From: a virus
Virus record (IMG/VR): IMGVR_UViG_3300035698_012567
Location: 1-59,461 of that record
Length of the DNA: 59,461 nucleotides
Strand: one strand, 5' to 3'
Shown: positions 1 to 59,461 of the stretch, one piece after another
Layout: each line of letters starts with the position of its first letter
How positions within the stretch are numbered: position 1 is the first letter of the stretch
The notes under the pieces: model-generated
What the model saw: the letters and a program-made list of their open reading frames with translations, nothing else
What the model was told of the DNA's origin: nothing
Databases searched by the model: none
Translations under genes and position numbers: made by a program

Positions 1-371
1 AATACCATAGGGTGCATATTAGGACGTTCTGCTATCTGTATTCTAACTGTTTCGGTTTCGTATTGTACTAAGTTACAGTATGCTTCAGCGGGGGTATTAG
101 GATTACGCATTAAGTCTGTGTCGACACTTCGTGGTCCGCGGTTACGTGAAAGCATTTCTAATGTAACGTGTGAGGTATTCTTATTTGCTGCAATCTTACG
201 TAGTATTACCCATAGTGCGTGCTGATCGGAGCGTCTGTAGTATTTTTGGGGGTGCTCCGCCATTGCGTGAAGGATATGTGGACAAGTATCTTCACTTCTT
301 GATAGAAGATGTAGTAGCTTATCTGTCATTAACCCCAACGCTATTTGTACTTCAAACTCCTTGTAGGTCAT
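1..371 (-). CDS. ALGT-box protein with HEAT/LRV-like repeats, 3' end cut by the window edge
   Basis: Partial gene; about 123 residues are visible and the C-terminus lies outside the window. The N-terminus MTYKEFEVQIALGL is a clear ALGT box, the short module found in over twenty proteins of this window. Downstream are two helical repeat cores, KIAANKNTSHVTLEML and LMRNPNTPAEAYCNLV, which match the A-x-x-N-x-x-T-P pattern of LRV/HEAT-like repeats seen in its paralogues. The start overlaps the stop of the upstream phosphoesterase gene by 20 bases, so the two are probably translationally coupled. Function is unknown. Repeats of this type usually form a protein-binding solenoid, which is an inference here. 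Confidence 0.8.
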   Translation of the reverse strand, partial: MTYKEFEVQIALGLMTDKLLHLLSRSEDTCPHILHAMAEHPQKYYRRSDQHALWVILRKIAANKNTSHVTLEMLSRNRGPRSVDTDLMRNPNTPAEAYCNLVQYETETVRIQIAERPNMHPMV

Positions 372-900
372 ACTTCTCTCGAATAGTAGGCTTACCCCGC
401 CTACTTATAAAGTATTGTTGTATCTGCTCGAATGTTACTGGTGCCCATTTCCAATTATTTACACCAATGTCGACGGCATTCGGTTCCGGATCAAATAATC
501 TTCCATGACAATGTCCGTGAACATTCCATGCGCCTGCGTATTTACCTACCCACGTTTTTAATGGGAAGTGACTTAACCAGATCTTCTGTCCCTCGATCCT
601 GATAGTCTTGAGTTGCGACACTGATACGAACATTGACGCAACCTCTTTACTAATCTTATCATGGTTACCTAGGATCAAATGAACTTGACCTTTCAAACGT
701 TGTTTGATCGTGCCAGCGAATTTAGAACCTCGCCAAGCAAAGTCACCACAGTGATAGACGTGGTCTGCTTTACTTACTATTTTGTTCCATTTTTCGATAA
801 GGAATTCGTCCATCTCCTCGGAAGTGGGAAATGGACGCCTATCATATTCGATGATACTGTCGTGACCGAAGTGGGTATCGGCCGTAAAAAACCGTGTCAT
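352..900 (-). CDS. Calcineurin-like metallophosphoesterase
   Basis: 182 residues, about the length of the compact phage phosphoesterases. The metal-binding motifs occur in family order: DTHFGH (8-13), CGDF (51-54), GNHD (78-81), LSHFP (109-113) and HGHCHG (128-133). These residues bind two metal ions and hydrolyse phosphomono- or diesters; the substrate cannot be told from sequence. It opens a minus-strand pair with the ALGT-box gene downstream. A second, unrelated-looking phosphoesterase lies in the plus arm at 36720. Confidence 0.88.
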   Translation of the reverse strand: MTRFFTADTHFGHDSIIEYDRRPFPTSEEMDEFLIEKWNKIVSKADHVYHCGDFAWRGSKFAGTIKQRLKGQVHLILGNHDKISKEVASMFVSVSQLKTIRIEGQKIWLSHFPLKTWVGKYAGAWNVHGHCHGRLFDPEPNAVDIGVNNWKWAPVTFEQIQQYFISRRGKPTIREKYDLQGV

Positions 901-919
901 TAAGTTGTCTCTCTATCTG

Positions 920-1303
920 TTATCTATTCAATACAATGTAGAGTAACTCTTCTTGTGGTGGAAGTTCATCGTTTGGAATCCATTCACACATATAACTGCC
1001 AGATCCGTTTTCAATATCGCCAATATTCCATCCTACACTCTTAGCAATTTGTTCGAGTATTCCCAAGTCATCTTTGTGAATGATTATATATGCTTCCTCA
1101 TAATCTTCAGGGTTATTGAGATTAGGAGTACCTTGGCACGATCCATACGATCGTCCGCCTAGTTGCCAGAAGGAAGAGAGTAGTTCTGTAAGTTCTACAT
1201 CAATTTCTGCCCCATTGATATTTGTTGTTGGGTGAATATCATCAGGAATTGAATTAGATGATTTACGCATATTCAGACTAGATTTTTTTCTTGGATTGGT
1301 CAT
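920..1303 (-). CDS. Hypothetical protein with SCQG motif
   Basis: 127 residues, not assigned to a named family. After a basic, probably disordered N-terminus (residues 1-28) comes the segment DVELTELLSSFWQLGGRSYG followed by SCQG. That resembles small phage and bacterial proteins in which a helix (L-x-x-L-W-x-x-G) precedes a T/S-x-x-S-C-Q-G turn. The C-terminal half looks like a small alpha/beta fold, with I-I-I-H and W-x-I-G-D strands. It is soluble, with no signal or membrane segment. It sits between a phosphoesterase and a homing endonuclease on the same strand. Confidence 0.65.
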   Translation of the reverse strand: MTNPRKKSSLNMRKSSNSIPDDIHPTTNINGAEIDVELTELLSSFWQLGGRSYGSCQGTPNLNNPEDYEEAYIIIHKDDLGILEQIAKSVGWNIGDIENGSGSYMCEWIPNDELPPQEELLYIVLNR

Positions 1304-1336
1304 TTTATTCCCCTATTAGAATTGTTAGCAACACTT

Positions 1337-1792
1337 TCATTCCTTATTTGCTTCTTGGTAGGCTAATTTCGTCCATCCTGCACGAGTAGCAGTTCTTATT
1401 CTATGACAGTTAGCACATACAACTTCACATTTCTTTATTTCTTTCAAAATAACTTCCCACGCGAACCTGCCTGCCATGTTACTTACGTTGTGAAATTTCT
1501 CGTCAATATGATCAAATTCTAATGTAAGGATATTAGTTTCTTCGCAATCAACACAAGGATGTTTCCGGAGGTACTTATATATTTTTATTGAATTTCTGGT
1601 TCTGAATACTACTGCGTTTTCTCTTTTCTTCTTTTTCAACGCAGGGTCAGTATATCGTAGGCGATCATATTCTTTGGTGCAGCTTTTACACCATGCGTGC
1701 CTTTTCTTCCCTCTCCATTTACCTGCTCCGGTAATATTGAATTCTTTGATGGGTTTAGTTTCATGGCATTTACCACATTCTTTCTCTTCCAT
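1337..1792 (-). CDS. HNH homing endonuclease with N-terminal zinc finger
   Basis: 151 residues. The N-terminal finger has C-x2-C (7-10) and C-x2-C near 35-38. A linker leads to the HNH nuclease: CVDC, then LEFDH, then VCANCHRIRT. Three other genes in this window (4622, 35773, 37808) share this plan and are clear paralogues. Such free-standing HNH enzymes nick or cut intron-less target alleles and spread by recombination; that is family knowledge. It lies directly downstream of an intact tRNA-Gln. A hairpin containing the recurring motif GAACTATATTA separates tRNA and start codon, with SD TAGGAG just before the ATG. Confidence 0.88.
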   Translation of the reverse strand: MEEKECGKCHETKPIKEFNITGAGKWRGKKRHAWCKSCTKEYDRLRYTDPALKKKKRENAVVFRTRNSIKIYKYLRKHPCVDCEETNILTLEFDHIDEKFHNVSNMAGRFAWEVILKEIKKCEVVCANCHRIRTATRAGWTKLAYQEANKE

Positions 1793-1800
1793 AATTTTCT

Positions 1801-1838
1801 CCTATAGCTTTGAACTTTTAATATAGTTCAAAGTCATA
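1801..1838 (-). promoter_or_regulatory. Inverted repeat with GAACTATATTA motif before the HNH gene
   Basis: On the minus strand CTTTGAACT and AGTTCAAAG form a 9 bp stem around an AT-rich loop, and flanking CTAT/ATAG bases extend it. The loop side contains GAACTATATTA. The same 11-base motif lies next to tRNA or endonuclease boundaries at 5844, 35732, 37758 and 43278. GAACTA lies 17 bases before TATAGG, so it could also be a promoter. Which role applies is not settled by the sequence. Confidence 0.45.
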
Positions 1839-1846
1839 GGATTTTA

Positions 1847-1920
1847 TGGATGGGATATCCAGAGTTGAACTGGAAACTTGTGGGCCAAAACCACACGTGA
1901 TACCATTTCACCATATCCCA
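1847..1920 (-). tRNA. tRNA-Gln (anticodon TTG)
   Basis: The cloverleaf folds with acceptor TGGGATA/TATCCCA, anticodon stem TGTGG/CCACA with loop TTTTGGC, and T-arm TCCAG/CTGGA with loop TTCAACT. The 3' CCA is encoded. It would read CAA codons and, by wobble, CAG. Confidence 0.93.
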
Positions 1921-1972
1921 TTGAGTCAAATTCCGGTGTTCTAGCCATCTGAACTACAGCCCAATATTGTGC

Positions 1973-2659
1973 TCACTGAATAGTGAATGTTGTACCGATG
2001 TAATCGTCAATAAGTTCACCTTGGAACGTGTTATTAGCGTTTTGACTAATGCGAGCAAGTGCTCCACCATCCCAAAATGCAGGAACCGTGTGTGCATTTA
2101 TAGTATTTTGCGCGTCCCATGAGGAATGTAGTGCGTAATCCTCTTTGGGTATAGAAAGGTGCGCTATAATACTTCCTCGTAGTGTTCCTAATGCTTTCTG
2201 TGCTTTTAATTCCTGTGTCAGCGCGAGGGTATTTAAGTGTCTGACCAGTGTAGTGCACATTGCAATCATATGGTGTGTTGCCATTATGTAATTGTTCACA
2301 TGATTAAATAACACTTCTCCTTCTATATCCCATAATTTTAACCATAATTTATGTGGCTGCATCATCCACTCGTCTCGACCCTTTCGCCTTGGAGTATCCC
2401 GCAGGATTATATCTGGACCGGGACACTTGAGTGTTTGGGCGAATAGTGCTGGCTTTGCTGATTTGTATATTGACTCGGGTTCCCATTCTTGTGTCTTGGG
2501 AAGAATAAGGTGTACATCTCGTGGAAGTATTCCATGTCCATAAGGATCTGAAACTTGGGTTTTCATTATATCCTTTTGTTCTTCGAAGGTTTTCTTCCAC
2601 GCTTTATGTGCATGTTGGGCCTGAAGAAGTGATGTTCTACTGAATCTACTTAGGTGCAT
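1973..2659 (-). CDS. Hypothetical protein with internal ALGT-like segment
   Basis: 228 residues from the chosen ATG, which has SD GGAGAAAAAGG; an in-frame start 48 bases upstream lacks comparable support and overlaps the preceding gene more. No known domain. The N-terminus is basic (RFSRTSLLQAQHAHKAWKK) and the centre is tryptophan- and histidine-rich. In the C-terminal half the segment ELKAQKALGTLRG resembles the ALGT box but lacks the usual K/N-E-x spacing, so I treat it as a possible degenerate copy. Soluble. It overlaps the preceding zinc-ribbon gene by 14 bases. Confidence 0.65.
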   Translation of the reverse strand: MHLSRFSRTSLLQAQHAHKAWKKTFEEQKDIMKTQVSDPYGHGILPRDVHLILPKTQEWEPESIYKSAKPALFAQTLKCPGPDIILRDTPRRKGRDEWMMQPHKLWLKLWDIEGEVLFNHVNNYIMATHHMIAMCTTLVRHLNTLALTQELKAQKALGTLRGSIIAHLSIPKEDYALHSSWDAQNTINAHTVPAFWDGGALARISQNANNTFQGELIDDYIGTTFTIQ

Positions 2660-2858
2660 CCTTTTTCTCCTGTACCGCTGGTCTACCTGTCCCCCATAAT
2701 GATCCACATCTCCTACATTTATAGTGGGGTTTAGTGTCTTCAGGGAGAATCACACTATCCTTTAGTTCTTTTACCTTAGTAGCTGAACATGTTGGACACG
2801 TTTTACACAGCGAATGCATTTCTGTGATTCCCGATGTCGATAGTCTTTCCACGCTCAC
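2646..2858 (-). CDS. Small zinc-ribbon protein
   Basis: 70 residues from a GTG start; an ATG at residue 14 is an alternative. Two cysteine knuckles, C-K-T-C-P-T-C and C-R-R-C, are spaced like a zinc ribbon. Such proteins bind nucleic acid or protein partners; the function here is unknown. It overlaps the next gene on the same strand by 14 bases, which suggests translational coupling. Confidence 0.65.
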   Translation of the reverse strand: MSVERLSTSGITEMHSLCKTCPTCSATKVKELKDSVILPEDTKPHYKCRRCGSLWGTGRPAVQEKKDAPK

Positions 2859-2873
2859 TTCTTTCTATTTAAT

Positions 2874-2933
2874 AGCCGCGGGGAGAATTGAACTCTAAAA
2901 TATGGCCGTAGTCAAACGTTCCACTATGCGGAA
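2874..2933 (-). pseudogene. tRNA-like remnant lacking an anticodon arm
   Basis: On the minus strand CCGC and GCGG can close an acceptor-like stem. TAGT/ACTA forms a D-stem around a G-G-containing loop, and GAG-TTCAATT-CTC resembles a T-arm. No proper anticodon stem-loop lies between them and the whole is only about 60 nt. It reads as a deleted tRNA gene rather than a working one. Confidence 0.35.
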
Positions 2934-2969
2934 TTGCGTTGGGTTTCTCTATGGCAATATTCATGTCAA

Positions 2970-3836
2970 TCATTCTTTTAGTCTCTTTATCTTATCGCCG
3001 AACTCTTTTCCTTCTGTAGCAGATATACGAAGATGCGCCACATCCCCTACTGTCGGTATAACAAAGTCTGTGTTCGCTAACATAAGTTGAAGTGCTTCAA
3101 CTTCTGGCCCTGATAATGTCATGGCGTTTAGTACATAGTCTTCAAACGCTTCCCACACTATGGGGCATGTCTTTTTCACCATCATCGCAATGATCTCAGC
3201 GTAGTCCCTAAATTCCTTCTGCGCGTGCTTATCCATTCGCAAACGGAGGAAGTGAAGGAGATTATGTAAATCGATTTTCCAATACCATTCGGTGTACGTT
3301 GATAGAGGTAAATTGATTCTTGCTATCTCTCTCGATATGTCCGCATCTATAAGTATATTATACTCCTTAAATGCTTCAGTGGCAGTTATTTTCATAGAGT
3401 TCTGTATCACTTTAGCCACGTCAGGATGGATAACGTCATCGGATCGGCCCTGTTTGTTGTCCGTAGATTGGAGCCTAATATCTTCTTCTGCCGGGACGTA
3501 AAATTCATTTTTCATCACAGAGTATCTACCTGAGTACTCATTTACATTAGCCGTACGATGCCTTATCCATTGTCTGGCTACAAAGATAGGTAGCTTTACA
3601 TGGAACTTAAACTCCACCATCTCTAATGGTGAGGTATGTTTATCCCTCATGAGACGGCGAATCAATCCTCTATCTTCTGATATCTTCTTGGTGCCTTTAC
3701 CATAAGAGACTCTTGCGGCTTGAACAATTGCAGCATCACCTCCCATGTAATCTACTAATCTTACGAAGCCGTGTTGGTGAACTTTGAATTCCTTGTCCAG
3801 TAACTCTTCGGCTTCTTTAACAATGATGCGTCCCAT
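2970..3836 (-). CDS. thyX: FAD-dependent thymidylate synthase ThyX
   Basis: 288 residues, slightly longer than typical phage ThyX (about 220-280). The signature RHRTANVNEYSGRY (92-105) matches the ThyX motif RHR-x7-S-x-R. TSPLEMVEF (68-76) and the segment REIARINLP are also characteristic. It methylates dUMP to dTMP using methylene-tetrahydrofolate, with FAD and NADPH. Together with the dCMP deaminase at 30495 it would supply thymidylate for phage DNA synthesis. Its start overlaps the stop of the preceding small zinc-ribbon gene by one base. Confidence 0.97.
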   Translation of the reverse strand: MGRIIVKEAEELLDKEFKVHQHGFVRLVDYMGGDAAIVQAARVSYGKGTKKISEDRGLIRRLMRDKHTSPLEMVEFKFHVKLPIFVARQWIRHRTANVNEYSGRYSVMKNEFYVPAEEDIRLQSTDNKQGRSDDVIHPDVAKVIQNSMKITATEAFKEYNILIDADISREIARINLPLSTYTEWYWKIDLHNLLHFLRLRMDKHAQKEFRDYAEIIAMMVKKTCPIVWEAFEDYVLNAMTLSGPEVEALQLMLANTDFVIPTVGDVAHLRISATEGKEFGDKIKRLKE

Positions 3837-4018
3837 TAGTCTTTCTTACCTTTGTGCACGAGTTCAAATATGTGAGTTTCTTCCCATTCACATACCTCGC
3901 ACCAATGCCTAATTTCTTGATCGCCTTCACGAGTGTCTATAGGTTCACAATCTCTGGAACCTTGCCATCCACATTCGGGACAATGTTCTATCTCGAATGG
4001 TTTGAATTCTTCACTCAT
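3836..4018 (-). CDS. Small zinc-ribbon protein
   Basis: 60 residues with C-P-E-C-G-W near the N-terminus and C-E-V-C-E-W near residue 40, a four-cysteine zinc ribbon of the CPxCG type. Very acidic. It ends one base into thyX, so it is co-translated with it. Function unknown; an accessory to nucleotide or nucleic acid metabolism is only a guess from the neighbour. Confidence 0.7.
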   Translation of the reverse strand: MSEEFKPFEIEHCPECGWQGSRDCEPIDTREGDQEIRHWCEVCEWEETHIFELVHKGKKD

Positions 4019-4222
4019 CTTCTTTCCTTAAATTTTGACATAACCACAAAGTGTCGACCTGGAGGGACCAAATCCTACCATGGCTGGGAGCTATTAATAT
4101 ACTTCGTGAATTATGTATTATCTATATTCTTTTGTCGACGGCGTCCGCTCATTCTTAAATTCCTTCAAAAGAATGGTCGTTGCTTACCGCTGGGTTTTTA
4201 CTTAAAAGAATAATAGAATTAT
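4019..4222. other. Short gap without a convincing gene
   Basis: About 200 bases. An ATTCTTTTG/CAAAAGAAT inverted repeat with a long loop occurs at 4128-4174. A 13-codon open frame on the minus strand with a plausible SD is too short to call. No tRNA fold was found. Confidence 0.4.
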
Positions 4223-4567
4223 TTATGCTATTTGAAATGTCCTTCTTGTTGCTGTTCCTAACGCGTTTTGAATATCCCACTCTTTCGTTGTGAGATTTGA
4301 TTTAATTTTATTTTCTTCGACTAAATATCGTAATGCTCTTATGACTTTACAACGTTCTGTTACCATCGTCATTACCATCCCGTGTGTATGGTCGGTACCA
4401 TTTTTATCTGTTGACCGTATAATAAGAGAAGAAAAGCCATTCCCTGTCCACTGCCCCACGTGTTGCATAATTATGAGATTCTGTGGGGCGTTTTTCGGTG
4501 TGAGTCTTGCTAAGATTCTGCGCTTGTGCCATTCTATAGATTTGCTCGAATGCTTTTTTCTTCTCAC
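4223..4567 (-). CDS. Hypothetical protein with C-terminal ALGT box
   Basis: 114 residues. The N-terminus is strongly basic and no known domain is visible. Near the C-terminus is LTTKEWDIQNALGTATRR, a good ALGT box placed about 20 residues from the end instead of at the start. The protein is therefore one of several showing that the module is portable. The upstream start region also carries a competing frame, so the exact N-terminus is uncertain. Confidence 0.6.
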   Translation of the reverse strand: MRRKKHSSKSIEWHKRRILARLTPKNAPQNLIIMQHVGQWTGNGFSSLIIRSTDKNGTDHTHGMVMTMVTERCKVIRALRYLVEENKIKSNLTTKEWDIQNALGTATRRTFQIA

Positions 4568-4621
4568 TGCTTCCCTTTCTACTTATTATACCTTTAGTTA
4601 GGTAGCGAAGGGTCAAATAAT

Positions 4622-5155
4622 CTATTCAATTGCGCAAGCTTTTTCTTTTTCCCAAGCTTTTTCTTTTTCTCTTGCTTCGTGGGCCCATAATTCTTTTTGT
4701 ACTTTTGCGATATCCAGACGTGTGGTCCAATTCATCATTTTTGCCGTACGTTTCTTATGGCAGTTAGCACATACAACATCACACTTATCTATCTCTGCCT
4801 TAACAGTTTTCCATGAATGTCCATGAGTAGCGCTCATGACATCAAACTTTTTTGTGACTTGTGTACGATGATCAAATTCGAGGACAATAATATCACGCTC
4901 ACCACACTCTATACAAGGATGAGTTAATAGATATTCGAATACTTGTCGGCGTACCCGTATCCGTCTATCTTTGCTCCATACTGCGAATTTTCCAGGATTT
5001 TCCTTATAGTTTTTTGCATCCCTGTTCTTTATGCATTCGCGGCACCAATCCTGGAATCCGTCACGGCGTCGTTTATTGAACGCAAAATCTTTGTATTCTT
5101 TATCCGCTTTGCACTTTTTGCAATTCTTCCACCCCGTAGGTAACTCTTTAGTCAT
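4622..5155 (-). CDS. HNH homing endonuclease with N-terminal zinc finger
   Basis: 177 residues, paralogue of the genes at 1337, 35773 and 37808. It has C-x2-C pairs near 12-15 and 38-41, then CIECGERD, LEFDH and VCANCHKKRT, the HNH beta-beta-alpha metal site. The C-terminus carries a short lysine/glutamate repeat, EKEKAWEKEKA. An imperfect 20-base direct repeat around 4637-4670 encodes it, and it looks like recent slippage. It is directly followed upstream by a GIY-YIG endonuclease gene, so two mobile endonucleases sit side by side. Confidence 0.87.
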   Translation of the reverse strand: MTKELPTGWKNCKKCKADKEYKDFAFNKRRRDGFQDWCRECIKNRDAKNYKENPGKFAVWSKDRRIRVRRQVFEYLLTHPCIECGERDIIVLEFDHRTQVTKKFDVMSATHGHSWKTVKAEIDKCDVVCANCHKKRTAKMMNWTTRLDIAKVQKELWAHEAREKEKAWEKEKACAIE

Positions 5156-5189
5156 TACATTTACTCCTTCTTACTACATATGAACCCTT

Positions 5190-5837
5190 TCATTTTTTGT
5201 TACGCCTTCTATGTGCTTCACTTAACTTCTTTTTATGCTCTTCAGAAAATTTTCTACCTTTGTGAAGTGCACTTAGTTTCTTTTTATGTTCTTCAGTGCA
5301 TGGAGTACCTTTACGTGATACTCCTTTATTTCTTTCACTTATTTTTTGTCGAGTTTCTTTAGAATGTCTATAACCTTTTCTATTTTCGATGGCCTTTAAT
5401 CTGTGTTCCTCCGTGGGGTGTTTACCTTTAATCGCTTTACTTATCTTTTGGCGAGTTTCTTTAGAAACTGGATGGCCCTTTAGAGTTTTACTTCTTTTTT
5501 GTCGTGATTCTTTAGAAGGAGTATGTCCTGCTTGACCTTCTCCACCATCAGTAAGATTGCAGAGAGTACCTTCTTTTAAGTCTCTTCGGCCAATATACTT
5601 GATCCAATACTTCTCCCACTTAAACGCGTCTTCTTCAAAGATGTCTTTATGTAAGAAGTGGATCTTAACATTAGAACTACCTACTTTGTTGATTTTATTC
5701 TTAAGGAGTATGTTGGGACTACATTTTTGTAAATGCCCACTTATGAGATGTCGATAATCTTTTCCTTTGCCTACATAGAAAGGAACATTATCTTGATCAA
5801 GATACATATAGACATAAAATTCATTTTCTCTTCGCAT
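5190..5837 (-). CDS. GIY-YIG homing endonuclease with NUMOD3 repeats
   Basis: 215 residues. The nuclease domain is at the N-terminus: YVYMYLD (8-14) and PFYVGKG (19-25) are the GIY and YIG strands, and the catalytic Arg/Glu region follows within the first 95 residues. From about 108 to the end there are five to six NUMOD3 DNA-binding repeats of the form S-K-E-T-R-Q-K-I-S-x-x-x-K-G. This is the layout of SegA/I-TevI-like free-standing enzymes. Its leader contains the motif GAACTATATTA and the GATTCGAGTAC element described separately. Confidence 0.93.
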   Translation of the reverse strand: MRRENEFYVYMYLDQDNVPFYVGKGKDYRHLISGHLQKCSPNILLKNKINKVGSSNVKIHFLHKDIFEEDAFKWEKYWIKYIGRRDLKEGTLCNLTDGGEGQAGHTPSKESRQKRSKTLKGHPVSKETRQKISKAIKGKHPTEEHRLKAIENRKGYRHSKETRQKISERNKGVSRKGTPCTEEHKKKLSALHKGRKFSEEHKKKLSEAHRRRNKK

Positions 5838-5843
5838 ACTATC

Positions 5844-5854
5844 TAATATAGTTC
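5844..5854 (-). promoter_or_regulatory. GAACTATATTA motif before the GIY-YIG gene
   Basis: Minus-strand GAACTATATTA ends 7 bases before the endonuclease start codon. No -10 or SD can be read from it. It is one of five copies placed at endonuclease or tRNA boundaries. Confidence 0.4.
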
Positions 5855-5884
5855 GATTTACTCGGAAACATAAAGTGGTCCCGA

Positions 5885-5922
5885 GGCTATGTACTCGAAT
5901 CTGCCATACAAGGCTTCCGGTT
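5885..5922 (-). repeat. GATTCGAGTAC leader element, copy 1
   Basis: The minus strand reads AACCGGAAGCC, a short loop, GGC, then GATTCGAGTAC. The same order of AACCG, a C/G-bounded loop and GATTCGAGT(A/G)C is found at 14342 and 15928, in each case just upstream of a start codon. It could be an RNA leader structure or a tRNA-derived relic. Confidence 0.4.
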
Positions 5923-6295
5923 AGAGTGATCCTATTGCAATTTGAATATCGAGTTCCTTATAGAAGTCCGCAAACACTTCACGTCGTTTCATAACGTAAA
6001 AGGGTACTGAATTTTCTATACGGTAATCTATTAACGCTTGAATGTACTGAAGGTTATCGATTGCTGTATCTGTACCTACATATACTTTATGATCGAACCA
6101 GGTGCCCAATAGGAAAGGATAGTCGTTGCGTCTATTAACAGGAAAGGACCAATGAAATCCAGTCTTTCGATTTGGGCTAAAATGCTTTTTCATTACTTCT
6201 AAAGTGATCAACTTTGGCCGCGGCATCGCTTTGTAGAGGAGGGCACAGATCTGTAATTCTTCGCGAGTTAACTTAGGAAGCATCTTCGTCCTCAT
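5921..6295 (-). CDS. Hypothetical protein ending in an ALGT-like box
   Basis: 124 residues with no recognised domain. The middle has an aromatic-rich strand region (FHWSFPVNRRNDYPFLLGTW). The last residues, KELDIQIAIGSL, match the ALGT consensus (K-E-x-x-I-Q-x-A-I-G-S) and end the protein. It overlaps the preceding ALGT-box gene by 23 bases on the same strand, so one transcript would carry an N-terminal and a C-terminal version of the module. Confidence 0.65.
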   Translation of the reverse strand: MRTKMLPKLTREELQICALLYKAMPRPKLITLEVMKKHFSPNRKTGFHWSFPVNRRNDYPFLLGTWFDHKVYVGTDTAIDNLQYIQALIDYRIENSVPFYVMKRREVFADFYKELDIQIAIGSL

Positions 6296-6530
6296 CCTTG
6301 CATAACTTTTCTACTTGGGTAGGGGTAAGTTTTACATTGGAGATCATAAATACGTAATCTGCATCCATCTCATATTCAGGATCTTCATATATAAAGAGGC
6401 CAAAGTTTTCGAGCGCTTCTTCAAGGTCCTCTAACGGTAGGCCACCTCTGTGCATTCGATTAGCGCATACAAACATTTGGGACTTTATTGTCCCAAGTGC
6501 GTTTTGAATTTTCTTTTCTTTGTCATTCAA
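6273..6530 (-). CDS. ALGT-box protein
   Basis: 85 residues starting MNDKEKKIQNALGTIKS, a canonical ALGT box. The rest is acidic with a helical centre (EDLEEALENFGLF) and a C-terminal tail DEDEDAS. No catalytic motif. Function unknown. It is co-oriented and overlapping with the next gene, which carries the box at its C-terminus. Confidence 0.75.
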   Translation of the reverse strand: MNDKEKKIQNALGTIKSQMFVCANRMHRGGLPLEDLEEALENFGLFIYEDPEYEMDADYVFMISNVKLTPTQVEKLCKDEDEDAS

Positions 6531-6595
6531 TATGTCGCCTATCTAATTTATTGGGCAGACCTGCAATAATTGATCCTCTCGCATTATTCCACATA

Positions 6596-6660
6596 AAGCT
6601 TATGGCCCCGGCGGGATTTGAACCCGCACGGCCTTGAATCGGATCGAATCCGCATCATTG
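6596..6660 (-). pseudogene. Fragment of tRNA-Leu (3' half), with 40 bp repeat
   Basis: Bases 6596-6635 are identical to 7275-7314, which is the T-arm and 3' acceptor strand of the intact tRNA-Leu. Upstream on the minus strand the matching 5' acceptor strand GGCCCCG is absent and the sequence switches to GCGGATTCGATCCG. This is a truncated tRNA copy, probably left by recombination. Confidence 0.75.
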
Positions 6661-6671
6661 GTGGTTCTTGT

Positions 6672-6857
6672 TTATTTTGTTGCACCACATTCGGAGCATT
6701 CAGTTTTGGCGCTTATTGCAAGGATTATCCATACGATTGCCCAAAGGCAACCTGTACAAATGGATAATATTAAGTGAAGTATGTGGTTCACTTTATCCTT
6801 GTTATGTATTGTGGGCTTGTCACATACGATACAAAATTTCCTGCTCATGTCGCCCAT
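6672..6857 (-). CDS. Small membrane protein with split zinc knuckles
   Basis: 61 residues. C-I-V-C near the N-terminus and C-S-E-C-G near the C-terminus flank a hydrophobic segment of about 20-25 residues (about 24-49). It resembles a zinc-ribbon protein with an embedded membrane helix or hairpin. SD AAGGA lies 6 bases before the ATG. The truncated tRNA-Leu lies just beyond its stop. Function unknown. Confidence 0.6.
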   Translation of the reverse strand: MGDMSRKFCIVCDKPTIHNKDKVNHILHLILSICTGCLWAIVWIILAISAKTECSECGATK

Positions 6858-6870
6858 AGTTGTTCCTTTC

Positions 6871-7197
6871 TTATCTGTGGATGAGTGCGTTTAGTTTACC
6901 TGTTGCGATATAATATGCAAGTACGTGGGCATTAAGATCGGCTTTATCCGACCCATTATAAAAGATACTACTTTTATAGAGGCCCTGAACTGTAAATGCC
7001 GTAGTTCCGTCACTTAATTGTACACGGGTCACATAATAGCCAAATTGGCCTATTTCATTAGGGGAGTATGTCTGAAGAATATAATCAGTAGCTACTTGAA
7101 GTTTCATCGAGGAATATTGCCCAATGAATGTTTGCGCGCGACCCCAACCCATTTCTCCGTCGATTGAAGGTATTGTAAATTTCAGTGGGAATTGCAT
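6871..7197 (-). CDS. Hypothetical protein, possible frameshift at the start
   Basis: 108 residues (MQFPLKFTIPSIDGEMGWGR onward), no known family, mixed alpha/beta and soluble. The ATG used here has an SD only 2 bases away, and no good start lies further upstream in frame. Another frame opens at ATG 7255 (MAEEKEPRTEVVVQLIGRGD) and runs through this start before stopping at 7085. The simplest reading is one gene from 7255 to 6871 interrupted by a single-base shift near 7195, either real or a sequencing error. Confidence 0.5.
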   Translation of the reverse strand: MQFPLKFTIPSIDGEMGWGRAQTFIGQYSSMKLQVATDYILQTYSPNEIGQFGYYVTRVQLSDGTTAFTVQGLYKSSIFYNGSDKADLNAHVLAYYIATGKLNALIHR

Positions 7198-7281
7198 CGC
7201 CTCGTCCAATTAATTGAACTACTACTTCTGTACGGGGTTCTTTTTCTTCTGCCATATAAAATTATTCTTTTTGGAAGCTTA

Positions 7282-7365
7282 TGGCCCCGGCGGGATTTGA
7301 ACCCGCACGGCCTTACGACCGAGAGCTTTTAAGGCTCTTGTGTATTCCAGTTCCACCACGGGGCC
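7282..7365 (-). tRNA. tRNA-Leu (anticodon TAA)
   Basis: Acceptor GGCCCCG/CGGGGCC with discriminator A, anticodon stem AGAGC/GCTCT with loop CTTAAAA, a long variable arm as expected for Leu, and T-arm GCGGG/CCCGC. CCA is not encoded. It would read UUA. Confidence 0.93.
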
Positions 7366-7378
7366 AAGCTATTTGTTG

Positions 7379-7702
7379 TTACTGCTTAGTGCGACGGTTT
7401 TTTCTTATTTCGTATATCCGTGCATCAATCGCTCCAGTCGTACGTCTTGGATGGCCTTCGCGTACCAAGAGTTTCGCAATCTTTTTACTCGGTATTCGTT
7501 GTAGGCCGCTAATACATTCCGCAAGAATTTTTTCTTCTGGCTTACTCCATTGTTTCTTGCCAAAGGGACATTTCCCTCGCGTACTTCTTTTCTTCACGGA
7601 CGTCACTATACGCGTCTGTTTCCCCTTTTTGAGGAATTTTTGCAGTTCTTCTGGCTCGCCTTGAAGTTCAACCCTACCATCACTGTGGGTTAGGTGCTTC
7701 AT
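7379..7702 (-). CDS. Putative Myb/SANT-like DNA-binding protein
   Basis: 107 residues. After a basic N-terminal half, the segment KKQWSKPEEKILAECI followed by I-A-K-L-L-V-R-E and R-T-T-G-A-I-D-A-R-I matches the spacing of a Myb/SANT-type helix-turn-helix: W-x4-E-E, hydrophobic helix 2, R-T-x-x-A-x-x-x-R helix 3. It may bind DNA as a regulator. Assignment is by pattern only. Confidence 0.6.
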   Translation of the reverse strand: MKHLTHSDGRVELQGEPEELQKFLKKGKQTRIVTSVKKRSTRGKCPFGKKQWSKPEEKILAECISGLQRIPSKKIAKLLVREGHPRRTTGAIDARIYEIRKNRRTKQ

Positions 7703-7717
7703 AATTCTTGTCTCCTT

Positions 7718-7897
7718 TTATAGGTGTTTACTGTTTACTTCAGTTATGTCGATTTTTGATGACTGTACGTGTACTCCTTTCGCATACACTGCAGTTTCTT
7801 CACGGAGTTTGTGTATTGCACTTACTCCGAGCGCATGAAGTTTTTGTTTATCTATCTCTGCACTTGTTTCAAATGTGATGACTATCTTCTGTAGCAT
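7718..7897 (-). CDS. Small hypothetical protein (59 aa)
   Basis: MLQKIVITFETSAEIDKQKL begins a 59-residue soluble protein with a ferredoxin-like beta-alpha-beta feel. SD AAGGAGA lies 5 bases before the ATG, one of the best in this region, which supports it although it is short. It overlaps the end of the preceding small gene by 29 bases. Confidence 0.65.
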   Translation of the reverse strand: MLQKIVITFETSAEIDKQKLHALGVSAIHKLREETAVYAKGVHVQSSKIDITEVNSKHL

Positions 7898-8009
7898 GGT
7901 ATCTCCTTATATTGTCCCACCATTTACGGAGTTTCCAATAGGTCTCCTTACGTTCTAGCCACCGTTTAAGAGTTCCTTTTGGTTTTGGAGTAGGGCGAAC
8001 GAATGCCAT
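7869..8009 (-). CDS. Small basic protein (46 aa)
   Basis: 46 residues, strongly basic and tryptophan-rich (TLKRWLERKETYWKLRKWWD). SD AAGGGAAG precedes the ATG. The start lies two bases after the stop of the VWA gene, so it is probably translated from the same message. It could bind nucleic acid or act on a membrane surface; no family recognised. Confidence 0.6.
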   Translation of the reverse strand: MAFVRPTPKPKGTLKRWLERKETYWKLRKWWDNIRRYHATEDSHHI

Positions 8010-8010
8010 A

Positions 8011-9303
8011 TTATCTTCCCTTATCATTTATACGGGCAATGACTTTTGGGTGTCCTTCAAAGTCAACGTTATCCGTTACTACCCAGATTAACGGTAACTT
8101 GCATTTTGTATCCGGCTCGGGACAGTATCCGTCTGTTAGATATATTGCGCCATCACAATGTGCCAAATTCTTGTTGATATACTTTACTGCTGGATCAAAG
8201 TCCGTACCGCCTCTACCTAAGCCTGACTTTCTTAAACGTTCCTCTAATCCTTTTCGATACGTGAAGTGTTCCTGTACACTTGCGTCAGCAATCACTACTT
8301 CTATCTCAGAGAGTTGCATTCCAAGAAAAGATATTTGACTGAAGAATGTACTAAGCATTTCATCACTTACTGATCCGGAAGTATCAACACAAATCACTAC
8401 TGAGGGAAGATACTCTCTACGTTTCCCGAAAGGTGCAAGCTCTCTACGATCAGGACGCTTTAACGTTAGTCGCGTACTCGCATCGGCCAAGGTAGCGGCA
8501 AAGCGTGATAGTACGTGACGCCAATCAGTTATTGGAGGTGCGGTGAGATCGTCTATATATTCTTCAAGGTTTCCTGCATGCAGTCCTCGAAGTTTTTCTA
8601 TACTTACTCCTGCATCCAACCTGGATTTAACTGTTTCTCGAATGATTTCACCGGCCATTGATTCTGCTTCAGCACCCACATGTGCAGGTGCATCCATCAC
8701 TTCATCGAATAGGCCAGGTAAACCATTTCTACCTCCGCATTTGCAAGGTTGCTGACCTTTGCCTTGACCTTGCTTTGACTTCTGTTTCCCTTGTTGTCCT
8801 TGTTTCCCTTGTTGTCCTCCACACTTACCACATTTCCCCCCCGTTTTAGGCGCTTTCTTTGCCTGTTTGAGGTATTTGTCATAGTAATATTCCGAGGCTT
8901 CTTTGGCTGTCCAAGTAGCTGGACACGTAATTGCATCCTTTGGGAGGTTAGCTATGCCTTGGTTTCCTGCGCAATCATTTGCAATGTTCCATATGTATGG
9001 ATCCCTACCTCCACGACGAGAGAAATGTTTATTAACGAAGTGCATTACTTCGTGTTTAATTACTGCCACACGTTCTTTCTCTGAGAGCTCGCCAAAGAAT
9101 TTTTCTGCAAACCTAATAAAAAATCTACCATCACAATATGCCAGACACGCTGTTTGTGTTTTAGAAGGTGTAACTTTTACTATTCTTGCATCGAAGCGTG
9201 CGATCAAATAGCCATCGAAATCTCTTGTCGCAATGAGTTCCATAATTGCGTGTTCAAGTGGCTCTTGGTCACATGGGGTTTTATCTGTATTTATTACTGT
9301 CAT
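8011..9303 (-). CDS. VWA-domain protein with metallopeptidase-like N-terminus (DUF2201 type)
   Basis: 430 residues from the ATG with SD GTAGGTG; an upstream in-frame start overlaps the preceding gene and lacks an SD. The N-terminal domain has the zinc-peptidase motif HEVMH (84-88). A low-complexity Q/G/K linker with CGKCGG and CKCGG knuckles (about 155-192) follows. A C-terminal von Willebrand A domain has the MIDAS motif DTSGSVS (307-313) and a T-D-F-D metal loop. Bacterial relatives are encoded next to MoxR AAA+ ATPases, exactly as here (13 bases downstream of one). MoxR-VWA pairs remodel or activate protein complexes using ATP; the phage target is unknown. Confidence 0.88.
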   Translation of the reverse strand: MTVINTDKTPCDQEPLEHAIMELIATRDFDGYLIARFDARIVKVTPSKTQTACLAYCDGRFFIRFAEKFFGELSEKERVAVIKHEVMHFVNKHFSRRGGRDPYIWNIANDCAGNQGIANLPKDAITCPATWTAKEASEYYYDKYLKQAKKAPKTGGKCGKCGGQQGKQGQQGKQKSKQGQGKGQQPCKCGGRNGLPGLFDEVMDAPAHVGAEAESMAGEIIRETVKSRLDAGVSIEKLRGLHAGNLEEYIDDLTAPPITDWRHVLSRFAATLADASTRLTLKRPDRRELAPFGKRREYLPSVVICVDTSGSVSDEMLSTFFSQISFLGMQLSEIEVVIADASVQEHFTYRKGLEERLRKSGLGRGGTDFDPAVKYINKNLAHCDGAIYLTDGYCPEPDTKCKLPLIWVVTDNVDFEGHPKVIARINDKGR

Positions 9304-9316
9304 AGTTTCACCTACT

Positions 9317-10603
9317 TTATACAGCTCCTCCCGCGGTGAGGCCATTCTGCTGTTTTAGTAGATGTTCCAGTATGTCAACAATTTCCGTTCCTTCCATTAA
9401 CATTTTTACCCACTCATCAGGAATCGTACTGTTGTTCTTCATTAGGAAGATATCTTGCAACATTGCAGTTGATCTGTCTTTTTGATCGAGGTCAACAAAG
9501 AACCTTATAAGTCGCGTAGCTTCTTTCGCATTGTATTCCCGGTTCTTCATCGTAGGACCAACTTCCATTGCCATTTTTTCTGACAACTTATTTCTTTCGA
9601 TCTCATCCGGACATTCCGCAAGGGCATCCTTGATATTTGCTCTTCCAATCAAGATATCGTCAAATGTAATAGTTGTCGCGGCAAATGCACCATACGCTGC
9701 CGCAGCACTTAAACCTATAATACCTGCGCGAACTTGTTGCATTACATTTTTTTGTAGATCTGCAGGAAGGTGTCGTACACCTTGCCATCCCCACTTATCT
9801 ACTCTACTGATCATATCCCATTTCCTCGGATCCGGCAGAGGCTTGTGTTTGATTGAGGCGTTTTTGTGATCAGAGGATAGCTGTTCCAAGTATGATGGAT
9901 TAGATGTTAAGAAGTTTCGGACTTTCCCGTGCACTTTATTTTCCGTTGCCCAGGAGAGCCATGCTCCAAGTGTTGCTTCTGCCTCAATATGACAGAACCT
10001 TGAAAGGAATGCCTCATCAGGTTCACGTACATCATATGCTCCCGCGTAGTTATCTGCTGTAACTATTCGAGCGCCGCGAGGTAGGAATTTTATATGTAGC
10101 TGTTTGTTGAGCACGAGTGGATACATCGCTTGCATTACATCACGTTGTGCTCTTCTTGCTTCGTCGAGGAAGACAACACATTTTGGACGATGCCAGAAAA
10201 GGTGTAAGTCGTCATCGCTTGCACCTTTGTCTTTCATCTCTTGTAATATTTTCTCATCTTCTGCAAGCACCGCAGCATCTTCGGAAGGCCACCAACATGG
10301 TGCGGCCCAACTTGTTACGATTCTATCACTTTGGCCATCAGGAGATTCTACACCTACAATTACTGGTGTTCCCGATTTTTCCCATATCTTAATAGGGAAG
10401 CCAATGAGATCTGTAATTTCTTGTGTCGCTAAATGCAACACGATTACAGGTATACCTTTCTTTTTGGTGAACGGATCCAGCCATTCTTTGCCAATCTGTT
10501 CAATGACCTGTGTCTTTCCTATGCCTTTATGGCCTTGCACCTCTGCGGTAACATCTGACCAAAGGCATACTTCTAACATTCTGCGCACGCCAATTAGATC
10601 CAT
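9317..10603 (-). CDS. MoxR-type AAA+ ATPase
   Basis: 428 residues. Walker A GHKGIGKT (24-31), Walker B VVFLDE (143-148), a sensor-like ADNYAGAYD stretch and an arginine-finger region FLSRFCHIE fit the MoxR/RavA clade. These ATPases act as chaperones with a VWA partner, and the VWA gene follows immediately. Start ATG; the operon continues from the gene at 10634. The window shows no third partner such as a MoxR-associated membrane protein. Confidence 0.9.
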   Translation of the reverse strand: MDLIGVRRMLEVCLWSDVTAEVQGHKGIGKTQVIEQIGKEWLDPFTKKKGIPVIVLHLATQEITDLIGFPIKIWEKSGTPVIVGVESPDGQSDRIVTSWAAPCWWPSEDAAVLAEDEKILQEMKDKGASDDDLHLFWHRPKCVVFLDEARRAQRDVMQAMYPLVLNKQLHIKFLPRGARIVTADNYAGAYDVREPDEAFLSRFCHIEAEATLGAWLSWATENKVHGKVRNFLTSNPSYLEQLSSDHKNASIKHKPLPDPRKWDMISRVDKWGWQGVRHLPADLQKNVMQQVRAGIIGLSAAAAYGAFAATTITFDDILIGRANIKDALAECPDEIERNKLSEKMAMEVGPTMKNREYNAKEATRLIRFFVDLDQKDRSTAMLQDIFLMKNNSTIPDEWVKMLMEGTEIVDILEHLLKQQNGLTAGGAV

Positions 10604-10633
10604 TGCAGTTTCCTACTTTATAGGTTGAGTGGT

Positions 10634-10933
10634 TTATTTACCATTGTAGTATTGTTTGAGTAGTCTTTCAGATGCTTGCATGATCCTTCCATAGATCTCG
10701 GTACGCACTCTTGCATCAGTTGTGTTGAAGATTGAGTGCGAAGGATCTGCGGAACACTCTATGGATACATTAAGGATATCATCACTTTCATCTACTAAGG
10801 TAGCTGAGGCGATATCTAATTTTTGTAGAACTTCGAAATTGATATCCCTTTCTGTAGAGGTTTTTGTAACTAAGAAATTTCCTCCAGTTACAACGACTTT
10901 TAGTTGTGCGTTACAAATAATGCAATCAACCAT
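10634..10933 (-). CDS. Hypothetical protein with CxxC start
   Basis: 99 residues beginning MVDCIICNAQLKVVV. The N-terminal C-x2-C suggests a metal or redox site, but a second knuckle is not evident. The C-terminal half is helical (VRTEIYGRIMQASERLLKQY). It lies between an ALGT-box repeat protein and the MoxR gene on the same strand, with gaps under 35 bases, and is probably part of that operon. Confidence 0.65.
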   Translation of the reverse strand: MVDCIICNAQLKVVVTGGNFLVTKTSTERDINFEVLQKLDIASATLVDESDDILNVSIECSADPSHSIFNTTDARVRTEIYGRIMQASERLLKQYYNGK

Positions 10934-10944
10934 ATTATCCTCCG

Positions 10945-11733
10945 TTAATCGTCTGCAATTGTGATTCTATTCAAGTCGAGTAAGGTAAGCATAGATGCTA
11001 CTATTACGGAGCTCGCCTTCTCATTAAATACTAATTGTTTAAGTGTTGATACTGGTGTACTTTTATTCTGTGCTACAATCTTTCTGATCGCTGCTTTTGA
11101 GGAAAGAGACAATTTTATTAACGTGCGGGATGGCGTTATTGGATTACCTGCAACGCTTGCCTGCGGATTGTGCCAACTTCCTCTTACATCACCTGTATCT
11201 TTTGCAAGTTCCTTCAATATTTCTGGAGGAGTGCTTGGATGCATTGCAACCGCATTGCGCACTATCGCTGCTGTATGCGTTGAGAGTATTCTTAAATATG
11301 ATGGAGGTGTCTGTGGATTCTTTATCGCATCTCCTGATACACGTCCCATATTTTTTATATCTAAGTTATGAATAGTTTGCAATACTTGAGTAAGGCACGC
11401 AAGTGGGAGGCGCGGGTGATCTAAAATCATCGTCACAGGATGAAAATAGGAGCTACCCCTTTTGTGACATTCCGCCCATTTTTCGCCTGTACATAATTCC
11501 GAGTCCTCGTATATCTCTTGTAACACCTTCGTAGGTACATTAGTGTGTTTCGTCAAGGCCTTCATCGCCATATACGAGAGAGTGCCGGATCTATAGAGGC
11601 GCGTAAGGATTTCGCCGGAGGTATTCCTACGTTTAATTACCCGTAAAAGCATTGCGTCATCCAACGATCCTAATGCGACCTGTACCTTGATTTCTTTTGG
11701 ATCGTGCGGCAATTTAGGTAGAGGTAATGCCAT
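10945..11733 (-). CDS. ALGT-box protein with LRV/HEAT-like repeats
   Basis: 262 residues. The N-terminal DPKEIKVQVALGSLDDAM (about 11-28) is an ALGT box preceded by ten residues. The remainder is a row of about six helical repeats whose cores read A-I-K-N-P-Q-T-P-P-S-Y-L, NAVAMHPSTPPEILKELA, SVAGNPITPSRTLIKLS and KIVAQNKSTPVSTLKQLV. This A-x-x-N/H-x-x-T-P-x-x-x-L pattern fits leucine-rich variant (LRV) or HEAT-like solenoids, which bind other proteins. It is the longest member of the family here and follows a strong promoter at 11801. Confidence 0.85.
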   Translation of the reverse strand: MALPLPKLPHDPKEIKVQVALGSLDDAMLLRVIKRRNTSGEILTRLYRSGTLSYMAMKALTKHTNVPTKVLQEIYEDSELCTGEKWAECHKRGSSYFHPVTMILDHPRLPLACLTQVLQTIHNLDIKNMGRVSGDAIKNPQTPPSYLRILSTHTAAIVRNAVAMHPSTPPEILKELAKDTGDVRGSWHNPQASVAGNPITPSRTLIKLSLSSKAAIRKIVAQNKSTPVSTLKQLVFNEKASSVIVASMLTLLDLNRITIADD

Positions 11734-11800
11734 AATTTAATCCTGTATTACGGGTGGTGTATTAACGGACGATAATTGAAAACACAATTCGCTTTCAATT

Positions 11801-11829
11801 ATTATACACTTAAATTGTAAGGAAAGTTC
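11801..11829 (-). promoter_or_regulatory. Promoter GAACTT-N17-TATAAT
   Basis: On the minus strand -35 GAACTT and -10 TATAAT are exactly 17 bases apart. The same arrangement recurs at 18747 (GCACTT), 19928, 26682, 27644, 27740 and elsewhere. It drives the LRV/ALGT gene and the MoxR-VWA operon leftward. An inverted repeat, AAAGTTTTTCGAACTTT, surrounds the -35. Confidence 0.8.
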
Positions 11830-11837
11830 GAAAAACT

Positions 11838-12275
11838 TTACGATAAGATCAAATATAATAGCAGCGCAAATATGGATAGATACCCATATGTTGCCATCGC
11901 TTTCAGATACTTTTTACAGCATTGCCATACCGTAGTTGGCGTTGCGGGTATTGTTACTTGAACTGTTATAGAGTCTATGGCACATGTAGGGGGCTGACAA
12001 TGTTCTTCTATTGTCTTTGCGATGTGTGGATATTCCCTACATATTTTTTGAATGATATGTTCGCCATTTTCTACTGTATGTGCATGTGAAGTACATTTTT
12101 GATTAATATCTAAAGTAGTTATACTAACCGCTCTTGAAGGGAAGCTAATAGTAACTCTTGTTTTGCTCTGTCCGTTTAGTACATCATCATCATTGTCCAT
12201 ATCGACAATTACTTGTTGTGTACATATCTCTGTCGGCCAATTTTCCCATGTACCTGCATTATTTTTCTTCGGCAT
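11838..12275 (-). CDS. Hypothetical protein with C-terminal membrane anchor
   Basis: 145 residues. The first 120 are polar with six cysteines. The last 18 (YGYLSIFALLLYLILS) form a single membrane helix, so the protein is probably tail-anchored with its body in the cytoplasm. It ends just before the promoter at 11801. No family recognised. Confidence 0.65.
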   Translation of the reverse strand: MPKKNNAGTWENWPTEICTQQVIVDMDNDDDVLNGQSKTRVTISFPSRAVSITTLDINQKCTSHAHTVENGEHIIQKICREYPHIAKTIEEHCQPPTCAIDSITVQVTIPATPTTVWQCCKKYLKAMATYGYLSIFALLLYLILS

Positions 12276-12498
12276 TTACAAGTACCCTCAGTGAGTTCAT
12301 AGTGTCTTTATCAGTACTCGCGATGGCTTTAATCATATCCCCATATTCTTTCACGAAGATTGTTGTATCTTTTTTATCTCGCGCCATAACTATAAGATGT
12401 TTCGTCATTTTTCCTGTGAGGTTTTGAACTAATGCACACAGCGCAATATCTGTTTTTAGTACTTTAGGCAATTTTTTGAATTCATCCATTGTATTCAT
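12259..12498 (-). CDS. Small hypothetical protein (79 aa)
   Basis: 79 residues, helical and soluble; SD AAAGGAG lies 8 bases before the ATG. It overlaps the next gene by 17 bases. The stretch KTDIALCALVQNLTG is faintly ALGT-like but lacks the glycine-threonine and is not counted. Confidence 0.65.
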   Translation of the reverse strand: MNTMDEFKKLPKVLKTDIALCALVQNLTGKMTKHLIVMARDKKDTTIFVKEYGDMIKAIASTDKDTMNSLRVLVNAEEK

Positions 12499-12601
12499 TC
12501 GAATCGCTCCTTTTACTATTATGGTGATTGATCATATGTGTATCCCTACCTTTCTTGGTCCAGAAGCGTTTCGGACAACATGGGCAAAGGGTATTGCACA
12601 T
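12482..12601 (-). CDS. C2H2 zinc-finger micro-protein (39 aa)
   Basis: 39 residues containing C-P-C-C-P-K-R-F-W then H-M-I-N-H-H, i.e. C-x2-C-x12-H-x3-H, a C2H2 finger spacing. No clear SD precedes the ATG, so expression is less certain. It lies between rtcB and the 79-residue gene and overlaps the latter by 17 bases. Confidence 0.5.
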   Translation of the reverse strand: MCNTLCPCCPKRFWTKKGRDTHMINHHNSKRSDSNEYNG

Positions 12602-12636
12602 ACGTTTATACCATATTTGTAAAATACGTATCAAAG

Positions 12637-13860
12637 TTATCCTTTGATGTTGAAAACAGGTTGTAGTTCTTCAACGATATCTATCAAGTCTGTTTGATTT
12701 GCCATTACGTCACGGATATCTTTATATGCTCGTGGTGCTTCATCGAGATGATTCCTATCAACATCATGCGTAAATATACCTTGCATATCTTTTTCAAAGT
12801 CAGCAACATTCAATCTTCCTTCAGTTTTGAAGGATTTAGTTTTTCTATGATACCTACCTCTTGCCGCGGTTCGGGACATTGTTCTCCCTGCTCCGTGTGA
12901 ACATGAGTTAAAGGAGTTTGCACAATCTTTTCCACGGACAATAAAGGAGGATGTTCCCATTGATCCAGGTATAATCCCTAATGCAGATGACACTGCTTTG
13001 GTTGCACCTTTACGGTGAACCCACACTTCTTCCCCAAAGTGTTCTTCTTTTGCCGCGTAATTATGATGGATGTTTATCATATCCCCGAATCGACACTCTG
13101 GTACTTCGTATTGTATTGCACCCATAATGATTTTCATCATTAGCAATCTGTTCATTTTTGCAAACATCAACGCAAACGTCATATCAAATATGTATTTTTG
13201 TCCCTCTTCACTGTTTTCCGGTAAGTATTCCATGTCTTTTGGAGTACTTTGATCCGTAGCGCATGTGCGCCAAAGGGTAATTGCTGTGTCGATTGCCTCT
13301 GTTGCTATTTTGTGTCCAATGTTACGGGATCCGGAATGTATCATTATCCATATATATCCTTCTTCATCTACTTGCAGTTCAATGAAGTGGTTTCCTCCAC
13401 CGAGAGTACCCAATTGTGGCAAGATATCTTTACCTGGATACTGTTCCTGGAACTCCTTAAGTTTTTCTTCTATATCTGTTTGCTCAAGGAATTCGTGACA
13501 CACCACCATTTGTCTGTCTTGGCGGTGGGAGAACCCTGTAGGGATGTTTTGAGAGATGCTTGTGAATAGCTTTTCGAAATGTGGGCTAAGTTCATCTAGT
13601 TGTATAGTAGATTTGATCGCACAGCATCCGCATCCGATATCGACCCCAACTGCTGCGGGAATAACTGCATCCTTAATTGGAATAACCGATCCTATTGTAC
13701 ACCCTATACCTGTGTGTACATCTGGCATTACTGCAAGATGTTGGAATAATAGCGGATGCCTTGCAGCTATACCTATTTGTTGTAGTGCGGACGCTTCTAT
13801 ATGTTCAATAGGCGCCCATATCTTTACCTTATCGCCATAGTGATGGATCATTGATCCCAT
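12637..13860 (-). CDS. rtcB: RtcB-type RNA ligase
   Basis: 407 residues, within the usual RtcB range. Family motifs appear in order: PDVHTG (46-51), VGVDIGCG (71-78, metal cysteine), GTLGGGNHF (151-159), HSGSRNIGH (175-183), then HRKGAT, GSMGTSSF and SCSHGAGR, which contains the guanylylated histidine. RtcB joins 2',3'-cyclic phosphate or 3'-phosphate RNA ends to 5'-OH ends using GTP and Mn2+. With some 19 tRNA genes nearby, repair of tRNAs cut by host anticodon nucleases is the natural role, though that is inference. Confidence 0.95.
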   Translation of the reverse strand: MGSMIHHYGDKVKIWAPIEHIEASALQQIGIAARHPLLFQHLAVMPDVHTGIGCTIGSVIPIKDAVIPAAVGVDIGCGCCAIKSTIQLDELSPHFEKLFTSISQNIPTGFSHRQDRQMVVCHEFLEQTDIEEKLKEFQEQYPGKDILPQLGTLGGGNHFIELQVDEEGYIWIMIHSGSRNIGHKIATEAIDTAITLWRTCATDQSTPKDMEYLPENSEEGQKYIFDMTFALMFAKMNRLLMMKIIMGAIQYEVPECRFGDMINIHHNYAAKEEHFGEEVWVHRKGATKAVSSALGIIPGSMGTSSFIVRGKDCANSFNSCSHGAGRTMSRTAARGRYHRKTKSFKTEGRLNVADFEKDMQGIFTHDVDRNHLDEAPRAYKDIRDVMANQTDLIDIVEELQPVFNIKG

Positions 13861-13913
13861 TCCTATCTGTTTTGATTTAGGTTCGTTGTGCTATGTATCC
13901 AGTTTTTCGTTGA

Positions 13914-14312
13914 TTAGTCAATGATAATCGCTCCGTCATCACCCATATCTTCTATCATTTCGTCGGCTGATCCCGTTGAGGTGCGCGCAATTTCTACGTA
14001 GTCAGTATTCAGTCGTTTCGGGTCAATATATTTTATCGCGCACGTGGATGTTGCTTCAATTGCTTCTATTCCTATTTCGCCATATTCTGCACGTAGGTCC
14101 CCATATTCTATGGCGAAAGCACATCCACCTTTTATTATCCTTCGTTTTTCATCTAAAGAAAGTGAATATATTTTACGCTTAACGTCTTCTTTATTTACTC
14201 CAGTAACGACAACGGGTACTTCGATTGATACTATAATATCGATCCCCAATTTAACTATATGCCCTCTTTCGAGGCCTAATGCTTTCTGTATTTCCTTTTC
14301 TTTGTCGTCCAC
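13914..14312 (-). CDS. ALGT-box protein
   Basis: 132 residues beginning MDDKEKEIQKALGLERGH. The next segment (DIIVSIEVPVVVTGVNKEDV) resembles the beta-strand plus charged helix of the two ALGT proteins at 15441 and 15592, so these three form a subfamily. The C-terminus is acidic. The leader upstream carries the GATTCGAGTAC element. Function unknown. Confidence 0.75.
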   Translation of the reverse strand: MDDKEKEIQKALGLERGHIVKLGIDIIVSIEVPVVVTGVNKEDVKRKIYSLSLDEKRRIIKGGCAFAIEYGDLRAEYGEIGIEAIEATSTCAIKYIDPKRLNTDYVEIARTSTGSADEMIEDMGDDGAIIID

Positions 14313-14329
14313 AACTACTCCAATCTATG

Positions 14330-14376
14330 GCCTTGATGTCCGTACTCGAATCCGCCTTAAATGGGTTACGGTTAAG
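14330..14376 (-). repeat. GATTCGAGTAC leader element, copy 2
   Basis: The minus strand reads AACCGTAACCC, a loop, GGCG, GATTCGAGTAC. It lies in the leader of the ALGT gene that starts at 14312. The downstream stretch ATCAAGGCC also resembles the flank of the truncated tRNA-Leu copy near 6640. Confidence 0.4.
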
Positions 14377-14381
14377 TTAAG

Positions 14382-14810
14382 TTATTTTAGATCTAACTTT
14401 GTTTGCAATTTGCTTTCAGATGCACGAATACCTACAACGTAGTCTGGTAATGTATTCAATGCCATCTGTGTGAGAAATTCGTTACGTGTCATCGTACGAA
14501 AGCATATAAGCTTCTTTTCAACGCCGAGTATTATATGTTTTGCTATTACGGTTTGTCCGTTTTCTTCTCGAAAAGTATCAGGATGCGCATAAATTACCCA
14601 ATATTTGGGGGAATAGTAACAATAAAGATCCGCAGTATATGTTCCACTTATTGCCCGTAAATATTTGACGACTTGCGTACAGCTTTCAAATGTGGGCGGA
14701 GAATATATCGCAGGTTTTTGCGCTATGGGGGAACGTCGATGCCCACGTTCTTCCCTTCGTTTCTTTTGCCTTAGATGGCGTCGATTTCTATTTAAGAAAC
14801 TTCTGGCCAT
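14382..14810 (-). CDS. Hypothetical protein with C-terminal ALGT-like box
   Basis: 142 residues. The N-terminal 28 residues are highly basic (RNRRHLRQKKRREERGHRR). A soluble alpha/beta middle follows. Near the C-terminus MTRNEFLTQMALNTLP fits the ALGT box with N for G. Its start overlaps the stop of the GNAT gene by one base. No known family. Confidence 0.6.
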   Translation of the reverse strand: MARSFLNRNRRHLRQKKRREERGHRRSPIAQKPAIYSPPTFESCTQVVKYLRAISGTYTADLYCYYSPKYWVIYAHPDTFREENGQTVIAKHIILGVEKKLICFRTMTRNEFLTQMALNTLPDYVVGIRASESKLQTKLDLK

Positions 14811-15245
14811 TACAGATACTCTCCAGTGTACCGAAGCGGCTGTTTATGCTTACGTGCAAACTCTCTCGATAGTTGTTGAAAGAACCTTTTATTGTTAATC
14901 GAATCTCGCCACACAAGTACGGTACGTTCTCCATTCTTACGTGCATATGCAACTGTAGCCCTCATTAGTTTACGTCCATATCCTTGGCGTCGATACGTAC
15001 GTCGTATATATATATATTTGACAATACTGACTTGGGCCCATTCCATTGTATGGAGGAAAAAGAAATGCCCATCCTACAAGGATCGGGCCATCAACGATGT
15101 AGTGCACTATCCCTGTTTTAGCCTGTCTGCAGTGTATCAGTTGGACCCGCATCGACCCATAGTGCCTGTGATTCCGGCTGTGCATCTTTTTATACATTTC
15201 AGACGATACGTCAGAAACGCGTTGACAAATTACTCGAAGAGGCAT
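14810..15245 (-). pseudogene. GNAT-family acetyltransferase split by a frameshift
   Basis: Two frames each hold half of a GNAT fold. The upstream frame (ATG 15245, SD AAGGAAA) gives MPLRVICQRVSDVSSEMYKK to GIVHYIVDGPILVGWAFLF, the N-terminal helix and beta strands. The downstream frame gives QVSIVKYIYIRRTYRRQGYG followed by R-K-L-M, the acetyl-CoA pyrophosphate loop (R/Q-x-x-G-x-G/A), and ends at 14810. The switch lies near 15040-15060, close to a (TA)6 run. Either the gene is broken, the sequence has an indel error, or frameshifting is programmed. Confidence 0.6.
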
Positions 15246-15440
15246 GCCGTTTGTTTCCTTGCAATCAATGATTTTATTCCCTTGAAATTGTCCCCGATAA
15301 CCCGGGGGTTTCGTTGCAATTCTACTGTGTTCTCTTGCAATTGTACTACGTTATCTATCATTGAGTTAATTGGACAATTCTATTAGAATTCTCCCCGGAA
15401 TTATCTTACAATTTCTGTAGTGAGCATTCCTTTGCAATAA
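15246..15440. other. Gap without a gene
   Basis: About 195 bases with no supported ORF. It holds a CCCCG/CGGGG hairpin near 15291-15306 and three TTGCAATT-type repeats near 15333, 15353 and 15434 of unknown meaning. Confidence 0.4.
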
Positions 15441-15692
15441 CTATTCGACTATATGCGCTGACCATTCAGAAAACAGCGCGGTTTCATAGTCTTTGACAGA
15501 GTTGTACTCGTCAGGTCCATCATCGAGTACGACTTGTTTCGCCTTCTTGAGAGCCTCTTCTTCATTAATCGCCATAACCCATTCTTGGAACTTAAGTGAT
15601 CCGGTTATCGGAACGTCGACTGCTACCCAGAACTCTTTTTCGACTCCTAAAGCCCTGCGAACCGCTTCTTCTTTTGTTACCTTGTCGGGCAT
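15441..15692 (-). CDS. ALGT-box protein (short subfamily)
   Basis: 83 residues: MPDKVTKEEAVRRALGVEKE is a variant ALGT box (A-V-R-R-A-L-G-V). It is followed by a beta-rich stretch and an E-E-E-A-L-K-K-A helix typical of small ferredoxin-like folds. It is a clear paralogue of the gene just upstream, and the two overlap by 101 bases. SD AAAGGAG lies 13 bases before the ATG. Confidence 0.7.
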   Translation of the reverse strand: MPDKVTKEEAVRRALGVEKEFWVAVDVPITGSLKFQEWVMAINEEEALKKAKQVVLDDGPDEYNSVKDYETALFSEWSAHIVE

Positions 15693-15903
15693 AATATTCT
15701 CTCACTCCTTTGGCAAAGATTCGCATGAGGTAAACATGATGTGCTTTGACTTTTGCCCCCGTCAAGTTTACCGCGTTAACCTTAATTGTGCTTGGTAGAT
15801 CATCTGCATTGAAATCAGGTTGCACATGTATTGTAAAGGGCTTCTCTACGCCCAATGCTTCTCGAACCGTATCTTCTTTATCCGGATCGTATGGGGTTTG
15901 CAT
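15592..15903 (-). CDS. ALGT-box protein (short subfamily), long overlap with next gene
   Basis: 103 residues beginning MQTPYDPDKEDTVREALGVE. Residues 1-65 align with the 83-residue paralogue downstream. The last 38 residues (basic, serine-rich) lie entirely within the overlap with that gene and have no counterpart. The tail may be a by-product of a lost stop codon or frameshift. SD AGGAG is 6 bases from the ATG. Confidence 0.65.
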   Translation of the reverse strand: MQTPYDPDKEDTVREALGVEKPFTIHVQPDFNADDLPSTIKVNAVNLTGAKVKAHHVYLMRIFAKGVREYYARQGNKRRSGSQGFRSRKRVLGSSRRSDNRIT

Positions 15904-15913
15904 CTATTCTCCT

Positions 15914-15966
15914 CAGTGTCGTGGTACGCACTCGAATCAGCCTAATCCGGTTTCCGTTATATTATA
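15914..15966 (-). promoter_or_regulatory. -10 TATAAT and GATTCGAGTAC leader element, copy 3
   Basis: On the minus strand TATAAT (15961-15966) follows the terminator at 15981. The transcript would begin with AACGGAAACC, a loop, GGC and GATTCGAGTGC, the same element as at 5885 and 14330. No clear -35 is seen (GTATTT at 17 bases). The element therefore sits right at the 5' end of an mRNA encoding two ALGT proteins. Confidence 0.45.
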
Positions 15967-15980
15967 CACTATTGCTACAT

Positions 15981-16016
15981 TAAAAATACCGCCCGTTCTC
16001 CTAAAACGGGCGGTAT
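15981..16016 (-). terminator. Intrinsic terminator
   Basis: A perfect 12 bp stem (ATACCGCCCGTT/AACGGGCGGTAT) with a 7-base loop, followed on the minus strand by TTTTA. It would end transcription of the membrane protein and the two 23-residue genes upstream. Confidence 0.8.
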
Positions 16017-16052
16017 TGGGTTTAGCATAACCTGTGCAACTGCAAACTTTTT

Positions 16053-16124
16053 CTAATAGACTCCCGTCATCGCGTAAGAAATCCATTCCCAGATCGAATT
16101 GAACCATAGTGTGCCATCAAACAT
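16053..16124 (-). CDS. 23-residue micro-protein, copy B
   Basis: MFDGTLWFNSIWEWISYAMT with G-V-Y at the end; 23 residues. SD GGAGG lies 4 bases before the ATG. It is a tandem paralogue of the gene at 16178: M-F-x-x-T-L-W-F-x-S-I-W-x-x-I-S-Y-x-M-T-G-V-Y is invariant. Such a tryptophan-rich amphipathic or membrane helix could act on a membrane. The conservation of residues and of SD spacing supports translation. Confidence 0.75.
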   Translation of the reverse strand: MFDGTLWFNSIWEWISYAMTGVY

Positions 16125-16177
16125 AATGCCTCCAACATGTAAGGGTGGGGAAAGTATCGTGACCGATGTCTGTCATC

Positions 16178-16249
16178 CTAATAAACGCCTGTCATCACGT
16201 AAGAAATCAATTGCCAAATCGATTCAAACCATAATGTTACACCAAACAT
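16178..16249 (-). CDS. 23-residue micro-protein, copy A
   Basis: MFGVTLWFESIWQLISYVMT with G-V-Y at the end; 23 residues, SD AGGAG 6 bases before the ATG. It is paralogous to the gene at 16053, with 16 of 23 positions identical. The two lie 53 bases apart and directly downstream of a membrane-anchored protein gene, so they may be its partners. Hydrophobic and single-helix length. Confidence 0.75.
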   Translation of the reverse strand: MFGVTLWFESIWQLISYVMTGVY

Positions 16250-16264
16250 AATTTCTCCTACTCA

Positions 16265-17110
16265 TTAAAGGGTTTGCATTAACACTTCGGTTGATCCAGA
16301 ATACGCATAATGATCATCTCCACCATTAAACGTTACTCGTAGTAAGAAGCGTTTTTCGGTTAACTTTCCATCTATTATTGCAGGCGTACAGCGTGTTCTC
16401 GCGTACGCATTTTTAACTGCGTTAGTTAGGAACCGTTGTAGTCTATCTGATACTTCAGGATGCTTATCTGTTAAAGGGTCAAATTTCATTTGACCGTCAG
16501 TCTGGAACACTAACCACCCTTTAACATATGCGGAGTCTGGAATGAATTTCAAGCTGGGACTTGTACTGGACTCCGTTAACGGGATTCGAGGAAAGATCCC
16601 CGCAGGAAGTCTATCAGGTTCTGATCTTTCAGGTATCTTCCATTGGCTTACTTGATTAATTGGACGAAAGGTTACCTTGCGTGAAGGTAATCCATAATCG
16701 CAATCGCCGTTACCTGTTTCCGTACTGAATGTAAGGCTGCCATCAGGTAGACCATTAACGTCTTCTGGTGAATATATATTTGTGTTGGAATGAAAAGGAG
16801 ATAAATTATTTGAAATGTCTGCATCGTCGTTGACGATGTTGAATTTGCCAAAAGGTATTAAGCACATAACACCTCCAGAGGTTTGGACGAACCCCTGTGT
16901 GGCTTTTACGGCAGGTAGCTTTTCTTGTGCTCGCTCTGTTAGTCCACCGCCCGCATCTGGAATCAGTTGCGTAATTTCTTTCTTACTTGCGGTGAGGCTA
17001 ATGAGGATTATGAGAGCACTTGTTATGAATACGGATAACAATGTACACCACTTATATCTTTCCATCTCTTGTCGGTGGCGTACTAGATTGGCAATGGTTG
17101 GGTGTACCAT
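16265..17110 (-). CDS. Membrane-anchored protein of unknown function
   Basis: 281 residues. The short basic N-terminus is followed by one membrane helix (about 21-41, C-T-L-L-S-V-F-I-T-S-A-L-I-I-L-I-S-L) and a large polar C-terminal domain, probably outside the cytoplasm. The domain has regions rich in P/S/T (about 100-215) and ends with beta-strand-like sequence. No catalytic motif recognised. It is the first gene of a unit that also contains the two 23-residue micro-proteins and ends at the terminator at 15981. Confidence 0.7.
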   Translation of the reverse strand: MVHPTIANLVRHRQEMERYKWCTLLSVFITSALIILISLTASKKEITQLIPDAGGGLTERAQEKLPAVKATQGFVQTSGGVMCLIPFGKFNIVNDDADISNNLSPFHSNTNIYSPEDVNGLPDGSLTFSTETGNGDCDYGLPSRKVTFRPINQVSQWKIPERSEPDRLPAGIFPRIPLTESSTSPSLKFIPDSAYVKGWLVFQTDGQMKFDPLTDKHPEVSDRLQRFLTNAVKNAYARTRCTPAIIDGKLTEKRFLLRVTFNGGDDHYAYSGSTEVLMQTL

Positions 17111-17224
17111 TTGTATCCTTTGTGTTACGTACTCTATACTCTATTATTATAGTTCTCAAGAGCTTGCGATATGCGTCGTCTTAATATACCCTATTAACTC
17201 TCCGAATCCTACAAGTTTAGTTAT

Positions 17225-17258
17225 TAAAAGAAGGAGAGTGGCGTTAGGCACTCTCCTT
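17225..17258 (-). terminator. Intrinsic terminator
   Basis: A 10 bp stem, AAGGAGAGTG/CACTCTCCTT, with an 8-base loop and minus-strand tail CTTTTA. It follows the gene at 17327. A second hairpin, GTAGTGT/ACACTAC, lies nearby at 17287-17309. Confidence 0.7.
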
Positions 17259-17326
17259 CCCGTCCGAAAAGAAACAAACCACAACAGTAGTGTTTAACCA
17301 TGACACTACATTTTATAGGCACTTTA

Positions 17327-17584
17327 TTAGTGTACTAACTCTCGTTGGTAGGCCAAGATCTGTGTTATCACTCTTATGAGTTTGGCTCCGTAGCTTCGCA
17401 TGATAGTAGATCGCGTTGCCTGTATATCTCTATCACGCAATGGACGTGTTGAGAGTGAGGCTTCGTATTCGTCATTCACTTTTTTGGTGGCGTCTCTTTT
17501 CGCGAGCATGACTTTTATCTGCTCAGGAGTCATCTTTCCACGGTTGTGTGTACACATACCTTGATTGGGATGTGGATGAGCCAT
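17327..17584 (-). CDS. Hypothetical protein (85 aa)
   Basis: 85 residues, soluble and basic. The N-terminus is histidine-rich with one cysteine (MAHPHPNQGMCTHNRGKMTP), and the rest is helical. No family recognised. It lies 15 bases after the putative lipoprotein gene on the same strand. Confidence 0.6.
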   Translation of the reverse strand: MAHPHPNQGMCTHNRGKMTPEQIKVMLAKRDATKKVNDEYEASLSTRPLRDRDIQATRSTIMRSYGAKLIRVITQILAYQRELVH

Positions 17585-17599
17585 AGGTATCCACTCCTA

Positions 17600-17881
17600 T
17601 TAGTGAGGAAACAATACTTGATTGATCGCATGTGTATGCTCCGGACAAACCCATACGGAGTTTCCACAATCAATACCGTGGAACGTTATGTGTATCCATG
17701 GCGCAGGTAAACATGCTGGAGGGATAATGAAATCAAGGCATGCTACAGCATCACAGTAGTGACACGCTATTGGATGAGCACATGGTGGCGGAACCGGATC
17801 GGCTATACTGTTACCACAACTGGTTTGTAATACAATTACACATAGTAGTAACAGTAGTGCAACAAGAAGAGTATCTTTCAT
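17600..17881 (-). CDS. Putative small cysteine-rich lipoprotein or secreted protein
   Basis: 93 residues. The N-terminus MKDTLLVALLLLLCVIVLQT then S-C-G looks like a signal peptide ending in a lipobox-like L-Q-T-S-C, imperfect at position -3. The mature part has eight further cysteines and several histidines, so it may be disulphide-bonded or bind metal. It could be an envelope protein, for example superinfection exclusion or a spanin-like part; the sequence does not decide. Confidence 0.6.
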   Translation of the reverse strand: MKDTLLVALLLLLCVIVLQTSCGNSIADPVPPPCAHPIACHYCDAVACLDFIIPPACLPAPWIHITFHGIDCGNSVWVCPEHTHAINQVLFPH

Positions 17882-17908
17882 TATTTTATCTTTCGATTAG
17901 AAAGTAAT

Positions 17909-18259
17909 GTGGGAGCGGAGTTCCACTCTAGCTCCGCTCCCACTAACACAACACAACACAAAAGGAAACAACAACGACCAATCGCGCCTACTGATTGCTA
18001 AAGTAGACGCTTCTCGGGTGCCTATTTGAAAGAGATCCTACGGTCACACACCTCTAAAGTGAAGCGACCGTAGGGTGGGCATCTCTTTCGTATAATTAGA
18101 AGGGAGAGGTACACATAAAACCTACATCAAGGTGGGAGAGCCTTAATGTGGTACACTGTGTCCGCAGTGCGAGTACCTCTCCTTGGGGGTAATTTTTTCG
18201 GAGGGGAATAAGTACGTGTTCCTGTGTACAGTCACGTCCATGTATTTCCCCTCCGTTTT
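17909..18259. other. Array of four long stem-loops, no gene
   Basis: Four strong hairpins follow one another: 17909-17943 (12 bp GTGGGAGCGGAG stem); 18028-18089 (two 9 bp stems, GAAAGAGAT and CCTACGGTC, with one bulge); 18103-18182 (10 bp GGAGAGGTAC stem enclosing a second hairpin); 18199-18255 (CGGAGGGGAATA stem followed by TTTT on the plus strand). An open frame of 63 codons on the minus strand crosses two of them and is not credible. The array lies directly 3' of the LRV gene at 18295, so it may be multiple terminators or stable small RNAs. Confidence 0.6.
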
Positions 18260-18294
18260 GGGGAGTGTGCTTACGTCTCCTCGACAATGAGAAA

Positions 18295-18681
18295 TTACTC
18301 AGTCAAAGGTGCGGAATCCAGACCGTTCACACGGTCTCGAAGGTGAGTTTGAATTTCTGCATCATCTTGGAAATGGTTCGCACGGGAGGTATCTGCGAAT
18401 ATTTCGATTGCGGCCAAGGGTGTGCGGTCGTTCAGGAGCAGCGCACGCATCACGTCATTGTCTTGCTCGCCTTCAAGCATCTGCTTCAATGACGTAGCCG
18501 GAATGTTGACGCTGTTTGCAGATGCCAACCTGACGATAGGATCAACCGCATCTACTGACATCTCTTGGATGAATGCCTTCTTTAACGCGGCATAGTACGA
18601 TGGATTCTTCTGCGAACTCGACGTCTTAGTCGAAGTACTCTTGAGAGAGTCTTTCAACGAGGATAGGGGGGTTCCTGACAT
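18295..18681 (-). CDS. LRV/HEAT-like repeat protein, strongly expressed type (1 of 3)
   Basis: 128 residues from the ATG with SD GAAAGGA; an in-frame TTG 15 bases upstream is discarded. S-L-K-D-S-L-K-S and a K/S-rich stretch lead to repeat cores VRLASANSVNIPATSLKQML and VMRALLLNDRTPLAAIEIF, then R-A-N-H-F-Q-D-D-A-E-I-Q. It is a paralogue of the genes at 26202 and 27220 (shared D-x-L/M-R-x-x-L and F-x-D/G-x-x-E/D-x-I). Codons are more GC-rich than in the neighbours, and it has its own promoter (18747) and a stem-loop array after it. Confidence 0.8.
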   Translation of the reverse strand: MSGTPLSSLKDSLKSTSTKTSSSQKNPSYYAALKKAFIQEMSVDAVDPIVRLASANSVNIPATSLKQMLEGEQDNDVMRALLLNDRTPLAAIEIFADTSRANHFQDDAEIQTHLRDRVNGLDSAPLTE

Positions 18682-18746
18682 GGGATGTCCTTTCAATTAA
18701 GGTTACATAAGAACGTTAAATATAGTAGCGTTTGTTTTCTATGATT

Positions 18747-18775
18747 ATTATACACTTAATTTTACAGCTAAGTGC
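18747..18775 (-). promoter_or_regulatory. Promoter GCACTT-N17-TATAAT
   Basis: Same layout as the GAACTT-N17-TATAAT promoters, with A to C at one -35 base. It lies 66 bases before the ATG of the LRV gene. Confidence 0.78.
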
Positions 18776-18812
18776 GAAAAACTTTGATAGGTGATCTAAA
18801 AAGAATTCTCTA

Positions 18813-18932
18813 TTAGAAGAATCTCTCAATCAGTTGTGTGCCATTACCGTATTTGTATGTCACTACTGCTGCGATTGCGATGCCCACCATTACATATGCA
18901 ATGATTGTTAGTACGGGCCTCTTTTTCGTCAT
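18813..18932 (-). CDS. Small membrane protein (39 aa)
   Basis: MTKKRPVLTIIAYVMVGIAI then A-A-V-V-T-Y-K-Y: a positively charged N-terminus followed by one membrane helix and a short polar tail. SD GGAGAGAAGGA directly precedes the ATG. It belongs to the cluster of small membrane proteins around 18.8-19.9 kb. Confidence 0.7.
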   Translation of the reverse strand: MTKKRPVLTIIAYVMVGIAIAAVVTYKYGNGTQLIERFF

Positions 18933-18943
18933 TCCTTCTCTCC

Positions 18944-19147
18944 TTATGCATATGGTCCGAGTTGGCCATATGTATCAATAATCGGGACGGATGCGATTAC
19001 ATTACTTACCTGTGTTGTAGGTAAGTTCGGTTGCGTTATCTTTTTTCGTTGTTCCCATAATTGGATACATACTCCGGCGCCCAAAAAAGCTGTGATGCCA
19101 AATATATATGGCAAAACTATCTCGAAGATTAATCGGCTGTCGTTCAT
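18944..19147 (-). CDS. Small membrane protein (67 aa)
   Basis: 67 residues from the ATG that overlaps the preceding stop by 4 bases; a longer in-frame reading overlaps that gene in a poor frame. One membrane helix (about 6-25, L-I-F-E-I-V-L-P-Y-I-F-G-I), then a short basic loop and a polar tail. Function unknown. Confidence 0.65.
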   Translation of the reverse strand: MNDSRLIFEIVLPYIFGITAFLGAGVCIQLWEQRKKITQPNLPTTQVSNVIASVPIIDTYGQLGPYA

Positions 19148-19320
19148 ACTGCTTTTATACGGCGCTGCAATCTTTTTGCATTTTCTAATTCGGTGTAGAG
19201 CTGTGTGTACACGGCCTCGAGACTCGCACACTCCTGGACTGCCTTCGATGCTCCCATTGCATTGAGCTCATCAACGCTGACGAGACCATCGATTTTCACT
19301 GCGTTACTTGAAGTCGTCAT
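19144..19320 (-). CDS. Small helical protein (58 aa)
   Basis: 58 residues (MTTSSNAVKIDGLVSVDELN onward) with SD AGAGGTG. The C-terminal two thirds form a charged coiled-coil-like helix (LEAVYTQLYTELENAKRLQR). ATG-A overlaps on both sides couple it to the membrane proteins next to it. Confidence 0.7.
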   Translation of the reverse strand: MTTSSNAVKIDGLVSVDELNAMGASKAVQECASLEAVYTQLYTELENAKRLQRRIKAV

Positions 19321-19634
19321 TTGACACCTCTTCTTTTCCTGAATGTACATATCCGATAGATGAAAATTCCAAGGTTGATTATGTAGCCTATGACAATTAC
19401 TGCCAATGCAGTTCCTGCAAGCAGCGCTACTGGTCCCCACACAGGAGCAAATACGCCCCACCATGTGGTAGCGATCACTCCTACTAACTTCAATACGATC
19501 AGTACGCAGGTTAGTATACAGAGTATCGCTGACAAGCAAAGCAGAATGATAGCCGCTGCCGCTGCAACGCCAATCGCTACTGTGAACATATCGCCGATAC
19601 TCATGTAAGGTGATGATTTATGCATGAATTTCAT
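19317..19634 (-). CDS. Multi-pass membrane protein (105 aa)
   Basis: Three hydrophobic segments, about 17-40, 40-55 and 65-90, and a basic C-terminus (FRKRRGVK). SD AAGGA lies 8 bases before the ATG. ATG-A overlap with the next gene. It looks like an inner-membrane protein, possibly a holin-type or envelope-modifying protein, but nothing specific supports either. Confidence 0.65.
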   Translation of the reverse strand: MKFMHKSSPYMSIGDMFTVAIGVAAAAAIILLCLSAILCILTCVLIVLKLVGVIATTWWGVFAPVWGPVALLAGTALAVIVIGYIINLGIFIYRICTFRKRRGVK

Positions 19635-19644
19635 ACCACTATCC

Positions 19645-19908
19645 TTATATGTTAATTAGATCACCTAATCCGAAAACGTTATACGCTAATAGGCCTGATC
19701 CACATACTACACATACGAAAAGAATGTATAGCCAAAAGAGTGGATGGTGTAATATTCTTTGTCGTACTTCTCGTTGGGCATCTTCTTTTGATTGGATTAC
19801 GCATTCAAGATCTTCTGTGATATCATGTTGCTCTGTGATTCTACTGTAGAGCAATCCCATTAATAATGCTGGTGAAATCACACCTGAGATCAGGAAAAAT
19901 GCAAGCAT
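19645..19908 (-). CDS. Two-helix membrane protein (87 aa)
   Basis: A first helix at 2-20 and a second at about 56-76 flank a charged loop (EDLECVIQSKEDAQREVRQR). It is the first gene after the promoter at 19928 and heads an operon of small membrane proteins. Confidence 0.65.
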   Translation of the reverse strand: MLAFFLISGVISPALLMGLLYSRITEQHDITEDLECVIQSKEDAQREVRQRILHHPLFWLYILFVCVVCGSGLLAYNVFGLGDLINI

Positions 19909-19927
19909 GCGTAAACTCCTTTCAATT

Positions 19928-19956
19928 ATTATACCCTTAAATTATTTGCAAAGTTC
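19928..19956 (-). promoter_or_regulatory. Promoter GAACTT-N17-TATAAT
   Basis: Minus-strand GAACTT and TATAAT with 17 bases between, and the same AAAGTTTTTCGAACTTT context as at 11801. It ends 20 bases upstream of the membrane protein start. Confidence 0.8.
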
Positions 19957-19974
19957 GAAAAACTTTACAATGTG

Positions 19975-20397
19975 TTATCTTTTTATTGACACGTATAGGA
20001 ATATTGTACGATCTGTAGTGGAGTAATCCATCCACAGCTTCGTCATTCTATTTTTGTTCACCAGTGAACTCAATACTCCTATCCCATCTGCTATTAGATC
20101 TCGGTAGGAGAAGCCAACCTGCTCTGCTCCCGCTTCCCATAAGAACCCTAACGTAAATGCTACTGCCGGTCCTGTGTACTCTCCAATATATTTTTGTCCC
20201 ACTTCACTGAGTGCGTAAGAGCCCCAATAGTGTTGAGCTTTATCAGGTACCCAAAACGTAGGCATATTGTCGCTTTGGAAGTACCACGGATCATTTACGG
20301 GTGGATCGAATGCGTATGCGTTCCCCGCAATCAATACTATAAGTATGATGAGTGCTTTCACTCTACGCTTTCTCCACGTATTGAATTGTGTATTCAT
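19975..20397 (-). CDS. Secreted or periplasmic protein resembling YfiM/DUF2279 type
   Basis: 140 residues. A signal peptide (basic WRKRRVK, hydrophobic core, then A-Y-A, cleavage about residue 29) precedes a domain with D-K-A-Q-H-Y-W-G-S-Y-A-L-S and L-W-E-A-G-A-E-Q. The spacing D-K-x-x-H-x-x-x-S-Y, then E, then D-x-x-A-D-x-x-G resembles small envelope proteins of the YfiM/DUF2279 type. That assignment is from motif memory only. Confidence 0.55.
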   Translation of the reverse strand: MNTQFNTWRKRRVKALIILIVLIAGNAYAFDPPVNDPWYFQSDNMPTFWVPDKAQHYWGSYALSEVGQKYIGEYTGPAVAFTLGFLWEAGAEQVGFSYRDLIADGIGVLSSLVNKNRMTKLWMDYSTTDRTIFLYVSIKR

Positions 20398-20554
20398 CTA
20401 TTCCCCGTGCGTGTAGCGTTTCTTTTACAATTTGCAATGCCTCTTTTTCACTCGTAGCGATAATAGCCGTGAAGTATTGCACTTTAGTATCGCTGCCTTC
20501 GGTATATGCAATGTTGTAGATGTTACCCCTCAGCTTATTCTGAACGTATGCCAA
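20363..20554 (-). CDS. Hypothetical protein (63 aa)
   Basis: 63 residues, soluble, beta-alpha-beta pattern with a S-E-K-E-A-L-Q-I-V-K helix as in many small phage proteins. It overlaps both neighbours by 25-35 bases in different frames. Confidence 0.6.
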   Translation of the reverse strand: MAYVQNKLRGNIYNIAYTEGSDTKVQYFTAIIATSEKEALQIVKETLHARGIDEYTIQYVEKA

Positions 20555-20781
20555 GGTTGAATCATTTCCTGAAGTTTAGCTAGTCGCATTTGCGTAGCTT
20601 TCAGGTATGCTTCGAAGTCACTGAGCTGGGGATCACATTTGGTTACAGGTGTAGTGTGTGCGAGCCACGTAACTTCTGTTGTTAGTGCTTCCACCGTATC
20701 TTGAATTTGCTGCGCTCGCTGCTTATCAGTTACCACTGCTGGACGTGGTTGATCTGGGCCTGGTCCTGCTTTCGTACACAT
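20530..20781 (-). CDS. Hypothetical protein (83 aa)
   Basis: 83 residues. The N-terminus is proline-rich and the rest helical, with heptad-like leucines (Q-Q-I-Q-D-T-V-E-A-L and K-A-T-Q-M-R-L-A-K-L). Soluble, no known domain. SD AGGAG lies before the ATG. Confidence 0.6.
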   Translation of the reverse strand: MCTKAGPGPDQPRPAVVTDKQRAQQIQDTVEALTTEVTWLAHTTPVTKCDPQLSDFEAYLKATQMRLAKLQEMIQPWHTFRIS

Positions 20782-20790
20782 AAACTCTCC

Positions 20791-20958
20791 TTACTTTTTT
20801 CTTTTCCACATCTTTCGGAGCTTCTTAACGTCACCTTGCACTCCCAGTATTCGATTCTTTTGAAATGGTGTAAGTAGCTTCGAGGTAAGAAGGTCTATAA
20901 GAGTCTCATCAATTTCATCGAAGTATGTATCAACAGTTGCCTTACTCGAATCGGCCAT
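20791..20958 (-). CDS. Small helical protein (55 aa)
   Basis: MADSSKATVDTYFDEIDETL onward, 55 residues, acidic first half and basic end (KMWKRKK). SD AGGAGAAAG precedes the ATG. It ends 9 bases before the next gene. No family recognised. Confidence 0.65.
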   Translation of the reverse strand: MADSSKATVDTYFDEIDETLIDLLTSKLLTPFQKNRILGVQGDVKKLRKMWKRKK

Positions 20959-20987
20959 ATGCTTTCTCCTTTATTAAGTATCGTGAC

Positions 20988-21257
20988 TCATTTTTCTTCA
21001 TCCCCACACGGCATTGTTATCGATGGCATATTTCCAAGTCGGATAATTCTGAAATCCGCTTCATCTGTGATGGCTAAAGTTCCTCCCCACTGTCGCCGTA
21101 CCTGTGCAATGATTTGGGCGTCTGTTGCCTTGCCTGCCACATCGAACACTTTTACTAAAATATTAAATGTAATAGGGTTGTCCATAACGGCATCACGCAC
21201 ATCATCAACTGCGTCGATATCGAGAGGATTTACTATTTCGACTATGTATTGTTTCAT
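20988..21257 (-). CDS. Hypothetical protein (89 aa)
   Basis: 89 residues, soluble alpha/beta. It begins MKQYIVEIVNPLDIDAVDDV and contains A-Q-V-R-R-Q-W-G-G-T. No signal or catalytic motif. It is followed upstream by a 70-base gap with no feature. Confidence 0.6.
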   Translation of the reverse strand: MKQYIVEIVNPLDIDAVDDVRDAVMDNPITFNILVKVFDVAGKATDAQIIAQVRRQWGGTLAITDEADFRIIRLGNMPSITMPCGDEEK

Positions 21258-21328
21258 CTATCTCCTTCCGGCATCATTTCCCCTTTTCTTTAATAGGCAC
21301 GTCAATAATTTTCTGTCTTGGCTATCGG

Positions 21329-21679
21329 TTACCTAATGTGAAGCGAACCATCATTAGCTATCATTATGAGATTGGGACTCATTTGGGTTTCCTCTTCATC
21401 AACGGCATCAGCGCGCTCATCAAAGATCTGAACATCCCAATCAAGTTCCTCGTCCGATATAGTCTGAAGATGTAATAGTAACTCGCGCCAAGTCAGCGGA
21501 ATAGGATCAGGAGGTACAGGTGCTGGAACATAGAAAGTTGTAGAACATCCTGCACACTTCCAAGTCTCGCACTCATCACATATATCACTTGTATCGCCGA
21601 TACTCTCTTTGCGCAGATACACAGAATGATTACCGTCCTCTTTATTTACTGTAGTGCCTTCACACTTTGGACACCTCAT
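21329..21679 (-). CDS. Zinc-ribbon protein with phage accessory domain
   Basis: 116 residues. Cysteines C-P-K-C (3-6), C-D-E-C (about 34-37) and C-A-G-C (42-45) suggest one or two zinc ribbons. The second half, T-W-R-E-L-L-L-H-L-Q-T-I-S-D-E-E-L-D, matches a widespread small phage domain pattern (x-E-L-L-x-x-L-x-x-L-x-x-E-x-L-D) of unknown function. Confidence 0.65.
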   Translation of the reverse strand: MRCPKCEGTTVNKEDGNHSVYLRKESIGDTSDICDECETWKCAGCSTTFYVPAPVPPDPIPLTWRELLLHLQTISDEELDWDVQIFDERADAVDEEETQMSPNLIMIANDGSLHIR

Positions 21680-21682
21680 AGC

Positions 21683-21898
21683 TCAGTCTCCTTTAGGAAG
21701 AGATATTATTTTACTACGGTTAAGTAGTGCCTCACTCGGTTTTGCGTTCGCTACCTTGATACAATGTACGATAAGCGTGACACATCTATCAAAACCACTT
21801 TGAATGTGTAACGTACTTGGACTATCTTCAAACGTATCCAATGCTTTAGTAACTGCTGCGGTCAAATCTTTCTCGCTGATAACTATGTCCTCTGCCAT
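21683..21898 (-). CDS. Hypothetical protein (71 aa)
   Basis: 71 residues, soluble and mostly helical, beginning MAEDIVISEKDLTAAVTKAL. Adjacent genes lie within 10 bases on both sides, so it is in the same operon. No family recognised. Confidence 0.6.
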   Translation of the reverse strand: MAEDIVISEKDLTAAVTKALDTFEDSPSTLHIQSGFDRCVTLIVHCIKVANAKPSEALLNRSKIISLPKGD

Positions 21899-21904
21899 AG
21901 TGTT

Positions 21905-22090
21905 TTATCCTTCTTTTTTGGCGATAGCAATGTATAATAGAAGAGCAAGGAAAATGTGTTCAACACGCGTCATAGGTATATATGTAAATACAGGTTCACC
22001 TGATATTATAAATGTGAACGCGATAAACAACATTATTTGCACTACTCTCCATATGACTAACCATGGTAATATGGATTTGATTCTTATCAT
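21905..22090 (-). CDS. Small membrane protein (61 aa)
   Basis: Two hydrophobic segments (about 7-30 and 46-57) in 61 residues; SD AGGTG. Probably a two-pass inner-membrane protein. Function unknown. Confidence 0.6.
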   Translation of the reverse strand: MIRIKSILPWLVIWRVVQIMLFIAFTFIISGEPVFTYIPMTRVEHIFLALLLYIAIAKKEG

Positions 22091-22099
22091 ATCACCTCC

Positions 22100-22405
22100 T
22101 TAGATACACTTGGTAACACAATAGCCGGTGAGTAACAATAGGAACGGCTGTGTAAACTCAAGGACTAGTGGATGAATCGTATTGTCCAAGTACTGCTCCT
22201 TAAGCATCACTGGGATGTCTTTAGTGACAAGCGCCGCGATAAGACATATCCCGATGGCAATAGGCATTGATATCATAGAGAGACCAAAGTGAGGTGCTAA
22301 GAACCAACCCCAAAGAGTTATCAATACCCAACCTCTGAGTACAGCAAGGCTCGCTATTACGCCTCCTGATATACCAAGAATACCAATACCCGCTAACACA
22401 TTCAT
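22100..22405 (-). CDS. Multi-pass membrane protein (101 aa)
   Basis: Hydrophobic segments at about 2-22, 25-40, 45-62 and 82-97, with a short loop V-T-K-D-I-P-V. SD AGGAG. It lies in a row of small membrane genes between 21.9 and 25.5 kb. Confidence 0.6.
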   Translation of the reverse strand: MNVLAGIGILGISGGVIASLAVLRGWVLITLWGWFLAPHFGLSMISMPIAIGICLIAALVTKDIPVMLKEQYLDNTIHPLVLEFTQPFLLLLTGYCVTKCI

Positions 22406-22414
22406 AACAACTCC

Positions 22415-22576
22415 TTACTTGTTAAATCCCTGCTGCATTGCGATCCATACGAGAAGACAGATGATGACACACTCTGGCTTCGATGCGGCTCCTGGAATGT
22501 AAGACAGAGCTGCACCTACCAGGATAACCGCCGAAGTCATTCGAGTGTTACGCATTATTCTCGCACCGTTGGTCAT
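22415..22576 (-). CDS. Small membrane protein (53 aa)
   Basis: MTNGARIMRNTRMTSAVILV onward; 53 residues with two weakly hydrophobic segments. SD AGGAGATG overlaps the start. It fills the interval between two annotated genes on the same strand. Confidence 0.6.
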   Translation of the reverse strand: MTNGARIMRNTRMTSAVILVGAALSYIPGAASKPECVIICLLVWIAMQQGFNK

Positions 22577-22584
22577 TTCATCTC

Positions 22585-22899
22585 CTATCTTTTAGAGGAA
22601 GGATCCCATATATATGTCTGGTCTGTTTGTTCATGGAGATTAATAACCGTACCAAGTGCTAATGTAATGATGTGTTGTTCTACAAGGAAGTCAATCGTTT
22701 GGATAATTCCCATGAACTCTCCATCGTCACCACGATTACTACTCCCTCCATTAAACCAATAGTAATGGGATTCTCTATTGAGTATCTCATCAATGGAGAT
22801 AACATCAACCTCATTGACATTATCTAACGGAACAGCATCCGCAGTGTACGCTACCTTTCCTGTCCGCCTATCTATTAAATTCACTGTGAATAATCTCAT
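22585..22899 (-). CDS. Hypothetical protein with possible degenerate ALGT box
   Basis: 104 residues, soluble alpha/beta. Toward the C-terminus, EQHIITLALGTVINLHEQ has ALGT in a hydrophobic-helix context but lacks the glutamine and K-E pair, so it may be chance. SD AGGAGGTG is strong. Confidence 0.6.
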   Translation of the reverse strand: MRLFTVNLIDRRTGKVAYTADAVPLDNVNEVDVISIDEILNRESHYYWFNGGSSNRGDDGEFMGIIQTIDFLVEQHIITLALGTVINLHEQTDQTYIWDPSSKR

Positions 22900-22912
22900 A
22901 TCACCTCCTCTT

Positions 22913-23227
22913 TTATAGTAGGTTCATGGAATCTTTTATCGCTTGCTGACGTTTCACTGCTTTGATTGTTGCCTTCATAATCTCCACTTCATTGTAAGCC
23001 TGAATCGAATCAGCCTCATAACGTAACCGAGCCTGCTTGGCGATAGGTGCTTGATCGATCGGTAGGTCATTGGTTGGCCAATACCTCATTGAAGTAGTTA
23101 TCTCACCTTCCAACCTCTCGATTGTTTGATATGCCTGACTCACAGTGATGAGGGAAACTATAATCGCAATGGCTGAGATGCCAATAGACGTTGTGGATAG
23201 TATCTTAGACCAGTCTCTATTCTTCAT
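22913..23227 (-). CDS. Membrane-anchored coiled-coil protein
   Basis: 104 residues from the ATG with SD GGAGTG; the longer reading has a poor start. One helix (about 10-34, hydrophobic) then a charged helical domain ending K-A-T-I-K-A-V-K-R-Q-Q-A-I-K. The layout suits a membrane-anchored coiled coil with a cytoplasmic or periplasmic stalk. Confidence 0.6.
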   Translation of the reverse strand: MKNRDWSKILSTTSIGISAIAIIVSLITVSQAYQTIERLEGEITTSMRYWPTNDLPIDQAPIAKQARLRYEADSIQAYNEVEIMKATIKAVKRQQAIKDSMNLL

Positions 23228-23387
23228 CCCGGTCACTCCATTCCGGATCAAGTAAGAGAAAGATGAGACATGATACTGTTACACCTTCAGGTAGAGTGTA
23301 ACCGAATGTCCACGATGTTATCATACCACAACCGAGAGCTATACACGTCCAGAATAACTTATGTCCTTCTATGTTAGGGGCTTTCAT
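23217..23387 (-). CDS. Small membrane protein (56 aa)
   Basis: MKAPNIEGHKLFWTCIALGC onward; two hydrophobic stretches and an acidic end (PEWSDRDEE). SD AAGGAGG. It overlaps the next gene by 11 bases and the previous one by 4, so the row is tightly coupled. Confidence 0.65.
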   Translation of the reverse strand: MKAPNIEGHKLFWTCIALGCGMITSWTFGYTLPEGVTVSCLIFLLLDPEWSDRDEE

Positions 23388-23518
23388 TCTTCCTCCTTAA
23401 ACAACTTAAGGATGTCTTGAACTGCTTTGTCTCTCCTATCTGCTTCGGAGTCACTCTCAACATTCCACCACCTTCTCAGTATGCTTAACACCGCACACTG
23501 TTGTTCATAATCGTTCAT
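23384..23518 (-). CDS. Small helical protein (44 aa)
   Basis: MNDYEQQCAVLSILRRWWNV onward; 44 residues, helical and acidic at the end. ATG-A overlap with the next gene and a 14-base overlap with the previous one. Function unknown. Confidence 0.6.
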   Translation of the reverse strand: MNDYEQQCAVLSILRRWWNVESDSEADRRDKAVQDILKLFKEEE

Positions 23519-23738
23519 ATTTTAACCTACCAACTGTATAAGATAGTGCGCCATACTCCCTCTTTCCATGTAAGAAGATCATATAGGCCAAGGCGTCTGC
23601 AACGGTCCATATGTGTTCTCTTTTTCCATTGTCATTCATCACTATCATGTTTATAGGTAAGCCCATCTCTCTTGCATAGCACCAGGCGTCTAACACTCTG
23701 ATGGATTTTTCTGTTCCATCTGCTACCGAGAGGCTCAT
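23505..23738 (-). CDS. Hypothetical protein (77 aa)
   Basis: 77 residues, soluble, with H-I-W-T-V-A-D-A-L-A-Y-M-I-F-L and a C-terminal basic strand. ATG-A overlap with the upstream gene. No family recognised. Confidence 0.6.
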   Translation of the reverse strand: MSLSVADGTEKSIRVLDAWCYAREMGLPINMIVMNDNGKREHIWTVADALAYMIFLHGKREYGALSYTVGRLKYERL

Positions 23739-24148
23739 CTCCGATCCTTTCTTTTGAAGAGCACCTTTATGATTGTATCGAGCATAGTCGTACTCTCTTG
23801 GCTGTCATGAATACGACTCTTGATCTCTTTCATCTCTGTCCAGAAGTAATTGGTGTAACCTTCATCGCCCATAAGATAGTTAACCCACTCCCGTCTAATC
23901 TCTCCGTCATTCATATAGACGAAGATAGCTCGGAGGGTATTAATATGTTGGAAGTCGTAGCGGAGTGTCATAAGGAACGCACTCACGCACCGTGCTTCGA
24001 CCTCATTGAACTCCCTACCTCTCAAAGCAAGAGGCAGACCATAACATAACTGGTCATAGACCTTGACCGCAGATGAGGACTTTTGTTTACTAACGAAGTC
24101 TTTCTCGTCTCCGAAGATATGTTTCTCAACAAGAGATTCATCATTCAT
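23735..24148 (-). CDS. Hypothetical protein (137 aa)
   Basis: 137 residues, soluble and helical; no catalytic motif. It contains a conserved-looking core, A-R-C-V-S-A-F-L-M-T-L-R-Y-D-F. The C-terminus is basic (KVLFKRKDRR). Coupled to the next gene by ATG-A overlap. Confidence 0.6.
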   Translation of the reverse strand: MNDESLVEKHIFGDEKDFVSKQKSSSAVKVYDQLCYGLPLALRGREFNEVEARCVSAFLMTLRYDFQHINTLRAIFVYMNDGEIRREWVNYLMGDEGYTNYFWTEMKEIKSRIHDSQESTTMLDTIIKVLFKRKDRR

Positions 24149-24164
24149 TAGAGGTGTCTCCTTT

Positions 24165-24347
24165 CTACGGGAGCAGATTCTCCGCTAGCATACATATTAA
24201 GTTAGAATGTGCAAGTGCTATCTCGTTCATTGTGTCCAGTTTCTCAACTAGGTAACCTAAACGGATAGCTATGAACAGGAGACTCCCAGCCATGATCATT
24301 TTCAAGACCATATTCACCTGGTCATTGTACTCTTCGTACCTTTTCAC
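24165..24347 (-). CDS. Small membrane protein (60 aa)
   Basis: 60 residues with one hydrophobic helix (about 13-34) and a helical tail. It overlaps the C-terminus of the methyltransferase-like gene by 26 bases. Function unknown. Confidence 0.6.
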   Translation of the reverse strand: MKRYEEYNDQVNMVLKMIMAGSLLFIAIRLGYLVEKLDTMNEIALAHSNLICMLAENLLP

Positions 24348-24903
24348 TTGGTGACTCCTTCTGCATGATTATATCCCAGTAGACTTCATCTTCATCGTCT
24401 TCGTCTTCGCAAATGAGTTCTGGATCTTTTTCCAATCGTTCTGTTTTCTCCCATACAATCCCATAACCTTTCTCTTTAAGACGTTGCTGTATAGATCGAA
24501 CAAGGTGATAGTCGTCCTGCAACCTTACCTTACCTCCTGGAAGCAATGCCCTATCAATGTTATCTGTGATGGCATCCTTCCAATTATCATTGAATGTTAA
24601 TGGAGACAATAAAGAGCTGACGTTGATGAACTGCACAGGAGGTAAGGTCAACTTTTCACATAGATCACCTTCAATGTATTCTTTTTCCTTTACATGAGGA
24701 TAACCTTTTTGTCGAGTAAAGAAAGGATCCATCGGTGAAGAGATATCTACTATTGTCAGTCCATCACAGAAAGGAGCTTCGGTTCCCCCGAAGTCGTATC
24801 CTGTATTCTCTTTAGGAAGAGCACTTTGAAAGGCCTGACCATATTCTTCAGGGAAGGTTTTAGTAAGCCATCCTAGTAAGTACTCAGAATCTTGGCAAGT
24901 CAT
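24322..24903 (-). CDS. Possible degenerate SAM-methyltransferase-like protein
   Basis: 193 residues. The order G-L-T-I-V-D-I-S-S, E-G-D-L-C, INVSSLLSPL and RALLPGGKVRL resembles motifs I, II, IV and the post-IV A-L-x-P-G-G of class I methyltransferases. The glycine-rich SAM loop is not evident, so it may be inactive. The C-terminus is acidic (CEDEDDEDEVYWD). It follows an operator-bearing promoter at 24976. Confidence 0.4.
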   Translation of the reverse strand: MTCQDSEYLLGWLTKTFPEEYGQAFQSALPKENTGYDFGGTEAPFCDGLTIVDISSPMDPFFTRQKGYPHVKEKEYIEGDLCEKLTLPPVQFINVSSLLSPLTFNDNWKDAITDNIDRALLPGGKVRLQDDYHLVRSIQQRLKEKGYGIVWEKTERLEKDPELICEDEDDEDEVYWDIIMQKESPSEKVRRVQ

Positions 24904-24975
24904 TAGAGGTAACTCCTTTCGTTATAATACTCTCATTCCAGCCTACCATTGCTGATAGACTGAGTGAAAGTACAA

Positions 24976-25046
24976 TGTATAAGTCGTTAGTATACAACAA
25001 CGGTCAATCACATACAGCCAACGTAACTCGTTGTAGTTAAACAACG
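24976..25046 (-). promoter_or_regulatory. Promoter with CGTTG-N8-CAACG operators
   Basis: Minus-strand GACCGT and TATACA are 18 bases apart (24976-25005). Between them lies an inverted repeat, CGTTG-N8-CAACG, weakened in this copy. A perfect second copy lies at 25029-25046. Both are preceded by TTGAC. The same promoter and operator, with matching flanks, occurs at 25553. This looks like one repressor acting on two small-membrane-protein units. Confidence 0.6.
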
Positions 25047-25069
25047 GTCAAGTAGCACAGTACACGGCC

Positions 25070-25297
25070 TTACTGAGTCGACCAAACAAAAATACTGATG
25101 ATCCCGGCAATGACAATACCTGCAATGATGATATTGTTGTCTGTTGTTTTAGGTTTAGGTGTTTCCTGTTTCGCATACCCTAATTGAATTGCTATTCGTT
25201 TAATCCAACCATAAATGATTGCAGAGAAAACGATTAACACACCTACGAGGATGTTTAGGATGATTAATAGTATAGCTGTCTCTTGAAAAATTGTCAT
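25070..25297 (-). CDS. Two-helix membrane protein (75 aa)
   Basis: Membrane segments at about 5-31 and 54-72, with a basic, proline-containing loop (KRIAIQLGYAKQETPKPKTT). SD AGGAG. A related layout is seen in the next gene upstream (L-K/W-R-I-A followed by G-Y), so the pair may be distant paralogues. Confidence 0.65.
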   Translation of the reverse strand: MTIFQETAILLIILNILVGVLIVFSAIIYGWIKRIAIQLGYAKQETPKPKTTDNNIIIAGIVIAGIISIFVWSTQ

Positions 25298-25306
25298 AAC
25301 TCCCTC

Positions 25307-25513
25307 CTATTTATCTACATTGAGAGAGTCGTCAATGGTGTCTGAAGGATCTTCATATCCATTCAGAGAAGCAATACGTTTGAGCCACGTACGTATATTC
25401 CATAGCAAGGCTATTGGAATTATGTACATTATGGCGTAACTTATTGCCACTGTTCCTGGTACATAATCTTGGATCACTAGGTATCTCCTTATATTATATG
25501 TTAATACTCTCAT
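25307..25513 (-). CDS. Small membrane protein (68 aa)
   Basis: One or two hydrophobic segments (about 20-40) followed by W-L-K-R-I-A-S-L-N-G-Y-E, comparable with W-I-K-R-I-A-I-Q-L-G-Y-A in the neighbouring protein. It starts just after the operator-bearing promoter at 25553. Confidence 0.6.
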   Translation of the reverse strand: MRVLTYNIRRYLVIQDYVPGTVAISYAIMYIIPIALLWNIRTWLKRIASLNGYEDPSDTIDDSLNVDK

Positions 25514-25552
25514 TCCAGCCCTCCATATAGAAGAGCTGAGTGGAAGTATTAA

Positions 25553-25584
25553 TGTATAAGTCGTTGCATACTAACAACGGTCAA
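25553..25584 (-). promoter_or_regulatory. Promoter with CGTTG-N8-CAACG operator
   Basis: GACCGT-N18-TATACA on the minus strand; the perfect inverted repeat CGTTG-N8-CAACG (25562-25579) covers the spacer. The flanks match the copy at 24976, so the region was duplicated. Confidence 0.6.
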
Positions 25585-25651
25585 TACTACAACCCTCCCC
25601 TCTTGAGTGAAGATGCTTGCACTTTCTTGTAAAAATATGTAGGAATTTTCA

Positions 25652-25680
25652 ATTATATCCCTTTTGTATTATTCTAACAA
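25652..25680 (-). promoter_or_regulatory. Promoter TTGTTA-N17-TATAAT
   Basis: Minus-strand sigma70-like boxes with 17-base spacing, upstream of the operator-bearing promoter at 25553. It could give basal transcription of the same genes. Confidence 0.5.
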
Positions 25681-25727
25681 AACGGGACACTTTATCCCCA
25701 CACGAAAACGCTAATGTTCTAATACAT

Positions 25728-25813
25728 CATGATTTCCACGAATCTTCCGGGAGCATGGAACCGAGTAAGTAAACATGATTTCCACGTATCTTCCGGGAGC
25801 ATGGTCCCGAGTA
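25728..25813. repeat. Two tandem 46 bp repeats
   Basis: CATGATTTCCACG, one variable base, ATCTTCCGGGAGCATGG, two variable bases, CCGAGTA occurs at 25728 and again at 25774. Each copy holds a small CGG/CCG hairpin, longer in the second (CGGGA/TCCCG). It lies just 3' of the gene at 25814 on the minus strand, so it may serve as a terminator or processing site. Confidence 0.6.
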
Positions 25814-26032
25814 CTACACTGGGTAGTTCTTTCCTACTTTTGCAACAATGGTCAATACCGTTTTTGTGTCCGACACAACTAATCCGAAATTACGTGCGGT
25901 GAAGTTACGATCCGTGGAGATTGATATCACCTCTGCATTCGTTTCATTGATCCATGCTTCAGCTACCTGCGCCGCACTCTTCTCTCTGAAGTTACTCCCA
26001 AACGTGTCTGTGAACGTCATAACTCTTATCAT
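25814..26032 (-). CDS. Hypothetical protein (72 aa)
   Basis: 72 residues, soluble, compact alpha/beta (MIRVMTFTDTFGSNFREKSA, then S-T-D-R-N-F-T). It resembles small phage proteins in which a helix A-x-x-V-A-E-A-W-I is followed by two strands. It lies between two stem-loop or repeat regions; no promoter of its own was recognised. Confidence 0.6.
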   Translation of the reverse strand: MIRVMTFTDTFGSNFREKSAAQVAEAWINETNAEVISISTDRNFTARNFGLVVSDTKTVLTIVAKVGKNYPV

Positions 26033-26051
26033 TTGTTCTCCTAAACTAAAC

Positions 26052-26192
26052 GAAGGCGGGCGTCATTATTCGCCCGCCTTCTTCTGCGGAAAGGAGTAAG
26101 CAGTGTCCACGTGTTAAGACACTACATTTTACGAGGGAGGACTTTCCCACACGTCCTCCCTCTACGACGGAGCGCCTGACTATCGCGCTCCG
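26052..26192. other. Array of four stem-loops downstream of an LRV gene
   Basis: Hairpins GAAGGCGGGCG/CGCCCGCCTTC (26052-26081), AGTGTC/GACACT (26102-26123), GAGGGAGGAC/GTCCTCCCTC (26133-26162) and CGGAGCGC/GCGCTCCG (26168-26192). As at 17909, the array lies directly 3' of one of the three strongly expressed LRV genes. Confidence 0.6.
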
Positions 26193-26201
26193 CTTATCTG
26201 T

Positions 26202-26591
26202 CTATGCAATGATCTGCGAACGGATGAACTTGATGACATCCTCTTCGCCGTCGAATTGATCGGCTCGATCATCATCGCTCTCTACGAAGGCTACGATGGC
26301 TTTCTTCGGTGTCTTCGCATTCATCAGAATCTCTCGCAGAACGTCAACGTCTGTCTCCCAGCTAAGGAGATCGCCAAGAATCTTCGTCGGCGTATTCTCG
26401 TTGCCCGCGACAGCCATCCGGACGACGGCAGAAGGATCCTGCGACAGGTCCTTGATACATTGTATGCGCTCTGCATTGTAGATCTGCGGAGTCTTGCTAC
26501 CTTTCGATGTCTTCTTCGTTGTCCGCAGAGCGGCTTTCAACGATCCCATCGCTTCGTCTGTGTTTGGGCGGTCTTCATTGTTGTCGGACAT
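26202..26591 (-). CDS. LRV/HEAT-like repeat protein, strongly expressed type (2 of 3)
   Basis: 129 residues. After an acidic N-terminus comes G-S-L-K-A-A-L-R-T-T-K-K, then repeats VRMAVAGNENTPTKILGDLL and L-R-E-I-L-M-N-A-K-T-P-K-K-A-I, ending ADQFDGEEDVIKFIRSQ. It aligns with the genes at 18295 and 27220. Codon use is markedly GC-rich compared with its neighbours, which suggests selection for high expression. It has its own promoter at 26682. The S-L-K-x-A-L segment may be a distant version of the ALGT box. Confidence 0.82.
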   Translation of the reverse strand: MSDNNEDRPNTDEAMGSLKAALRTTKKTSKGSKTPQIYNAERIQCIKDLSQDPSAVVRMAVAGNENTPTKILGDLLSWETDVDVLREILMNAKTPKKAIVAFVESDDDRADQFDGEEDVIKFIRSQIIA

Positions 26592-26681
26592 AATATGTCC
26601 TTCCTTTTAGAGGTGTTTTGAAACTTGGAACATGATAAACGTCTAACGTATTGTTTATAGATATAATTCTCTCTTATGATT

Positions 26682-26710
26682 ATTATACACTTATTATAAT
26701 CAATAAGTTC
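26682..26710 (-). promoter_or_regulatory. Promoter GAACTT-N17-TATAAT
   Basis: Minus-strand GAACTT and TATAAT 17 bases apart; 91 bases before the ATG of the LRV gene. Confidence 0.8.
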
Positions 26711-26824
26711 AAATTATATTATTTATTTTTGGTGAGTCATCTCACTTATTCTCCTTTAGTCTACCCGGATCGGCCCAGCACCCCTTACTGAAAAACTTCC
26801 TACGGCTTCTTTTCTCTGGTCATG

Positions 26825-26959
26825 TCAAACCTTTCTTGATTCGCCTGGTCTCGTCAATGGGCCTATCTTCACCTTCTGTCTCAAGCGAAGCGCTATCAAC
26901 ATTAGAGTGATTGCCTTCAATGCTCCTCTGATCTTCCTAGAGTCACCCAAGTTGTCCAT
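26825..26959 (-). CDS. Small basic protein (44 aa)
   Basis: MDNLGDSRKIRGALKAITLM onward, 44 residues from an ATG with SD GGAGGA; a longer in-frame reading overlaps the upstream gene. It has one short hydrophobic stretch and a basic tail. Function unknown. Confidence 0.5.
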   Translation of the reverse strand: MDNLGDSRKIRGALKAITLMLIALRLRQKVKIGPLTRPGESRKV

Positions 26960-26972
26960 AGATCCTCCTTCC

Positions 26973-27158
26973 TTAACTGTAGTCGTAACCTTTACAGCCA
27001 ATGTTCTGACAGAATTGTTCCCATCCACAGACTTCAATCTGTTTCTGGGCATTGTCTGGGTCAGTCTCTAACTCTTTGCACATCTTCTCATGTATGCCAT
27101 CACATCTCTTTTTGATCAGTTCGACTTGATTATCTGTGAGATCTTTTTTCCACATCAT
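26973..27158 (-). CDS. Small cysteine-containing protein (61 aa)
   Basis: 61 residues, helical, with C-D-G, C-K-E, C-G-W and C-Q-N-I-G-C-K-G. The last pair could form a metal site. SD AGGAG. It is co-directional between two LRV genes. Confidence 0.6.
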   Translation of the reverse strand: MMWKKDLTDNQVELIKKRCDGIHEKMCKELETDPDNAQKQIEVCGWEQFCQNIGCKGYDYS

Positions 27159-27174
27159 CGATCCTCCTTAGTAT

Positions 27175-27204
27175 AAGAAACAAGATGATCTTCCTATGAT
27201 CATC
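27175..27204 (-). terminator. Intrinsic terminator after an LRV gene
   Basis: Stem GATGATC/GATCATC with a 7-base loop, minus-strand tail TTGTTTCTT. It lies just after the stop of the gene at 27220. Confidence 0.7.
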
Positions 27205-27219
27205 TCATCTCCAATCATC

Positions 27220-27576
27220 TTAGACATTTAGAGTCGAGCGAATGTAACTGATCAACTCAGCATCGTCAGAGAACTGATCTACTCTTGAGCTTGCACAGAA
27301 GTCAGCTAGCTGCTTCTTTGGTAGACTGACATGAGTCAAGATAGCTCTCAACGTATCGCTATCTGTTTCTACCTCGATACGTGTCTTGAGAACGCCTACA
27401 GCGCAACATTCACTTTCGACGACTGCTCGACGAACTGATACATCCTCATGACTTGACATCTCGCCAACGTGTAGCTGACGTTGCTTGTTGTACCAACTCG
27501 CATTCTTTGTCGAGTTGTTCTTCTTGTTCTTCGAGCCAGCTGCTAAAGCTGTCTTGAGCTCTGACATAGAATTCAT
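27220..27576 (-). CDS. LRV/HEAT-like repeat protein, strongly expressed type (3 of 3)
   Basis: 118 residues. S-E-L-K-T-A-L-A-A-G, a K/N-rich stretch, then SVRRAVVESECCAVGVLKTR and L-R-A-I-L-T-H-V-S-L-P-K-K, ending VDQFSDDAELISYIRS. It is a paralogue of 18295 and 26202, with the second repeat conserved best. Two tandem promoters (27644 and 27740) precede it, the strongest such arrangement in the window. Confidence 0.82.
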   Translation of the reverse strand: MNSMSELKTALAAGSKNKKNNSTKNASWYNKQRQLHVGEMSSHEDVSVRRAVVESECCAVGVLKTRIEVETDSDTLRAILTHVSLPKKQLADFCASSRVDQFSDDAELISYIRSTLNV

Positions 27577-27643
27577 ACTATGTCCTTTCGATTAAGATGT
27601 TATGAAATATAAGATACAATGTTTACATTTTCTCTCTATGTTT

Positions 27644-27672
27644 ATTATACATATTAAATACATCATACGTTC
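27644..27672 (-). promoter_or_regulatory. Promoter GAACGT-N17-TATAAT (proximal)
   Basis: Minus-strand boxes 17 bases apart, 68 bases before the ATG of the LRV gene. About 20 bases around the -10 (TCTCTCTATGTTTATTATAC on the plus strand) are repeated exactly at the distal promoter. Confidence 0.78.
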
Positions 27673-27739
27673 ATATTATAATATGTTATTTTAATATGTT
27701 CTACATATTAAATGTTCTACATATTTTCTCTCTATGTTT

Positions 27740-27768
27740 ATTATACATTTATATTTTAACATACGTTC
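27740..27768 (-). promoter_or_regulatory. Promoter GAACGT-N17-TATAAT (distal copy)
   Basis: A duplicate of the promoter at 27644, 96 bases further upstream, with identical boxes and spacing. Confidence 0.75.
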
Positions 27769-28306
27769 AAAATTTCTTATGTTATTTTATATTAAACTAC
27801 CCCACCCCGGGGCGAAATGAATACAATACTCTACTATTACCACTAGACACCCAGGGGGTAATTTAACTTGCGAGCAAAATTTTTGAATTTGACCTTTTGC
27901 TGGCAAATGTCACCAGTAATGTTTATATTAAAATTTCAACACACTTATCGCGACAATCGCGATAAGTTGCAATGTGCCATCCCGGGGACATCACTGATCG
28001 CAAAAGGTTTAAAATCGCGATTACTTATTTAACTTTTTTAATTAAAAAAGTATTCGCGATTACTTTAGTATAATTAAAATAATAGATGACTGGTAGCGAT
28101 GCACCGACCCCACCCAAGACGGTGGACGGTAAATAGTAGACCATAAAATTGCAAAACCGGGTCGTTTAGTAGTAATGACTTAAGCGGCAAAAATAGTATA
28201 GATTGTAGGTATGGATATGCCGCGTGTTAATGGCTTTTTAAGGAAGGAAACCCGCGAATAGAAGGGGGAACAGCGCCAAAGATGTTAAAGTCGGGAGAAT
28301 CTGTGC
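27769..28306. other. AT-rich gene-free region with GC-core palindromes
   Basis: No supported gene on either strand. It contains a perfect palindrome with 11 bp arms (ACTTATCGCGA/TCGCGATAAGT, 27950-27974), two direct copies of ATCGCGATTACTT or TTCGCGATTACTT (near 28014 and 28054), and an A/T-run inverted repeat, AACTTTTTTAATTAAAAAAGT. Repeated GCGA cores in AT-rich DNA, between promoters and a gene array, suggest a replication origin, a regulator-binding region or a packaging site. Confidence 0.5.
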
Positions 28307-28542
28307 TTAGTGGCTTTGTTCTTTCTTAGCCCACCATAGTAAAGTATTGATACGTGAGCTAAGGATTGTAGGGTTACCGAGAGAGTCGGGAATTAAGAGA
28401 ACGCAGTCGCAATGTTTGCAGAGGTATTGGTAGAATACGAAGGATAGTTGAAGGTTACTGTATTCAGAGATGATTTTCCAGGTAGAAAAGTTTCGGGTAG
28501 AGTATTGAGGACTATTTGGATTTTGATTTCGTTCTTAGTCAT
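28307..28542 (-). pseudogene. ALGT-box gene with a frameshift
   Basis: The ATG opens MTKNEIKIQIVLNTLPETF, clearly an ALGT box with N for G. This frame stops at 28393. The other frame continues as FSTWKIISEYSNLQLSFVFY and ends ILSSRINTLLWWAKKEQSH at 28307, which resembles the family. A one-base shift near 28485 would join them. It is the last member of the tandem array, and decay at the array end is plausible. Confidence 0.6.
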
Positions 28543-28576
28543 AATGGTAGGTGACGTTCAAAGAAACGGAGAGAAT

Positions 28577-28813
28577 CTATATCTTCTGTAATGACTGCCG
28601 TGAGTGCACGGTAGTCGGTGAAAGTGTGGGTGCGGGTGTGGGTGTAACGGGGTTGTAATAAATTGCGTTGAGAATATTACTTAAATTTTTAGGTAGGTTA
28701 TTGAAAAGGAATTCAATGATTTCGACGTTGCATGTTCGGTGGGCGAGTATAACGAACTGTTTATGGGAGAAGGTTCCTAATGCCATTTGTGCTTTGACTT
28801 CGTTAAGAGTCAT
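28577..28813 (-). CDS. ALGT-box protein, tandem array member
   Basis: 78 residues from the ATG overlapping the preceding stop; MTLNEVKAQMALGTFSHKQF is a canonical ALGT box. The body is helical (I-I-E-F-L-F-N-N-L). The C-terminus is low-complexity (TPTPAPTLSP), from a GTGTGGGTG repeat, and may be recently altered. An in-frame start 27 bases upstream is less likely. Confidence 0.7.
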   Translation of the reverse strand: MTLNEVKAQMALGTFSHKQFVILAHRTCNVEIIEFLFNNLPKNLSNILNAIYYNPVTPTPAPTLSPTTVHSRQSLQKI

Positions 28814-29057
28814 GTTTGGATTCCATTGCATTAAGTGCACGTAAACGTGAATAGGATGCGCCTTGACACATACCTACTAAAATTAGGGTGTCGGTGCTCG
28901 CGTACCCAATTTCGTCCATATTTGCCATTTCTCTTGCGTATTGTAGAATAGCCTTTAAGAGTGTGCGATTAGTGCTTCTATGGATTTCGTCAATTAAACC
29001 TTCGTTTATTCGAAGTGTCCCTAATGCTATTTGGGTATGAATTTCTTTATCAGTCAT
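28803..29057 (-). CDS. ALGT-box protein, tandem array member
   Basis: 84 residues: MTDKEIHTQIALGTLRINEG then helices and a C-terminal repeat (TLILVGMCQGASYSRLRALN). Its ATG overlaps the stop of the previous gene (ATGA). A longer reading starting at 29126 is rejected because it would cover the preceding gene's end. Confidence 0.75.
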   Translation of the reverse strand: MTDKEIHTQIALGTLRINEGLIDEIHRSTNRTLLKAILQYAREMANMDEIGYASTDTLILVGMCQGASYSRLRALNAMESKHDS

Positions 29058-29335
29058 GATATATGGATACTTGTATTTGCCTGCCTGAGCACCTGTACTA
29101 TTCTTTCTCCAACTTCCGTACGACACTTTTGAGCTATTAGGCGCCTGTTTTGAAAGCGTATCCGCGCTTTATTGTTTACGTGCCGTGTCCATCCTTTAGG
29201 ATCGTGGGACTTGCAATAGGCGTCGATCATAAAGAGTACTTTTATATTTGTTTCAGCATAAATTACATCGAGTAGGTGCCCATCTATCTTTAATGTTCTG
29301 AGAGCCATTTGTGCACGTAGTTCATTTGATGACAT
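29054..29335 (-). CDS. ALGT-box protein, tandem array member
   Basis: 93 residues: MSSNELRAQMALRTLKIDGH, with R replacing G. The C-terminal half is basic (KARIRFQNRRLIAQKCR). The start overlaps the previous stop as TAATG. The M-S-S-N-E-x-R-x-Q start recurs in the C-terminal box of the gene at 36505. Confidence 0.75.
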   Translation of the reverse strand: MSSNELRAQMALRTLKIDGHLLDVIYAETNIKVLFMIDAYCKSHDPKGWTRHVNNKARIRFQNRRLIAQKCRTEVGERIVQVLRQANTSIHIS

Positions 29336-29601
29336 TACCGCCCCCATTGTATATGCTTTGCTAATGCTTGCTTGATGGGTAGAGGAGTATCACTATTATT
29401 GATAAATGCACTAACTACCATTGAGTATCCGTGCCACGGTTGGCGTTCTTCATGTATTTCAGAGTCTTTAAATATTTCATAAAGTTCTTCTATATTTTCT
29501 TTTTCTTCCGCATTTATTACTAGTCTTTGTAAGCATTCACATACCTGTTGTAGAGGTAGTGTACCTAATGCTAACTGTATTTGTATTTCTTTGTTAGTCA
29601 T
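29335..29601 (-). CDS. ALGT-box protein, tandem array member
   Basis: 88 residues: MTNKEIQIQLALGTLPLQQV, helices (LQRLVINAEEKENIEELYEI), then a repeat-like end V-S-A-F-I-N-N-S-D-T-P-L-P-I-K-Q-A-L. So the box and one N-x-x-T-P repeat occur in one short protein. It overlaps the previous gene by 8 bases. Confidence 0.78.
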   Translation of the reverse strand: MTNKEIQIQLALGTLPLQQVCECLQRLVINAEEKENIEELYEIFKDSEIHEERQPWHGYSMVVSAFINNSDTPLPIKQALAKHIQWGR

Positions 29602-29938
29602 CTTCTAACAATTCTTTGTATGTCTTATCTACCGACTTTTGTGCGGCGCACGCATGAAAGCGGGGAAACGCACCCAGCCGCCTATTCGCCATAATTACCT
29701 GTAGTTGTCTTGCTGCCATGATGTAAGATTTCAATTTTGTAGGAGTATGGGGATTACCAAAAAAGGCGTTCGTGATCGCATCTGCATCTTTTCCTTCTTT
29801 TGCATTCCCCATCGATGCAAACAATTTTCCTGCCCGCAACAACACTTCCTTACTGGTAGCTTCGTGAACGATATTGAGAAAGTTCTCCATAGGTAAGGTG
29901 CCTAATGCAAGTTGTACAAGTGTTTCTTTATCAGTCAT
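29594..29938 (-). CDS. ALGT-box protein, tandem array member
   Basis: 114 residues: MTDKETLVQLALGTLPMENF, a helical segment, then ITNAFFGNPHTPTKLKSYIM (repeat core N-P-H-T-P). The tail is basic. It overlaps its neighbours by 8 bases on each side. Confidence 0.78.
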   Translation of the reverse strand: MTDKETLVQLALGTLPMENFLNIVHEATSKEVLLRAGKLFASMGNAKEGKDADAITNAFFGNPHTPTKLKSYIMAARQLQVIMANRRLGAFPRFHACAAQKSVDKTYKELLEDD

Positions 29939-30245
29939 ACTTTATTCTAAATTCACCAAAACGGTTTCGGAGACGTATCAAATCTTGCGTATCGAGGTGA
30001 AGGTTTCGTACGAAGTGTCCGTATACTCCTCGAAAATATTCTGGTGTAATGTGAATACCTAAGTCAGTATTATAGAATATATCTTTGCCTACAATGTATG
30101 TCACACAATTATCGTATACGCCTATATAGAAATCTACTGCGGCAGATAAAACTTTCGGATTAGTAGAGGCGTGTGATATATGCCCCAATTCTTTTAGATC
30201 GAATGTACCCAATGCCATTTGGATGAGGATCTCTTTATCAGTCAC
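29931..30245 (-). CDS. ALGT-box protein, tandem array member
   Basis: 104 residues: MTDKEILIQMALGTFDLKEL, then H-A-S-T-N-P-K-V-L-S-A-A-V-D-F and a divergent C-terminus. It shares the M-T-D-K-E start with its neighbours. Codons for the box differ from copy to copy, so it is the peptide that is conserved. Confidence 0.78.
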   Translation of the reverse strand: MTDKEILIQMALGTFDLKELGHISHASTNPKVLSAAVDFYIGVYDNCVTYIVGKDIFYNTDLGIHITPEYFRGVYGHFVRNLHLDTQDLIRLRNRFGEFRIKYD

Positions 30246-30514
30246 CGTTGATCTCCGTACACCCTTTGCATATTATAATTCTTGTAGAGAAAATTACGAA
30301 TGGCTAATGGGGTATGTGCATTATTATAGAGCAGTGCCATAATTGAATCGTATTTAGTATATGGTATGTTGCGCATATTATCCAATGCGTAGCGAAAAAT
30401 CATATTTAGGATGGCAGGATTATCCTGCGCACGCGCGGCGTCAGTTATTTCGGGCATCTTTATTGTACCCAATACCATCTGTACGACAAATTCTTTATCC
30501 GACGTAATCGGCAT
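30242..30514 (-). CDS. ALGT-box protein, first of the tandem array
   Basis: 90 residues: MPITSDKEFVVQMVLGTIKM, helices and a repeat-like end M-A-L-L-Y-N-N-A-H-T-P-L-A-I-R-N-F-L. It overlaps the end of the dCMP deaminase gene by 20 bases and so shares its promoter. Confidence 0.78.
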   Translation of the reverse strand: MPITSDKEFVVQMVLGTIKMPEITDAARAQDNPAILNMIFRYALDNMRNIPYTKYDSIMALLYNNAHTPLAIRNFLYKNYNMQRVYGDQR

Positions 30515-30986
30515 ATGATACGATCTTTACACCTGTTCGATCAGCTAAGTTAAATGCCGCGAGTGTGAAGTTTTTGTCGTTGTATTTACCGTCTGCATAA
30601 ACTACTGTAGTGATTCCTGCTTGGTTAATTATCTTCATACATTCATTGCATGGTGTCAAGGTACAAAATAGTGTAGCACCCTTGAGTTGACTTCGGTCGA
30701 GTGTATTGAGTACTGCATTCAATTCTGCATGGCAGACATACGGATATTTCGTAGCAAGATATTCTCCCTCAGAAGCCCAGGGAAATAATTTATCGTTAAC
30801 TTGCACTCCAGGTTTATCAGGTTGCACATTAGGCATACCATTATAACCCATGCCTACTATAATATTATCTTGGTTGCAGATGACTGCCCCTACTTGGGTG
30901 CTAGGATCTTTTGATCTTTCTGCGACGAGGTAAGCCATCTTCATGAATAATTCTGGCCAACTAATGTAATCTTTTCTGGGTTCCAT
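30495..30986 (-). CDS. Deoxycytidylate (dCMP) deaminase
   Basis: 163 residues. The zinc site H-A-E (83-85) and P-C-N-E-C (112-116) fit the ComEB/dCMP deaminase family, and V-G-A-V-I, near 33-37, is the usual substrate-side strand. It converts dCMP to dUMP, which ThyX methylates to dTMP. It is the first gene of the leftward operon, directly after the promoter at 31038. Confidence 0.93.
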   Translation of the reverse strand: MEPRKDYISWPELFMKMAYLVAERSKDPSTQVGAVICNQDNIIVGMGYNGMPNVQPDKPGVQVNDKLFPWASEGEYLATKYPYVCHAELNAVLNTLDRSQLKGATLFCTLTPCNECMKIINQAGITTVVYADGKYNDKNFTLAAFNLADRTGVKIVSYADYVG

Positions 30987-31037
30987 TGAACGTTTCCTTC
31001 ATATTATGTAATATTTCTTCCTCTCTCTCTCTTTATC

Positions 31038-31066
31038 ATTATACATTATAAGGATTTGATTGGGTC
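31038..31066 (-). promoter_or_regulatory. Leftward promoter GACCCA-N17-TATAAT
   Basis: Minus-strand -10 TATAAT and a T-T-T-GACCCA -35 with 17-base spacing. It drives the dCMP deaminase and ALGT array. Back to back with the rightward promoter at 31131. Confidence 0.75.
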
Positions 31067-31130
31067 AAAGTACTTGAAATAATTTGGGCAGTTTCGAACT
31101 ATTTAAATATTGTACGATTCTGAAAAGTTT

Positions 31131-31159
31131 GACCTCGCTAATACCTTTAAGGGTATAAT
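31131..31159 (+). promoter_or_regulatory. Rightward promoter GACCTC-N17-TATAAT
   Basis: T-T-T-GACCTC and TATAAT 17 bases apart; 38 bases before the first rightward gene. Together with 31038 it marks the single divergence point of the window. A GAACTATTTAAATATT stretch lies just upstream. Confidence 0.78.
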
Positions 31160-31197
31160 AGTTAAAAAGCGGCACATATGCTAAAAAGGATTTGTTG

Positions 31198-31674
31198 ATG
31201 TTGGCTCGTTCGCAGATAAGATCACATGCACGGAAGATTGGTGGACCGTTGAATATGCCATTAGTTCGTTATCGCTACAAGGAGGCGGCTATTAGAGTTG
31301 ATTCTGTGAAGGAGTATAAGGTTCAAGAGGCTCTCGGCATACGTGTTGTGATGTGTGAGAAGTGCGTAGATAAAGGAATATATCGAGATATTTCCGTGTA
31401 TGATAGAGATGATTTTATCTGTTCACATTGTACTGCTGGATGGTTTTTTACTTGGAAGAATTGGCTTGATCTCGGACATAGTCAGCATAAGTTGACCCCG
31501 TGTTCAGAGCACCCTGATTATACTGGAGAAGAGCAGCCGAAAGTGCTTTGCGAACGTTGTTGGAAAATTAGGTTTGCAGCACCACAAAAAGATGGTGAAT
31601 TTATAGATAATTTTGGTATATATTCTGAAGAAAAATTACTTGAATTTGGTAGAGAGTACGGAGTAACTAGATAA
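31198..31674 (+). CDS. Zinc-finger protein with internal ALGT-like box
   Basis: 158 residues from the ATG. A basic N-terminus leads to SVKEYKVQEALGIRVVMCEK, an ALGT box at about 37-49, directly followed by cysteine knuckles C-E-K-C and C-S-H-C. A second set follows: C-S-E-H-P and C-E-R-C. So the box is joined to a zinc-binding body instead of starting the protein. First gene of the rightward arm. Alternative starts further in (MPLVRYRY) cannot be excluded. Confidence 0.7.
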   Translation: MLARSQIRSHARKIGGPLNMPLVRYRYKEAAIRVDSVKEYKVQEALGIRVVMCEKCVDKGIYRDISVYDRDDFICSHCTAGWFFTWKNWLDLGHSQHKLTPCSEHPDYTGEEQPKVLCERCWKIRFAAPQKDGEFIDNFGIYSEEKLLEFGREYGVTR

Positions 31675-31697
31675 TGATTCAAAGGTATTAAGATTTT

Positions 31698-31770
31698 TGG
31701 CGGGGTAGAGCAATGGTAGCTTGTCTGTCTCATACGCAGAAGGTTGGTGGTTCGACTCCTCCCCCCGCCA
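31698..31770 (+). tRNA. tRNA-Met (anticodon CAT)
   Basis: GGCGGGG/CCCCGCC acceptor, anticodon stem TCTGT/GCAGA with loop CTCATAC, and discriminator A. Initiator, elongator and lysidine-modified Ile forms cannot be told apart by eye. Confidence 0.9.
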
Positions 31771-31798
31771 CTATAAATATTTCTAGGTGTAGAACAGG

Positions 31799-32095
31799 AT
31801 GACTAAAAAAGAATTCGTTGTTCAGAGAGCGCTTGGCACTTTACGTGAAAGGCAGTTCATTTTAACCATCACAGGTAGTGGTGAACATCATTACTTGTTG
31901 AATGTATTTTCAAATGGTAGACGTCCTTACCTTGGAGATACTTTAGATAATTGGGCGCGATCTGGGCTATTATCTTATGAACGTTATAGAATACGTCAGG
32001 TAACGTCTGTGGATCATCTTAAGGCTTTTGTACTGACTCGGAAGCATACCCTTTGGGTAGGTGCCGGTAGGGAAGACATTAAATGCGTTGATTAA
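31799..32095 (+). CDS. ALGT-box protein
   Basis: 98 residues: MTKKEFVVQRALGTLRERQF is a canonical box on the plus strand, so the family is not confined to one operon or strand. The body is a small beta-rich domain (FILTITGSGEHHYLLNVF) and a helix. It lies between two tRNAs. SD is weak (ACAGG). Confidence 0.75.
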   Translation: MTKKEFVVQRALGTLRERQFILTITGSGEHHYLLNVFSNGRRPYLGDTLDNWARSGLLSYERYRIRQVTSVDHLKAFVLTRKHTLWVGAGREDIKCVD

Positions 32096-32098
32096 ATA

Positions 32099-32173
32099 TC
32101 TAGATATGGTGTTTAACGGCAGCATGCACGGTTTGGGTCCGTGTGGTGCAAGTTCGAATCTTGCTATCTAGAC
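32099..32173 (+). tRNA. tRNA-Pro (anticodon TGG)
   Basis: TCTAGAT/ATCTAGA acceptor, anticodon stem CACGG/CCGTG with loop TTTGGGT, T-arm GCAAG/CTTGC. CCA is not encoded in register. Confidence 0.88.
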
Positions 32174-32181
32174 CAAATTGC

Positions 32182-32254
32182 GGCCCGGTGATGGAATGGC
32201 AGACATGTTGGTTTTAGAAACCAAATTTTGGAAGTTCGAATCTTCCCTGGGCTA
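32182..32254 (+). tRNA. tRNA-Leu (anticodon TAG), short variable arm
   Basis: GGCCCGG/CTGGGCT acceptor with two G-T pairs and discriminator A. Anticodon stem TTGGT/ACCAA with loop TTTAGAA, T-arm GGAAG/CTTCC. The variable region is only ATTTT, whereas Leu tRNAs normally have a long arm. The anticodon reads CUA leucine codons. Confidence 0.82.
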
Positions 32255-32264
32255 TAAAAAATGA

Positions 32265-32325
32265 CTATAGAAGACGGGTTCGACTCCCGCCACGTGCACT
32301 TGGGTTTGTTGGAATACTTCTATAG
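32265..32325 (+). ncRNA. tRNA-like structured element with outer 9 bp stem
   Basis: CTATAGAAG and CTTCTATAG close a stem around a T-arm-like hairpin (ACGGG-TTCGACT-CCCGC), followed by CACGTGCAC. The T-arm lies at the 5' side, as in a circularly permuted tRNA. Only 27 bases remain for acceptor and D-arm, too few for a full cloverleaf. It lies between two normal tRNA genes. Confidence 0.4.
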
Positions 32326-32342
32326 ACTGACTATTTAATTTC

Positions 32343-32415
32343 GGGTGGTAATGTTCCAAGGCAGGCGACAAGGTCTCCAAAACCTCGTGGCCAGGTTCGA
32401 TTCCTGGACTGCCCG
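32343..32415 (+). tRNA. tRNA-Trp (anticodon CCA)
   Basis: GGGTGGT/ACTGCCC acceptor, discriminator G, anticodon loop CTCCAAA on stem AGGT/ACCT, T-arm CCAGG/CCTGG. Confidence 0.88.
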
Positions 32416-32420
32416 CATAT

Positions 32421-32504
32421 GCGTCGGTGGCAGAGTGGTTGAATGCGCCCGGCTGTAGACCGGGTTTGAAAGACGCGGTGGTTCGAATCCATCCCGACGC
32501 ACCA
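32421..32504 (+). tRNA. tRNA-Tyr (anticodon GTA)
   Basis: GCGTCGG/CCGACGC acceptor, anticodon stem CCCGG/CCGGG with loop CTGTAGA, long variable arm as expected for bacterial Tyr, CCA encoded. Confidence 0.93.
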
Positions 32505-32542
32505 TTGAACTTATACTGAGGTTACAAATAGGAGTTATTTTT

Positions 32543-32836
32543 ATGAAACGTTTGTTACTGTTTATTATCGTTCTTGTTTTTGGCCTGTGTTTGTTTCCTT
32601 CATCTGCAGCAGCAGATTATACTTGGGGTGGTGAGCAAGGATATATCGGTGGCGGAATCGATGGTTCGATGAATGCTACACCTAAAGATGAAGATCCTTG
32701 GGATATAAATATTCCCGAAGATGTGGATGGTGTGAGTGATACTACCGATGGTGGTTGTAGTGTCGCAGCATATGATCCAACCGACCCTGCGATGTATTGG
32801 ATAATTTGGGGTAACCTTTACCCTGAACCTTTTTAA
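32543..32836 (+). CDS. Small secreted protein
   Basis: 97 residues. Signal peptide MKRLLLFIIVLVFGLCLFPS then S-A-A-A, with cleavage likely after A-A-A. The mature part is acidic and glycine-rich (GGIDGSMN, EDVDGVSD) and ends W-I-I-W-G-N-L-Y. It would act outside the cytoplasm; function unknown. Confidence 0.7.
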   Translation: MKRLLLFIIVLVFGLCLFPSSAAADYTWGGEQGYIGGGIDGSMNATPKDEDPWDINIPEDVDGVSDTTDGGCSVAAYDPTDPAMYWIIWGNLYPEPF

Positions 32837-32859
32837 GATAGTATAGTAGGAAGATTGTT

Positions 32860-32913
32860 ATGAGAAAACGAAAACCAAAGAGACACAGGAAGCCTTACGG
32901 GTCCCTAGTCTAA
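32860..32913 (+). CDS. Basic 17-residue peptide ORF
   Basis: MRKRKPKRHRKPYGSLV then stop; ten of 17 residues are K or R, with one H. A GGAAG SD lies 7 bases before the ATG. Its last four codons overlap the start of tRNA-Arg, which makes it less certain. Confidence 0.35.
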   Translation: MRKRKPKRHRKPYGSLV

Positions 32914-32971
32914 TTGGAAAGACACCAGTCTTCTAAACTGGATTATCTGAGTTCGAGTCTCAGGGGACCTA
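32899..32971 (+). tRNA. tRNA-Arg (anticodon TCT)
   Basis: GGGTCCC/GGGACCT acceptor, anticodon stem CCAGT/ACTGG with loop CTTCTAA, T-arm CTGAG/CTCAG, discriminator A. Confidence 0.92.
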
Positions 32972-32975
32972 TAAC

Positions 32976-33049
32976 GGGCCGTTAACTCAGCCTGGTTAGA
33001 GTAGCGGACTTTTAATCCGTTAACCTGAGTTCAAATCTCAGACGGCCCA
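32976..33049 (+). tRNA. tRNA-Lys (anticodon TTT)
   Basis: GGGCCGT/ACGGCCC acceptor, anticodon stem GCGGA/TCCGT with loop CTTTTAA, T-arm CTGAG/CTCAG, discriminator A. It lies 4 bases after tRNA-Arg. Confidence 0.93.
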
Positions 33050-33062
33050 TTTTAAAATTTAT

Positions 33063-33138
33063 GGCTCCTTAGCTTAGTGGTTAAAGCAATCGGCTGTTAA
33101 CCGATAGATCCAAGGTTTGAATCCTTGAGGAGCCTCCA
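33063..33138 (+). tRNA. tRNA-Asn (anticodon GTT)
   Basis: GGCTCCT/AGGAGCC acceptor, anticodon stem ATCGG/CCGAT with loop CTGTTAA, T-arm CAAGG/CCTTG; CCA encoded after discriminator T. Confidence 0.92.
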
Positions 33139-33155
33139 AACTAATTGAGGTGAAT

Positions 33156-33203
33156 ATGCGTATACGCGATATACCTTGTGATAGCCGCTGGCGCGGCTTA
33201 TAG
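33156..33203 (+). CDS. 15-residue peptide ORF
   Basis: MRIRDIPCDSRWRGL then stop, with a TGAGGTGA SD 3 bases upstream. Codons 10-15 coincide with a 6 bp hairpin (AGCCGC/GCGGCT), so the segment may be an RNA feature instead. It lies between tRNAs. Confidence 0.3.
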   Translation: MRIRDIPCDSRWRGL

Positions 33204-33209
33204 TAAATT

Positions 33210-33308
33210 AGGCGCCGAACGTTAGGTCGCAGTGGGTAGCTCCTACGAGAGGTTCGAATCCTCGGTTAGCTCTGGTAGAGCAAGTGGTTCGATTCCGCTG
33301 AGGCGCCT
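33210..33308 (+). ncRNA. Atypical tRNA-like element with two T-loop-like hairpins
   Basis: A perfect 7 bp outer stem (AGGCGCC/GGCGCCT) encloses two T-loop-like hairpins: GAGG-TTCGAAT-CCTC and, next to the 3' acceptor strand, AGTGG-TTCGATT-CCGCT. Between them GCTCT/AGAGC forms a small arm like a long variable arm. If the first hairpin is the anticodon arm, the anticodon would be CGA (Ser). The D-arm is unclear. Confidence 0.45.
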
Positions 33309-33317
33309 CTAAATAAT

Positions 33318-33393
33318 GCCGGTGGTAGTTTAATGGTAAAGCGCCTGACTGTGAATCAGGAATATATAGGTTCAAATCCTGTCCCCGGTACCA
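33318..33393 (+). tRNA. tRNA-His (anticodon GTG)
   Basis: GCCGGTG/CCCCGGT acceptor with one mismatch, anticodon stem CCTGA/TCAGG with loop CTGTGAA, T-arm ATAGG/CCTGT, CCA encoded. The extra 5' base expected for His would be the preceding T. Confidence 0.88.
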
Positions 33394-33401
33394 AAATGAG
33401 G

Positions 33402-33417
33402 ACTATATTAATATAGT
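33402..33417. repeat. Palindrome ACTATATTAATATAGT
   Basis: A perfect 16-base palindrome 9 bases after tRNA-His. It contains the CTATATTA core of the GAACTATATTA motif found after other tRNAs. Confidence 0.5.
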
Positions 33418-33462
33418 AGTTATAGCTGCTAATTAATTAACTTGTGATAGGAGGGATCACTA

Positions 33463-33729
33463 ATGATCTTTACAACTAAACCTGATATTTATTCTGTTGT
33501 CCGTGCACTCGCATGTTATGGTGCAGTTGCTACAATGATGGCCATTTTTGGCATGTCGGCAACTCTTGCTGCGCTATTTACTCTGATCGGTGCGCTGGGG
33601 CTTGAATTACTTGACGAGCTGAATCATAAGAAAGGTTGGGATAATCGTTTTCTCGATCCTCGCGGCGGCAACTGGCTTGATGTGATTATCGTGTTCGGTG
33701 CGACGTTCGTAGGTTACCTCGTTTTCTAA
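33463..33729 (+). CDS. Membrane protein (88 aa)
   Basis: 88 residues with three hydrophobic stretches (about 14-32, 33-48, 73-88). An E-L-L-D-E-L-N-H-K-K-G-W-D loop and F-L-D-P-R-G-G-N-W-L-D-V precede the last helix. E-x-x-D followed by D-P-x-G-x-x-x-D is reminiscent of small VanZ-type or YfiM-type membrane proteins. SD AGGAGGG is strong. Confidence 0.65.
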   Translation: MIFTTKPDIYSVVRALACYGAVATMMAIFGMSATLAALFTLIGALGLELLDELNHKKGWDNRFLDPRGGNWLDVIIVFGATFVGYLVF

Positions 33730-33779
33730 AAAGTCAATACTGAGGGTATAACCCTTTAGCAAAGTATGGTTGGTACAAA

Positions 33780-33944
33780 GTGAAGAAAGTAGACAAGTGT
33801 CCTATACATCCCCGATATCAAGGTAAGCGTGATCCGCGAGCCATGTGTCGGGGATGTTGGCGTTATTACATGTCTGAAAATCTCAGAAGGTTGCAGAAAG
33901 AGAATGATGAATTAGAGTACCATAAATTACGGGCAAAGAAATGA
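33780..33944 (+). CDS. Small zinc-finger protein (54 aa), GTG start
   Basis: 54 residues from GTG: C-P-I-H-P then C-R-G-C-W (C-x2-H-x13-C-x2-C), followed by a helix (NLRRLQKENDELEYHKLRAK) like a short leucine zipper. No strong SD. It may be a DNA- or RNA-binding regulator. Confidence 0.6.
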   Translation: MKKVDKCPIHPRYQGKRDPRAMCRGCWRYYMSENLRRLQKENDELEYHKLRAKK

Positions 33945-33963
33945 AACATGTAAGGAGAGTGTA

Positions 33964-34314
33964 ATGCCTATTCAAGTGAACGTTATTGAAGACGATGAGC
34001 TTCGTGGACAGATTAGAGACATGATTGATGGGCAGTTTCGCTCTCTTGTACGCGATGAAGTCGCTGTACAACTACACCTTCTCGTGAAGGAGAGCCTTGC
34101 TAAATGTTTTACAGAAGCGAAGTTACTTCATACAGTGCAACAATCTTTTAGCGCAGATTGGTACCTTAGAGAACAGACGCTTCGTGCCGTTTTACAGGAG
34201 TATTTAAAGGATCATTATGGTTCTCAGGTCGAGGCAATGCTAGCTTCCCTTGATCTTGACTCTATTGCTACAGAGTTTGTGACAAAGAAATTAAGAGAAA
34301 AGTCGGCTAAATAG
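33964..34314 (+). CDS. Hypothetical helical protein (116 aa)
   Basis: 116 residues, almost entirely helical, charged, soluble; no known domain. SD AAGGAGAG. It is nine bases from the sugar-nucleotide dehydratase gene and probably co-transcribed with it. Confidence 0.65.
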   Translation: MPIQVNVIEDDELRGQIRDMIDGQFRSLVRDEVAVQLHLLVKESLAKCFTEAKLLHTVQQSFSADWYLREQTLRAVLQEYLKDHYGSQVEAMLASLDLDSIATEFVTKKLREKSAK

Positions 34315-34323
34315 GAGAAAATT

Positions 34324-35286
34324 ATGGCAAAACGTGCATTAATCACGGGTATTACGGGTCAAGATGGCTCTTATCTTGCAGAACTTCTTCTTGATAAAGG
34401 GTATGAGGTAATTGGGGCTGTTCGACGTTCTTCTACTGAGTCGTTTGAGAGGATCGAACATATTAAGCATAAGGTTAGGCTTGTACAGCTTGATTTATTA
34501 GACCAGGCATCTATTATGGATGCAATTCATAAATATCGTCCACATGAAGTATATAATCTTGGGGCGATGTCATTTGTACCTACAAGTTGGTCGCAGCCCA
34601 TTTATACTGCTGAGAGTACGGGTTTAGGAGTTACCCGAATTCTTGATGCGATTCATAAGATAGACGATACAATTAGGTTTTATCAGGCATCGTCTTCGGA
34701 GATGTTCGGAAAAGTTCATGAGACACCTCAAAGTGAAACTACTCCATTTCATCCACGTTCTCCATATGGCGTGGCAAAGGTGTATGGACATTTTATCACA
34801 ATGAATTATCGTGAGAGTTATGGTATGCATGCAAGCTCTGGGATTTTGTTTAATCATGAAAGTCCTCGTCGGGGATTAGAGTTTGTTACTCGCAAGGTAA
34901 CTGATGGTGTTGCCAGAATTAAGTTGCAGCTGCATCACGAATTGCGTTTAGGGAATCTTGATGCGAAGCGTGATTGGGGACATGCAAAAGATTTTGTTCG
35001 CGCGATGTGGTTAATGTTGCAACAAGATGAACCCGATGATTATGTAATCTCAACTGGACAAACGCATTCAATTGCAGAATTATGTGACATTGCGTTCAGT
35101 TGTTGTGGTATGAATTATAAAGATTTTGTGGTCACAGATCAAGCATTTGTACGTCCTGCAGAAGTTGATATGCTATTAGGTGATTCCAGTAAGGCTTATA
35201 AGAAGTTGAATTGGAAACCTGAGATTTCTTTTGAGGATATGATTGCTGAAATGGTTGACTCAGATATTGCACGATTGAAAGGATAA
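34324..35286 (+). CDS. gmd: GDP-mannose 4,6-dehydratase
   Basis: 320 residues, typical for GMD. The NAD(P)-binding GITGQDGSY (9-17), the S-S-S-E-M-F-G catalytic loop (123-129), Y148-x-x-x-K152 of the SDR fold and NHESPRRG (177-184) fit GMD closely. It converts GDP-mannose to GDP-4-keto-6-deoxymannose, precursor of fucose, rhamnose or perosamine sugars. The phage may use it to alter host surface glycans or decorate its own particle. No partner epimerase is in the window. Confidence 0.95.
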   Translation: MAKRALITGITGQDGSYLAELLLDKGYEVIGAVRRSSTESFERIEHIKHKVRLVQLDLLDQASIMDAIHKYRPHEVYNLGAMSFVPTSWSQPIYTAESTGLGVTRILDAIHKIDDTIRFYQASSSEMFGKVHETPQSETTPFHPRSPYGVAKVYGHFITMNYRESYGMHASSGILFNHESPRRGLEFVTRKVTDGVARIKLQLHHELRLGNLDAKRDWGHAKDFVRAMWLMLQQDEPDDYVISTGQTHSIAELCDIAFSCCGMNYKDFVVTDQAFVRPAEVDMLLGDSSKAYKKLNWKPEISFEDMIAEMVDSDIARLKG

Positions 35287-35375
35287 TTCGAACACCCAAA
35301 AGACTGCCTCGCCTACTCCCGCAGCGCTTGGGGGAGCCAACTTAAGTAGGAATGGTTGGCTCCATGTTCGATAAA
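35287..35375 (+). other. Hairpin between gmd and tRNA-Phe
   Basis: GGAGCCAAC/GTTGGCTCC, a 9 bp stem with a 13-base loop, at about 35333-35363, lacks a U-run. It may be an RNA-processing signal ahead of the tRNA cluster. Confidence 0.4.
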
Positions 35376-35380
35376 TATTT

Positions 35381-35455
35381 GGCTCTGTAGCTCAGTAGTA
35401 GAGCGCGAGATTGAAGATCTCGGCGTCGGAGGTGCGATCCCTCCTGGAGCCACCA
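35381..35455 (+). tRNA. tRNA-Phe (anticodon GAA)
   Basis: GGCTCTG/TGGAGCC acceptor, anticodon stem CGAGA/TCTCG with loop TTGAAGA, CCA encoded. Confidence 0.93.
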
Positions 35456-35459
35456 AACA

Positions 35460-35552
35460 TTGCGGAACAACATAGAGGTATTCCCCTCTGTGTGTTGCCA
35501 GGGAATACTGGTCGAGGTGCTGGGTGCAAAGCCGATCCTTACCGCAGCAAAT
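35460..35552 (+). ncRNA. Possible structured small RNA between tRNA-Phe and tRNA-Cys
   Basis: Ends TTGCGG and CCGCAGCAA can pair with one bulge, and an inner hairpin AGAGG/CCTCT is extended by CAACA/TGTTG. The 93-base interval has no reading frame or anticodon arm. It could be a small RNA or a relic of a tRNA. Confidence 0.35.
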
Positions 35553-35553
35553 T

Positions 35554-35629
35554 GATGGAATGGTCCAATTGGCAAAGACGACTGATTGCAACTCAGTAAA
35601 TCTCGGTTCAAGTCCGAGTTCTGTCTCCA
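35554..35629 (+). tRNA. tRNA-Cys (anticodon GCA)
   Basis: GATGGAA/TTCTGTC acceptor, anticodon stem ACTGA/TCAGT with loop TTGCAAC, T-arm CTCGG/CCGAG, CCA encoded. Confidence 0.92.
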
Positions 35630-35641
35630 TAGTTTTGATAC

Positions 35642-35718
35642 GCGGATATGGTGTTAATGAATTAGCATGTCTGGCTTCCAACCAGAGGGTGAGGGTTTGA
35701 ATCCCTCTATCCGCTCCA
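35642..35718 (+). tRNA. tRNA-Gly (anticodon TCC)
   Basis: GCGGATA/TATCCGC acceptor, anticodon stem TCTGG/CCAGA with loop CTTCCAA, T-arm GAGGG/CCCTC, CCA encoded. Confidence 0.93.
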
Positions 35719-35731
35719 TTATATCTCTTCC

Positions 35732-35742
35732 GAACTATATTA
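35732..35742 (+). promoter_or_regulatory. GAACTATATTA motif before an HNH gene
   Basis: Lies 13 bases after tRNA-Gly and 30 before the HNH start. GAACTA-N18-CATAAT is a possible promoter. CTTCC/GGAAG flanks the motif as a short inverted repeat. Confidence 0.45.
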
Positions 35743-35772
35743 GGATTGGAAGAAACATAATGGAGGTTGACT

Positions 35773-36207
35773 ATGGAAGAGAAGAAGTGTTCGAAATGTA
35801 CTGAAGTGCGCTCCCTTGCGATGTTCGGGAATAATAAGCGCAGACCTGATGGATTACAAGATTGGTGCAGGTTATGTAGGAAGGAATATTATTTAGAGCA
35901 TTACCGAACGCGCGATAAGGTAAAGTATCGTAAAAGGCGGAAGGATCTTCAGCACCGTAATCTAAACAAGTTGCGGGCGTATTTGGAAGAACGTAAATGT
36001 TTAGATTGCGGCGAAACTAATCCGATTGTATTAGATTTTGATCATCGTGATCCATCAACGAAGGAACATAATGTATCATATTTAATTCGGCGATGCTCGT
36101 GGGCGACTACTTTACGAGAGATTGAGAAGTGTGATATTGTGTGCGCTAACTGTCATAGGATACGTTCAGCAGAACGCGGAGAGTATTACCAATGGTTGAA
36201 GACATAA
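35773..36207 (+). CDS. HNH homing endonuclease with N-terminal zinc finger
   Basis: 144 residues from the ATG with SD GGAGG; an in-frame TTG lies 6 bases upstream. C-x2-C (6-9) and C-x2-C (about 30-33) form the N-terminal finger; CLDCGETN, LDFDH and VCANCHRIRS form the HNH site. Paralogue of 1337, 4622 and 37808. It follows tRNA-Gly with the GAACTATATTA motif between, as its minus-strand paralogue follows tRNA-Gln. Confidence 0.88.
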   Translation: MEEKKCSKCTEVRSLAMFGNNKRRPDGLQDWCRLCRKEYYLEHYRTRDKVKYRKRRKDLQHRNLNKLRAYLEERKCLDCGETNPIVLDFDHRDPSTKEHNVSYLIRRCSWATTLREIEKCDIVCANCHRIRSAERGEYYQWLKT

Positions 36208-36437
36208 TTATACGTTTAGGGAATTTTTCTGGTGCACTTCTCGCTATTGTCACCCTTCTTATCTCCGTCTTATTTACTATGATATTACGGGGTAAACAGT
36301 TGATGGCCTGGTGGAGACGTAAACGGGTAAAGGGAAAATTCGCTAAAGAATTTATGGAATTTATTAACGCGCAGGAAGGTAAGAAAGTTATGACTGGTTC
36401 TTCTGCAGAAGATTTCCGTAAGTACTTTCATAAGTAG
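36192..36437 (+). CDS. Small membrane protein (81 aa)
   Basis: One membrane helix (about 13-33), then a basic cytoplasmic segment (WWRRKRVKGKFAKEF) and a helical tail. It overlaps the HNH gene by 16 bases, which suggests the endonuclease was inserted just ahead of it or replaced its promoter. Confidence 0.65.
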   Translation: MVEDIIIRLGNFSGALLAIVTLLISVLFTMILRGKQLMAWWRRKRVKGKFAKEFMEFINAQEGKKVMTGSSAEDFRKYFHK

Positions 36438-36471
36438 GGAGCGTTACCCAGCACCGACTTTATTTTTTTTT

Positions 36472-36500
36472 GCACTTATGTAAGAATTTGTTTGTATAAT
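36472..36500 (+). promoter_or_regulatory. Promoter GCACTT-N17-TATAAT, leaderless arrangement
   Basis: The -10 ends only 4 bases before the ATG at 36505. The transcript would start within a few bases of that ATG, with no room for an SD. Confidence 0.75.
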
Positions 36501-36504
36501 TAAC

Positions 36505-36723
36505 ATGAAGCAAATATTTATCATGGTGTATCGTTTTCTTAGGTTACGCTGTAGATATTGTGGTAGATCGCTAAAGTTTTATCCGCAATATCCCGGATAT
36601 TATTGCCCAACGGACGCATATACTGCTAAAGGGCCCAATTGTGGGGCGCGTAAATGTTTTATGTCAAGTAATGAGATAAGAGTTCAGGTAGCTTTGGGCC
36701 TTTCGAAGATAATAGGCAAATGA
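36505..36723 (+). CDS. Zinc-ribbon protein with C-terminal ALGT box
   Basis: 72 residues. C-R-Y-C-G-R-S (about 16-22) and C-P-T-D then C-G-A-R-K-C form a zinc ribbon. The last 20 residues, MSSNEIRVQVALGLSKIIGK, are an ALGT box nearly identical in its start to the N-terminus of the gene at 29054. The box might also be translated alone from its own internal ATG (36661). Transcription begins at the start codon, so the gene is probably leaderless. Overlaps the next gene by 4 bases (ATGA). Confidence 0.7.
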   Translation: MKQIFIMVYRFLRLRCRYCGRSLKFYPQYPGYYCPTDAYTAKGPNCGARKCFMSSNEIRVQVALGLSKIIGK

Positions 36724-37340
36724 TTTTTATTGGTGACATACATGGTAAGTGGCCGAGCTATTTCAAGATAATTAGAAAGATCTCGCCACAAAAGTCCATT
36801 CAAGTAGGTGACTGCGGTTTTGGCTTTAGTAGGCGTAAGAAACCTCGCGCACCTTGGGATATGGATCATCGTTTTATTAGAGGAAATCATGATGATCCTA
36901 AAGAGGCTAATGCGCATCCTAATTGCTTGGGCGATTATGGAGTTACTGAAGAAGGTATTTTCTTTGTCGCAGGAGGGTATTCAGTTGACTATAAGTGGCG
37001 TCAAGATGAAATGTTATTGAACCCTGGTACGCCGCCTCTTTGGTGGGCAGATGAGGAAATTGCTGAGTCGAAGTTTGAGAAGATTCTTGAACTTTATGGT
37101 ATTTCTAAACCTACGATTGTGGTGTCACATGATTGCCCTTCGGAGATAAGAGATATTATTCTTGCGAAAGGGGACATGCCCCCTCTTCGTAATCGGACGA
37201 GTGATGGATTATTGTCTGCAATGTTCAAAGCACATCAACCTGCGTTTTGGATATTTGGCCACTATCACGAGTCTTTTAATGCCGTGATTAACAGTACTAA
37301 GTTCGTGTGTCTTGCTGAGTTAGAAATGTTTGAGGTATGA
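36720..37340 (+). CDS. Metallophosphoesterase
   Basis: 206 residues. Motifs GDIHGK (5-10), VGDCG (29-33), RGNHDDP (54-60), VSHDCP and FGHYH in order, as in the calcineurin-like family (diadenosine tetraphosphatase-like or phage nucleotidase types). Different length and spacing from the gene at 352. ATG-A overlap with the preceding ALGT gene and, at its end, with the next. Confidence 0.88.
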   Translation: MIFIGDIHGKWPSYFKIIRKISPQKSIQVGDCGFGFSRRKKPRAPWDMDHRFIRGNHDDPKEANAHPNCLGDYGVTEEGIFFVAGGYSVDYKWRQDEMLLNPGTPPLWWADEEIAESKFEKILELYGISKPTIVVSHDCPSEIRDIILAKGDMPPLRNRTSDGLLSAMFKAHQPAFWIFGHYHESFNAVINSTKFVCLAELEMFEV

Positions 37341-37726
37341 TGAACTACATTACTCGTGAGTTTATTCGGGCCCACCCTGATGTGCTTTTTGTGTTTGGTG
37401 ATAACGACTTACGCAGCGGCTTTGGGGGTATGGCAAAAGAGTTTAGAGATGAACCAAATTCGATTGGTATTCGAACGAAAAAATATCCTGGAATGGGTGA
37501 AGGAGATTTTTATGTTGATACTAAATTGGATGAGAACAAGAGAAAGATTGATGAAGATATACAAAGTATCACAGAGCGTTTACGGGACTTTAAAGCTATA
37601 TATGTTCCAGAGGGAATTGGCGAGGGCTATGCGCAACTTCCCGAAAGTGCCCCCGAAACCCACAGATATTTAAAGGAGCAACTATTCCTTTTATCAGAAG
37701 CAGCAGATAATTTTGAGCCCTCCTAG
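37337..37726 (+). CDS. Phage protein with FVFGDN-type motif
   Basis: 129 residues. D-V-L-F-V-F-G-D-N-D followed by G-F-G-G-M-A-K-E-F-R matches a small family common in large phages, whose glycine-rich loop recalls nucleotide- or ADP-ribose-binding (macro-like) proteins. The function is not established. The last codons overlap the 5' end of a truncated tRNA-Val. Confidence 0.65.
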   Translation: MMNYITREFIRAHPDVLFVFGDNDLRSGFGGMAKEFRDEPNSIGIRTKKYPGMGEGDFYVDTKLDENKRKIDEDIQSITERLRDFKAIYVPEGIGEGYAQLPESAPETHRYLKEQLFLLSEAADNFEPS

Positions 37727-37753
37727 TTTAATGGTAAAACTTCTGGCTTACAC
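37717..37753 (+). pseudogene. tRNA-Val 5' half cut after the anticodon loop
   Basis: GCCCTCC acceptor strand, D-arm GTTT/AAAC, 5' anticodon stem TCTGG and loop CTTACAC (anticodon TAC, Val). The expected CCAGA and the 3' half are missing. Sequence changes at once to TTTCGAACTATATT and an HNH gene. No matching 3' half is found nearby. Confidence 0.75.
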
Positions 37754-37757
37754 TTTC

Positions 37758-37767
37758 GAACTATATT
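37758..37767 (+). promoter_or_regulatory. GAACTATATT motif at a broken tRNA
   Basis: Starts 4 bases after the truncation point of tRNA-Val and precedes an HNH gene, as at the other copies. Confidence 0.45.
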
Positions 37768-37807
37768 GTAAGTAAATACTGATGTATTTATATAATAGAG
37801 GAAGTGT

Positions 37808-38311
37808 ATGGTGGCGAAAAAGAAGAAATGTCCGAAGTGTAAGCGAATACGTGATTTAAAGTATTTTGGGAAGATTAAGAAGGCTGATGGAAGTATACGT
37901 TATCAGTCTTATTGTAAAGAGTGTCAATCTGCATATGCTCAAACTATATATAAAGAGGATCCTGCGAAATGGCATGATGCGGCAAGAGCGCGACGTGACG
38001 CGGTGGGTAAAAAGGTATATGAGTATTTATTATCCCATCCATGCACAGAGTGTCCGGAAGCGCGTCCAGAATGTTTGCAGTTTGATCATATTGATCCTTC
38101 TACAAAAACTCAGTCGATAAGTAATCTTGTAAGTTGGATTTCGTGGAAAAGTCTCTTGAAGGAAATTGCAAAGTGTAGAGTTCTTTGTGCGAACTGTCAT
38201 AGGAAACGTACTGCACGTGATAGAGAGTGGTACAAAAGTGTACGGGATTATTTAGATATTGGGAGTGTAGCCAAATTGGATAAGGCTCTTTGCTACGAAC
38301 GAAGAAATTGA
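37808..38311 (+). CDS. HNH homing endonuclease ending inside tRNA-Arg
   Basis: 167 residues. C-P-K-C (8-11) and C-K-E-C (about 38-41) knuckles; CTECPEAR, LQFDH and LCANCHRKRT form the HNH site. The final 17 codons (GSVAKLDKALCYERRN and stop) lie in the tRNA-Arg gene that follows, so the protein's C-terminus is made of tRNA sequence. Together with the broken tRNA-Val upstream, this looks like a mobile endonuclease that invaded a tRNA pair. Paralogue of 1337, 4622 and 35773. Confidence 0.87.
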   Translation: MVAKKKKCPKCKRIRDLKYFGKIKKADGSIRYQSYCKECQSAYAQTIYKEDPAKWHDAARARRDAVGKKVYEYLLSHPCTECPEARPECLQFDHIDPSTKTQSISNLVSWISWKSLLKEIAKCRVLCANCHRKRTARDREWYKSVRDYLDIGSVAKLDKALCYERRN

Positions 38312-38334
38312 GGGTTCAAGTCCTTCCGCTCCTA
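38261..38334 (+). tRNA. tRNA-Arg (anticodon ACG)
   Basis: GGGAGTG/CGCTCCT acceptor, anticodon stem CTTTG/CGAAG with loop CTACGAA, T-arm GAGGG/CCTTC, discriminator A. Its 5' two thirds are also the 3' end of the HNH reading frame. ACG would need A34 deamination to read all CGN codons. Confidence 0.9.
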
Positions 38335-38357
38335 TTTATTAAAGAGGAAGAGTTACG

Positions 38358-38537
38358 ATGAAGGTAAAAATTGGTGATACTATATATGACGCTGAGGATC
38401 AGCCCATTATGATTATTTTATCAGAGGGGGAACAGACGCAAATTACAAATATGGCTCCAGGGTGCACTAAGTATTGTCAATATAATGAGGATATAGATCC
38501 CAAATATATTGAAAAATGGATGGAACAGGATACATAA
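38358..38537 (+). CDS. Small phage protein (59 aa)
   Basis: MKVKIGDTIYDAEDQPIMII onward, 59 residues. The opening K-I-G-D-x-I-Y-D-x-x-x-x-P-I-M-I pattern is familiar from short phage proteins of unknown role. SD GAGGAAGAG. Soluble and acidic. Confidence 0.7.
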   Translation: MKVKIGDTIYDAEDQPIMIILSEGEQTQITNMAPGCTKYCQYNEDIDPKYIEKWMEQDT

Positions 38538-38625
38538 GATGCCGAATTCAGGGTCCCTATTTTTGTAAAAGGGTCTATATTAATCGAAATAGATTTCCAG
38601 AGAGGAAATTGAAAAGGAGAAAGTG

Positions 38626-39681
38626 ATGAATTTTAAGCCCAAGTCAGACTACATTGTCTTTGTCGGACGATTCCAACCCTTCCATTCAGGCCACAGAGCT
38701 ATTGTAGAAGAAGCACTTGATAACGCTAATACTGTTATTATTGCTGTTGGTAGCTACCGTACTTCACTCGATTCAAAGAATCCGTGGACGTTTGAAGAAC
38801 GCAAAGATATGATTCTTTGCAGTTTAGGTCATGGTGTATTGCCTAAAGAATCGATGGATAGGGTGATCATTGCACCGTTGAGAGATTATACATATTCAGA
38901 TACTACGTGGATATCGTCTCTCCAAAATATAGTTGCATCGATTGTAGATGATTCCACGGTGCAGTTAATTGGGCATTTTAAAGATGATAGCTCTGTATAT
39001 TTGACATTTTTTCCCCAGTGGCCGTTACTGAAACAGCCTAACTATAGAGGGATCAATGGTACAGATATACGTGCAAATTATTTTGATCCTGATAAACATC
39101 CGCGTACGTTTGACAATGATGTACCTATTGGTATGAGTCTCTGGATGAAAGCGTGGCGGGAGAGTAACCCGGATCGCTATGATAATATTACGCAAGAGAA
39201 TAGTTTTTTGGAGGTATATAATGCTCGGTGGAAAGGTACACCATTTCCAGTTAACTTTGTTACTGCTGATGCCGTAGTAGTCCAATCGGGGCATATTCTT
39301 ATGGTTCGCCGGGGCATAAATCCAGGCAAAGGTAAATTGGCCTTACCTGGAGGATTTGTAGGGACGAATGAAACTATTTTTGATGCCAGTGTGAGAGAGT
39401 TGTATGAAGAGACTAAAATTGGTATATCTAAAAAACTCCTGCGTCGTGCCTTTGTCGCAGATAAGGTATTTGATCATCCTAAGCGGTCTCAACGGGGACG
39501 TATCATAACTCATGCACATCTTTTTGAGCTTTCTCAGGGAGGCCCCTTACCTTCTGTGAAAGGATCAGATGATGCGTTTGAGGCACTCTGGATACCTTTC
39601 AATGATATTGGATTGCAAGAACAAGAAATTTTTAGTGATCATATTCACATCATAAACTACTTCATTAACCTAGGCCGTTAG
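38626..39681 (+). CDS. nadM: Bifunctional NMN adenylyltransferase / Nudix hydrolase
   Basis: 351 residues from the ATG with SD AAGGAG; a GTG just before it is less likely. The N-terminal domain has the nucleotidyltransferase motif GRFQPFHSGH (14-23) and GINGTDIR (142-149), as in NadM. The C-terminal domain has a Nudix box, GGFVGTNETIFDASVRELYE followed by E (242-262). The first domain makes NAD+ from NMN and ATP, and the second may hydrolyse ADP-ribose or similar. With the NadV gene downstream it completes a two-step NAD+ salvage route. Confidence 0.95.
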   Translation: MNFKPKSDYIVFVGRFQPFHSGHRAIVEEALDNANTVIIAVGSYRTSLDSKNPWTFEERKDMILCSLGHGVLPKESMDRVIIAPLRDYTYSDTTWISSLQNIVASIVDDSTVQLIGHFKDDSSVYLTFFPQWPLLKQPNYRGINGTDIRANYFDPDKHPRTFDNDVPIGMSLWMKAWRESNPDRYDNITQENSFLEVYNARWKGTPFPVNFVTADAVVVQSGHILMVRRGINPGKGKLALPGGFVGTNETIFDASVRELYEETKIGISKKLLRRAFVADKVFDHPKRSQRGRIITHAHLFELSQGGPLPSVKGSDDAFEALWIPFNDIGLQEQEIFSDHIHIINYFINLGR

Positions 39682-39706
39682 AGAAATGGCTGAAAAGGAG
39701 AACCTT

Positions 39707-41134
39707 ATGTATCAGAATCACGCGAGTGTTGTTACAGACACAGACAGTTACAAGTTGGGACATTTCAAGCAGTATCCTAAAGGGACTACTGCTATGTCCA
39801 GTTATTTCGAATCGCGTGGCGGCGAACATGATAAGACCGTATTTTTCGGTCTACAGTATATAATGAAGAAATACTTAACCCAACGTATTACGATGGAAGA
39901 GGTTGAGTATATGAAGGAGTTTGCAGCAAAACACGGTCTGTCTTTCAATTATAAAGGATGGAAGCATATTGTTGAGGACCTAGATGGGAAGTTACCTATC
40001 GAGATCAGAGCAGTCCCTGAAGGCGCTGTTATCCCTACTGGAAATATCCTAATGGACGTTACTTCCACCGACCCAGAGTGTTTTTGGATAGTTTCTTGGG
40101 TAGAAACGATTTTATCTCGTTTATGGTATCCTATTACCGTCTCTACAAGATCTTGGTACACCAAGAAAGTGATCGAGAAGTATTTTGAGAAAACTTCTGA
40201 TTCTGATATTTCTGATGTTTTGTTTAAGTTGCATGACTTTGGAAGTCGCGGAACCAGTTGTCAAGAACAGGCAATGATCGGCGGGGCCGCGCATTTGACC
40301 TCTTTTATGGGATCTGATACAATAGCCGGGATTGATATGGCTAATAGATTCTATGATTGCGATATGGCTGGATTTTCAATCGAGGCTTCTGAACACTCAA
40401 CTATGACTATGCGAGGCAAAGATGGAGAGGTTGAAGCATTTAGAAATATGATTGAACAGTACGGAGATAATCCTATTTTTGCTTGTGTCAGTGATTCTTA
40501 CGATATCTATGAGGCATGTTCTGATCTATGGGGAGGCGAGCTAAGGCAAGACGTTATAGATATGAAGGCTATGCTCGTTGTCCGTCCTGATTCGGGAGAT
40601 CCTGTGGATGTAACAATAAGGGTTTTAGGTATCTTGTCCCGCAAGTTTGGGTTCCAACTTAATTCAAAAGGGTTCAAGGTTCTAAACCATGTTAGAGTTA
40701 TTTGGGGTGATGGTATTGGGCATTTTGATATTCCCCTTATCTTAAGAAGGATAACAGAAAGCGGATACAGTGTAGACAATATAGCTTTTGGCATGGGTGG
40801 CGGCCTTTTACAGAAGCTGGATAGAGATACTCAAAGATTTGCATTCAAGGCAAGCTGGGCTTTAGTTAATTGGGAAGAGGTAGATATCTACAAAGAGCCG
40901 ATTACTGATAGCAAGAAGAATTCCAAAAGAGGTCGTTTGGATCTAATCGAAAGAGGTGAGGGTTGCGTTTCTACCGTATCTCTAAAAAGATGTATGTCCG
41001 GATCTATATTAGTCCCTGTATACAAAAATGGAGAGATGCTGAAAACTTATTCCTTTGACGAAGTTAGGGAAAATACAAAAGATGAATATTCGCAATACAA
41101 AGGATGGAAAGATTATGCGGAACCTTGGGATTGA
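39707..41134 (+). CDS. nadV: Nicotinamide phosphoribosyltransferase
   Basis: 475 residues from the ATG with SD AAAAGGAG; an in-frame ATG 21 bases upstream lacks an SD. NAMPT hallmarks: D-T-D-S-Y-K-L-G-H near the N-terminus, H-D-F-G-S-R-G-T-S, V-S-D-S-Y-D-I-Y, V-R-P-D-S-G-D-P and W-G-D-G-I-G. It converts nicotinamide and PRPP to NMN, feeding NadM upstream. Together they match the nicotinamide-based phage NAD+ reconstitution route (NARP2) described as a counter to NAD-depleting immunity. Confidence 0.96.
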   Translation: MYQNHASVVTDTDSYKLGHFKQYPKGTTAMSSYFESRGGEHDKTVFFGLQYIMKKYLTQRITMEEVEYMKEFAAKHGLSFNYKGWKHIVEDLDGKLPIEIRAVPEGAVIPTGNILMDVTSTDPECFWIVSWVETILSRLWYPITVSTRSWYTKKVIEKYFEKTSDSDISDVLFKLHDFGSRGTSCQEQAMIGGAAHLTSFMGSDTIAGIDMANRFYDCDMAGFSIEASEHSTMTMRGKDGEVEAFRNMIEQYGDNPIFACVSDSYDIYEACSDLWGGELRQDVIDMKAMLVVRPDSGDPVDVTIRVLGILSRKFGFQLNSKGFKVLNHVRVIWGDGIGHFDIPLILRRITESGYSVDNIAFGMGGGLLQKLDRDTQRFAFKASWALVNWEEVDIYKEPITDSKKNSKRGRLDLIERGEGCVSTVSLKRCMSGSILVPVYKNGEMLKTYSFDEVRENTKDEYSQYKGWKDYAEPWD

Positions 41135-41148
41135 TTTGAGTGTATAAT
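41120..41148 (+). promoter_or_regulatory. Promoter GAACCT-N17-TATAAT for tRNA-Ser
   Basis: The -35 lies inside the last codons of nadV; the -10 ends 15 bases before tRNA-Ser. Confidence 0.7.
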
Positions 41149-41163
41149 ATATGAAGCAAATTT

Positions 41164-41252
41164 GGAAGCGTGGCAGAGTGGTTGAATGCGATAGTCTTGA
41201 AAACTATTGGCGTTAATAGCGTCCGTGGGTTCGAATCCCACCGCTTCCTCCA
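41164..41252 (+). tRNA. tRNA-Ser (anticodon TGA)
   Basis: GGAAGCG/CGCTTCC acceptor, anticodon stem ATAGT/ACTAT with loop CTTGAAA, long variable arm, T-arm GTGGG/CCCAC, CCA encoded. Confidence 0.94.
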
Positions 41253-41267
41253 AATTTAAGGAAAGCC

Positions 41268-41501
41268 ATGAAAACAAAAACAGTCGGTATTGGAAGTGAA
41301 TTTCTAATCGTAAAAATTGCATGCCCACATTGCAAAAAACATACATCAGTGAAAGTGACTTACAAAGAAGCTTACCGATTCGACGCGGATAAAAAATGGT
41401 ACATGTGTGACGCATGTGGTAAAGAGTTTGCGTGTAGTGTTAATCTGGTAGAATGCACGGTTGATGTAGATAAGTTTATATATAAACAAGTAGGAAAATA
41501 A
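41268..41501 (+). CDS. Zinc-ribbon protein (77 aa)
   Basis: 77 residues with C-P-H-C (about 19-22) and C-D-A-C-G-K (about 47-52), a classic zinc ribbon. A beta-strand-rich end follows. SD AAGGAAAG. It lies between tRNA-Ser and an atypical tRNA-like element. Confidence 0.7.
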   Translation: MKTKTVGIGSEFLIVKIACPHCKKHTSVKVTYKEAYRFDADKKWYMCDACGKEFACSVNLVECTVDVDKFIYKQVGK

Positions 41502-41514
41502 TTCCTTAAATATT

Positions 41515-41625
41515 GGAAGCATGGTAGATTTGAAGTGTTGTGGAGCACAGTGCGTTCACTGGCTGTGGTGGAGCCGCTGTTCGATTCGGCAGCTCGGCGC
41601 ATTCTAAATAGGATCTGCCGCTTCC
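41515..41625 (+). ncRNA. Long tRNA-like structured element
   Basis: Outer stem GGAAGC/GCTTCC continues after a two-base bulge as GGTAGATTT/GGATCTGCC with G-T pairs, 15 bp in all. Inside is a T-arm-like hairpin GCTG-TTCGATT-CGGC nested in GAGC/GCTC. It starts like the tRNA-Ser upstream (GGAAGC) but is 111 nt with no anticodon arm in place. It might be a tRNA with an insertion, or a small stable RNA. Confidence 0.4.
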
Positions 41626-41634
41626 TTGAATATT

Positions 41635-41709
41635 GGTAGTATCGTATAATGGCAATTATATCCGGTTGTCGCCCGGAAGATCGGAGTTCAATTCTCCGTA
41701 CTACCGCCA
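41635..41709 (+). tRNA. tRNA-Asp (anticodon GTC)
   Basis: GGTAGTA/TACTACC acceptor, discriminator G, anticodon stem TCCGG/CCGGA with loop TTGTCGC, T-arm CGGAG/CTCCG, CCA encoded. Confidence 0.93.
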
Positions 41710-41748
41710 TAATGAGAGTAAATCATTAATCATGTTAGGAGAAATGTT

Positions 41749-42147
41749 ATGACAGACCGCAAAGTGAAGTATTCTTACTTCTGTAGAAATGATGAACGTC
41801 GTCCTTGCATTACCGTCGCTTTTTGTGACGTCGGTAATGAAGTTGACGGTGATATGATTGCATATGGTGTTGCAGTTGCTTCTCCATCTGAAAAACAAGC
41901 GATGTACAAAATCGGTAGATGTATCGCAGAAAACCGGTGTGACCATGCCGCCGCAGGTGAGGTGGGCCTTTGGGGTGAGTATGACGGTGTAGGGAAAGAT
42001 CTTCCGGATGCGCTGAAAGTTGTTCGAAGCGTATTTGTTGGCTTAGATATGTTCGGAACAATGGCTCCGGGCGACTTCAAAGCGAAGCTACAGGCTTTGC
42101 GTGGAATGATGCCTACTGGTCGACATAAGATTAAGAATAAGAAATAG
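41749..42147 (+). CDS. Hypothetical protein (132 aa)
   Basis: 132 residues, soluble alpha/beta, beginning MTDRKVKYSYFCRNDERRPC and ending basic (GRHKIKNKK). V-A-F-C-D-V-G and A-Y-G-V-A-V look like strands, E-K-Q-A-M-Y-K-I-G-R a helix. No family recognised. Good SD TAGGAG. It lies among tRNA genes. Confidence 0.65.
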   Translation: MTDRKVKYSYFCRNDERRPCITVAFCDVGNEVDGDMIAYGVAVASPSEKQAMYKIGRCIAENRCDHAAAGEVGLWGEYDGVGKDLPDALKVVRSVFVGLDMFGTMAPGDFKAKLQALRGMMPTGRHKIKNKK

Positions 42148-42153
42148 ATTTTT

Positions 42154-42226
42154 GCGCCTGTACCTCAGTTGGTAGAGAGCCTGTCTTATATGCAGGTCGT
42201 CGATGGTTCGATTCCATCCGGGCGTA
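42154..42226 (+). tRNA. tRNA-Ile (anticodon TAT)
   Basis: GCGCCTG/CGGGCGT acceptor, anticodon stem CCTGT/GCAGG with loop CTTATAT, T-arm GATGG/CCATC. It reads AUA, a rare codon in many hosts. Confidence 0.9.
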
Positions 42227-42230
42227 TTAC

Positions 42231-42307
42231 AGTACCGTAGCTTAATTGGTTAAAGCCCTTGTCTGATACACAAGAGACAGGAGGTTCGATTCCTCCCGGT
42301 ACTACCA
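42231..42307 (+). tRNA. tRNA-Ile (anticodon GAT)
   Basis: AGTACCG/CGGTACT acceptor, anticodon stem CTTGT/ACAAG with loop CTGATAC, T-arm GGAGG/CCTCC, CCA encoded. It lies 4 bases after tRNA-Ile(TAT). Confidence 0.93.
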
Positions 42308-42315
42308 AATTTGTG

Positions 42316-42609
42316 ATGAAGTGTGAAATTTGCCAAATAGATGATGCTGTAGAAAAGCATCATCTTATTCCACGTCAGCGCCATAAGGCTAATCATAAGG
42401 CTAATCGAGAGGTTGTTCAGTGTTGCTATGATTGTGCACGGCAGGTGCACATGTTGTTTAATGAAAAAGAGTTAGCGGGTATGGCATTAGGAGATCTTCT
42501 TGATACTCCGCAGATGCAGAAATATTTGAAGTGGAAGAAGAAACATTCTGGGGTTCATCGTCATAAGATGTCCAGTAGGGTGAAAACTTGGAAGAAGTAT
42601 CGTCGATAG
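42316..42609 (+). CDS. HNH-like protein
   Basis: 97 residues from the ATG after tRNA-Ile; a longer reading begins inside the tRNA and is rejected. MKCEICQIDDAVEKHHLIPR has a C-x2-C knuckle and the H-H-L-I-P of an HNH nuclease, followed by N-R-E and C-x2-C-A-R-Q-V-H, so the fold is that of small HNH proteins. The C-terminus is basic. The last base of its stop codon is the first base of the interrupted tRNA-Leu acceptor strand. Confidence 0.75.
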   Translation: MKCEICQIDDAVEKHHLIPRQRHKANHKANREVVQCCYDCARQVHMLFNEKELAGMALGDLLDTPQMQKYLKWKKKHSGVHRHKMSSRVKTWKKYRR

Positions 42610-43277
42610 GAAGGTTGATGGTTAAATGTTCTGTATGTAATAAAGAGTATTCTATAAAAGGAATAGGTACCCATATGTGGCGAACTCACGGAGAGGGGAA
42701 GACTTTTATTCCAAATAAAAATTTAGGTGGCTGGAATAAAGGATTAACTAAAGAATCTTCGAGTAAGGTCGCTCAAAGTGCAGATACATTACGGCGTAAA
42801 CACGCTTCGGGTGAAATTATACCATCTTTTTTAGGTAAACAGCATACTACTCAAACTAAAAATCTTATACGCCAGAAAATTATTGCGCGTTATAAAAATG
42901 GGTGGCAATCTACTGCAGGTAGAACTAAAAAGATAAAGTATTCTTCTTCCGTTGCAGGTAACGTTTTAGTAGATGGTTCGTGGGAACTTGCTGTAGCTAA
43001 ATATTTAGATGCGATACAAGTGCAGTGGACTCGTAACATTACACGTTTTCCATATTATAATATTATAACAGATAAAGCGGCTACCTATTGTCCGGACTTT
43101 TATGTGGAAGATTGGGATATCTATATTGAAGTAAAGGGGTACCAGACGGATTTAGACCTGTGTAAATGGTCGCAATTCCCGAAGAAATTATTAGTATGGA
43201 AGAAGAAAGAATTGAAGACGTTAGGGATACTTTAGGCCGCCCTTCGGGGCGCGAGGGTTCAATTCCCCCACCTTCCT
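42609..43277 (+). pseudogene. tRNA (Leu-like) interrupted by an endonuclease gene
   Basis: The 5' acceptor strand GGAAGGT and start of the D-arm (TGATGG) are at 42609-42621. The matching 3' strand ACCTTCC with discriminator T, a T-arm (GAGGG-TTCAATT-CCCCC) and a long variable hairpin (CGCCC-TTCG-GGGCG) are at about 43236-43277. The 5' and 3' acceptor strands are fully complementary. A long variable arm and D-arm TGATGG suggest Leu. The endonuclease ORF fills the gap, so without splicing the tRNA is dead. Confidence 0.7.
42619..43235 (+). CDS. PD-(D/E)XK-type homing endonuclease with NUMOD3-like and zinc-finger modules
   Basis: 205 residues from the ATG in the tRNA D-arm; the tRNA acceptor strand AGGAAGG acts as its SD. 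The N-terminus has C-S-V-C-N-K-E with H-M-W-R-T-H, a C2H2 finger. The middle (WNKGLTKESS then FLGKQHTTQTKNLIRQKI) resembles NUMOD3-like binding repeats. The C-terminus, W-E-L-A-V-A-K-Y-L-D, Y-C-P-D-F-Y-V and YIEVKGY, matches the PD-(D/E)xK nuclease core as in Vsr-like homing enzymes. Confidence 0.78.
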
Positions 43278-43288
43278 GAACTATATTA
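43278..43288 (+). promoter_or_regulatory. GAACTATATTA motif after the interrupted tRNA
   Basis: Begins at the base after the discriminator of the interrupted tRNA. Fifth copy at a tRNA or endonuclease boundary. Confidence 0.45.
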
Positions 43289-43337
43289 ATATCCCGTGAA
43301 TCAAAGATACACCTTGTCAGTCTTTGTGCTGACGAGC

Positions 43338-43366
43338 GCCCGCCTTAAAAAGCGGGCTTTTTATTT
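43338..43366 (+). terminator. Intrinsic terminator
   Basis: GCCCGC/GCGGGC stem with an A-rich loop and TTTTTATTT tail. It ends the tRNA and endonuclease transcript, and the next tRNA begins at its tail. Confidence 0.85.
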
Positions 43367-43435
43367 GGGCCGGTAAGCAAGTGGTTACGCTGTCCTCGAA
43401 CTGGGCGATCAGGAGTTCGAATCTCCTCCGGTCCA
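43367..43435 (+). tRNA. tRNA, isotype unclear (anticodon loop irregular)
   Basis: GGGCCGG/CCGGTCC acceptor, discriminator A, T-arm AGGAG/CTCCT, 3 bp D-stem AGC/GCT. The anticodon arm GTCC-TCGAACT-GGGC lacks U33, so the anticodon is GAA by position or CGA by the usual T33. At 69 nt it is short. It may be non-functional. Confidence 0.55.
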
Positions 43436-43462
43436 CCCTTTTACTTTGTTGTAAATTATCAT

Positions 43463-43491
43463 GACCCAGTAAGTGCAAATATTTGTATAAT
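43463..43491 (+). promoter_or_regulatory. Promoter GACCCA-N17-TATAAT, leaderless arrangement
   Basis: The -10 ends 6 bases before ATG 43498, so the predicted transcript starts at the start codon. It opens the long operon that runs to about 56.1 kb. Confidence 0.78.
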
Positions 43492-43497
43492 TTATAG

Positions 43498-43815
43498 ATG
43501 AAGAGCTATTATACTGTTTCTGAAGATGGGATAAATCTTTTGACCGCTGCAGGTGGTTTTGTATTGCATTATCCTTTTCCTCGACCAAATGATGCTGACC
43601 AATTATTTTTTACTTCTGATTTAGCATCCGGACATTCTCAGGCAATAACTTCGGGAGCATTTAGTGCATTAGTTGATGCTTCTCGATTAATCCCTAAATT
43701 GACTGATGAAGAGTATACAGTGCAAAAAGCGTTAGGTTCTATAGATTGTAGGGTATATGAAGTATTACCTACGCTCTTAGATTGGATTGATGAGAAAAAG
43801 GAGAAGCTTAAATGA
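43498..43815 (+). CDS. Protein with central ALGT box, probably leaderless
   Basis: 105 residues. The first 65 form a beta-rich domain (YYTVSEDGINLLTAAGGFVL); then IPKLTDEEYTVQKALGSIDC is an ALGT box at about 66-82, followed by a helix and basic end. No SD. The -10 is 6 bases upstream, so a leaderless mRNA is likely. ATG-A overlap with the next gene, which starts with an ALGT box, so the two boxes lie about 34 codons apart in consecutive genes. Confidence 0.72.
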   Translation: MKSYYTVSEDGINLLTAAGGFVLHYPFPRPNDADQLFFTSDLASGHSQAITSGAFSALVDASRLIPKLTDEEYTVQKALGSIDCRVYEVLPTLLDWIDEKKEKLK

Positions 43816-44486
43816 CATTGAATGAGTATAAAGCGCAATTAGCTTTAGGCACTATAGATTTTCGAGAAGCTGCACATTCTACTGAAAATAGTGAGGTTTT
43901 GCAGGATATTGTGGGTAGAACTGACGATATTGCCGCATTATCTGCAGTATCGACCAATAATCACGCGAATCTCTACACTTTGACTCTACTTGCTACGTTT
44001 CCCCATGCGGAAAAGGGTGTAATTATTTCGTGTGCGCACCATCCAAATGTTACTCTTCCCATTTTACTGCAATGGCTGAAATACCCCGATATCCGTCATG
44101 TAACTGCAGTACAGTGGCGAGTTAGGACACTTCAAATTGCTACAGGTATAAGCGAAGACGATGCATATCAAATTACTGGTTCTCCTGCGGATGACTACTC
44201 GACGCGTATATGGGACGAGATGCAACGTGAGTATGCAAAGAGACATACAGGGTCGTCACCCCTAAAGAAATGGAAGGTACCTGATACACAGCGTCAGTAT
44301 ACGTTCTGGACATCTACTGGGGGTAATTCTACAATTGAATTGGATGATAAACGGTTCAAGTTTAGTATACCTTCTCCTGATGATGGCCCGAGGATATATG
44401 GTGCTGAGGGTATTATTACTTCATATGATTACGCAGCGTCGACCATTCCTGACCCTTCTGAGGAGGTTGCTGATGAAGTATCATGA
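43812..44486 (+). CDS. ALGT-box protein (224 aa)
   Basis: 224 residues: MTLNEYKAQLALGTIDFREA is a canonical box. The next 70 residues carry repeat cores (SAVSTNNHANLYTLTLLATF, IISCAHHPNVTLPILLQWLK) of the N/H-x-x-x/T-L/P-x-x-L type. The C-terminal 100 residues form a separate beta-rich segment (RQYTFWTSTGGNSTIELDDK). Overlaps both neighbours. The largest plus-strand member of the family. Confidence 0.8.
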   Translation: MTLNEYKAQLALGTIDFREAAHSTENSEVLQDIVGRTDDIAALSAVSTNNHANLYTLTLLATFPHAEKGVIISCAHHPNVTLPILLQWLKYPDIRHVTAVQWRVRTLQIATGISEDDAYQITGSPADDYSTRIWDEMQREYAKRHTGSSPLKKWKVPDTQRQYTFWTSTGGNSTIELDDKRFKFSIPSPDDGPRIYGAEGIITSYDYAASTIPDPSEEVADEVS

Positions 44487-44757
44487 AAAACTTCAAAAGT
44501 ATTTAGAAGATAAGGCGACCGTTGAAATTCTTGCAGATAAAGAAATCACCGGCGTACTTACAGATGTAGGTGATGATTATCTTTCAGTTACCCATGCAGT
44601 GGAGCGTGAGATTACAGAACAGATTGAGGTCACGGAAGGGCAGAATAAGGGTACCACTGAAGAGCAAATACATATTCGGGTAATTAAATTTGAGACTATT
44701 TTACGTCTTTCTGATATTCATGCAGTATCTAAGATTATGAAGACTACTACGAAATAA
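44473..44757 (+). CDS. Small beta-rich protein, Sm-like in outline
   Basis: 94 residues from the ATG overlapping the preceding stop. V-E-I-L-A-D-K-E-I-T-G-V-L-T-D-V-G-D-D-Y-L-S-V resembles the strand order of LSm-like small folds (G-x-L-x-D-V/I-x-x-D-x-L-x-V). No more specific assignment possible. Confidence 0.6.
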   Translation: MKYHEKLQKYLEDKATVEILADKEITGVLTDVGDDYLSVTHAVEREITEQIEVTEGQNKGTTEEQIHIRVIKFETILRLSDIHAVSKIMKTTTK

Positions 44758-44787
44758 TGCAACAGCTAAATTGTGAAGGGAAATTTT

Positions 44788-45066
44788 ATGGACATTCAAC
44801 CACTTGAAGATCGTGTAGTAATTAAACCGTTTACGGAAGAACGCGCGCCCGGAGCTATCATTATTCCTGATGATGCTAAAGAAAAATCAATGGAAGGCAC
44901 AGTTGTGGCGGTAGGCCCCGGATTGGTCGATCAATCCATGATGATTCCCGTAGACTCGAAAGTATTGTACAGTAGGTTTGTTGGGGTTGAAGTAGACTAT
45001 GGCGGTGAAGAGTATCTTATTATGCGTGCGCCTGAAGTACTTGCAATTCTTAAGAAGGCAGAATAA
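44788..45066 (+). CDS. GroES-type co-chaperonin
   Basis: 92 residues from the ATG with SD GAAGGG. It begins [13 protein letters not shown] and contains the mobile-loop region ([15 protein letters not shown]) followed by G-T-V-V-A-V-G-P-G, then [10 protein letters not shown]. This is GroES-like in length and motif order. As with T4 gp31 it would cap host GroEL to fold a phage protein, possibly the capsid. It overlaps the queE start (TAATG). Confidence 0.92.
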
Positions 45067-45836
45067 TGGAAGAGGCTCAAAAGAAATCGCAGTTACCTGT
45101 TTGCGAGGTGTTTAAATCTATTCAAGGAGAAGGCATTTCTACTGGCGTTCCTGCAGTTTTTGTGCGTTTCTCTGGATGTAATCTACAATGCAAGTTTTGT
45201 GATACTCCCTTTACTTGGTTATGGGAAGGCACCGATTTTGTTCATGATACGAAAGAGTGGGAAAAGTCAAGTTACGCTAAAATTGATGAAGTAGTTGACT
45301 ATACTTGTACTGACCTTATGGATAAGATCCGTGAGTTAGCAGGTACAACTACGCGCACAGTAGTTTTAACTGGAGGGGAACCTCTATTATATGGTAAAAC
45401 TGTGCCTTTCACCGAGCTCCTCACCGCGCTGCGTAAAGAGCGATTCATGATTGAAGTAGAAACTAATGGAACAATTGTGCCTACTTGCGACGTAGCAGTA
45501 TTAGTGGATCGTTTTAATGTTTCGTTAAAGTTGGCGAATTCCGGAATGGGGGAATCGCGAAGAGTTGTACAGCGCGCTGCAGTATTTTTTGCATGTAATT
45601 CGCGGTCTGTATTCAAATTTGTAGTTGCGGCAGAGGACGATCTCATTGAGGTTAAGGCACTTCAAGATCAGTTAAATTTATCTCCAGGTAAAATTTTACT
45701 GATGCCCGAAGGGCGCACTTCAGAGGAAATTAAAGAACGTGCAAAAATGGTAGTCGATGCATGCATTGCTAACGGATATACTTTTTGCAATAGATTACAT
45801 ATTTGGCTTTGGGGCGGTGAAGCTCGTGGCGTGTAG
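45066..45836 (+). CDS. queE: 7-carboxy-7-deazaguanine synthase QueE
   Basis: 256 residues. Radical-SAM cluster motif C-N-L-Q-C-K-F-C (38-45), preceded by S-I-Q-G-E-G and F-V-R-F-S-G, and T-G-G-E-P-L-L later, fit QueE. It forms 7-carboxy-7-deazaguanine from 6-carboxytetrahydropterin. No QueC, QueD or FolE is in this window. The operon continues with a tRNA-guanine-transglycosylase-like gene two genes on, consistent with 7-deazaguanine modification of DNA or RNA. Confidence 0.93.
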
Positions 45837-45856
45837 TAAAGAAAGGACTATTTTCT

Positions 45857-47251
45857 ATGCATGATGGGGATTTTCTTGATATTGATGCGGATGACGAAAA
45901 TTTTGATTTTGGGGAAGCACTGGCTAATGATGATGATGAGGAAGATTACGTAGAATATAGTAAATTGCCTCCGCATCCTCGGGCAAAAACATATACAGTA
46001 TCGTTCACCGATATAGGTAAGAAGGCCACAGATATTTCTATCGGTGAAAAGTTGTACTATGATGAGATGTGTTCCGATATTAAGTTTGTTTCATTTTTTG
46101 GGGAAGAACCCACTAATAATCGACATTGGTATCGGCCCCTTACGCACAGTATCCGAGTATATGCACTATATATGTTATGGCAACAAAAGAAGATTGAGCT
46201 ACACGGTTTTGATGGTACTGCTGCGATGTGTCAGTTGAAAGTTGGGGTAAATCGAGAAGTACTTGTTCCTGCAGAAGGTTCGTTTGTTGTTACTCTTGCA
46301 GAAAGTAATGTGGAGATTGTCATTCGACTTGCTCGAGGCAGTACCACTATTGAATGGATAATTTATAGTAGGAACGCTGTTGATTATAGTCAGTGGGATA
46401 AATTAATTCGGGCGGCAATCAAAAAATATAATCCTTATATAAATCAAGTTTTTGATCAAGAGGGAAAATTTCTTGAGTTACCTGATGTTACTTTTGATGA
46501 CATCTTCCTCGATGATTCTATTCGTAAGACGGTACAGACTAATATTGTCGACTATATCGATCCACGTTTAGCTAACCTCAAAATACTTAATGGGCTCCCT
46601 TCTCGCCGGGGGGTAATATTCTCAGGCATTCCTGGTACAGGAAAAACATTTTTATCTCGTGTACTTGCGAACACATTATGTACGTCCTTTATGGTAGTAA
46701 CAAATTTGACGTGTTTATCTGAATTGAGTCGAATTTTTCAATTTGCTTCGACGTTTGATAGGATTATTTTATTGTTTGAGGATATTGATGTTTATATCAA
46801 ACATCGTGATTTTGGTTCAGATTTCCTTTCTACGATGCTCAACTCGCTTGATGGGTTAGAGAAGATCGCTAACCATATGGTAGTCATTTGTACTACTAAT
46901 AATGTTGATGTACTTGACGACGCGCTAAAGAATCGTCCTGGACGATTTGATATTACTGTTAAGTTTGACACTCCTAATAAATTACTTCAAGCAACAATGT
47001 TACGAGGTTTCTGTAAGGACAAAGACATTACTGGTGTAGATTTTGATCAAATTGTCGAGAAACTCCCTTCGAGATATACGGGGGCACAATTAAAGGAGTT
47101 GTATATTTCTACGTGTGTATTAGCTCTTGAGGACAACAGTGTGGATTCGCAAGATATTATCATATTGACTACTGATTTGTTTATTCGGGCATTAGATAGG
47201 CTGAAAAATTCTAATGGCCGCGTTATTGGCTTCAACGAGGTGAGGCAATAG
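45857..47251 (+). CDS. AAA+ ATPase (BCS1/Cdc48-like core)
   Basis: 464 residues. The N-terminal 250 residues have an acidic start and a beta-rich region of no known family. Walker A GIPGTGKT (257-264), Walker B IILLFEDID (303-311) and N-R-P-G-R-F-D as arginine-finger motif form a classical AAA module. These act as unfoldases or remodelling machines; the partner is unknown. It lies between queE and an ALGT-repeat gene in the same operon. Confidence 0.88.
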   Translation: MHDGDFLDIDADDENFDFGEALANDDDEEDYVEYSKLPPHPRAKTYTVSFTDIGKKATDISIGEKLYYDEMCSDIKFVSFFGEEPTNNRHWYRPLTHSIRVYALYMLWQQKKIELHGFDGTAAMCQLKVGVNREVLVPAEGSFVVTLAESNVEIVIRLARGSTTIEWIIYSRNAVDYSQWDKLIRAAIKKYNPYINQVFDQEGKFLELPDVTFDDIFLDDSIRKTVQTNIVDYIDPRLANLKILNGLPSRRGVIFSGIPGTGKTFLSRVLANTLCTSFMVVTNLTCLSELSRIFQFASTFDRIILLFEDIDVYIKHRDFGSDFLSTMLNSLDGLEKIANHMVVICTTNNVDVLDDALKNRPGRFDITVKFDTPNKLLQATMLRGFCKDKDITGVDFDQIVEKLPSRYTGAQLKELYISTCVLALEDNSVDSQDIIILTTDLFIRALDRLKNSNGRVIGFNEVRQ

Positions 47252-47255
47252 GTTT

Positions 47256-47594
47256 ATGGTGACTAAAAAAGAACTTATGGTGCAAATTGCTATCGGGACT
47301 ATATCTGATGCTAAACAACTTGCAGGTTTAGTTAAAATTACTGCCGATGTAGAAGTACTTTCTTGGGCAATGAAACATAAATATTCTCCTGTGCGCATTG
47401 CGGCAATCACTAATAGCAATTGTCCCATAGGTTTCCTTTTAGAGGCATTTATTATGGAGGAGGGTAAAGGCGCGCGCGAGGCGCTCGATGTTGCGGTACA
47501 ACATCGTCGAGAGGAGTTTGAATATTTGGTACGTGATGTAGTAAGATGTTATCCTCAATTAGCTTTGGATCTAAAGCATGATTCATCTAATTGA
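47256..47594 (+). CDS. ALGT-box protein with repeat
   Basis: 112 residues: MVTKKELMVQIAIGTISDAK (I-A-I-G-T variant), then helical repeats with core VRIAAITNSNCPIGFLLEAF (T-N-S-N-C-P in place of N-x-x-T-P). It starts 5 bases after the AAA gene and overlaps the next gene by 17 bases. Confidence 0.78.
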   Translation: MVTKKELMVQIAIGTISDAKQLAGLVKITADVEVLSWAMKHKYSPVRIAAITNSNCPIGFLLEAFIMEEGKGAREALDVAVQHRREEFEYLVRDVVRCYPQLALDLKHDSSN

Positions 47595-47793
47595 AGTTAC
47601 CCTCGAAAGTATGTGCGACGTATGTAAAGAAAAGAAGGCAGGATATTATAATACTACGTATTATATCCATGTATGTTCCGTCGAATGTTTTAACGACTTT
47701 ATTGCAGGGTATAATAGGGAAATAGAAGAAATTGCGCGGGTACGTCTTAATCCTGATGAAACCGCGTCAATAAAGAGGAAAGAACGCGAATGA
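47578..47793 (+). CDS. Zinc-binding protein of treble-clef type
   Basis: 71 residues. C-D-V-C-K-E-K-K-A (13-21) and C-S-V-E-C-F (about 32-37) give a C-x2-C, C-x3-C arrangement typical of TRASH/MYND-like folds. Charged helical tail. It overlaps the next gene's start by 4 bases. Confidence 0.68.
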   Translation: MIHLIEVTLESMCDVCKEKKAGYYNTTYYIHVCSVECFNDFIAGYNREIEEIARVRLNPDETASIKRKERE

Positions 47794-49034
47794 TTTGTAG
47801 TGTAGCCCACAAGGGGCGCATGCGGTGTTCTCAATGTAAACGCTGGTTACCTAAAAATCAATTTAGTAAGAGTAAGGACAGGAAAAGTGGCTTACAATAT
47901 TGGTGCACAAGTTGTTTACAGGAATACTGGGGACAAAATAAGGACCAATTGAAAGAAAGCACAAAGCGATGGCGCAGGGAGAATTCTACAAAACAGCGGA
48001 AGCAGCAAAAAGAGTGGATAAGAAAGAATCCTGAACGGGGTGTATGGCACGATATGTTACAGCGTTGCAATAATCCCAAAAATCCTTCTTATAAACATTA
48101 TGGTGGCCGGGGGATTAAAGTCAGCTATAAAAGTTTTGCGGTTTTTATGGAAGATGTAGGAAAACGCCCATCGCCCCTGTATAGTATTGATAGAATTGAT
48201 AATAATGGTGATTATAAACAAGGTAATGTTAAGTGGTCAACTATGAAAGAACAACAAAATAATCGGCGAAATAATAAAAGTAATTCTGGTATTTCATGTA
48301 GTGTCGAACTCCCTGTGAAGTATTTAGAAGAGTATTCAGGATATTTTGATTATGATTTTGTTATTGCGAGTACCTGTATCAGTCATCCTGAATACTTAGA
48401 GTATTTCTTGCGTAGGAAACATGCGCGATTTAGATTTACCATATTAGATAATGGGGCATTTGAGACGGGTGAAGCAATTTCTGATATGGAATATATTACG
48501 TTAGCCCAGAAATTGCATCCGAATGTGTTAGTAATCCCAGATGTATATAAGGACTCTTCTGCAACATATGTGCGAGTGCTAAATTTTCTTGATACGTGGA
48601 AGAAGGCGCCCGTGGATGGCGTAAAGTTGATGGGAGTATTGCAGGGTGAATCATGGGAAGATCTCTTAACCATGTACCGAATACTTTACAATGGAAAGTG
48701 CGAATATATTGGACTGCCTTATGCCACGGGGATAGATAGATACCAGTTCTTAAAAGCTCATCCAGAAATTCAAAACGTACACATTTTAGGCGCTCCCACG
48801 TTAACTGAAATATGCGCATTGAATCTTTTACCTAATGTAGTGTCGATAGATTCTTCTCTTCCCGTTAAATGTACTATGGAGAGTAAGGGCATCGACAATG
48901 CACTTGTATCTGATTCTTATGCGCATCCTGATGAATGCGAATTAAATACTTCTCGGTTAATGTATAATTTGGATATGTTTACCTCATTGTGTCACGGTGA
49001 ATTTGACATTGTACCTAAGGAGAATATACAATGA
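47790..49034 (+). CDS. HNH endonuclease fused to a tRNA-guanine-transglycosylase-like protein
   Basis: 414 residues. Residues 1-165: zinc knuckles (C-S-Q-C at 13-16, C-T-S-C at 39-42), then YKHYGGRGIKV and YSIDRIDNNGDYKQGNVKWS, the HNH/AP2-type homing enzyme core. Residues 168-414: ILDNGAFETG (218-227), PDVYKD (250-255), LQGES (284-288), YIGLPYATG (306-314), ILGAP (332-336) and S-I-D-S-S (352-356), the order of TGT/DpdA-like enzymes. I-C-S-V at 2-5 and I-S-C-S-V at 168-172 look like a target duplication, so the endonuclease seems inserted in frame near the transglycosylase start. Confidence 0.75.
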   Translation: MICSVAHKGRMRCSQCKRWLPKNQFSKSKDRKSGLQYWCTSCLQEYWGQNKDQLKESTKRWRRENSTKQRKQQKEWIRKNPERGVWHDMLQRCNNPKNPSYKHYGGRGIKVSYKSFAVFMEDVGKRPSPLYSIDRIDNNGDYKQGNVKWSTMKEQQNNRRNNKSNSGISCSVELPVKYLEEYSGYFDYDFVIASTCISHPEYLEYFLRRKHARFRFTILDNGAFETGEAISDMEYITLAQKLHPNVLVIPDVYKDSSATYVRVLNFLDTWKKAPVDGVKLMGVLQGESWEDLLTMYRILYNGKCEYIGLPYATGIDRYQFLKAHPEIQNVHILGAPTLTEICALNLLPNVVSIDSSLPVKCTMESKGIDNALVSDSYAHPDECELNTSRLMYNLDMFTSLCHGEFDIVPKENIQ

Positions 49035-49588
49035 AGGCTGTAGATTTAGGTGATTTTGATTATGATGGTTCGCAACTGCATCATGCATTTGTATATGAAC
49101 AGAGTAAAATATTAGGCCCCTCTATAGGCTATTTTCGCGGGGCGGCGGATGTAAAAGAACATCTCGTCGATTTAGAGGATAGTCTTGCAAATGATTTTAT
49201 TGCTTCAGATGATATGTGGCACTTTATTATCGAGATTCCTGAAGCGGCCATTACTGAAATGGTAGTATGGCAGCGCTTATTCATTACTCTGTGTATGGAC
49301 TATTTTCGGGATCATGTAGAAAGGCATATAAGTCTCCGGCGTCTTGGGGATGATATCATGGTTAATAACCGAAAGCTTTCTGTATCTATTGCGACGTTGT
49401 CTCAATTTAGCGGATTGATTCATGTAGGTATTAATAATGACGTGGGCGACAAATGTCCAGTAAATGCAATAGGCTTAAATGATTTTTGTCCCGTGCATAC
49501 GGGTACTTTTGGCGGGAATATTGCTGAAAGTTTTGTGGAAGAGTATAATGATGTGAAAGACGCTACATATAAAGTGATTGGAGTATAG
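49031..49588 (+). CDS. DUF366-like protein
   Basis: 185 residues. Y-D-G-S-Q-L-H-H-A-F-V-Y, G-P-S-I-G-Y-F-R-G-A-A-D-V, V-D-L-E-D-S-L and M-W-H-F-I-I-E-I-P match my memory of the DUF366 family (Y-D-G-x-Q-L, F-x-G, D-x-E-D, H-F-I-x-E). Function is unknown. It directly follows the transglycosylase gene (ATG-A overlap), so it may act in the same modification. Confidence 0.7.
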   Translation: MKAVDLGDFDYDGSQLHHAFVYEQSKILGPSIGYFRGAADVKEHLVDLEDSLANDFIASDDMWHFIIEIPEAAITEMVVWQRLFITLCMDYFRDHVERHISLRRLGDDIMVNNRKLSVSIATLSQFSGLIHVGINNDVGDKCPVNAIGLNDFCPVHTGTFGGNIAESFVEEYNDVKDATYKVIGV

Positions 49589-49589
49589 T

Positions 49590-49949
49590 ATGTCAAAAGA
49601 TGGTTGTGCGTGTTGTAGAGACGACACTCCCCTTAAACCTGCTGAACAAGCCGTAATGGATGACGCTACCGATATTATGCAAAAAGTACTTGCGCGTATT
49701 AGACGCAGTACGCAGCAATATGGTACAAATTATGTGTTAGCGAACGTAATGGAGGAAACCGAAGAAGAAATCCTCGATATTGTAGGTTGGCCCCTATTAG
49801 AAGCTGTTAGAATGCGTCAAATCCTCCTAAAACGCCTATATAGCCTTGACGGTAAGTATTTGGATAAGTTCTTAACTGCGCAAACTCCCGAGTATTTGTC
49901 TCATTTAAGAGCAAAGATTGATGCGGAACTTGTTACACGCCAACAATAA
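49590..49949 (+). CDS. Hypothetical protein (119 aa)
   Basis: 119 residues from the ATG. MSKDGCACCRDDTPLKPAEQ has a cysteine cluster; the rest is helical (DATDIMQKVLARIRRSTQQY). Soluble. An upstream in-frame ATG overlapping the DUF366 gene is less likely. Function unknown. Confidence 0.65.
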   Translation: MSKDGCACCRDDTPLKPAEQAVMDDATDIMQKVLARIRRSTQQYGTNYVLANVMEETEEEILDIVGWPLLEAVRMRQILLKRLYSLDGKYLDKFLTAQTPEYLSHLRAKIDAELVTRQQ

Positions 49950-50014
49950 TGAACTATTTTAAGAGTAGACAACGATGAGTATGTTCATTATCGTTAGGAA
50001 ACTGGGAGGTGTGT

Positions 50015-50389
50015 ATGTTTCCATTTGAACAGAATTTTTCGGGCGCAGCAGCGGAAGATTCGGATACTTTTGAGGCCAAGACATTTTATGCGTTTAATAT
50101 GTTTGACGGGTTACCTGAAGATATTTTAGATATTTTTGTGCCGGATGATGAAAATGAGATGCTTCAGCTGGAGATGAATATTGTTCGGTGGTTTGCCCGT
50201 GCAAAGGAAAGGGAGAAAGTTTTACAATTGCAGCGTGAGCATAATCTGCCACTTAGGCCCAATCAATCTTTACGTGATGTTGTGATTCGTTTAAAGATTG
50301 TTGCATTGACGCAACAAAACACGTATGTTGATGATACTGATGGATATCCAGGTGCACAAGGTGGATATCCTGGTGCAGAAGGGAAATAA
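50015..50389 (+). CDS. Hypothetical protein with GYPGA repeats
   Basis: 124 residues from the ATG with SD GGGAGG. Mostly helical and acidic, ending D-G-Y-P-G-A-Q-G-G-Y-P-G-A-E-G, two tandem GYPGA(Q/E)G repeats. It precedes the head-gene region; a structural or scaffold-like role is a guess. Confidence 0.62.
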   Translation: MFPFEQNFSGAAAEDSDTFEAKTFYAFNMFDGLPEDILDIFVPDDENEMLQLEMNIVRWFARAKEREKVLQLQREHNLPLRPNQSLRDVVIRLKIVALTQQNTYVDDTDGYPGAQGGYPGAEGK

Positions 50390-50391
50390 TT

Positions 50392-50595
50392 ATGCGTAAG
50401 TATAATTATGATTCGCGCATTATTTTCCTTGTTCAGAATATTTTAGATTGTTGCGGGGGAATATCTGCGAATACTCCTCCGTGTTCAGTTTGTACACTAA
50501 AGCTTGAAAAATGTGCTAGAATGTTTCAACGAAGTGGAATGATGATACCTGAGTATCTTTCGTTAATCCGACAAGTACCTAATGGAATGGTATGA
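50392..50595 (+). CDS. Cysteine-rich small protein (67 aa)
   Basis: 67 residues with C-C-G-G, C-S-V-C and a further C near residue 43. The C-x-x-C and C-C could bind zinc. It overlaps the next gene by 4 bases. Confidence 0.62.
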   Translation: MRKYNYDSRIIFLVQNILDCCGGISANTPPCSVCTLKLEKCARMFQRSGMMIPEYLSLIRQVPNGMV

Positions 50596-51140
50596 TTTGT
50601 TACCCAGTTAATATGGCTAAATATGAAACTTCCACATTTCTTGCGGGACTTTTTTATAAGTTTCGTGTGCGGGATAAGCGTATCCGTAAAGTGATCACCA
50701 ATCTTTATGGTGATCTTATTGGTACTATTCTCGCTAAAACTTCGCATGAAAAATGTATTGTACTTTTTAAGTTGTTGGTTCCTACCATTAAAGATACCAT
50801 CGAATATTTAGAACAGCGTAAAGATTCCGATATTTCTGCAGATGTAGAATTGCTTCAAGTCTTTTCAAAATTTGTGGTATCCTGCACTCATGTTGTAAAT
50901 ACAATTGGTATTCGCGATGATGCGAATACTCACGTATTTGATAATATTATGAAACATACTTTTATTGATGAGATTGCGTGCGATATTGGGGACTGTGTCA
51001 AATCTTTTAAGGAAAATCCAAAAGATATAGATAAAAAAGACATTATTGCACAGTTAACCGTGAAATTGGCTGATTATAACGCTGTGATGTTAACAAATTT
51101 GACTCTTACTAGTGTTTTGTATGGGGAAGAAGCAAGATAA
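50592..51140 (+). CDS. Hypothetical helical protein (182 aa)
   Basis: 182 residues, helical and soluble, no motif. ATG-A overlap with the preceding gene and a 20-base overlap with the next. Position just upstream of the portal-like gene suggests a head or packaging accessory, but nothing in it matches a terminase. Confidence 0.6.
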   Translation: MICYPVNMAKYETSTFLAGLFYKFRVRDKRIRKVITNLYGDLIGTILAKTSHEKCIVLFKLLVPTIKDTIEYLEQRKDSDISADVELLQVFSKFVVSCTHVVNTIGIRDDANTHVFDNIMKHTFIDEIACDIGDCVKSFKENPKDIDKKDIIAQLTVKLADYNAVMLTNLTLTSVLYGEEAR

Positions 51141-51387
51141 ATCGAACTATAGTAAGAATACTGTGCCTTCCCCTTTTGTACAAGGAAGGTTTCGGGAGGT
51201 CGTAAAACCTAAAGGTGTACGCCATACTCGGTTGACTCATAAGACCGATAAGGATAATGCATCGGAGTTGACTGTGGATCTTGTACAAGTACTTGCAGAC
51301 AATGGTATATGTATAAAGAATGTATATACTATTGCTAAAGGGCTAGTTCACTTGGGCTGGATAAAGTCGAAGAAATTAGAAGGATAA
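51121..51387 (+). CDS. Hypothetical basic protein (88 aa)
   Basis: 88 residues from the ATG within the end of the preceding gene; basic N-terminal half (RFREVVKPKGVRHTRLTHKT), then a small helical domain (LVQVLADNGICIKNVYTIAK). The C-terminal part could be a winged helix. Five bases before the portal-like gene. Confidence 0.6.
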   Translation: MGKKQDKSNYSKNTVPSPFVQGRFREVVKPKGVRHTRLTHKTDKDNASELTVDLVQVLADNGICIKNVYTIAKGLVHLGWIKSKKLEG

Positions 51388-51392
51388 TTTAA

Positions 51393-53504
51393 ATGGGCTA
51401 TATGCTTCCGGGTGGGCAATTTCGTAGATATGGTGATTCTCTTCTTGATGCAGATACACGTTCTGCGTTAGCCTCTGTTCCGCACGTTAAACCCATTACA
51501 GGTGGCTCCATTAATGGTACTCAGGGGAGAATTGCTGCCCAGCGTAGTGTGACCGCTGCTGCGGACATTAGTAGGACTGCACCTACCTTTAATGATCCTC
51601 GTTACACTTTTACTACTCTCAGTATTCCTACAGACCTTCGTACATTGAATGGTCTTTATAGATTCTTTGATGATACTGATCCGTTAGTAGGTAATGCTAT
51701 TCGCCTTCATTGTGAATTTCCTCTTTCTCGAGTATCTATGAAAGATGTTGGTGATCCCGTCATTCAACACCATTATGAAGATATGTGGGACCGTATTCAA
51801 TTAGATAAGTTACTCTTTGATATTGGTTTAGAATACTGGCGTATTGGAAATGTATTCCCGTATGGTGCGTGGAATGTCGATGATATGATGTGGGAGCAAT
51901 TTGTAATATTGAATCCAGATTATGTCACTGTAGAAGGTACGTATTTAAATCAACGCCCGTTCATTAAACTTCAACCAGATGAACATCTGAAAAAGATTGT
52001 AACTACTGGTCAGCCACGTTTTCTTTATGATCAGCTTCCTCCAGAAATTGTTAAATATGTACGGATGGGGCAAGAGATTCCTCTTTCTCCTCAAAACGTT
52101 TTCCATGTAGCACATAATAAATCACCTTATGAGACGCTTGGTAGATCCATTATTAAGCGTATTCTTAAGAGTCTTATTTATGAAGATCGTATGTCGATGG
52201 CTAATTTTGCAATTGCTACTCGACAAACAATTCCAATTACTGTTGTTAAAATTGGTGATCCTGCTTCTGGTTGGGTACCGAATGATGAAGAATTGTCCGA
52301 AGTCTCTGAATTGCTATCGGCACGTGAAGTTGATCCTAACTTTACAATAATTTATCATTGGGGTATCGATATTCAATTTTATGGTGCGTCTGGTAAGATT
52401 TGGAATCTTACTAATGAATTTAACCGTATTATGAAGTGGAAAATGTTGGGCCTCGGTATTTCTGAAGCAATTTTAACTGGGGGCAGTTCATATGCTACTG
52501 CTTATGCACAGTTAGAAGTATTGCGCCAACGGTATTTACATTTCCAATATTCGATGCAGTCTTTTGTTTATCGCGGCATTTTTGAACCCGTTGCATATGC
52601 TTGTGGATTTTATAAGACGGAAGACGTCGTCGCAGGTAGATATTATAGTGGGAAGAAATATGGTAACCCTGTAGATACTGCGGATATGCCAGAGCAAGAT
52701 ATATTGTCTGCACATGCAGAGAAATTTGGTAATGGGGACAATGCGCAGTATCTTGCACAAATGCGTGCTAAACATGCTGCTAATGTTTCAGGAAAAGAAC
52801 TTGTTTATCCTCAGCTTGATTGGGATCTTCTTTCGCTTTCAAATGATGTACAGTACCGAAATTTCTTAATGAATTTTGATAGACTATTTCCAGGTCAGCG
52901 TAAAATTTCCGATGAGACATTTTATCAGGCTGCAAAACTTGATAAAGATACGGAACGTACGAAATTGAAAGCAGAGAAGGAAGAGTCCTTAAATGATCAG
53001 TTAGAGGATGCTCGGGTTGATCAGAAGTTCCGTGCAAAGTTTGCAGAAGAGGGTTTACCTTTCCCTGCAGATAAAGCAGCAGGCGGCGGGGAAGATCCTT
53101 CTGCTGGTGGTGGTGGAGGCCAGCCAGGCGCACCAGGAACAACTCCTGGACCAGGTGGAATGGCCTTACCTCCTGGACAACCACCGCCGCCGGGCGGAAC
53201 GGGCGGAGGCAATCCAATGGGAGCGGCACCAAATTCGCCAAATGCTCCAGTAGGCCATAATACGTTTAATGGTACGGGTGATGGTAAGACTCCTGGCGTT
53301 CCTCGTAATCCTTCTGCCAGTAGGTTGAAATCTATGGAACTTCATAAAAATTTAACCCGTTCTTCAGTAGTAGATGCTGATGTAGAAAAGGGTTTATCTG
53401 AAGAGGTCACTCAATTACGGGCGGCTAATGCTGATGCAGGTATTGATGTAGACGGTATTGACGCGGAGATAGCAGCGCATGGTAAATCTGACGAAGCTTC
53501 ATAA
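51393..53504 (+). CDS. Portal-like protein
   Basis: 703 residues. L-N-G-L-Y-R-F-F-D-D-T-D-P-L-V-G-N-A, LGRSIIKRILKSLIYEDRMS and KMLGLGISEAILTGGSSYAT resemble the clip and stem regions of phage portal proteins that read D-x-x-x-x-x-A, G-x-S and I-x-x-x-L. The C-terminal 180 residues are proline/glycine-rich (GGPG/PPPPGG tracts) and probably disordered. It would form the dodecameric DNA channel. No terminase or major capsid gene is in this window to confirm. Confidence 0.72.
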   Translation: MGYMLPGGQFRRYGDSLLDADTRSALASVPHVKPITGGSINGTQGRIAAQRSVTAAADISRTAPTFNDPRYTFTTLSIPTDLRTLNGLYRFFDDTDPLVGNAIRLHCEFPLSRVSMKDVGDPVIQHHYEDMWDRIQLDKLLFDIGLEYWRIGNVFPYGAWNVDDMMWEQFVILNPDYVTVEGTYLNQRPFIKLQPDEHLKKIVTTGQPRFLYDQLPPEIVKYVRMGQEIPLSPQNVFHVAHNKSPYETLGRSIIKRILKSLIYEDRMSMANFAIATRQTIPITVVKIGDPASGWVPNDEELSEVSELLSAREVDPNFTIIYHWGIDIQFYGASGKIWNLTNEFNRIMKWKMLGLGISEAILTGGSSYATAYAQLEVLRQRYLHFQYSMQSFVYRGIFEPVAYACGFYKTEDVVAGRYYSGKKYGNPVDTADMPEQDILSAHAEKFGNGDNAQYLAQMRAKHAANVSGKELVYPQLDWDLLSLSNDVQYRNFLMNFDRLFPGQRKISDETFYQAAKLDKDTERTKLKAEKEESLNDQLEDARVDQKFRAKFAEEGLPFPADKAAGGGEDPSAGGGGGQPGAPGTTPGPGGMALPPGQPPPPGGTGGGNPMGAAPNSPNAPVGHNTFNGTGDGKTPGVPRNPSASRLKSMELHKNLTRSSVVDADVEKGLSEEVTQLRAANADAGIDVDGIDAEIAAHGKSDEAS

Positions 53505-54483
53505 AATTCATAAGTTTTTAAGTAATGCATCTTTTTTAAACTTTCGAAAGTTTTCTAAGGAGTCTGTAGTTACGCCTGAATTACTTGATCGATATCGTCA
53601 GGGAGATGCAGATGCAGCCAATACTATTGCGCGGGAGATTCTTAAACATATTCATGGTGCCATGATGCATTATAATATCATGGATCAAGTTTCTCCTCAA
53701 GAGTGGAAAGATTTTAGAGATAAGACTGCGGAACGTATATGGTCTTATTCTGTTCCGCGGTATGATCCGGAAAAGGCGCAATTTAGTAGTTTTGTATTTA
53801 ATATGACGCTGAATATGTGGAAAAATTGGTTAAAGCGTAAAGGAGTTCGGACGCTTGATCAGAGCGAGAGTTTAGATGATCCTGAAAAGGGCCGAGAAGA
53901 CCAGTTAGAAGATCCCCTTGCTTTAGGTTTCAAGTCTGAGATCGAGGCGAAGTTTATTGAGACCGCACTTTTGGAAAATATTAAAAATCCTCGACACCAA
54001 GAAATTTTAAGTTTATGGTTAAATGAAGATCCCGCTATGGGGCCCAGGGGCCGGGCCAATGAAGTAGCTAAAAAATATAACGCGGCTCATCCAGATAGTT
54101 CACCTATTCAAGATTATCGTATGTATCGCATTATGCTCGATGACATTTTTCCTTTAGTTCTTGATAAATTTCCTGATATGGCGGGCGCGGTAGGTTATGA
54201 AAAGAATCTTGATCAAGATCCGGGATTGAAACCTTGGCAAAAGAAACCTCCGCGGGAGAGTATTGTTGAGGATATTCCTGAAGAAGCTCCGTATACTGAA
54301 CCTGTTGCCCCCGTATATAGAATTGATCCTAATACTGGTGAGCGCACCTTAGTAAGTTTGAATATGAAGAAAAGAAAGATTACTGCGGCACAGGAAATGG
54401 CGTGCCATAATTTAATGACATTTTTAAGTATAGTAAGGTATGGCAAATCTAAACGGACTACTAAAATTAGCACGACAAGATAA
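53479..54483 (+). CDS. Sigma-70-like protein (region 2 type)
   Basis: 334 residues. The central segment YDPEKAQFSSFVFNMTLNMW followed by K-N-W-L-K-R-K-G-V-R-T-L resembles sigma region 2 (F-D-P-x-K/R-x-x-F-x-x-F/Y-x-x-x-x-I/M), which binds core polymerase and the -10 element. A second helical region (LPLVLDKFPDM) may be region 4 but is not clear. It starts inside the end of the portal gene (26-base overlap). Confidence 0.62.
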   Translation: MVNLTKLHKIHKFLSNASFLNFRKFSKESVVTPELLDRYRQGDADAANTIAREILKHIHGAMMHYNIMDQVSPQEWKDFRDKTAERIWSYSVPRYDPEKAQFSSFVFNMTLNMWKNWLKRKGVRTLDQSESLDDPEKGREDQLEDPLALGFKSEIEAKFIETALLENIKNPRHQEILSLWLNEDPAMGPRGRANEVAKKYNAAHPDSSPIQDYRMYRIMLDDIFPLVLDKFPDMAGAVGYEKNLDQDPGLKPWQKKPPRESIVEDIPEEAPYTEPVAPVYRIDPNTGERTLVSLNMKKRKITAAQEMACHNLMTFLSIVRYGKSKRTTKISTTR

Positions 54484-55231
54484 CTCAAAGACATTATCCA
54501 AAGAAGACGAGGTACGTTTAGGTGAAATTATTCGTTCTTCTGATTCTACGGAATCTGCCCGTCGAGCGGCTATCCGTCGCCTCGTATACAAAAATATCTT
54601 TTTAGTTCTCAAACTTAGTCACGGATATAAACGAAAAGAATTCGAATTTGAAGATCTTGTAGGGTACGGAATTCTTGGTCTGTTTACTGCAGCAAGGAAA
54701 TTTGATCCTACACGTGAAAATCGATTTGCGTCCTATGCTCGACATTGGATTAAAGAATCTATTATGAAGGCAATTCGTGAATATAGTGGCATGCCAAAGA
54801 TTCCAGTATATTTAGTTAAGAATTTATGGCGAGTTACTCGCATTTTAGCGAAAGATGACAACATTAGTGATGAGGCGTTAGCCACGAAGGCAGAGATTTC
54901 GGAGAAGGATGCCATCTATTTACGTTCGTTAATGTTTAAGTTTATTCAGTTTGATGCTTCTTATGTGGAAGGTAATACGATAACACCTGAAGCGATTTAT
55001 CAGTTGAAAGAGCGCGACAGGTTAATCCACCAAGTTTTAAGTAAATGTTTAACTTCCGACGAATTTACCGTTTTAGCCCATACTCATGAATTATGTGGGT
55101 ATCCTAAAATGACTTTTGCTAAGATGGAAGAAGAGTTAGATATTAAGCATCCCCGTAGACTTAAGGCGGATGCCTTGAAAAAATTGCGGAAGGATTCGAT
55201 TATGCAAGGATTACATAAAGAGGGGTGGTAA
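54440..55231 (+). CDS. RNA polymerase sigma factor
   Basis: 263 residues. [19 protein letters not shown] with [12 protein letters not shown] and A-I-R-E-Y-S is a very good sigma-70 region 2 (D-L-x-Q-x-G-x-x-G-L/A). Region 3-like ([20 protein letters not shown]) and region 4-like parts follow. It probably redirects host RNA polymerase to phage promoters; the target set is unknown. It overlaps the previous sigma-like gene by 44 bases. Confidence 0.88.
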
Positions 55232-55232
55232 G

Positions 55233-55820
55233 ATGGTAGAAAAGAGTTTTAAAGATATGTTAAATGATGCAGAGGGGCCTAAAGAGGCTAAAGTTATACC
55301 CGTAGTTATTGGTGTAGAGAATATCAGTACTCCGTGTACCTCTGCTACGTTAGATGAAGCAGAGGAAATTTGGGCAAATCTTGAGGCATCACTTGATCGC
55401 AGCAGAGGTTATGGGTTAACCGCAAATCAAATTGGGGTAAATAAGCGTGTAGGTTTTATTAATTATGCTGAGAAGACTTACCGATTATTGAATACTCGCA
55501 TCGTAGATAAGGGGCCCACTATTATTATTTATGATGAGGGATGTTTGAGTTTACCTGGGAAGACATTAAATACTGAACGAGCCCATACAATTACCATTGA
55601 TGACGATATTCAAGGGCAGGTACAGTTTACTATGTCTAAAGATGGCCTTTTACCTGCAATTATTCAGCACGAAGTTGATCATATGGATGGAAAAACCATT
55701 TTTGATCGGAAACGTGCGCCAATTCGTCGCGAAAGCGAGAAAATTGGGCGAAATCAGCTATGTCCTTGCGGTTCAGGTAAGAAGTATAAGAAATGTTGTA
55801 TTCATGCCAGCGATCTCTAA
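55233..55820 (+). CDS. def: Peptide deformylase with C-terminal SEC-C zinc motif
   Basis: 195 residues. PDF motifs: [10 protein letters not shown] (59-68, motif 1 with T for A), EGCLSLPG (102-109) and QHEVDHMDG (145-153, HExxH zinc site). It removes N-formyl groups from new proteins. The end, [18 protein letters not shown] (about 172-189), is a SEC-C zinc domain of the kind found at the SecA C-terminus, an unusual fusion. Confidence 0.92.
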
Positions 55821-56147
55821 ATGGCCCTTACTCTTACTGAAATTAAGGTATATATTGCGTTAGGTACGTTTGATACCTCAATTTATACTGAACTTTACCA
55901 TATAGATGATTTAGCATTGCTTACTTTTGTTGCGACTGTCGATGATGTTAAGTTACGTCGTGCAGTTGCTGCCAATAGACATACACCTTTTAGAGTACTT
56001 CGACGAATGTATCGTGAAGACACTGATTTATTGGTTAAGGAGTGCGCGTGGGAGCGTACACGATTGCGATATATTAGTATGTTTCATATAGATCCGCCCC
56101 CTCCTCCATGGATAAAAATTCTTGATCCGTACGATCTTCCAGAGTAA
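55821..56147 (+). CDS. ALGT-box protein with LRV-like repeat
   Basis: 108 residues: MALTLTEIKVYIALGTFDTS, then LRRAVAANRHTPFRVLRRMY, a very good A-A-N-x-H-T-P repeat, and a proline-rich end (DPPPPPWIKILDP). The ATG directly abuts the def stop codon. It is the last gene of the 43.5-56.1 kb operon. Confidence 0.8.
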   Translation: MALTLTEIKVYIALGTFDTSIYTELYHIDDLALLTFVATVDDVKLRRAVAANRHTPFRVLRRMYREDTDLLVKECAWERTRLRYISMFHIDPPPPPWIKILDPYDLPE

Positions 56148-56162
56148 CCTTTTGTGTATAAT
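56133..56162 (+). promoter_or_regulatory. Promoter, TATAAT with GATCTT at 18 bases
   Basis: TATAAT (56157-56162) follows the end of the ALGT gene, with GATCTT 18 bases upstream. A 57-base leader leads to the first structural gene at 56219. Confidence 0.6.
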
Positions 56163-56218
56163 GGGACTACATTATAGACGTATCAAAGGGATACATCTAT
56201 TTAGATATAGGAAGATAA

Positions 56219-56581
56219 ATGGCGAGCAAGCGCGTTGCTGCTTCAAGTGGGCAGCCTTTCAATACCAAAGAGAATAATGTCGCAAGTAGCGTTGCGGGCT
56301 CTTGGAAAGCAGTAGGTGCAAGTGTACCAGGACGCGCAGTAAGGGTGCAAGGAATCTATTGGTCTACTGAAGTTCCCGGCGCAAATTTACAGATCAGAGA
56401 TATTGAAGTGCACGTTGGTGGGACAAATGAACCTGGTGCTATTTGGTATGAAGCTGATTGTTTAGGTCCAGGTCCTGCCGTAGATCTTTTTGCCGCTCAC
56501 CTTACATTATTCACCCCATTTGAGTATTATTCTACGGGGTCGGATGGGGACAAAATCATAATTTACGGCGAGTTTGTCTAA
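56219..56581 (+). CDS. Putative structural protein (120 aa)
   Basis: 120 residues, beta-rich, no cysteine motif apart from C-L. SD AGGAAG. The fold could be a small head or tail decoration protein (repeated V-x-V strands, G-D-K-I-I-I-Y-G-E-F-V end). It starts the structural block. Confidence 0.6.
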   Translation: MASKRVAASSGQPFNTKENNVASSVAGSWKAVGASVPGRAVRVQGIYWSTEVPGANLQIRDIEVHVGGTNEPGAIWYEADCLGPGPAVDLFAAHLTLFTPFEYYSTGSDGDKIIIYGEFV

Positions 56582-56583
56582 CC

Positions 56584-57201
56584 ATGGCAATTTGTCGAAA
56601 GTCTCCCTATACTAATTTAGGTTCTCCTGCCCGTGCCGGCGGGCTCCATATTGACAATGCTACAGCTACCAGCAGTATTACTGCCGGACCCAGCGGTTCA
56701 CATTGCGCAGGGACTACTCCTGGATTAAGATATCGTGAGCATTCTGCAATATGGGAATTTTCTAATGATGGGCTAAATTGGTATCCTCTCGGATCAGGTA
56801 GTGGTGCAACTGCCGCTGATGGCACAATTCCTCTGGGTTTGCCTCCTGATGGCACTTATGCTGATGGATATTTTCCGTTTTTGGCTACTACTCAGGTTAA
56901 TGATGCGATTGATCGGCTGAATGAATTATTACTTGCAGTTGCTGGGAGTGGTAGTTATAAAACTGCAGAATTTCTTACTTCTCCTATTCCTGCGGATACT
57001 TCACATACATTACCTTCCAGTGAAACATTTGAAATGGCTACGGGAGACTATTTGGACGTATTTTTAAATGGCCAACTTTTAACGCATACATCTCCTGCTC
57101 GCACGTATGATTATGAAGAAGTTACTACTTCGTCAATAAAATTTACTTTTCCAGTGCCTATTAGTAATAATATGACCTATATTATAAGAAAGCGACCGTA
57201 G
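56584..57201 (+). CDS. Putative tail-associated protein, modular
   Basis: 205 residues. The segment DGTYADGYFPF followed by T-T-Q-V-N-D-A-I-D-R-L-N-E-L-L recurs in the gene at 58513 (DGTYSDGLLSF, T-T-Q-V-R-N-A-I-D-D-L-N-E-V-L). The C-terminus (D-V-F-L-N-G-Q-L-L) recurs in the gene at 57244 (D-V-F-I-N-G-Q-L-L). So the three share modules, as tail fibre proteins often do. Confidence 0.65.
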   Translation: MAICRKSPYTNLGSPARAGGLHIDNATATSSITAGPSGSHCAGTTPGLRYREHSAIWEFSNDGLNWYPLGSGSGATAADGTIPLGLPPDGTYADGYFPFLATTQVNDAIDRLNELLLAVAGSGSYKTAEFLTSPIPADTSHTLPSSETFEMATGDYLDVFLNGQLLTHTSPARTYDYEEVTTSSIKFTFPVPISNNMTYIIRKRP

Positions 57202-57204
57202 ACA

Positions 57205-57243
57205 AATTTGGGTACGTACAATAATTGTACGTAAGGGGTGAAT
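57205..57243 (+). promoter_or_regulatory. Inverted repeat in a leader
   Basis: ACGTACAA/TTGTACGT with a 3-base loop at 57213-57231, just before the SD of the next gene. It may affect translation of the tail protein. Confidence 0.4.
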
Positions 57244-58179
57244 ATGGCATATCCTGCATTTAGAACGTTTATCCGACAAGCGGAACAAGTAAGTGGATCA
57301 TTTTCTTATGATGATACCCTTACTATGTCCACCGCAGAGTCGTATTTAGCTAAATCATTAGAACAAGATCTTAACTACCTCCGTTCCCAAATAAAGATAA
57401 TTACGGGTGAATCCAATTGGTATGATGCACCCAATACTACTCTTACGAACGTTCCTACTGAAGCAGCTATATCTGGATCGCTGAACAACATCTTCTCCTT
57501 TACAGGAATGGCCGACCGGAATGAGGGGACTCCTACGTATTCATCTACAGAGTACGCTACAGGTGACTTAGAAGCAGCAATTGGGGCGCTAGATGCGCAA
57601 GTAAAGGCTAACTATGATGGATATACCAGTCTGACTCTTGATGACGTCTGCGAACAGGGTGCTATTACCGATGTCGCACTTGTTGTGCAGGCGTCGGGTA
57701 GTACATTTAGTTCAATACTGTCTTACGAGGATATTCATGCTGGAAACGATATTTTAGTTGAAGGCACTGTTGATGGTGTAGATCTTTCCGCCTTTTCTTC
57801 TGCGACGCAGACGTTTACAGGTATGGATAGTGAAACCGATTCTACTCCTACGTATACTTCTACAAACTATGTTGCAAATAGTGATAGTCTCGAGACGGCT
57901 ATAGGTAAACTGGATGCAGGTATTGCTGGCGCAGACGCCACAAAAGTAGTTGAACGCCTTGGGTCGCCCCTTACATCTGGGTCTACTCATGTTATTCCAG
58001 GTTCGAACGGGCATTCCGCGGGAAATGGTTCCTATATGGATGTTTTCATTAATGGGCAGTTACTACAATCTAATACCGGAACAGAGTTACGTGATTATCT
58101 TGAGTCAGATACGGATGAGATTACATTTACTTTTGATATTCCTGCAAATTCCTATGTTGTTTATATAATTAGAGCATAA
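57244..58179 (+). CDS. Putative tail fibre or spike protein with internal repeats
   Basis: 311 residues from ATG; a GTG lies 6 bases upstream. Two internal repeats: FTGMADRNEGTPTYSSTEYA with D-L-E-A-A-I-G-A-L-D-A, and FTGMDSETDSTPTYTSTNYV with L-E-T-A-I-G-K-L-D-A. The C-terminus shares D-V-F-I-N-G-Q-L-L with the gene at 56584. Beta-rich with coiled-coil parts, fits a fibre or baseplate-associated protein. Confidence 0.65.
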   Translation: MAYPAFRTFIRQAEQVSGSFSYDDTLTMSTAESYLAKSLEQDLNYLRSQIKIITGESNWYDAPNTTLTNVPTEAAISGSLNNIFSFTGMADRNEGTPTYSSTEYATGDLEAAIGALDAQVKANYDGYTSLTLDDVCEQGAITDVALVVQASGSTFSSILSYEDIHAGNDILVEGTVDGVDLSAFSSATQTFTGMDSETDSTPTYTSTNYVANSDSLETAIGKLDAGIAGADATKVVERLGSPLTSGSTHVIPGSNGHSAGNGSYMDVFINGQLLQSNTGTELRDYLESDTDEITFTFDIPANSYVVYIIRA

Positions 58180-58199
58180 ATTTGCGGTTATGAATGAAG

Positions 58200-58226
58200 A
58201 GCGGGACGAATTTGTCCCGCTTTTTC
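58200..58226 (+). terminator. Intrinsic terminator
   Basis: AGCGGGAC/GTCCCGCT stem of 8 bp, a 6-base loop and a TTTTT tail after the tail gene. Confidence 0.85.
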
Positions 58227-58288
58227 TATTTATAATCGAACTATGTTATAATCAAATAGATCGGGCCGATTTAGTGGAGGATTGTGGT

Positions 58289-58507
58289 ATGCCTACAAGT
58301 CGTGAATATTTCGAGCAGTTGAGTGACCAGTTGAAAAAAGACGCAGCGAATCTCCGTAATCAACTTATCCATCTTAATGGCCAATTACTTCAGAATGAAC
58401 GTACACAAGAAAGTCTAAATACTTTTCTTGATCAAATTGCGAAGGATACACAATTGCCTCCGAAAAAGGTAGAAGGTGTTTCAGATGATTTTAGTATGGA
58501 AGCATAA
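58289..58507 (+). CDS. Small coiled-coil protein (72 aa)
   Basis: 72 residues from the ATG with SD GTGGAGG; a longer in-frame reading begins before the terminator and is rejected. Heptad-like leucines (Q-L-S-D-Q-L-K-K-D-A-A-N-L-R-N-Q-L) suggest a coiled coil, as in fibre chaperones or tail accessory proteins. TATAAT upstream (58232 or 58246) may be its promoter. Confidence 0.62.
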   Translation: MPTSREYFEQLSDQLKKDAANLRNQLIHLNGQLLQNERTQESLNTFLDQIAKDTQLPPKKVEGVSDDFSMEA

Positions 58508-58512
58508 TTTAA

Positions 58513-59461
58513 GTGGCTGATCAGTTTCGTACAAAAATATTTGACGGCCAAGTACATTTTGGTGCAGGCGAGTATGTCAATGCCGACGATATCCCCGAGA
58601 CTGCTTCCAGATTTTGGCTAACTGGATCTGCGCAAGAGATTTCTGGCTCTAAGATTTTTAGCGATGATATTGATGCGAGCCATCAAAATATCATTAATTT
58701 GCAGGATCCTGCAAATCCTCGTGATGCTACAACAAAACGTTATGTCGATGATCTATCAGGCAGTATTGGTACAGAGATTGCTGCTAATTTTGAACAAAAG
58801 GGCGCAGGTGCCGCGACCAGTACTGATACTTTAGACGATGTAGTTAAACGTGGATCTCTTACAGATCATGGTATTCAAGTTGATGCTTCAGGCTCAATGC
58901 TTTATAATTTTGGGGTGACTTCTGGTTCTATTGATATGTTCAGTAATCAGAAGATTATTCATCTTGGTGATCCTACTGCTGATGGTGACGCTACTAATAA
59001 ACTTTACGTGGATACGATAAGTGGTAGCTTGGAAGTACTCGGTATTCCTGCGGATGGTACTTATAGTGATGGTTTATTATCCTTTGTTCCTACGACACAA
59101 GTGAGGAATGCTATCGATGATTTAAATGAGGTACTATCTTACTTAGCGCCCGCACCCCCTTCTGCATTAGCTGGCGCGTTAATCGATAATATATCTACGT
59201 ATTCTGGAAAGATTTCTGTCAATACTCTAAATTTGATTGATTATAGTGCGGGAGATACTGCAGTAGTTTCATATAATGCTGCATTAACCTTAACTGCCCC
59301 GAACAGTACAAAATTTGATGAGGCCGATATAGGTACGCTTGCTTGTTATATGGATGATGCCCTCGTAGAGTCCTATGATTTAGCTGCTGCATTTGTTGAA
59401 GGTGAACGTGCTGGCGCTCAAAGTTATCCTCCAGATGAGAGTGCGACTGGTTATGTTGATG
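58513..59461 (+). CDS. Tail fibre-like protein, 3' end beyond the window
   Basis: Partial; 316 codons are visible from a GTG start. Repeats N-L-Q-D-P-A-N-P-R-D-A-T-T-K-R-Y-V-D and H-L-G-D-P-T-A-D-G-D-A-T-N-K-L-Y-V-D are the D-P-x4-D-A-x-x-K-x-Y-V-D motif of T4-type long tail fibres. DGTYSDG and T-T-Q-V-R-N-A-I-D follow. It is probably the host-recognition fibre or one of its subunits. Confidence 0.78.
   Translation, partial: MADQFRTKIFDGQVHFGAGEYVNADDIPETASRFWLTGSAQEISGSKIFSDDIDASHQNIINLQDPANPRDATTKRYVDDLSGSIGTEIAANFEQKGAGAATSTDTLDDVVKRGSLTDHGIQVDASGSMLYNFGVTSGSIDMFSNQKIIHLGDPTADGDATNKLYVDTISGSLEVLGIPADGTYSDGLLSFVPTTQVRNAIDDLNEVLSYLAPAPPSALAGALIDNISTYSGKISVNTLNLIDYSAGDTAVVSYNAALTLTAPNSTKFDEADIGTLACYMDDALVESYDLAAAFVEGERAGAQSYPPDESATGYVD

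Follow-up and report, generated by a model that had tools for sequence, protein, structure and literature searches.

A short peptide motif recurs at the start, in the middle and at the end of many proteins in a large-phage lineage

Introduction

What is conserved in a run of small, overlapping genes behind a phage dCMP deaminase, all of which open with the same short peptide? The genes lie in a phage record of 59,461 bases, which was analysed over its whole length and is referred to here as the window. The initial annotation described eight consecutive, overlapping minus-strand genes, each beginning with an "ALGT box", and proposed duplication followed by diversification under a constant N-terminal constraint. 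Does selection in fact hold the N-terminus of one gene family, or does it hold the peptide itself, wherever it stands?

Results

The portal protein encoded in the window is nearest to that of Bacillus phage G (34% identity). The left end of the window (1-127) is the exact reverse complement of the left end (1-127) of a sister contig of 130,254 bases (G012; L091, IMG/VR contig 3300035698_024657). Because this 127-base overlap is exact and the GC contents match (40.5 vs 41.1%), as expected for contigs of one assembly graph, the two most likely belong to one phage genome of at least ~190 kb with ~40 box genes. The related contigs have orthologues in common with one another; all relatives are metagenomic fragments, and the lineage is known here from sequence alone. 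Near its right end, the window carries a repeated element (58759-59027) that matches several spaced sites in G012 106344-107867 at 75-97% identity. The portal gene is interrupted by ~1.3 kb in G003, G004, and G005, at the same site in each (equivalent to window 52343/52344); this candidate intron or intein is absent from the window, G001, and G002. Close behind the portal gene of the window lie a sigma factor-like gene (54440-55231) and a peptide deformylase gene (55233-55820), followed by a box gene with LRV-like repeats.

Seven of the eight tandem genes are intact (28577-30514) and all seven are box-first, with the consensus T-D-K-E-x-x-[VI]-Q-x-A-L-G-T-[LFI] (Table 1). The eighth is a truncated reading frame of 49 codons, and the length of the intact genes, previously given as 80-115 codons, is 78-114 codons. 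As described, the cluster comes directly after dCMP deaminase and the switch to divergent genes at about 31 kb. The overlaps along the cluster, beginning with that between dCMP deaminase and gene 1, are 20, 4, 8, 8, 1, 4, and 11 bases, and a gap of 34 bases then precedes the eighth frame. Shine-Dalgarno-like sequences are weak or absent before most of the genes, as expected for translational coupling. Gene 7 may be shifted at a CACCC repeat, since another frame ends in a stop codon that overlaps the next ATG. An A-x-x-N-x-x-T-P element, which had been noticed in some of the proteins, is visible in genes 1, 3, 4, and 7. An array of ~17 tRNA genes on the plus strand (31699-43435) starts at the gene-direction switch beside the cluster. 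A second small family of paralogues on the minus strand (18295-18696, 26202-26591, and 27220-27576) has an LRV-like repeat and no ALGT box; its own common motifs are an N-terminal LK.AL...KK and a C-terminal DQF....I..IRS.

Matches among genes 1-7 by tblastn span both box and body (e.g., 32% identity over 77 residues, E=1e-4), and the seven are true, diverged paralogues over their whole length, in agreement with the proposed duplication and diversification. The box of the eighth frame is homologous to the others and its body is not recognisable in any frame; consequently this gene is probably a decayed copy. At the same place behind dCMP deaminase, the related contig G001 does not have one long fused gene. 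Instead, it carries two distinct box genes, of which one is fused to a preceding NADAR domain, so that copy number differs between relatives (7-8 in the window vs 2 in G001). Window gene 3 matches the fused copy of G001 at E=4e-12 and its own neighbours only at E ~1e-4, so the tandem paralogues probably diverged earlier than the two phages. Loss in one phage or expansion in the other may account for the unequal copy numbers; in a tree of the tandem copies all forks were weak and no branching order was obtained. Relatives of the dCMP deaminase outside the clade are without boxes.

Table 1. Coordinates of the tandem genes and of the other box genes in the window.
Feature	Coordinates	Strand	Remarks
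dCMP deaminase upstream of cluster	30495..30986	-	phrog_174, E=1.2e-41
Tandem box gene 1	30242..30514	-	90 aa; 20-base overlap with dCMP deaminase
Tandem box gene 2	29931..30245	-	104 aa, GTG start; homologue of G001 4666-5058
Tandem box gene 3	29594..29938	-	114 aa; best match to box part of G001 NADAR-box fusion; AF2 all-helical, box at helix 3-12
Tandem box gene 4	29335..29601	-	88 aa
Tandem box gene 5	29054..29347	-	97 aa, or 93 aa from the ATG at the box (start 29335)
Tandem box gene 6	28803..29057	-	84 aa
Tandem box gene 7	28577..28813	-	78 aa; C-terminal end may be frameshifted at CACCC repeat
Eighth box frame, truncated	28393..28542	-	49 aa; probably decayed
Box and LRV solenoid	10945..11733	-	262 aa; Pfam PF01816, E=4e-12
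Box and LRV-like protein	3..371	-	Runs off the window, across the junction into G012
Box and LRV-like protein	47256..47594	+	Orthologues in G001 and G003, box kept
Box and LRV-like protein after peptide deformylase	55821..56147	+	Orthologues in G001 and G002, box kept
N-terminal box, LRV-like body	43812..44486	+	Orthologue in G003
N-terminal box protein	31799..32095	+	Divergently transcribed from cluster
N-terminal box protein	6273..6530	-	TTG start
N-terminal box protein	13914..14312	-	GTG start
Box near C-terminus	43498..43815	+	Residues 69-82 of 105; same place in G001 orthologue
Internal box, then Cys-x2-Cys zinc-ribbon-like body	31192..31674	+	
Internal box	1973..2707	-	Residue 163 of 244
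Internal box near C-terminus	14382..14810	-	Residue 108 of 142
Zinc-ribbon-like, C-terminal box	36505..36723	+	G001 homologues 10366-10581 and 10578-10799 also end with box
Protein whose end is exactly the box	5921..6295	-	FYKELDIQIAIGSL-stop
C-terminal box	4223..4567	-	TTKEWDIQNALGTA plus 8 residues

The box is not a feature of this cluster alone. Scoring the window with a 14-position weight matrix yields 23 strong copies, only seven intact and one decayed of them in the cluster, and an independent profile returns the same number; since the reversed window contains no match of such strength, a chance origin is excluded. The window has ~114 open reading frames of 50 codons or more, which puts the share of genes with a box at roughly one in five. 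G012 has ~20 further copies, and four related contigs contribute 20 in total (G001 12, G002 1, G003 2, G020 5). The box is absent from phage G (497 kb), from the distant relative G004 (168 kb), and from G005. Among 85k bacterial and archaeal genomes, the box pattern has three matches, in unrelated genes and with no second box, which we judge to be chance, and in IMG/VR repeated matches occur only in relatives, the single ones elsewhere again being judged chance. Two box proteins compared by tblastn with 50,697 phage records gave no match. The box is thus restricted to this clade within the collections searched, and a literature search, incomplete in coverage, found no paper that describes it.

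The sample of 61 boxes analysed below comes from six related contigs; the box of the G012 primase and one open reading frame of 27 residues were left out. With starts set at the most upstream ATG or GTG, so that a few "internal" boxes may really be N-terminal, 39 boxes are N-terminal (no more than 15 residues from the start), 15 internal, and seven C-terminal (within 10 residues of the end). Most begin at residue 2. A weight matrix built from the N-terminal boxes only gives the internal and C-terminal ones 21-36 bits, against a maximum of 7.7 for reversed sequences. Conservation is nearly absolute at four positions (E4 in 61/61, Q8 in 59/61, A10 in 59/61, and G12 in 58/61). The core residues are kept in all seven C-terminal boxes, which have nothing or almost nothing after them; the core is therefore not explained by packing against a following body. 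Box position is the same between orthologues, C-terminal boxes included, and every orthologue found of a window box protein in the box-bearing relatives keeps its box. The proposed constant constraint on the N-terminus is accordingly not supported: in unrelated proteins the motif is conserved just as well mid-chain and at the very C-terminus, so that what selection maintains is a portable peptide employed across the genome and not the beginning of a single duplicated gene family.

At what level does selection act on this motif? The view that the bodies are more diverged than the box is borne out in 18 homologous pairs, where box and body have pN values of 0.20 and 0.44 and pS values of 0.63 and 0.68, respectively; box and body thus do not evolve at equal rates, with the proviso that the boxes were picked by score, which somewhat favours the difference, and that body alignments independently found the same orthologues. 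Synonymous codons at the conserved box residues (E, Q, A, L, G, and T) occur at broadly the frequencies seen elsewhere in each genome. Since codons follow genome usage and pN is lower in the box at equal pS, these comparisons place the constraint on the peptide, not on the DNA. For the same reasons we reject, as having next to no chance of being correct, the reading of the box as a DNA- or RNA-level element, such as a recombination cassette or regulatory element lying in frame by chance, which the many copies, many of them at gene starts, and the tandem cluster might otherwise have suggested.

The bodies that carry the box are diverse. Those recognised are LRV repeats, zinc ribbons, and a NADAR domain, and most carriers are without known function. 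Scans of the tandem proteins and the 61 carriers against Pfam, PHROGs, and PADLOC returned only LRV, NADAR, weak zinc-ribbon, and DnaG/Toprim-type matches. The LRV solenoid at 10945-11733 scores 46 bits against PF01816 (curated cut-off 21.6) and is the only one of the 61 carriers to match that family at E<=0.01; no protein of the tandem cluster matches it. In the G001 fusion, the box is internal, between the NADAR domain (Pfam E=2.6e-24) and a solenoid. The window itself has a nicotinamide phosphoribosyltransferase gene adjoining a cytidylyltransferase/NUDIX-like gene (38623-41134), a phage NAD salvage pair. G012 encodes two putative two-helix membrane proteins with a C-terminal box, their membrane helices judged by eye. 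Few boxes occur within the structural module. The DnaG-like primase of G012 begins with MLNDLTRREKEIQLALGI, a weak but complete box core (17.7 bits by the weight matrix). Its G020 orthologue, 78% identical, starts directly at the primase domain, the box-bearing N-terminus being absent through an exact in-frame gap of 48 bases, and the more distant orthologue in G004 has a short, partly similar N-terminus, MNKEIEHLIATN. Because of that partial similarity, the primase box may represent either a gain or a loss.

AlphaFold2 (AF2) models were made of solenoid carriers only. For nine tandem-family sequences the model is all-helical (pLDDT 84, pTM 0.74), with the box predicted as a helix at residues 3-12 and LGT as a turn; five LRV-box orthologues and paralogues gave a similar result (pLDDT 86, pTM 0.71, box helix 4-12). 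Local pLDDT of the box helices is ~83-90, and in both models the box is continuous with the helical bundle rather than placed on a flexible or disordered linker. Foldseek found no significant match for either model, the best being designed HEAT-like alphaReps (E=0.5). A profile search of the PDB with the box gave a best hit at E=0.87, rejected as chance, and a permutation test gave no significant evidence that conservation lies on one face of the helix (p ~0.16-0.45).

Discussion

What might a motif of this kind do? Docking or targeting is the simplest reading of a conserved short helix that is placed freely on dozens of unrelated proteins and selected at the protein level. We propose, with confidence a little better than even, that the box is a portable helical motif that recruits its many carriers to one shared partner. 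The motif, ~14 residues with the core E-x-x-[VI]-Q-x-A-L-G-[TS]-[LIF], would form a short helix and dock its carriers onto a common partner of phage or host origin. In the large-phage lineage, dozens of small accessory proteins would have acquired this tag at one of their ends or within the chain, and the tagged proteins would come together at a single site or complex in the infected cell. On this view, the tandem cluster would be one block of tagged, alpha-solenoid-like proteins, duplicated long ago, with one copy now decaying. The docking function, the single partner, and the intracellular destination are what we infer from the motif and its distribution. An intracellular rather than a virion destination is favoured because putative membrane proteins, zinc ribbons, a NADAR enzyme, and perhaps a primase are among the carriers, and because position in the chain is free. 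A bolder version, which we hold only tentatively, is a genome-wide linear targeting code, in which one 14-residue helical address tag at any chain position directs ~40 small proteins to one site organised by the phage or to one host complex; if true, it would be the phage counterpart of an organelle-targeting signal.

Several other explanations deserve consideration. The box could be a virion-packaging signal resembling the capsid targeting sequences of T4, with tagged proteins packed into the prohead and delivered together with the DNA to subvert the host. Short signals of this kind are found in T4 and P1 (PMC9024508, PMC5694885), most boxes start at residue 2, and giant phages carry many ejected proteins. 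We nevertheless consider packaging improbable, given the seven boxes at the extreme C-terminus and the 15 internal ones, the putative membrane proteins and the NADAR enzyme that carry a box, the scarcity of boxes in the structural module, and the lack of a general T4-type L/I-x-E cleavage signal. A somewhat less probable reading is a self-association helix, through which carriers would assemble by box-box contacts, with no separate receptor. As is predicted for the box, encapsulation peptides of microcompartments, amphipathic terminal helices that form trimeric bundles (PMC12339742), place a short helix on diverse proteins at either end; the conserved polar E4 and Q8 and the small A10 and G12 of the box, however, suggest specific recognition more than a generic hydrophobic surface, and the box helices in the models are not on disordered linkers.

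More unlikely again, though kept alive by the models, is the reading in which the box has no docking role and is simply the first helix of one old LRV/HEAT-like alpha-solenoid family whose bodies have decayed beyond recognition. Many carriers are LRV-like, the tandem genes are paralogous over their whole length, and in the AF2 models of solenoid carriers, which place the box as helix 1 of a bundle with HEAT-like folds as the nearest, non-significant, solved relatives, it could be just that. However, zinc-ribbon, NADAR, and membrane carriers retain the same core, as do C-terminal boxes that no body follows. A tag for degradation or for a protease adaptor, controlling how long accessory proteins last, would also be short, portable, and found at either end, and we give it very little credence: known degrons are usually position-specific at a terminus, and conserved internal copies do not fit.

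Most genes of large phages are without known function and have been studied singly, whereas a common tag would group ~40 proteins of one phage into one system. The docking motif would moreover provide a direct handle, since whatever binds the tag would show where all carriers go. For phage capsids, linear address signals have been described in a few proteins; the abundance and positional freedom of the box would be new.

How does the box compare with known systems? In T4, the internal proteins have short N-terminal capsid targeting sequences in common, and in P1 the N-terminal 30-residue signal of DarB is enough to package a reporter (PMC9024508, PMC5694885); the P1 study reports that the Dar proteins have no consensus in common (PMC9024508). 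The likeness to these signals, including that of T4 Alt, is a short N-terminal peptide that is common or transferable to unrelated phage proteins. In contrast, 22 of the 61 boxes are internal or C-terminal, the box occurs ~40 times in one genome, and the L/I-x-E motif of the prohead protease is far from universal (7/61 boxes have L at position 2 before E4); a virion location is only a candidate here. Microcompartment encapsulation peptides are helices of ~18 residues that serve as portable N- or C-terminal tags on diverse proteins (PMC12339742), a likeness to the box, which is a predicted helix in the solenoid carriers modelled; but where those peptides follow a loose amphipathic pattern, the box has E, Q, A, L, and G nearly fixed, and it has no evident disordered linker, and no shell system is known here. 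LRV proteins (PF01816) are related to the subject through the several carriers with LRV-like repeats, one of which passes the Pfam cut-off; the box lies outside the LRV profile and also on non-LRV proteins, and the LRV proteins of G004 are without boxes. Finally, import into the phage nucleus of Chimalliviridae (PicA) is likewise a large-phage way to send many proteins to one place. There, a linear signal was sought and not found, and recognition is by protein surface (PMC11087766); here, no nucleus is known, but the motif is linear and conserved.
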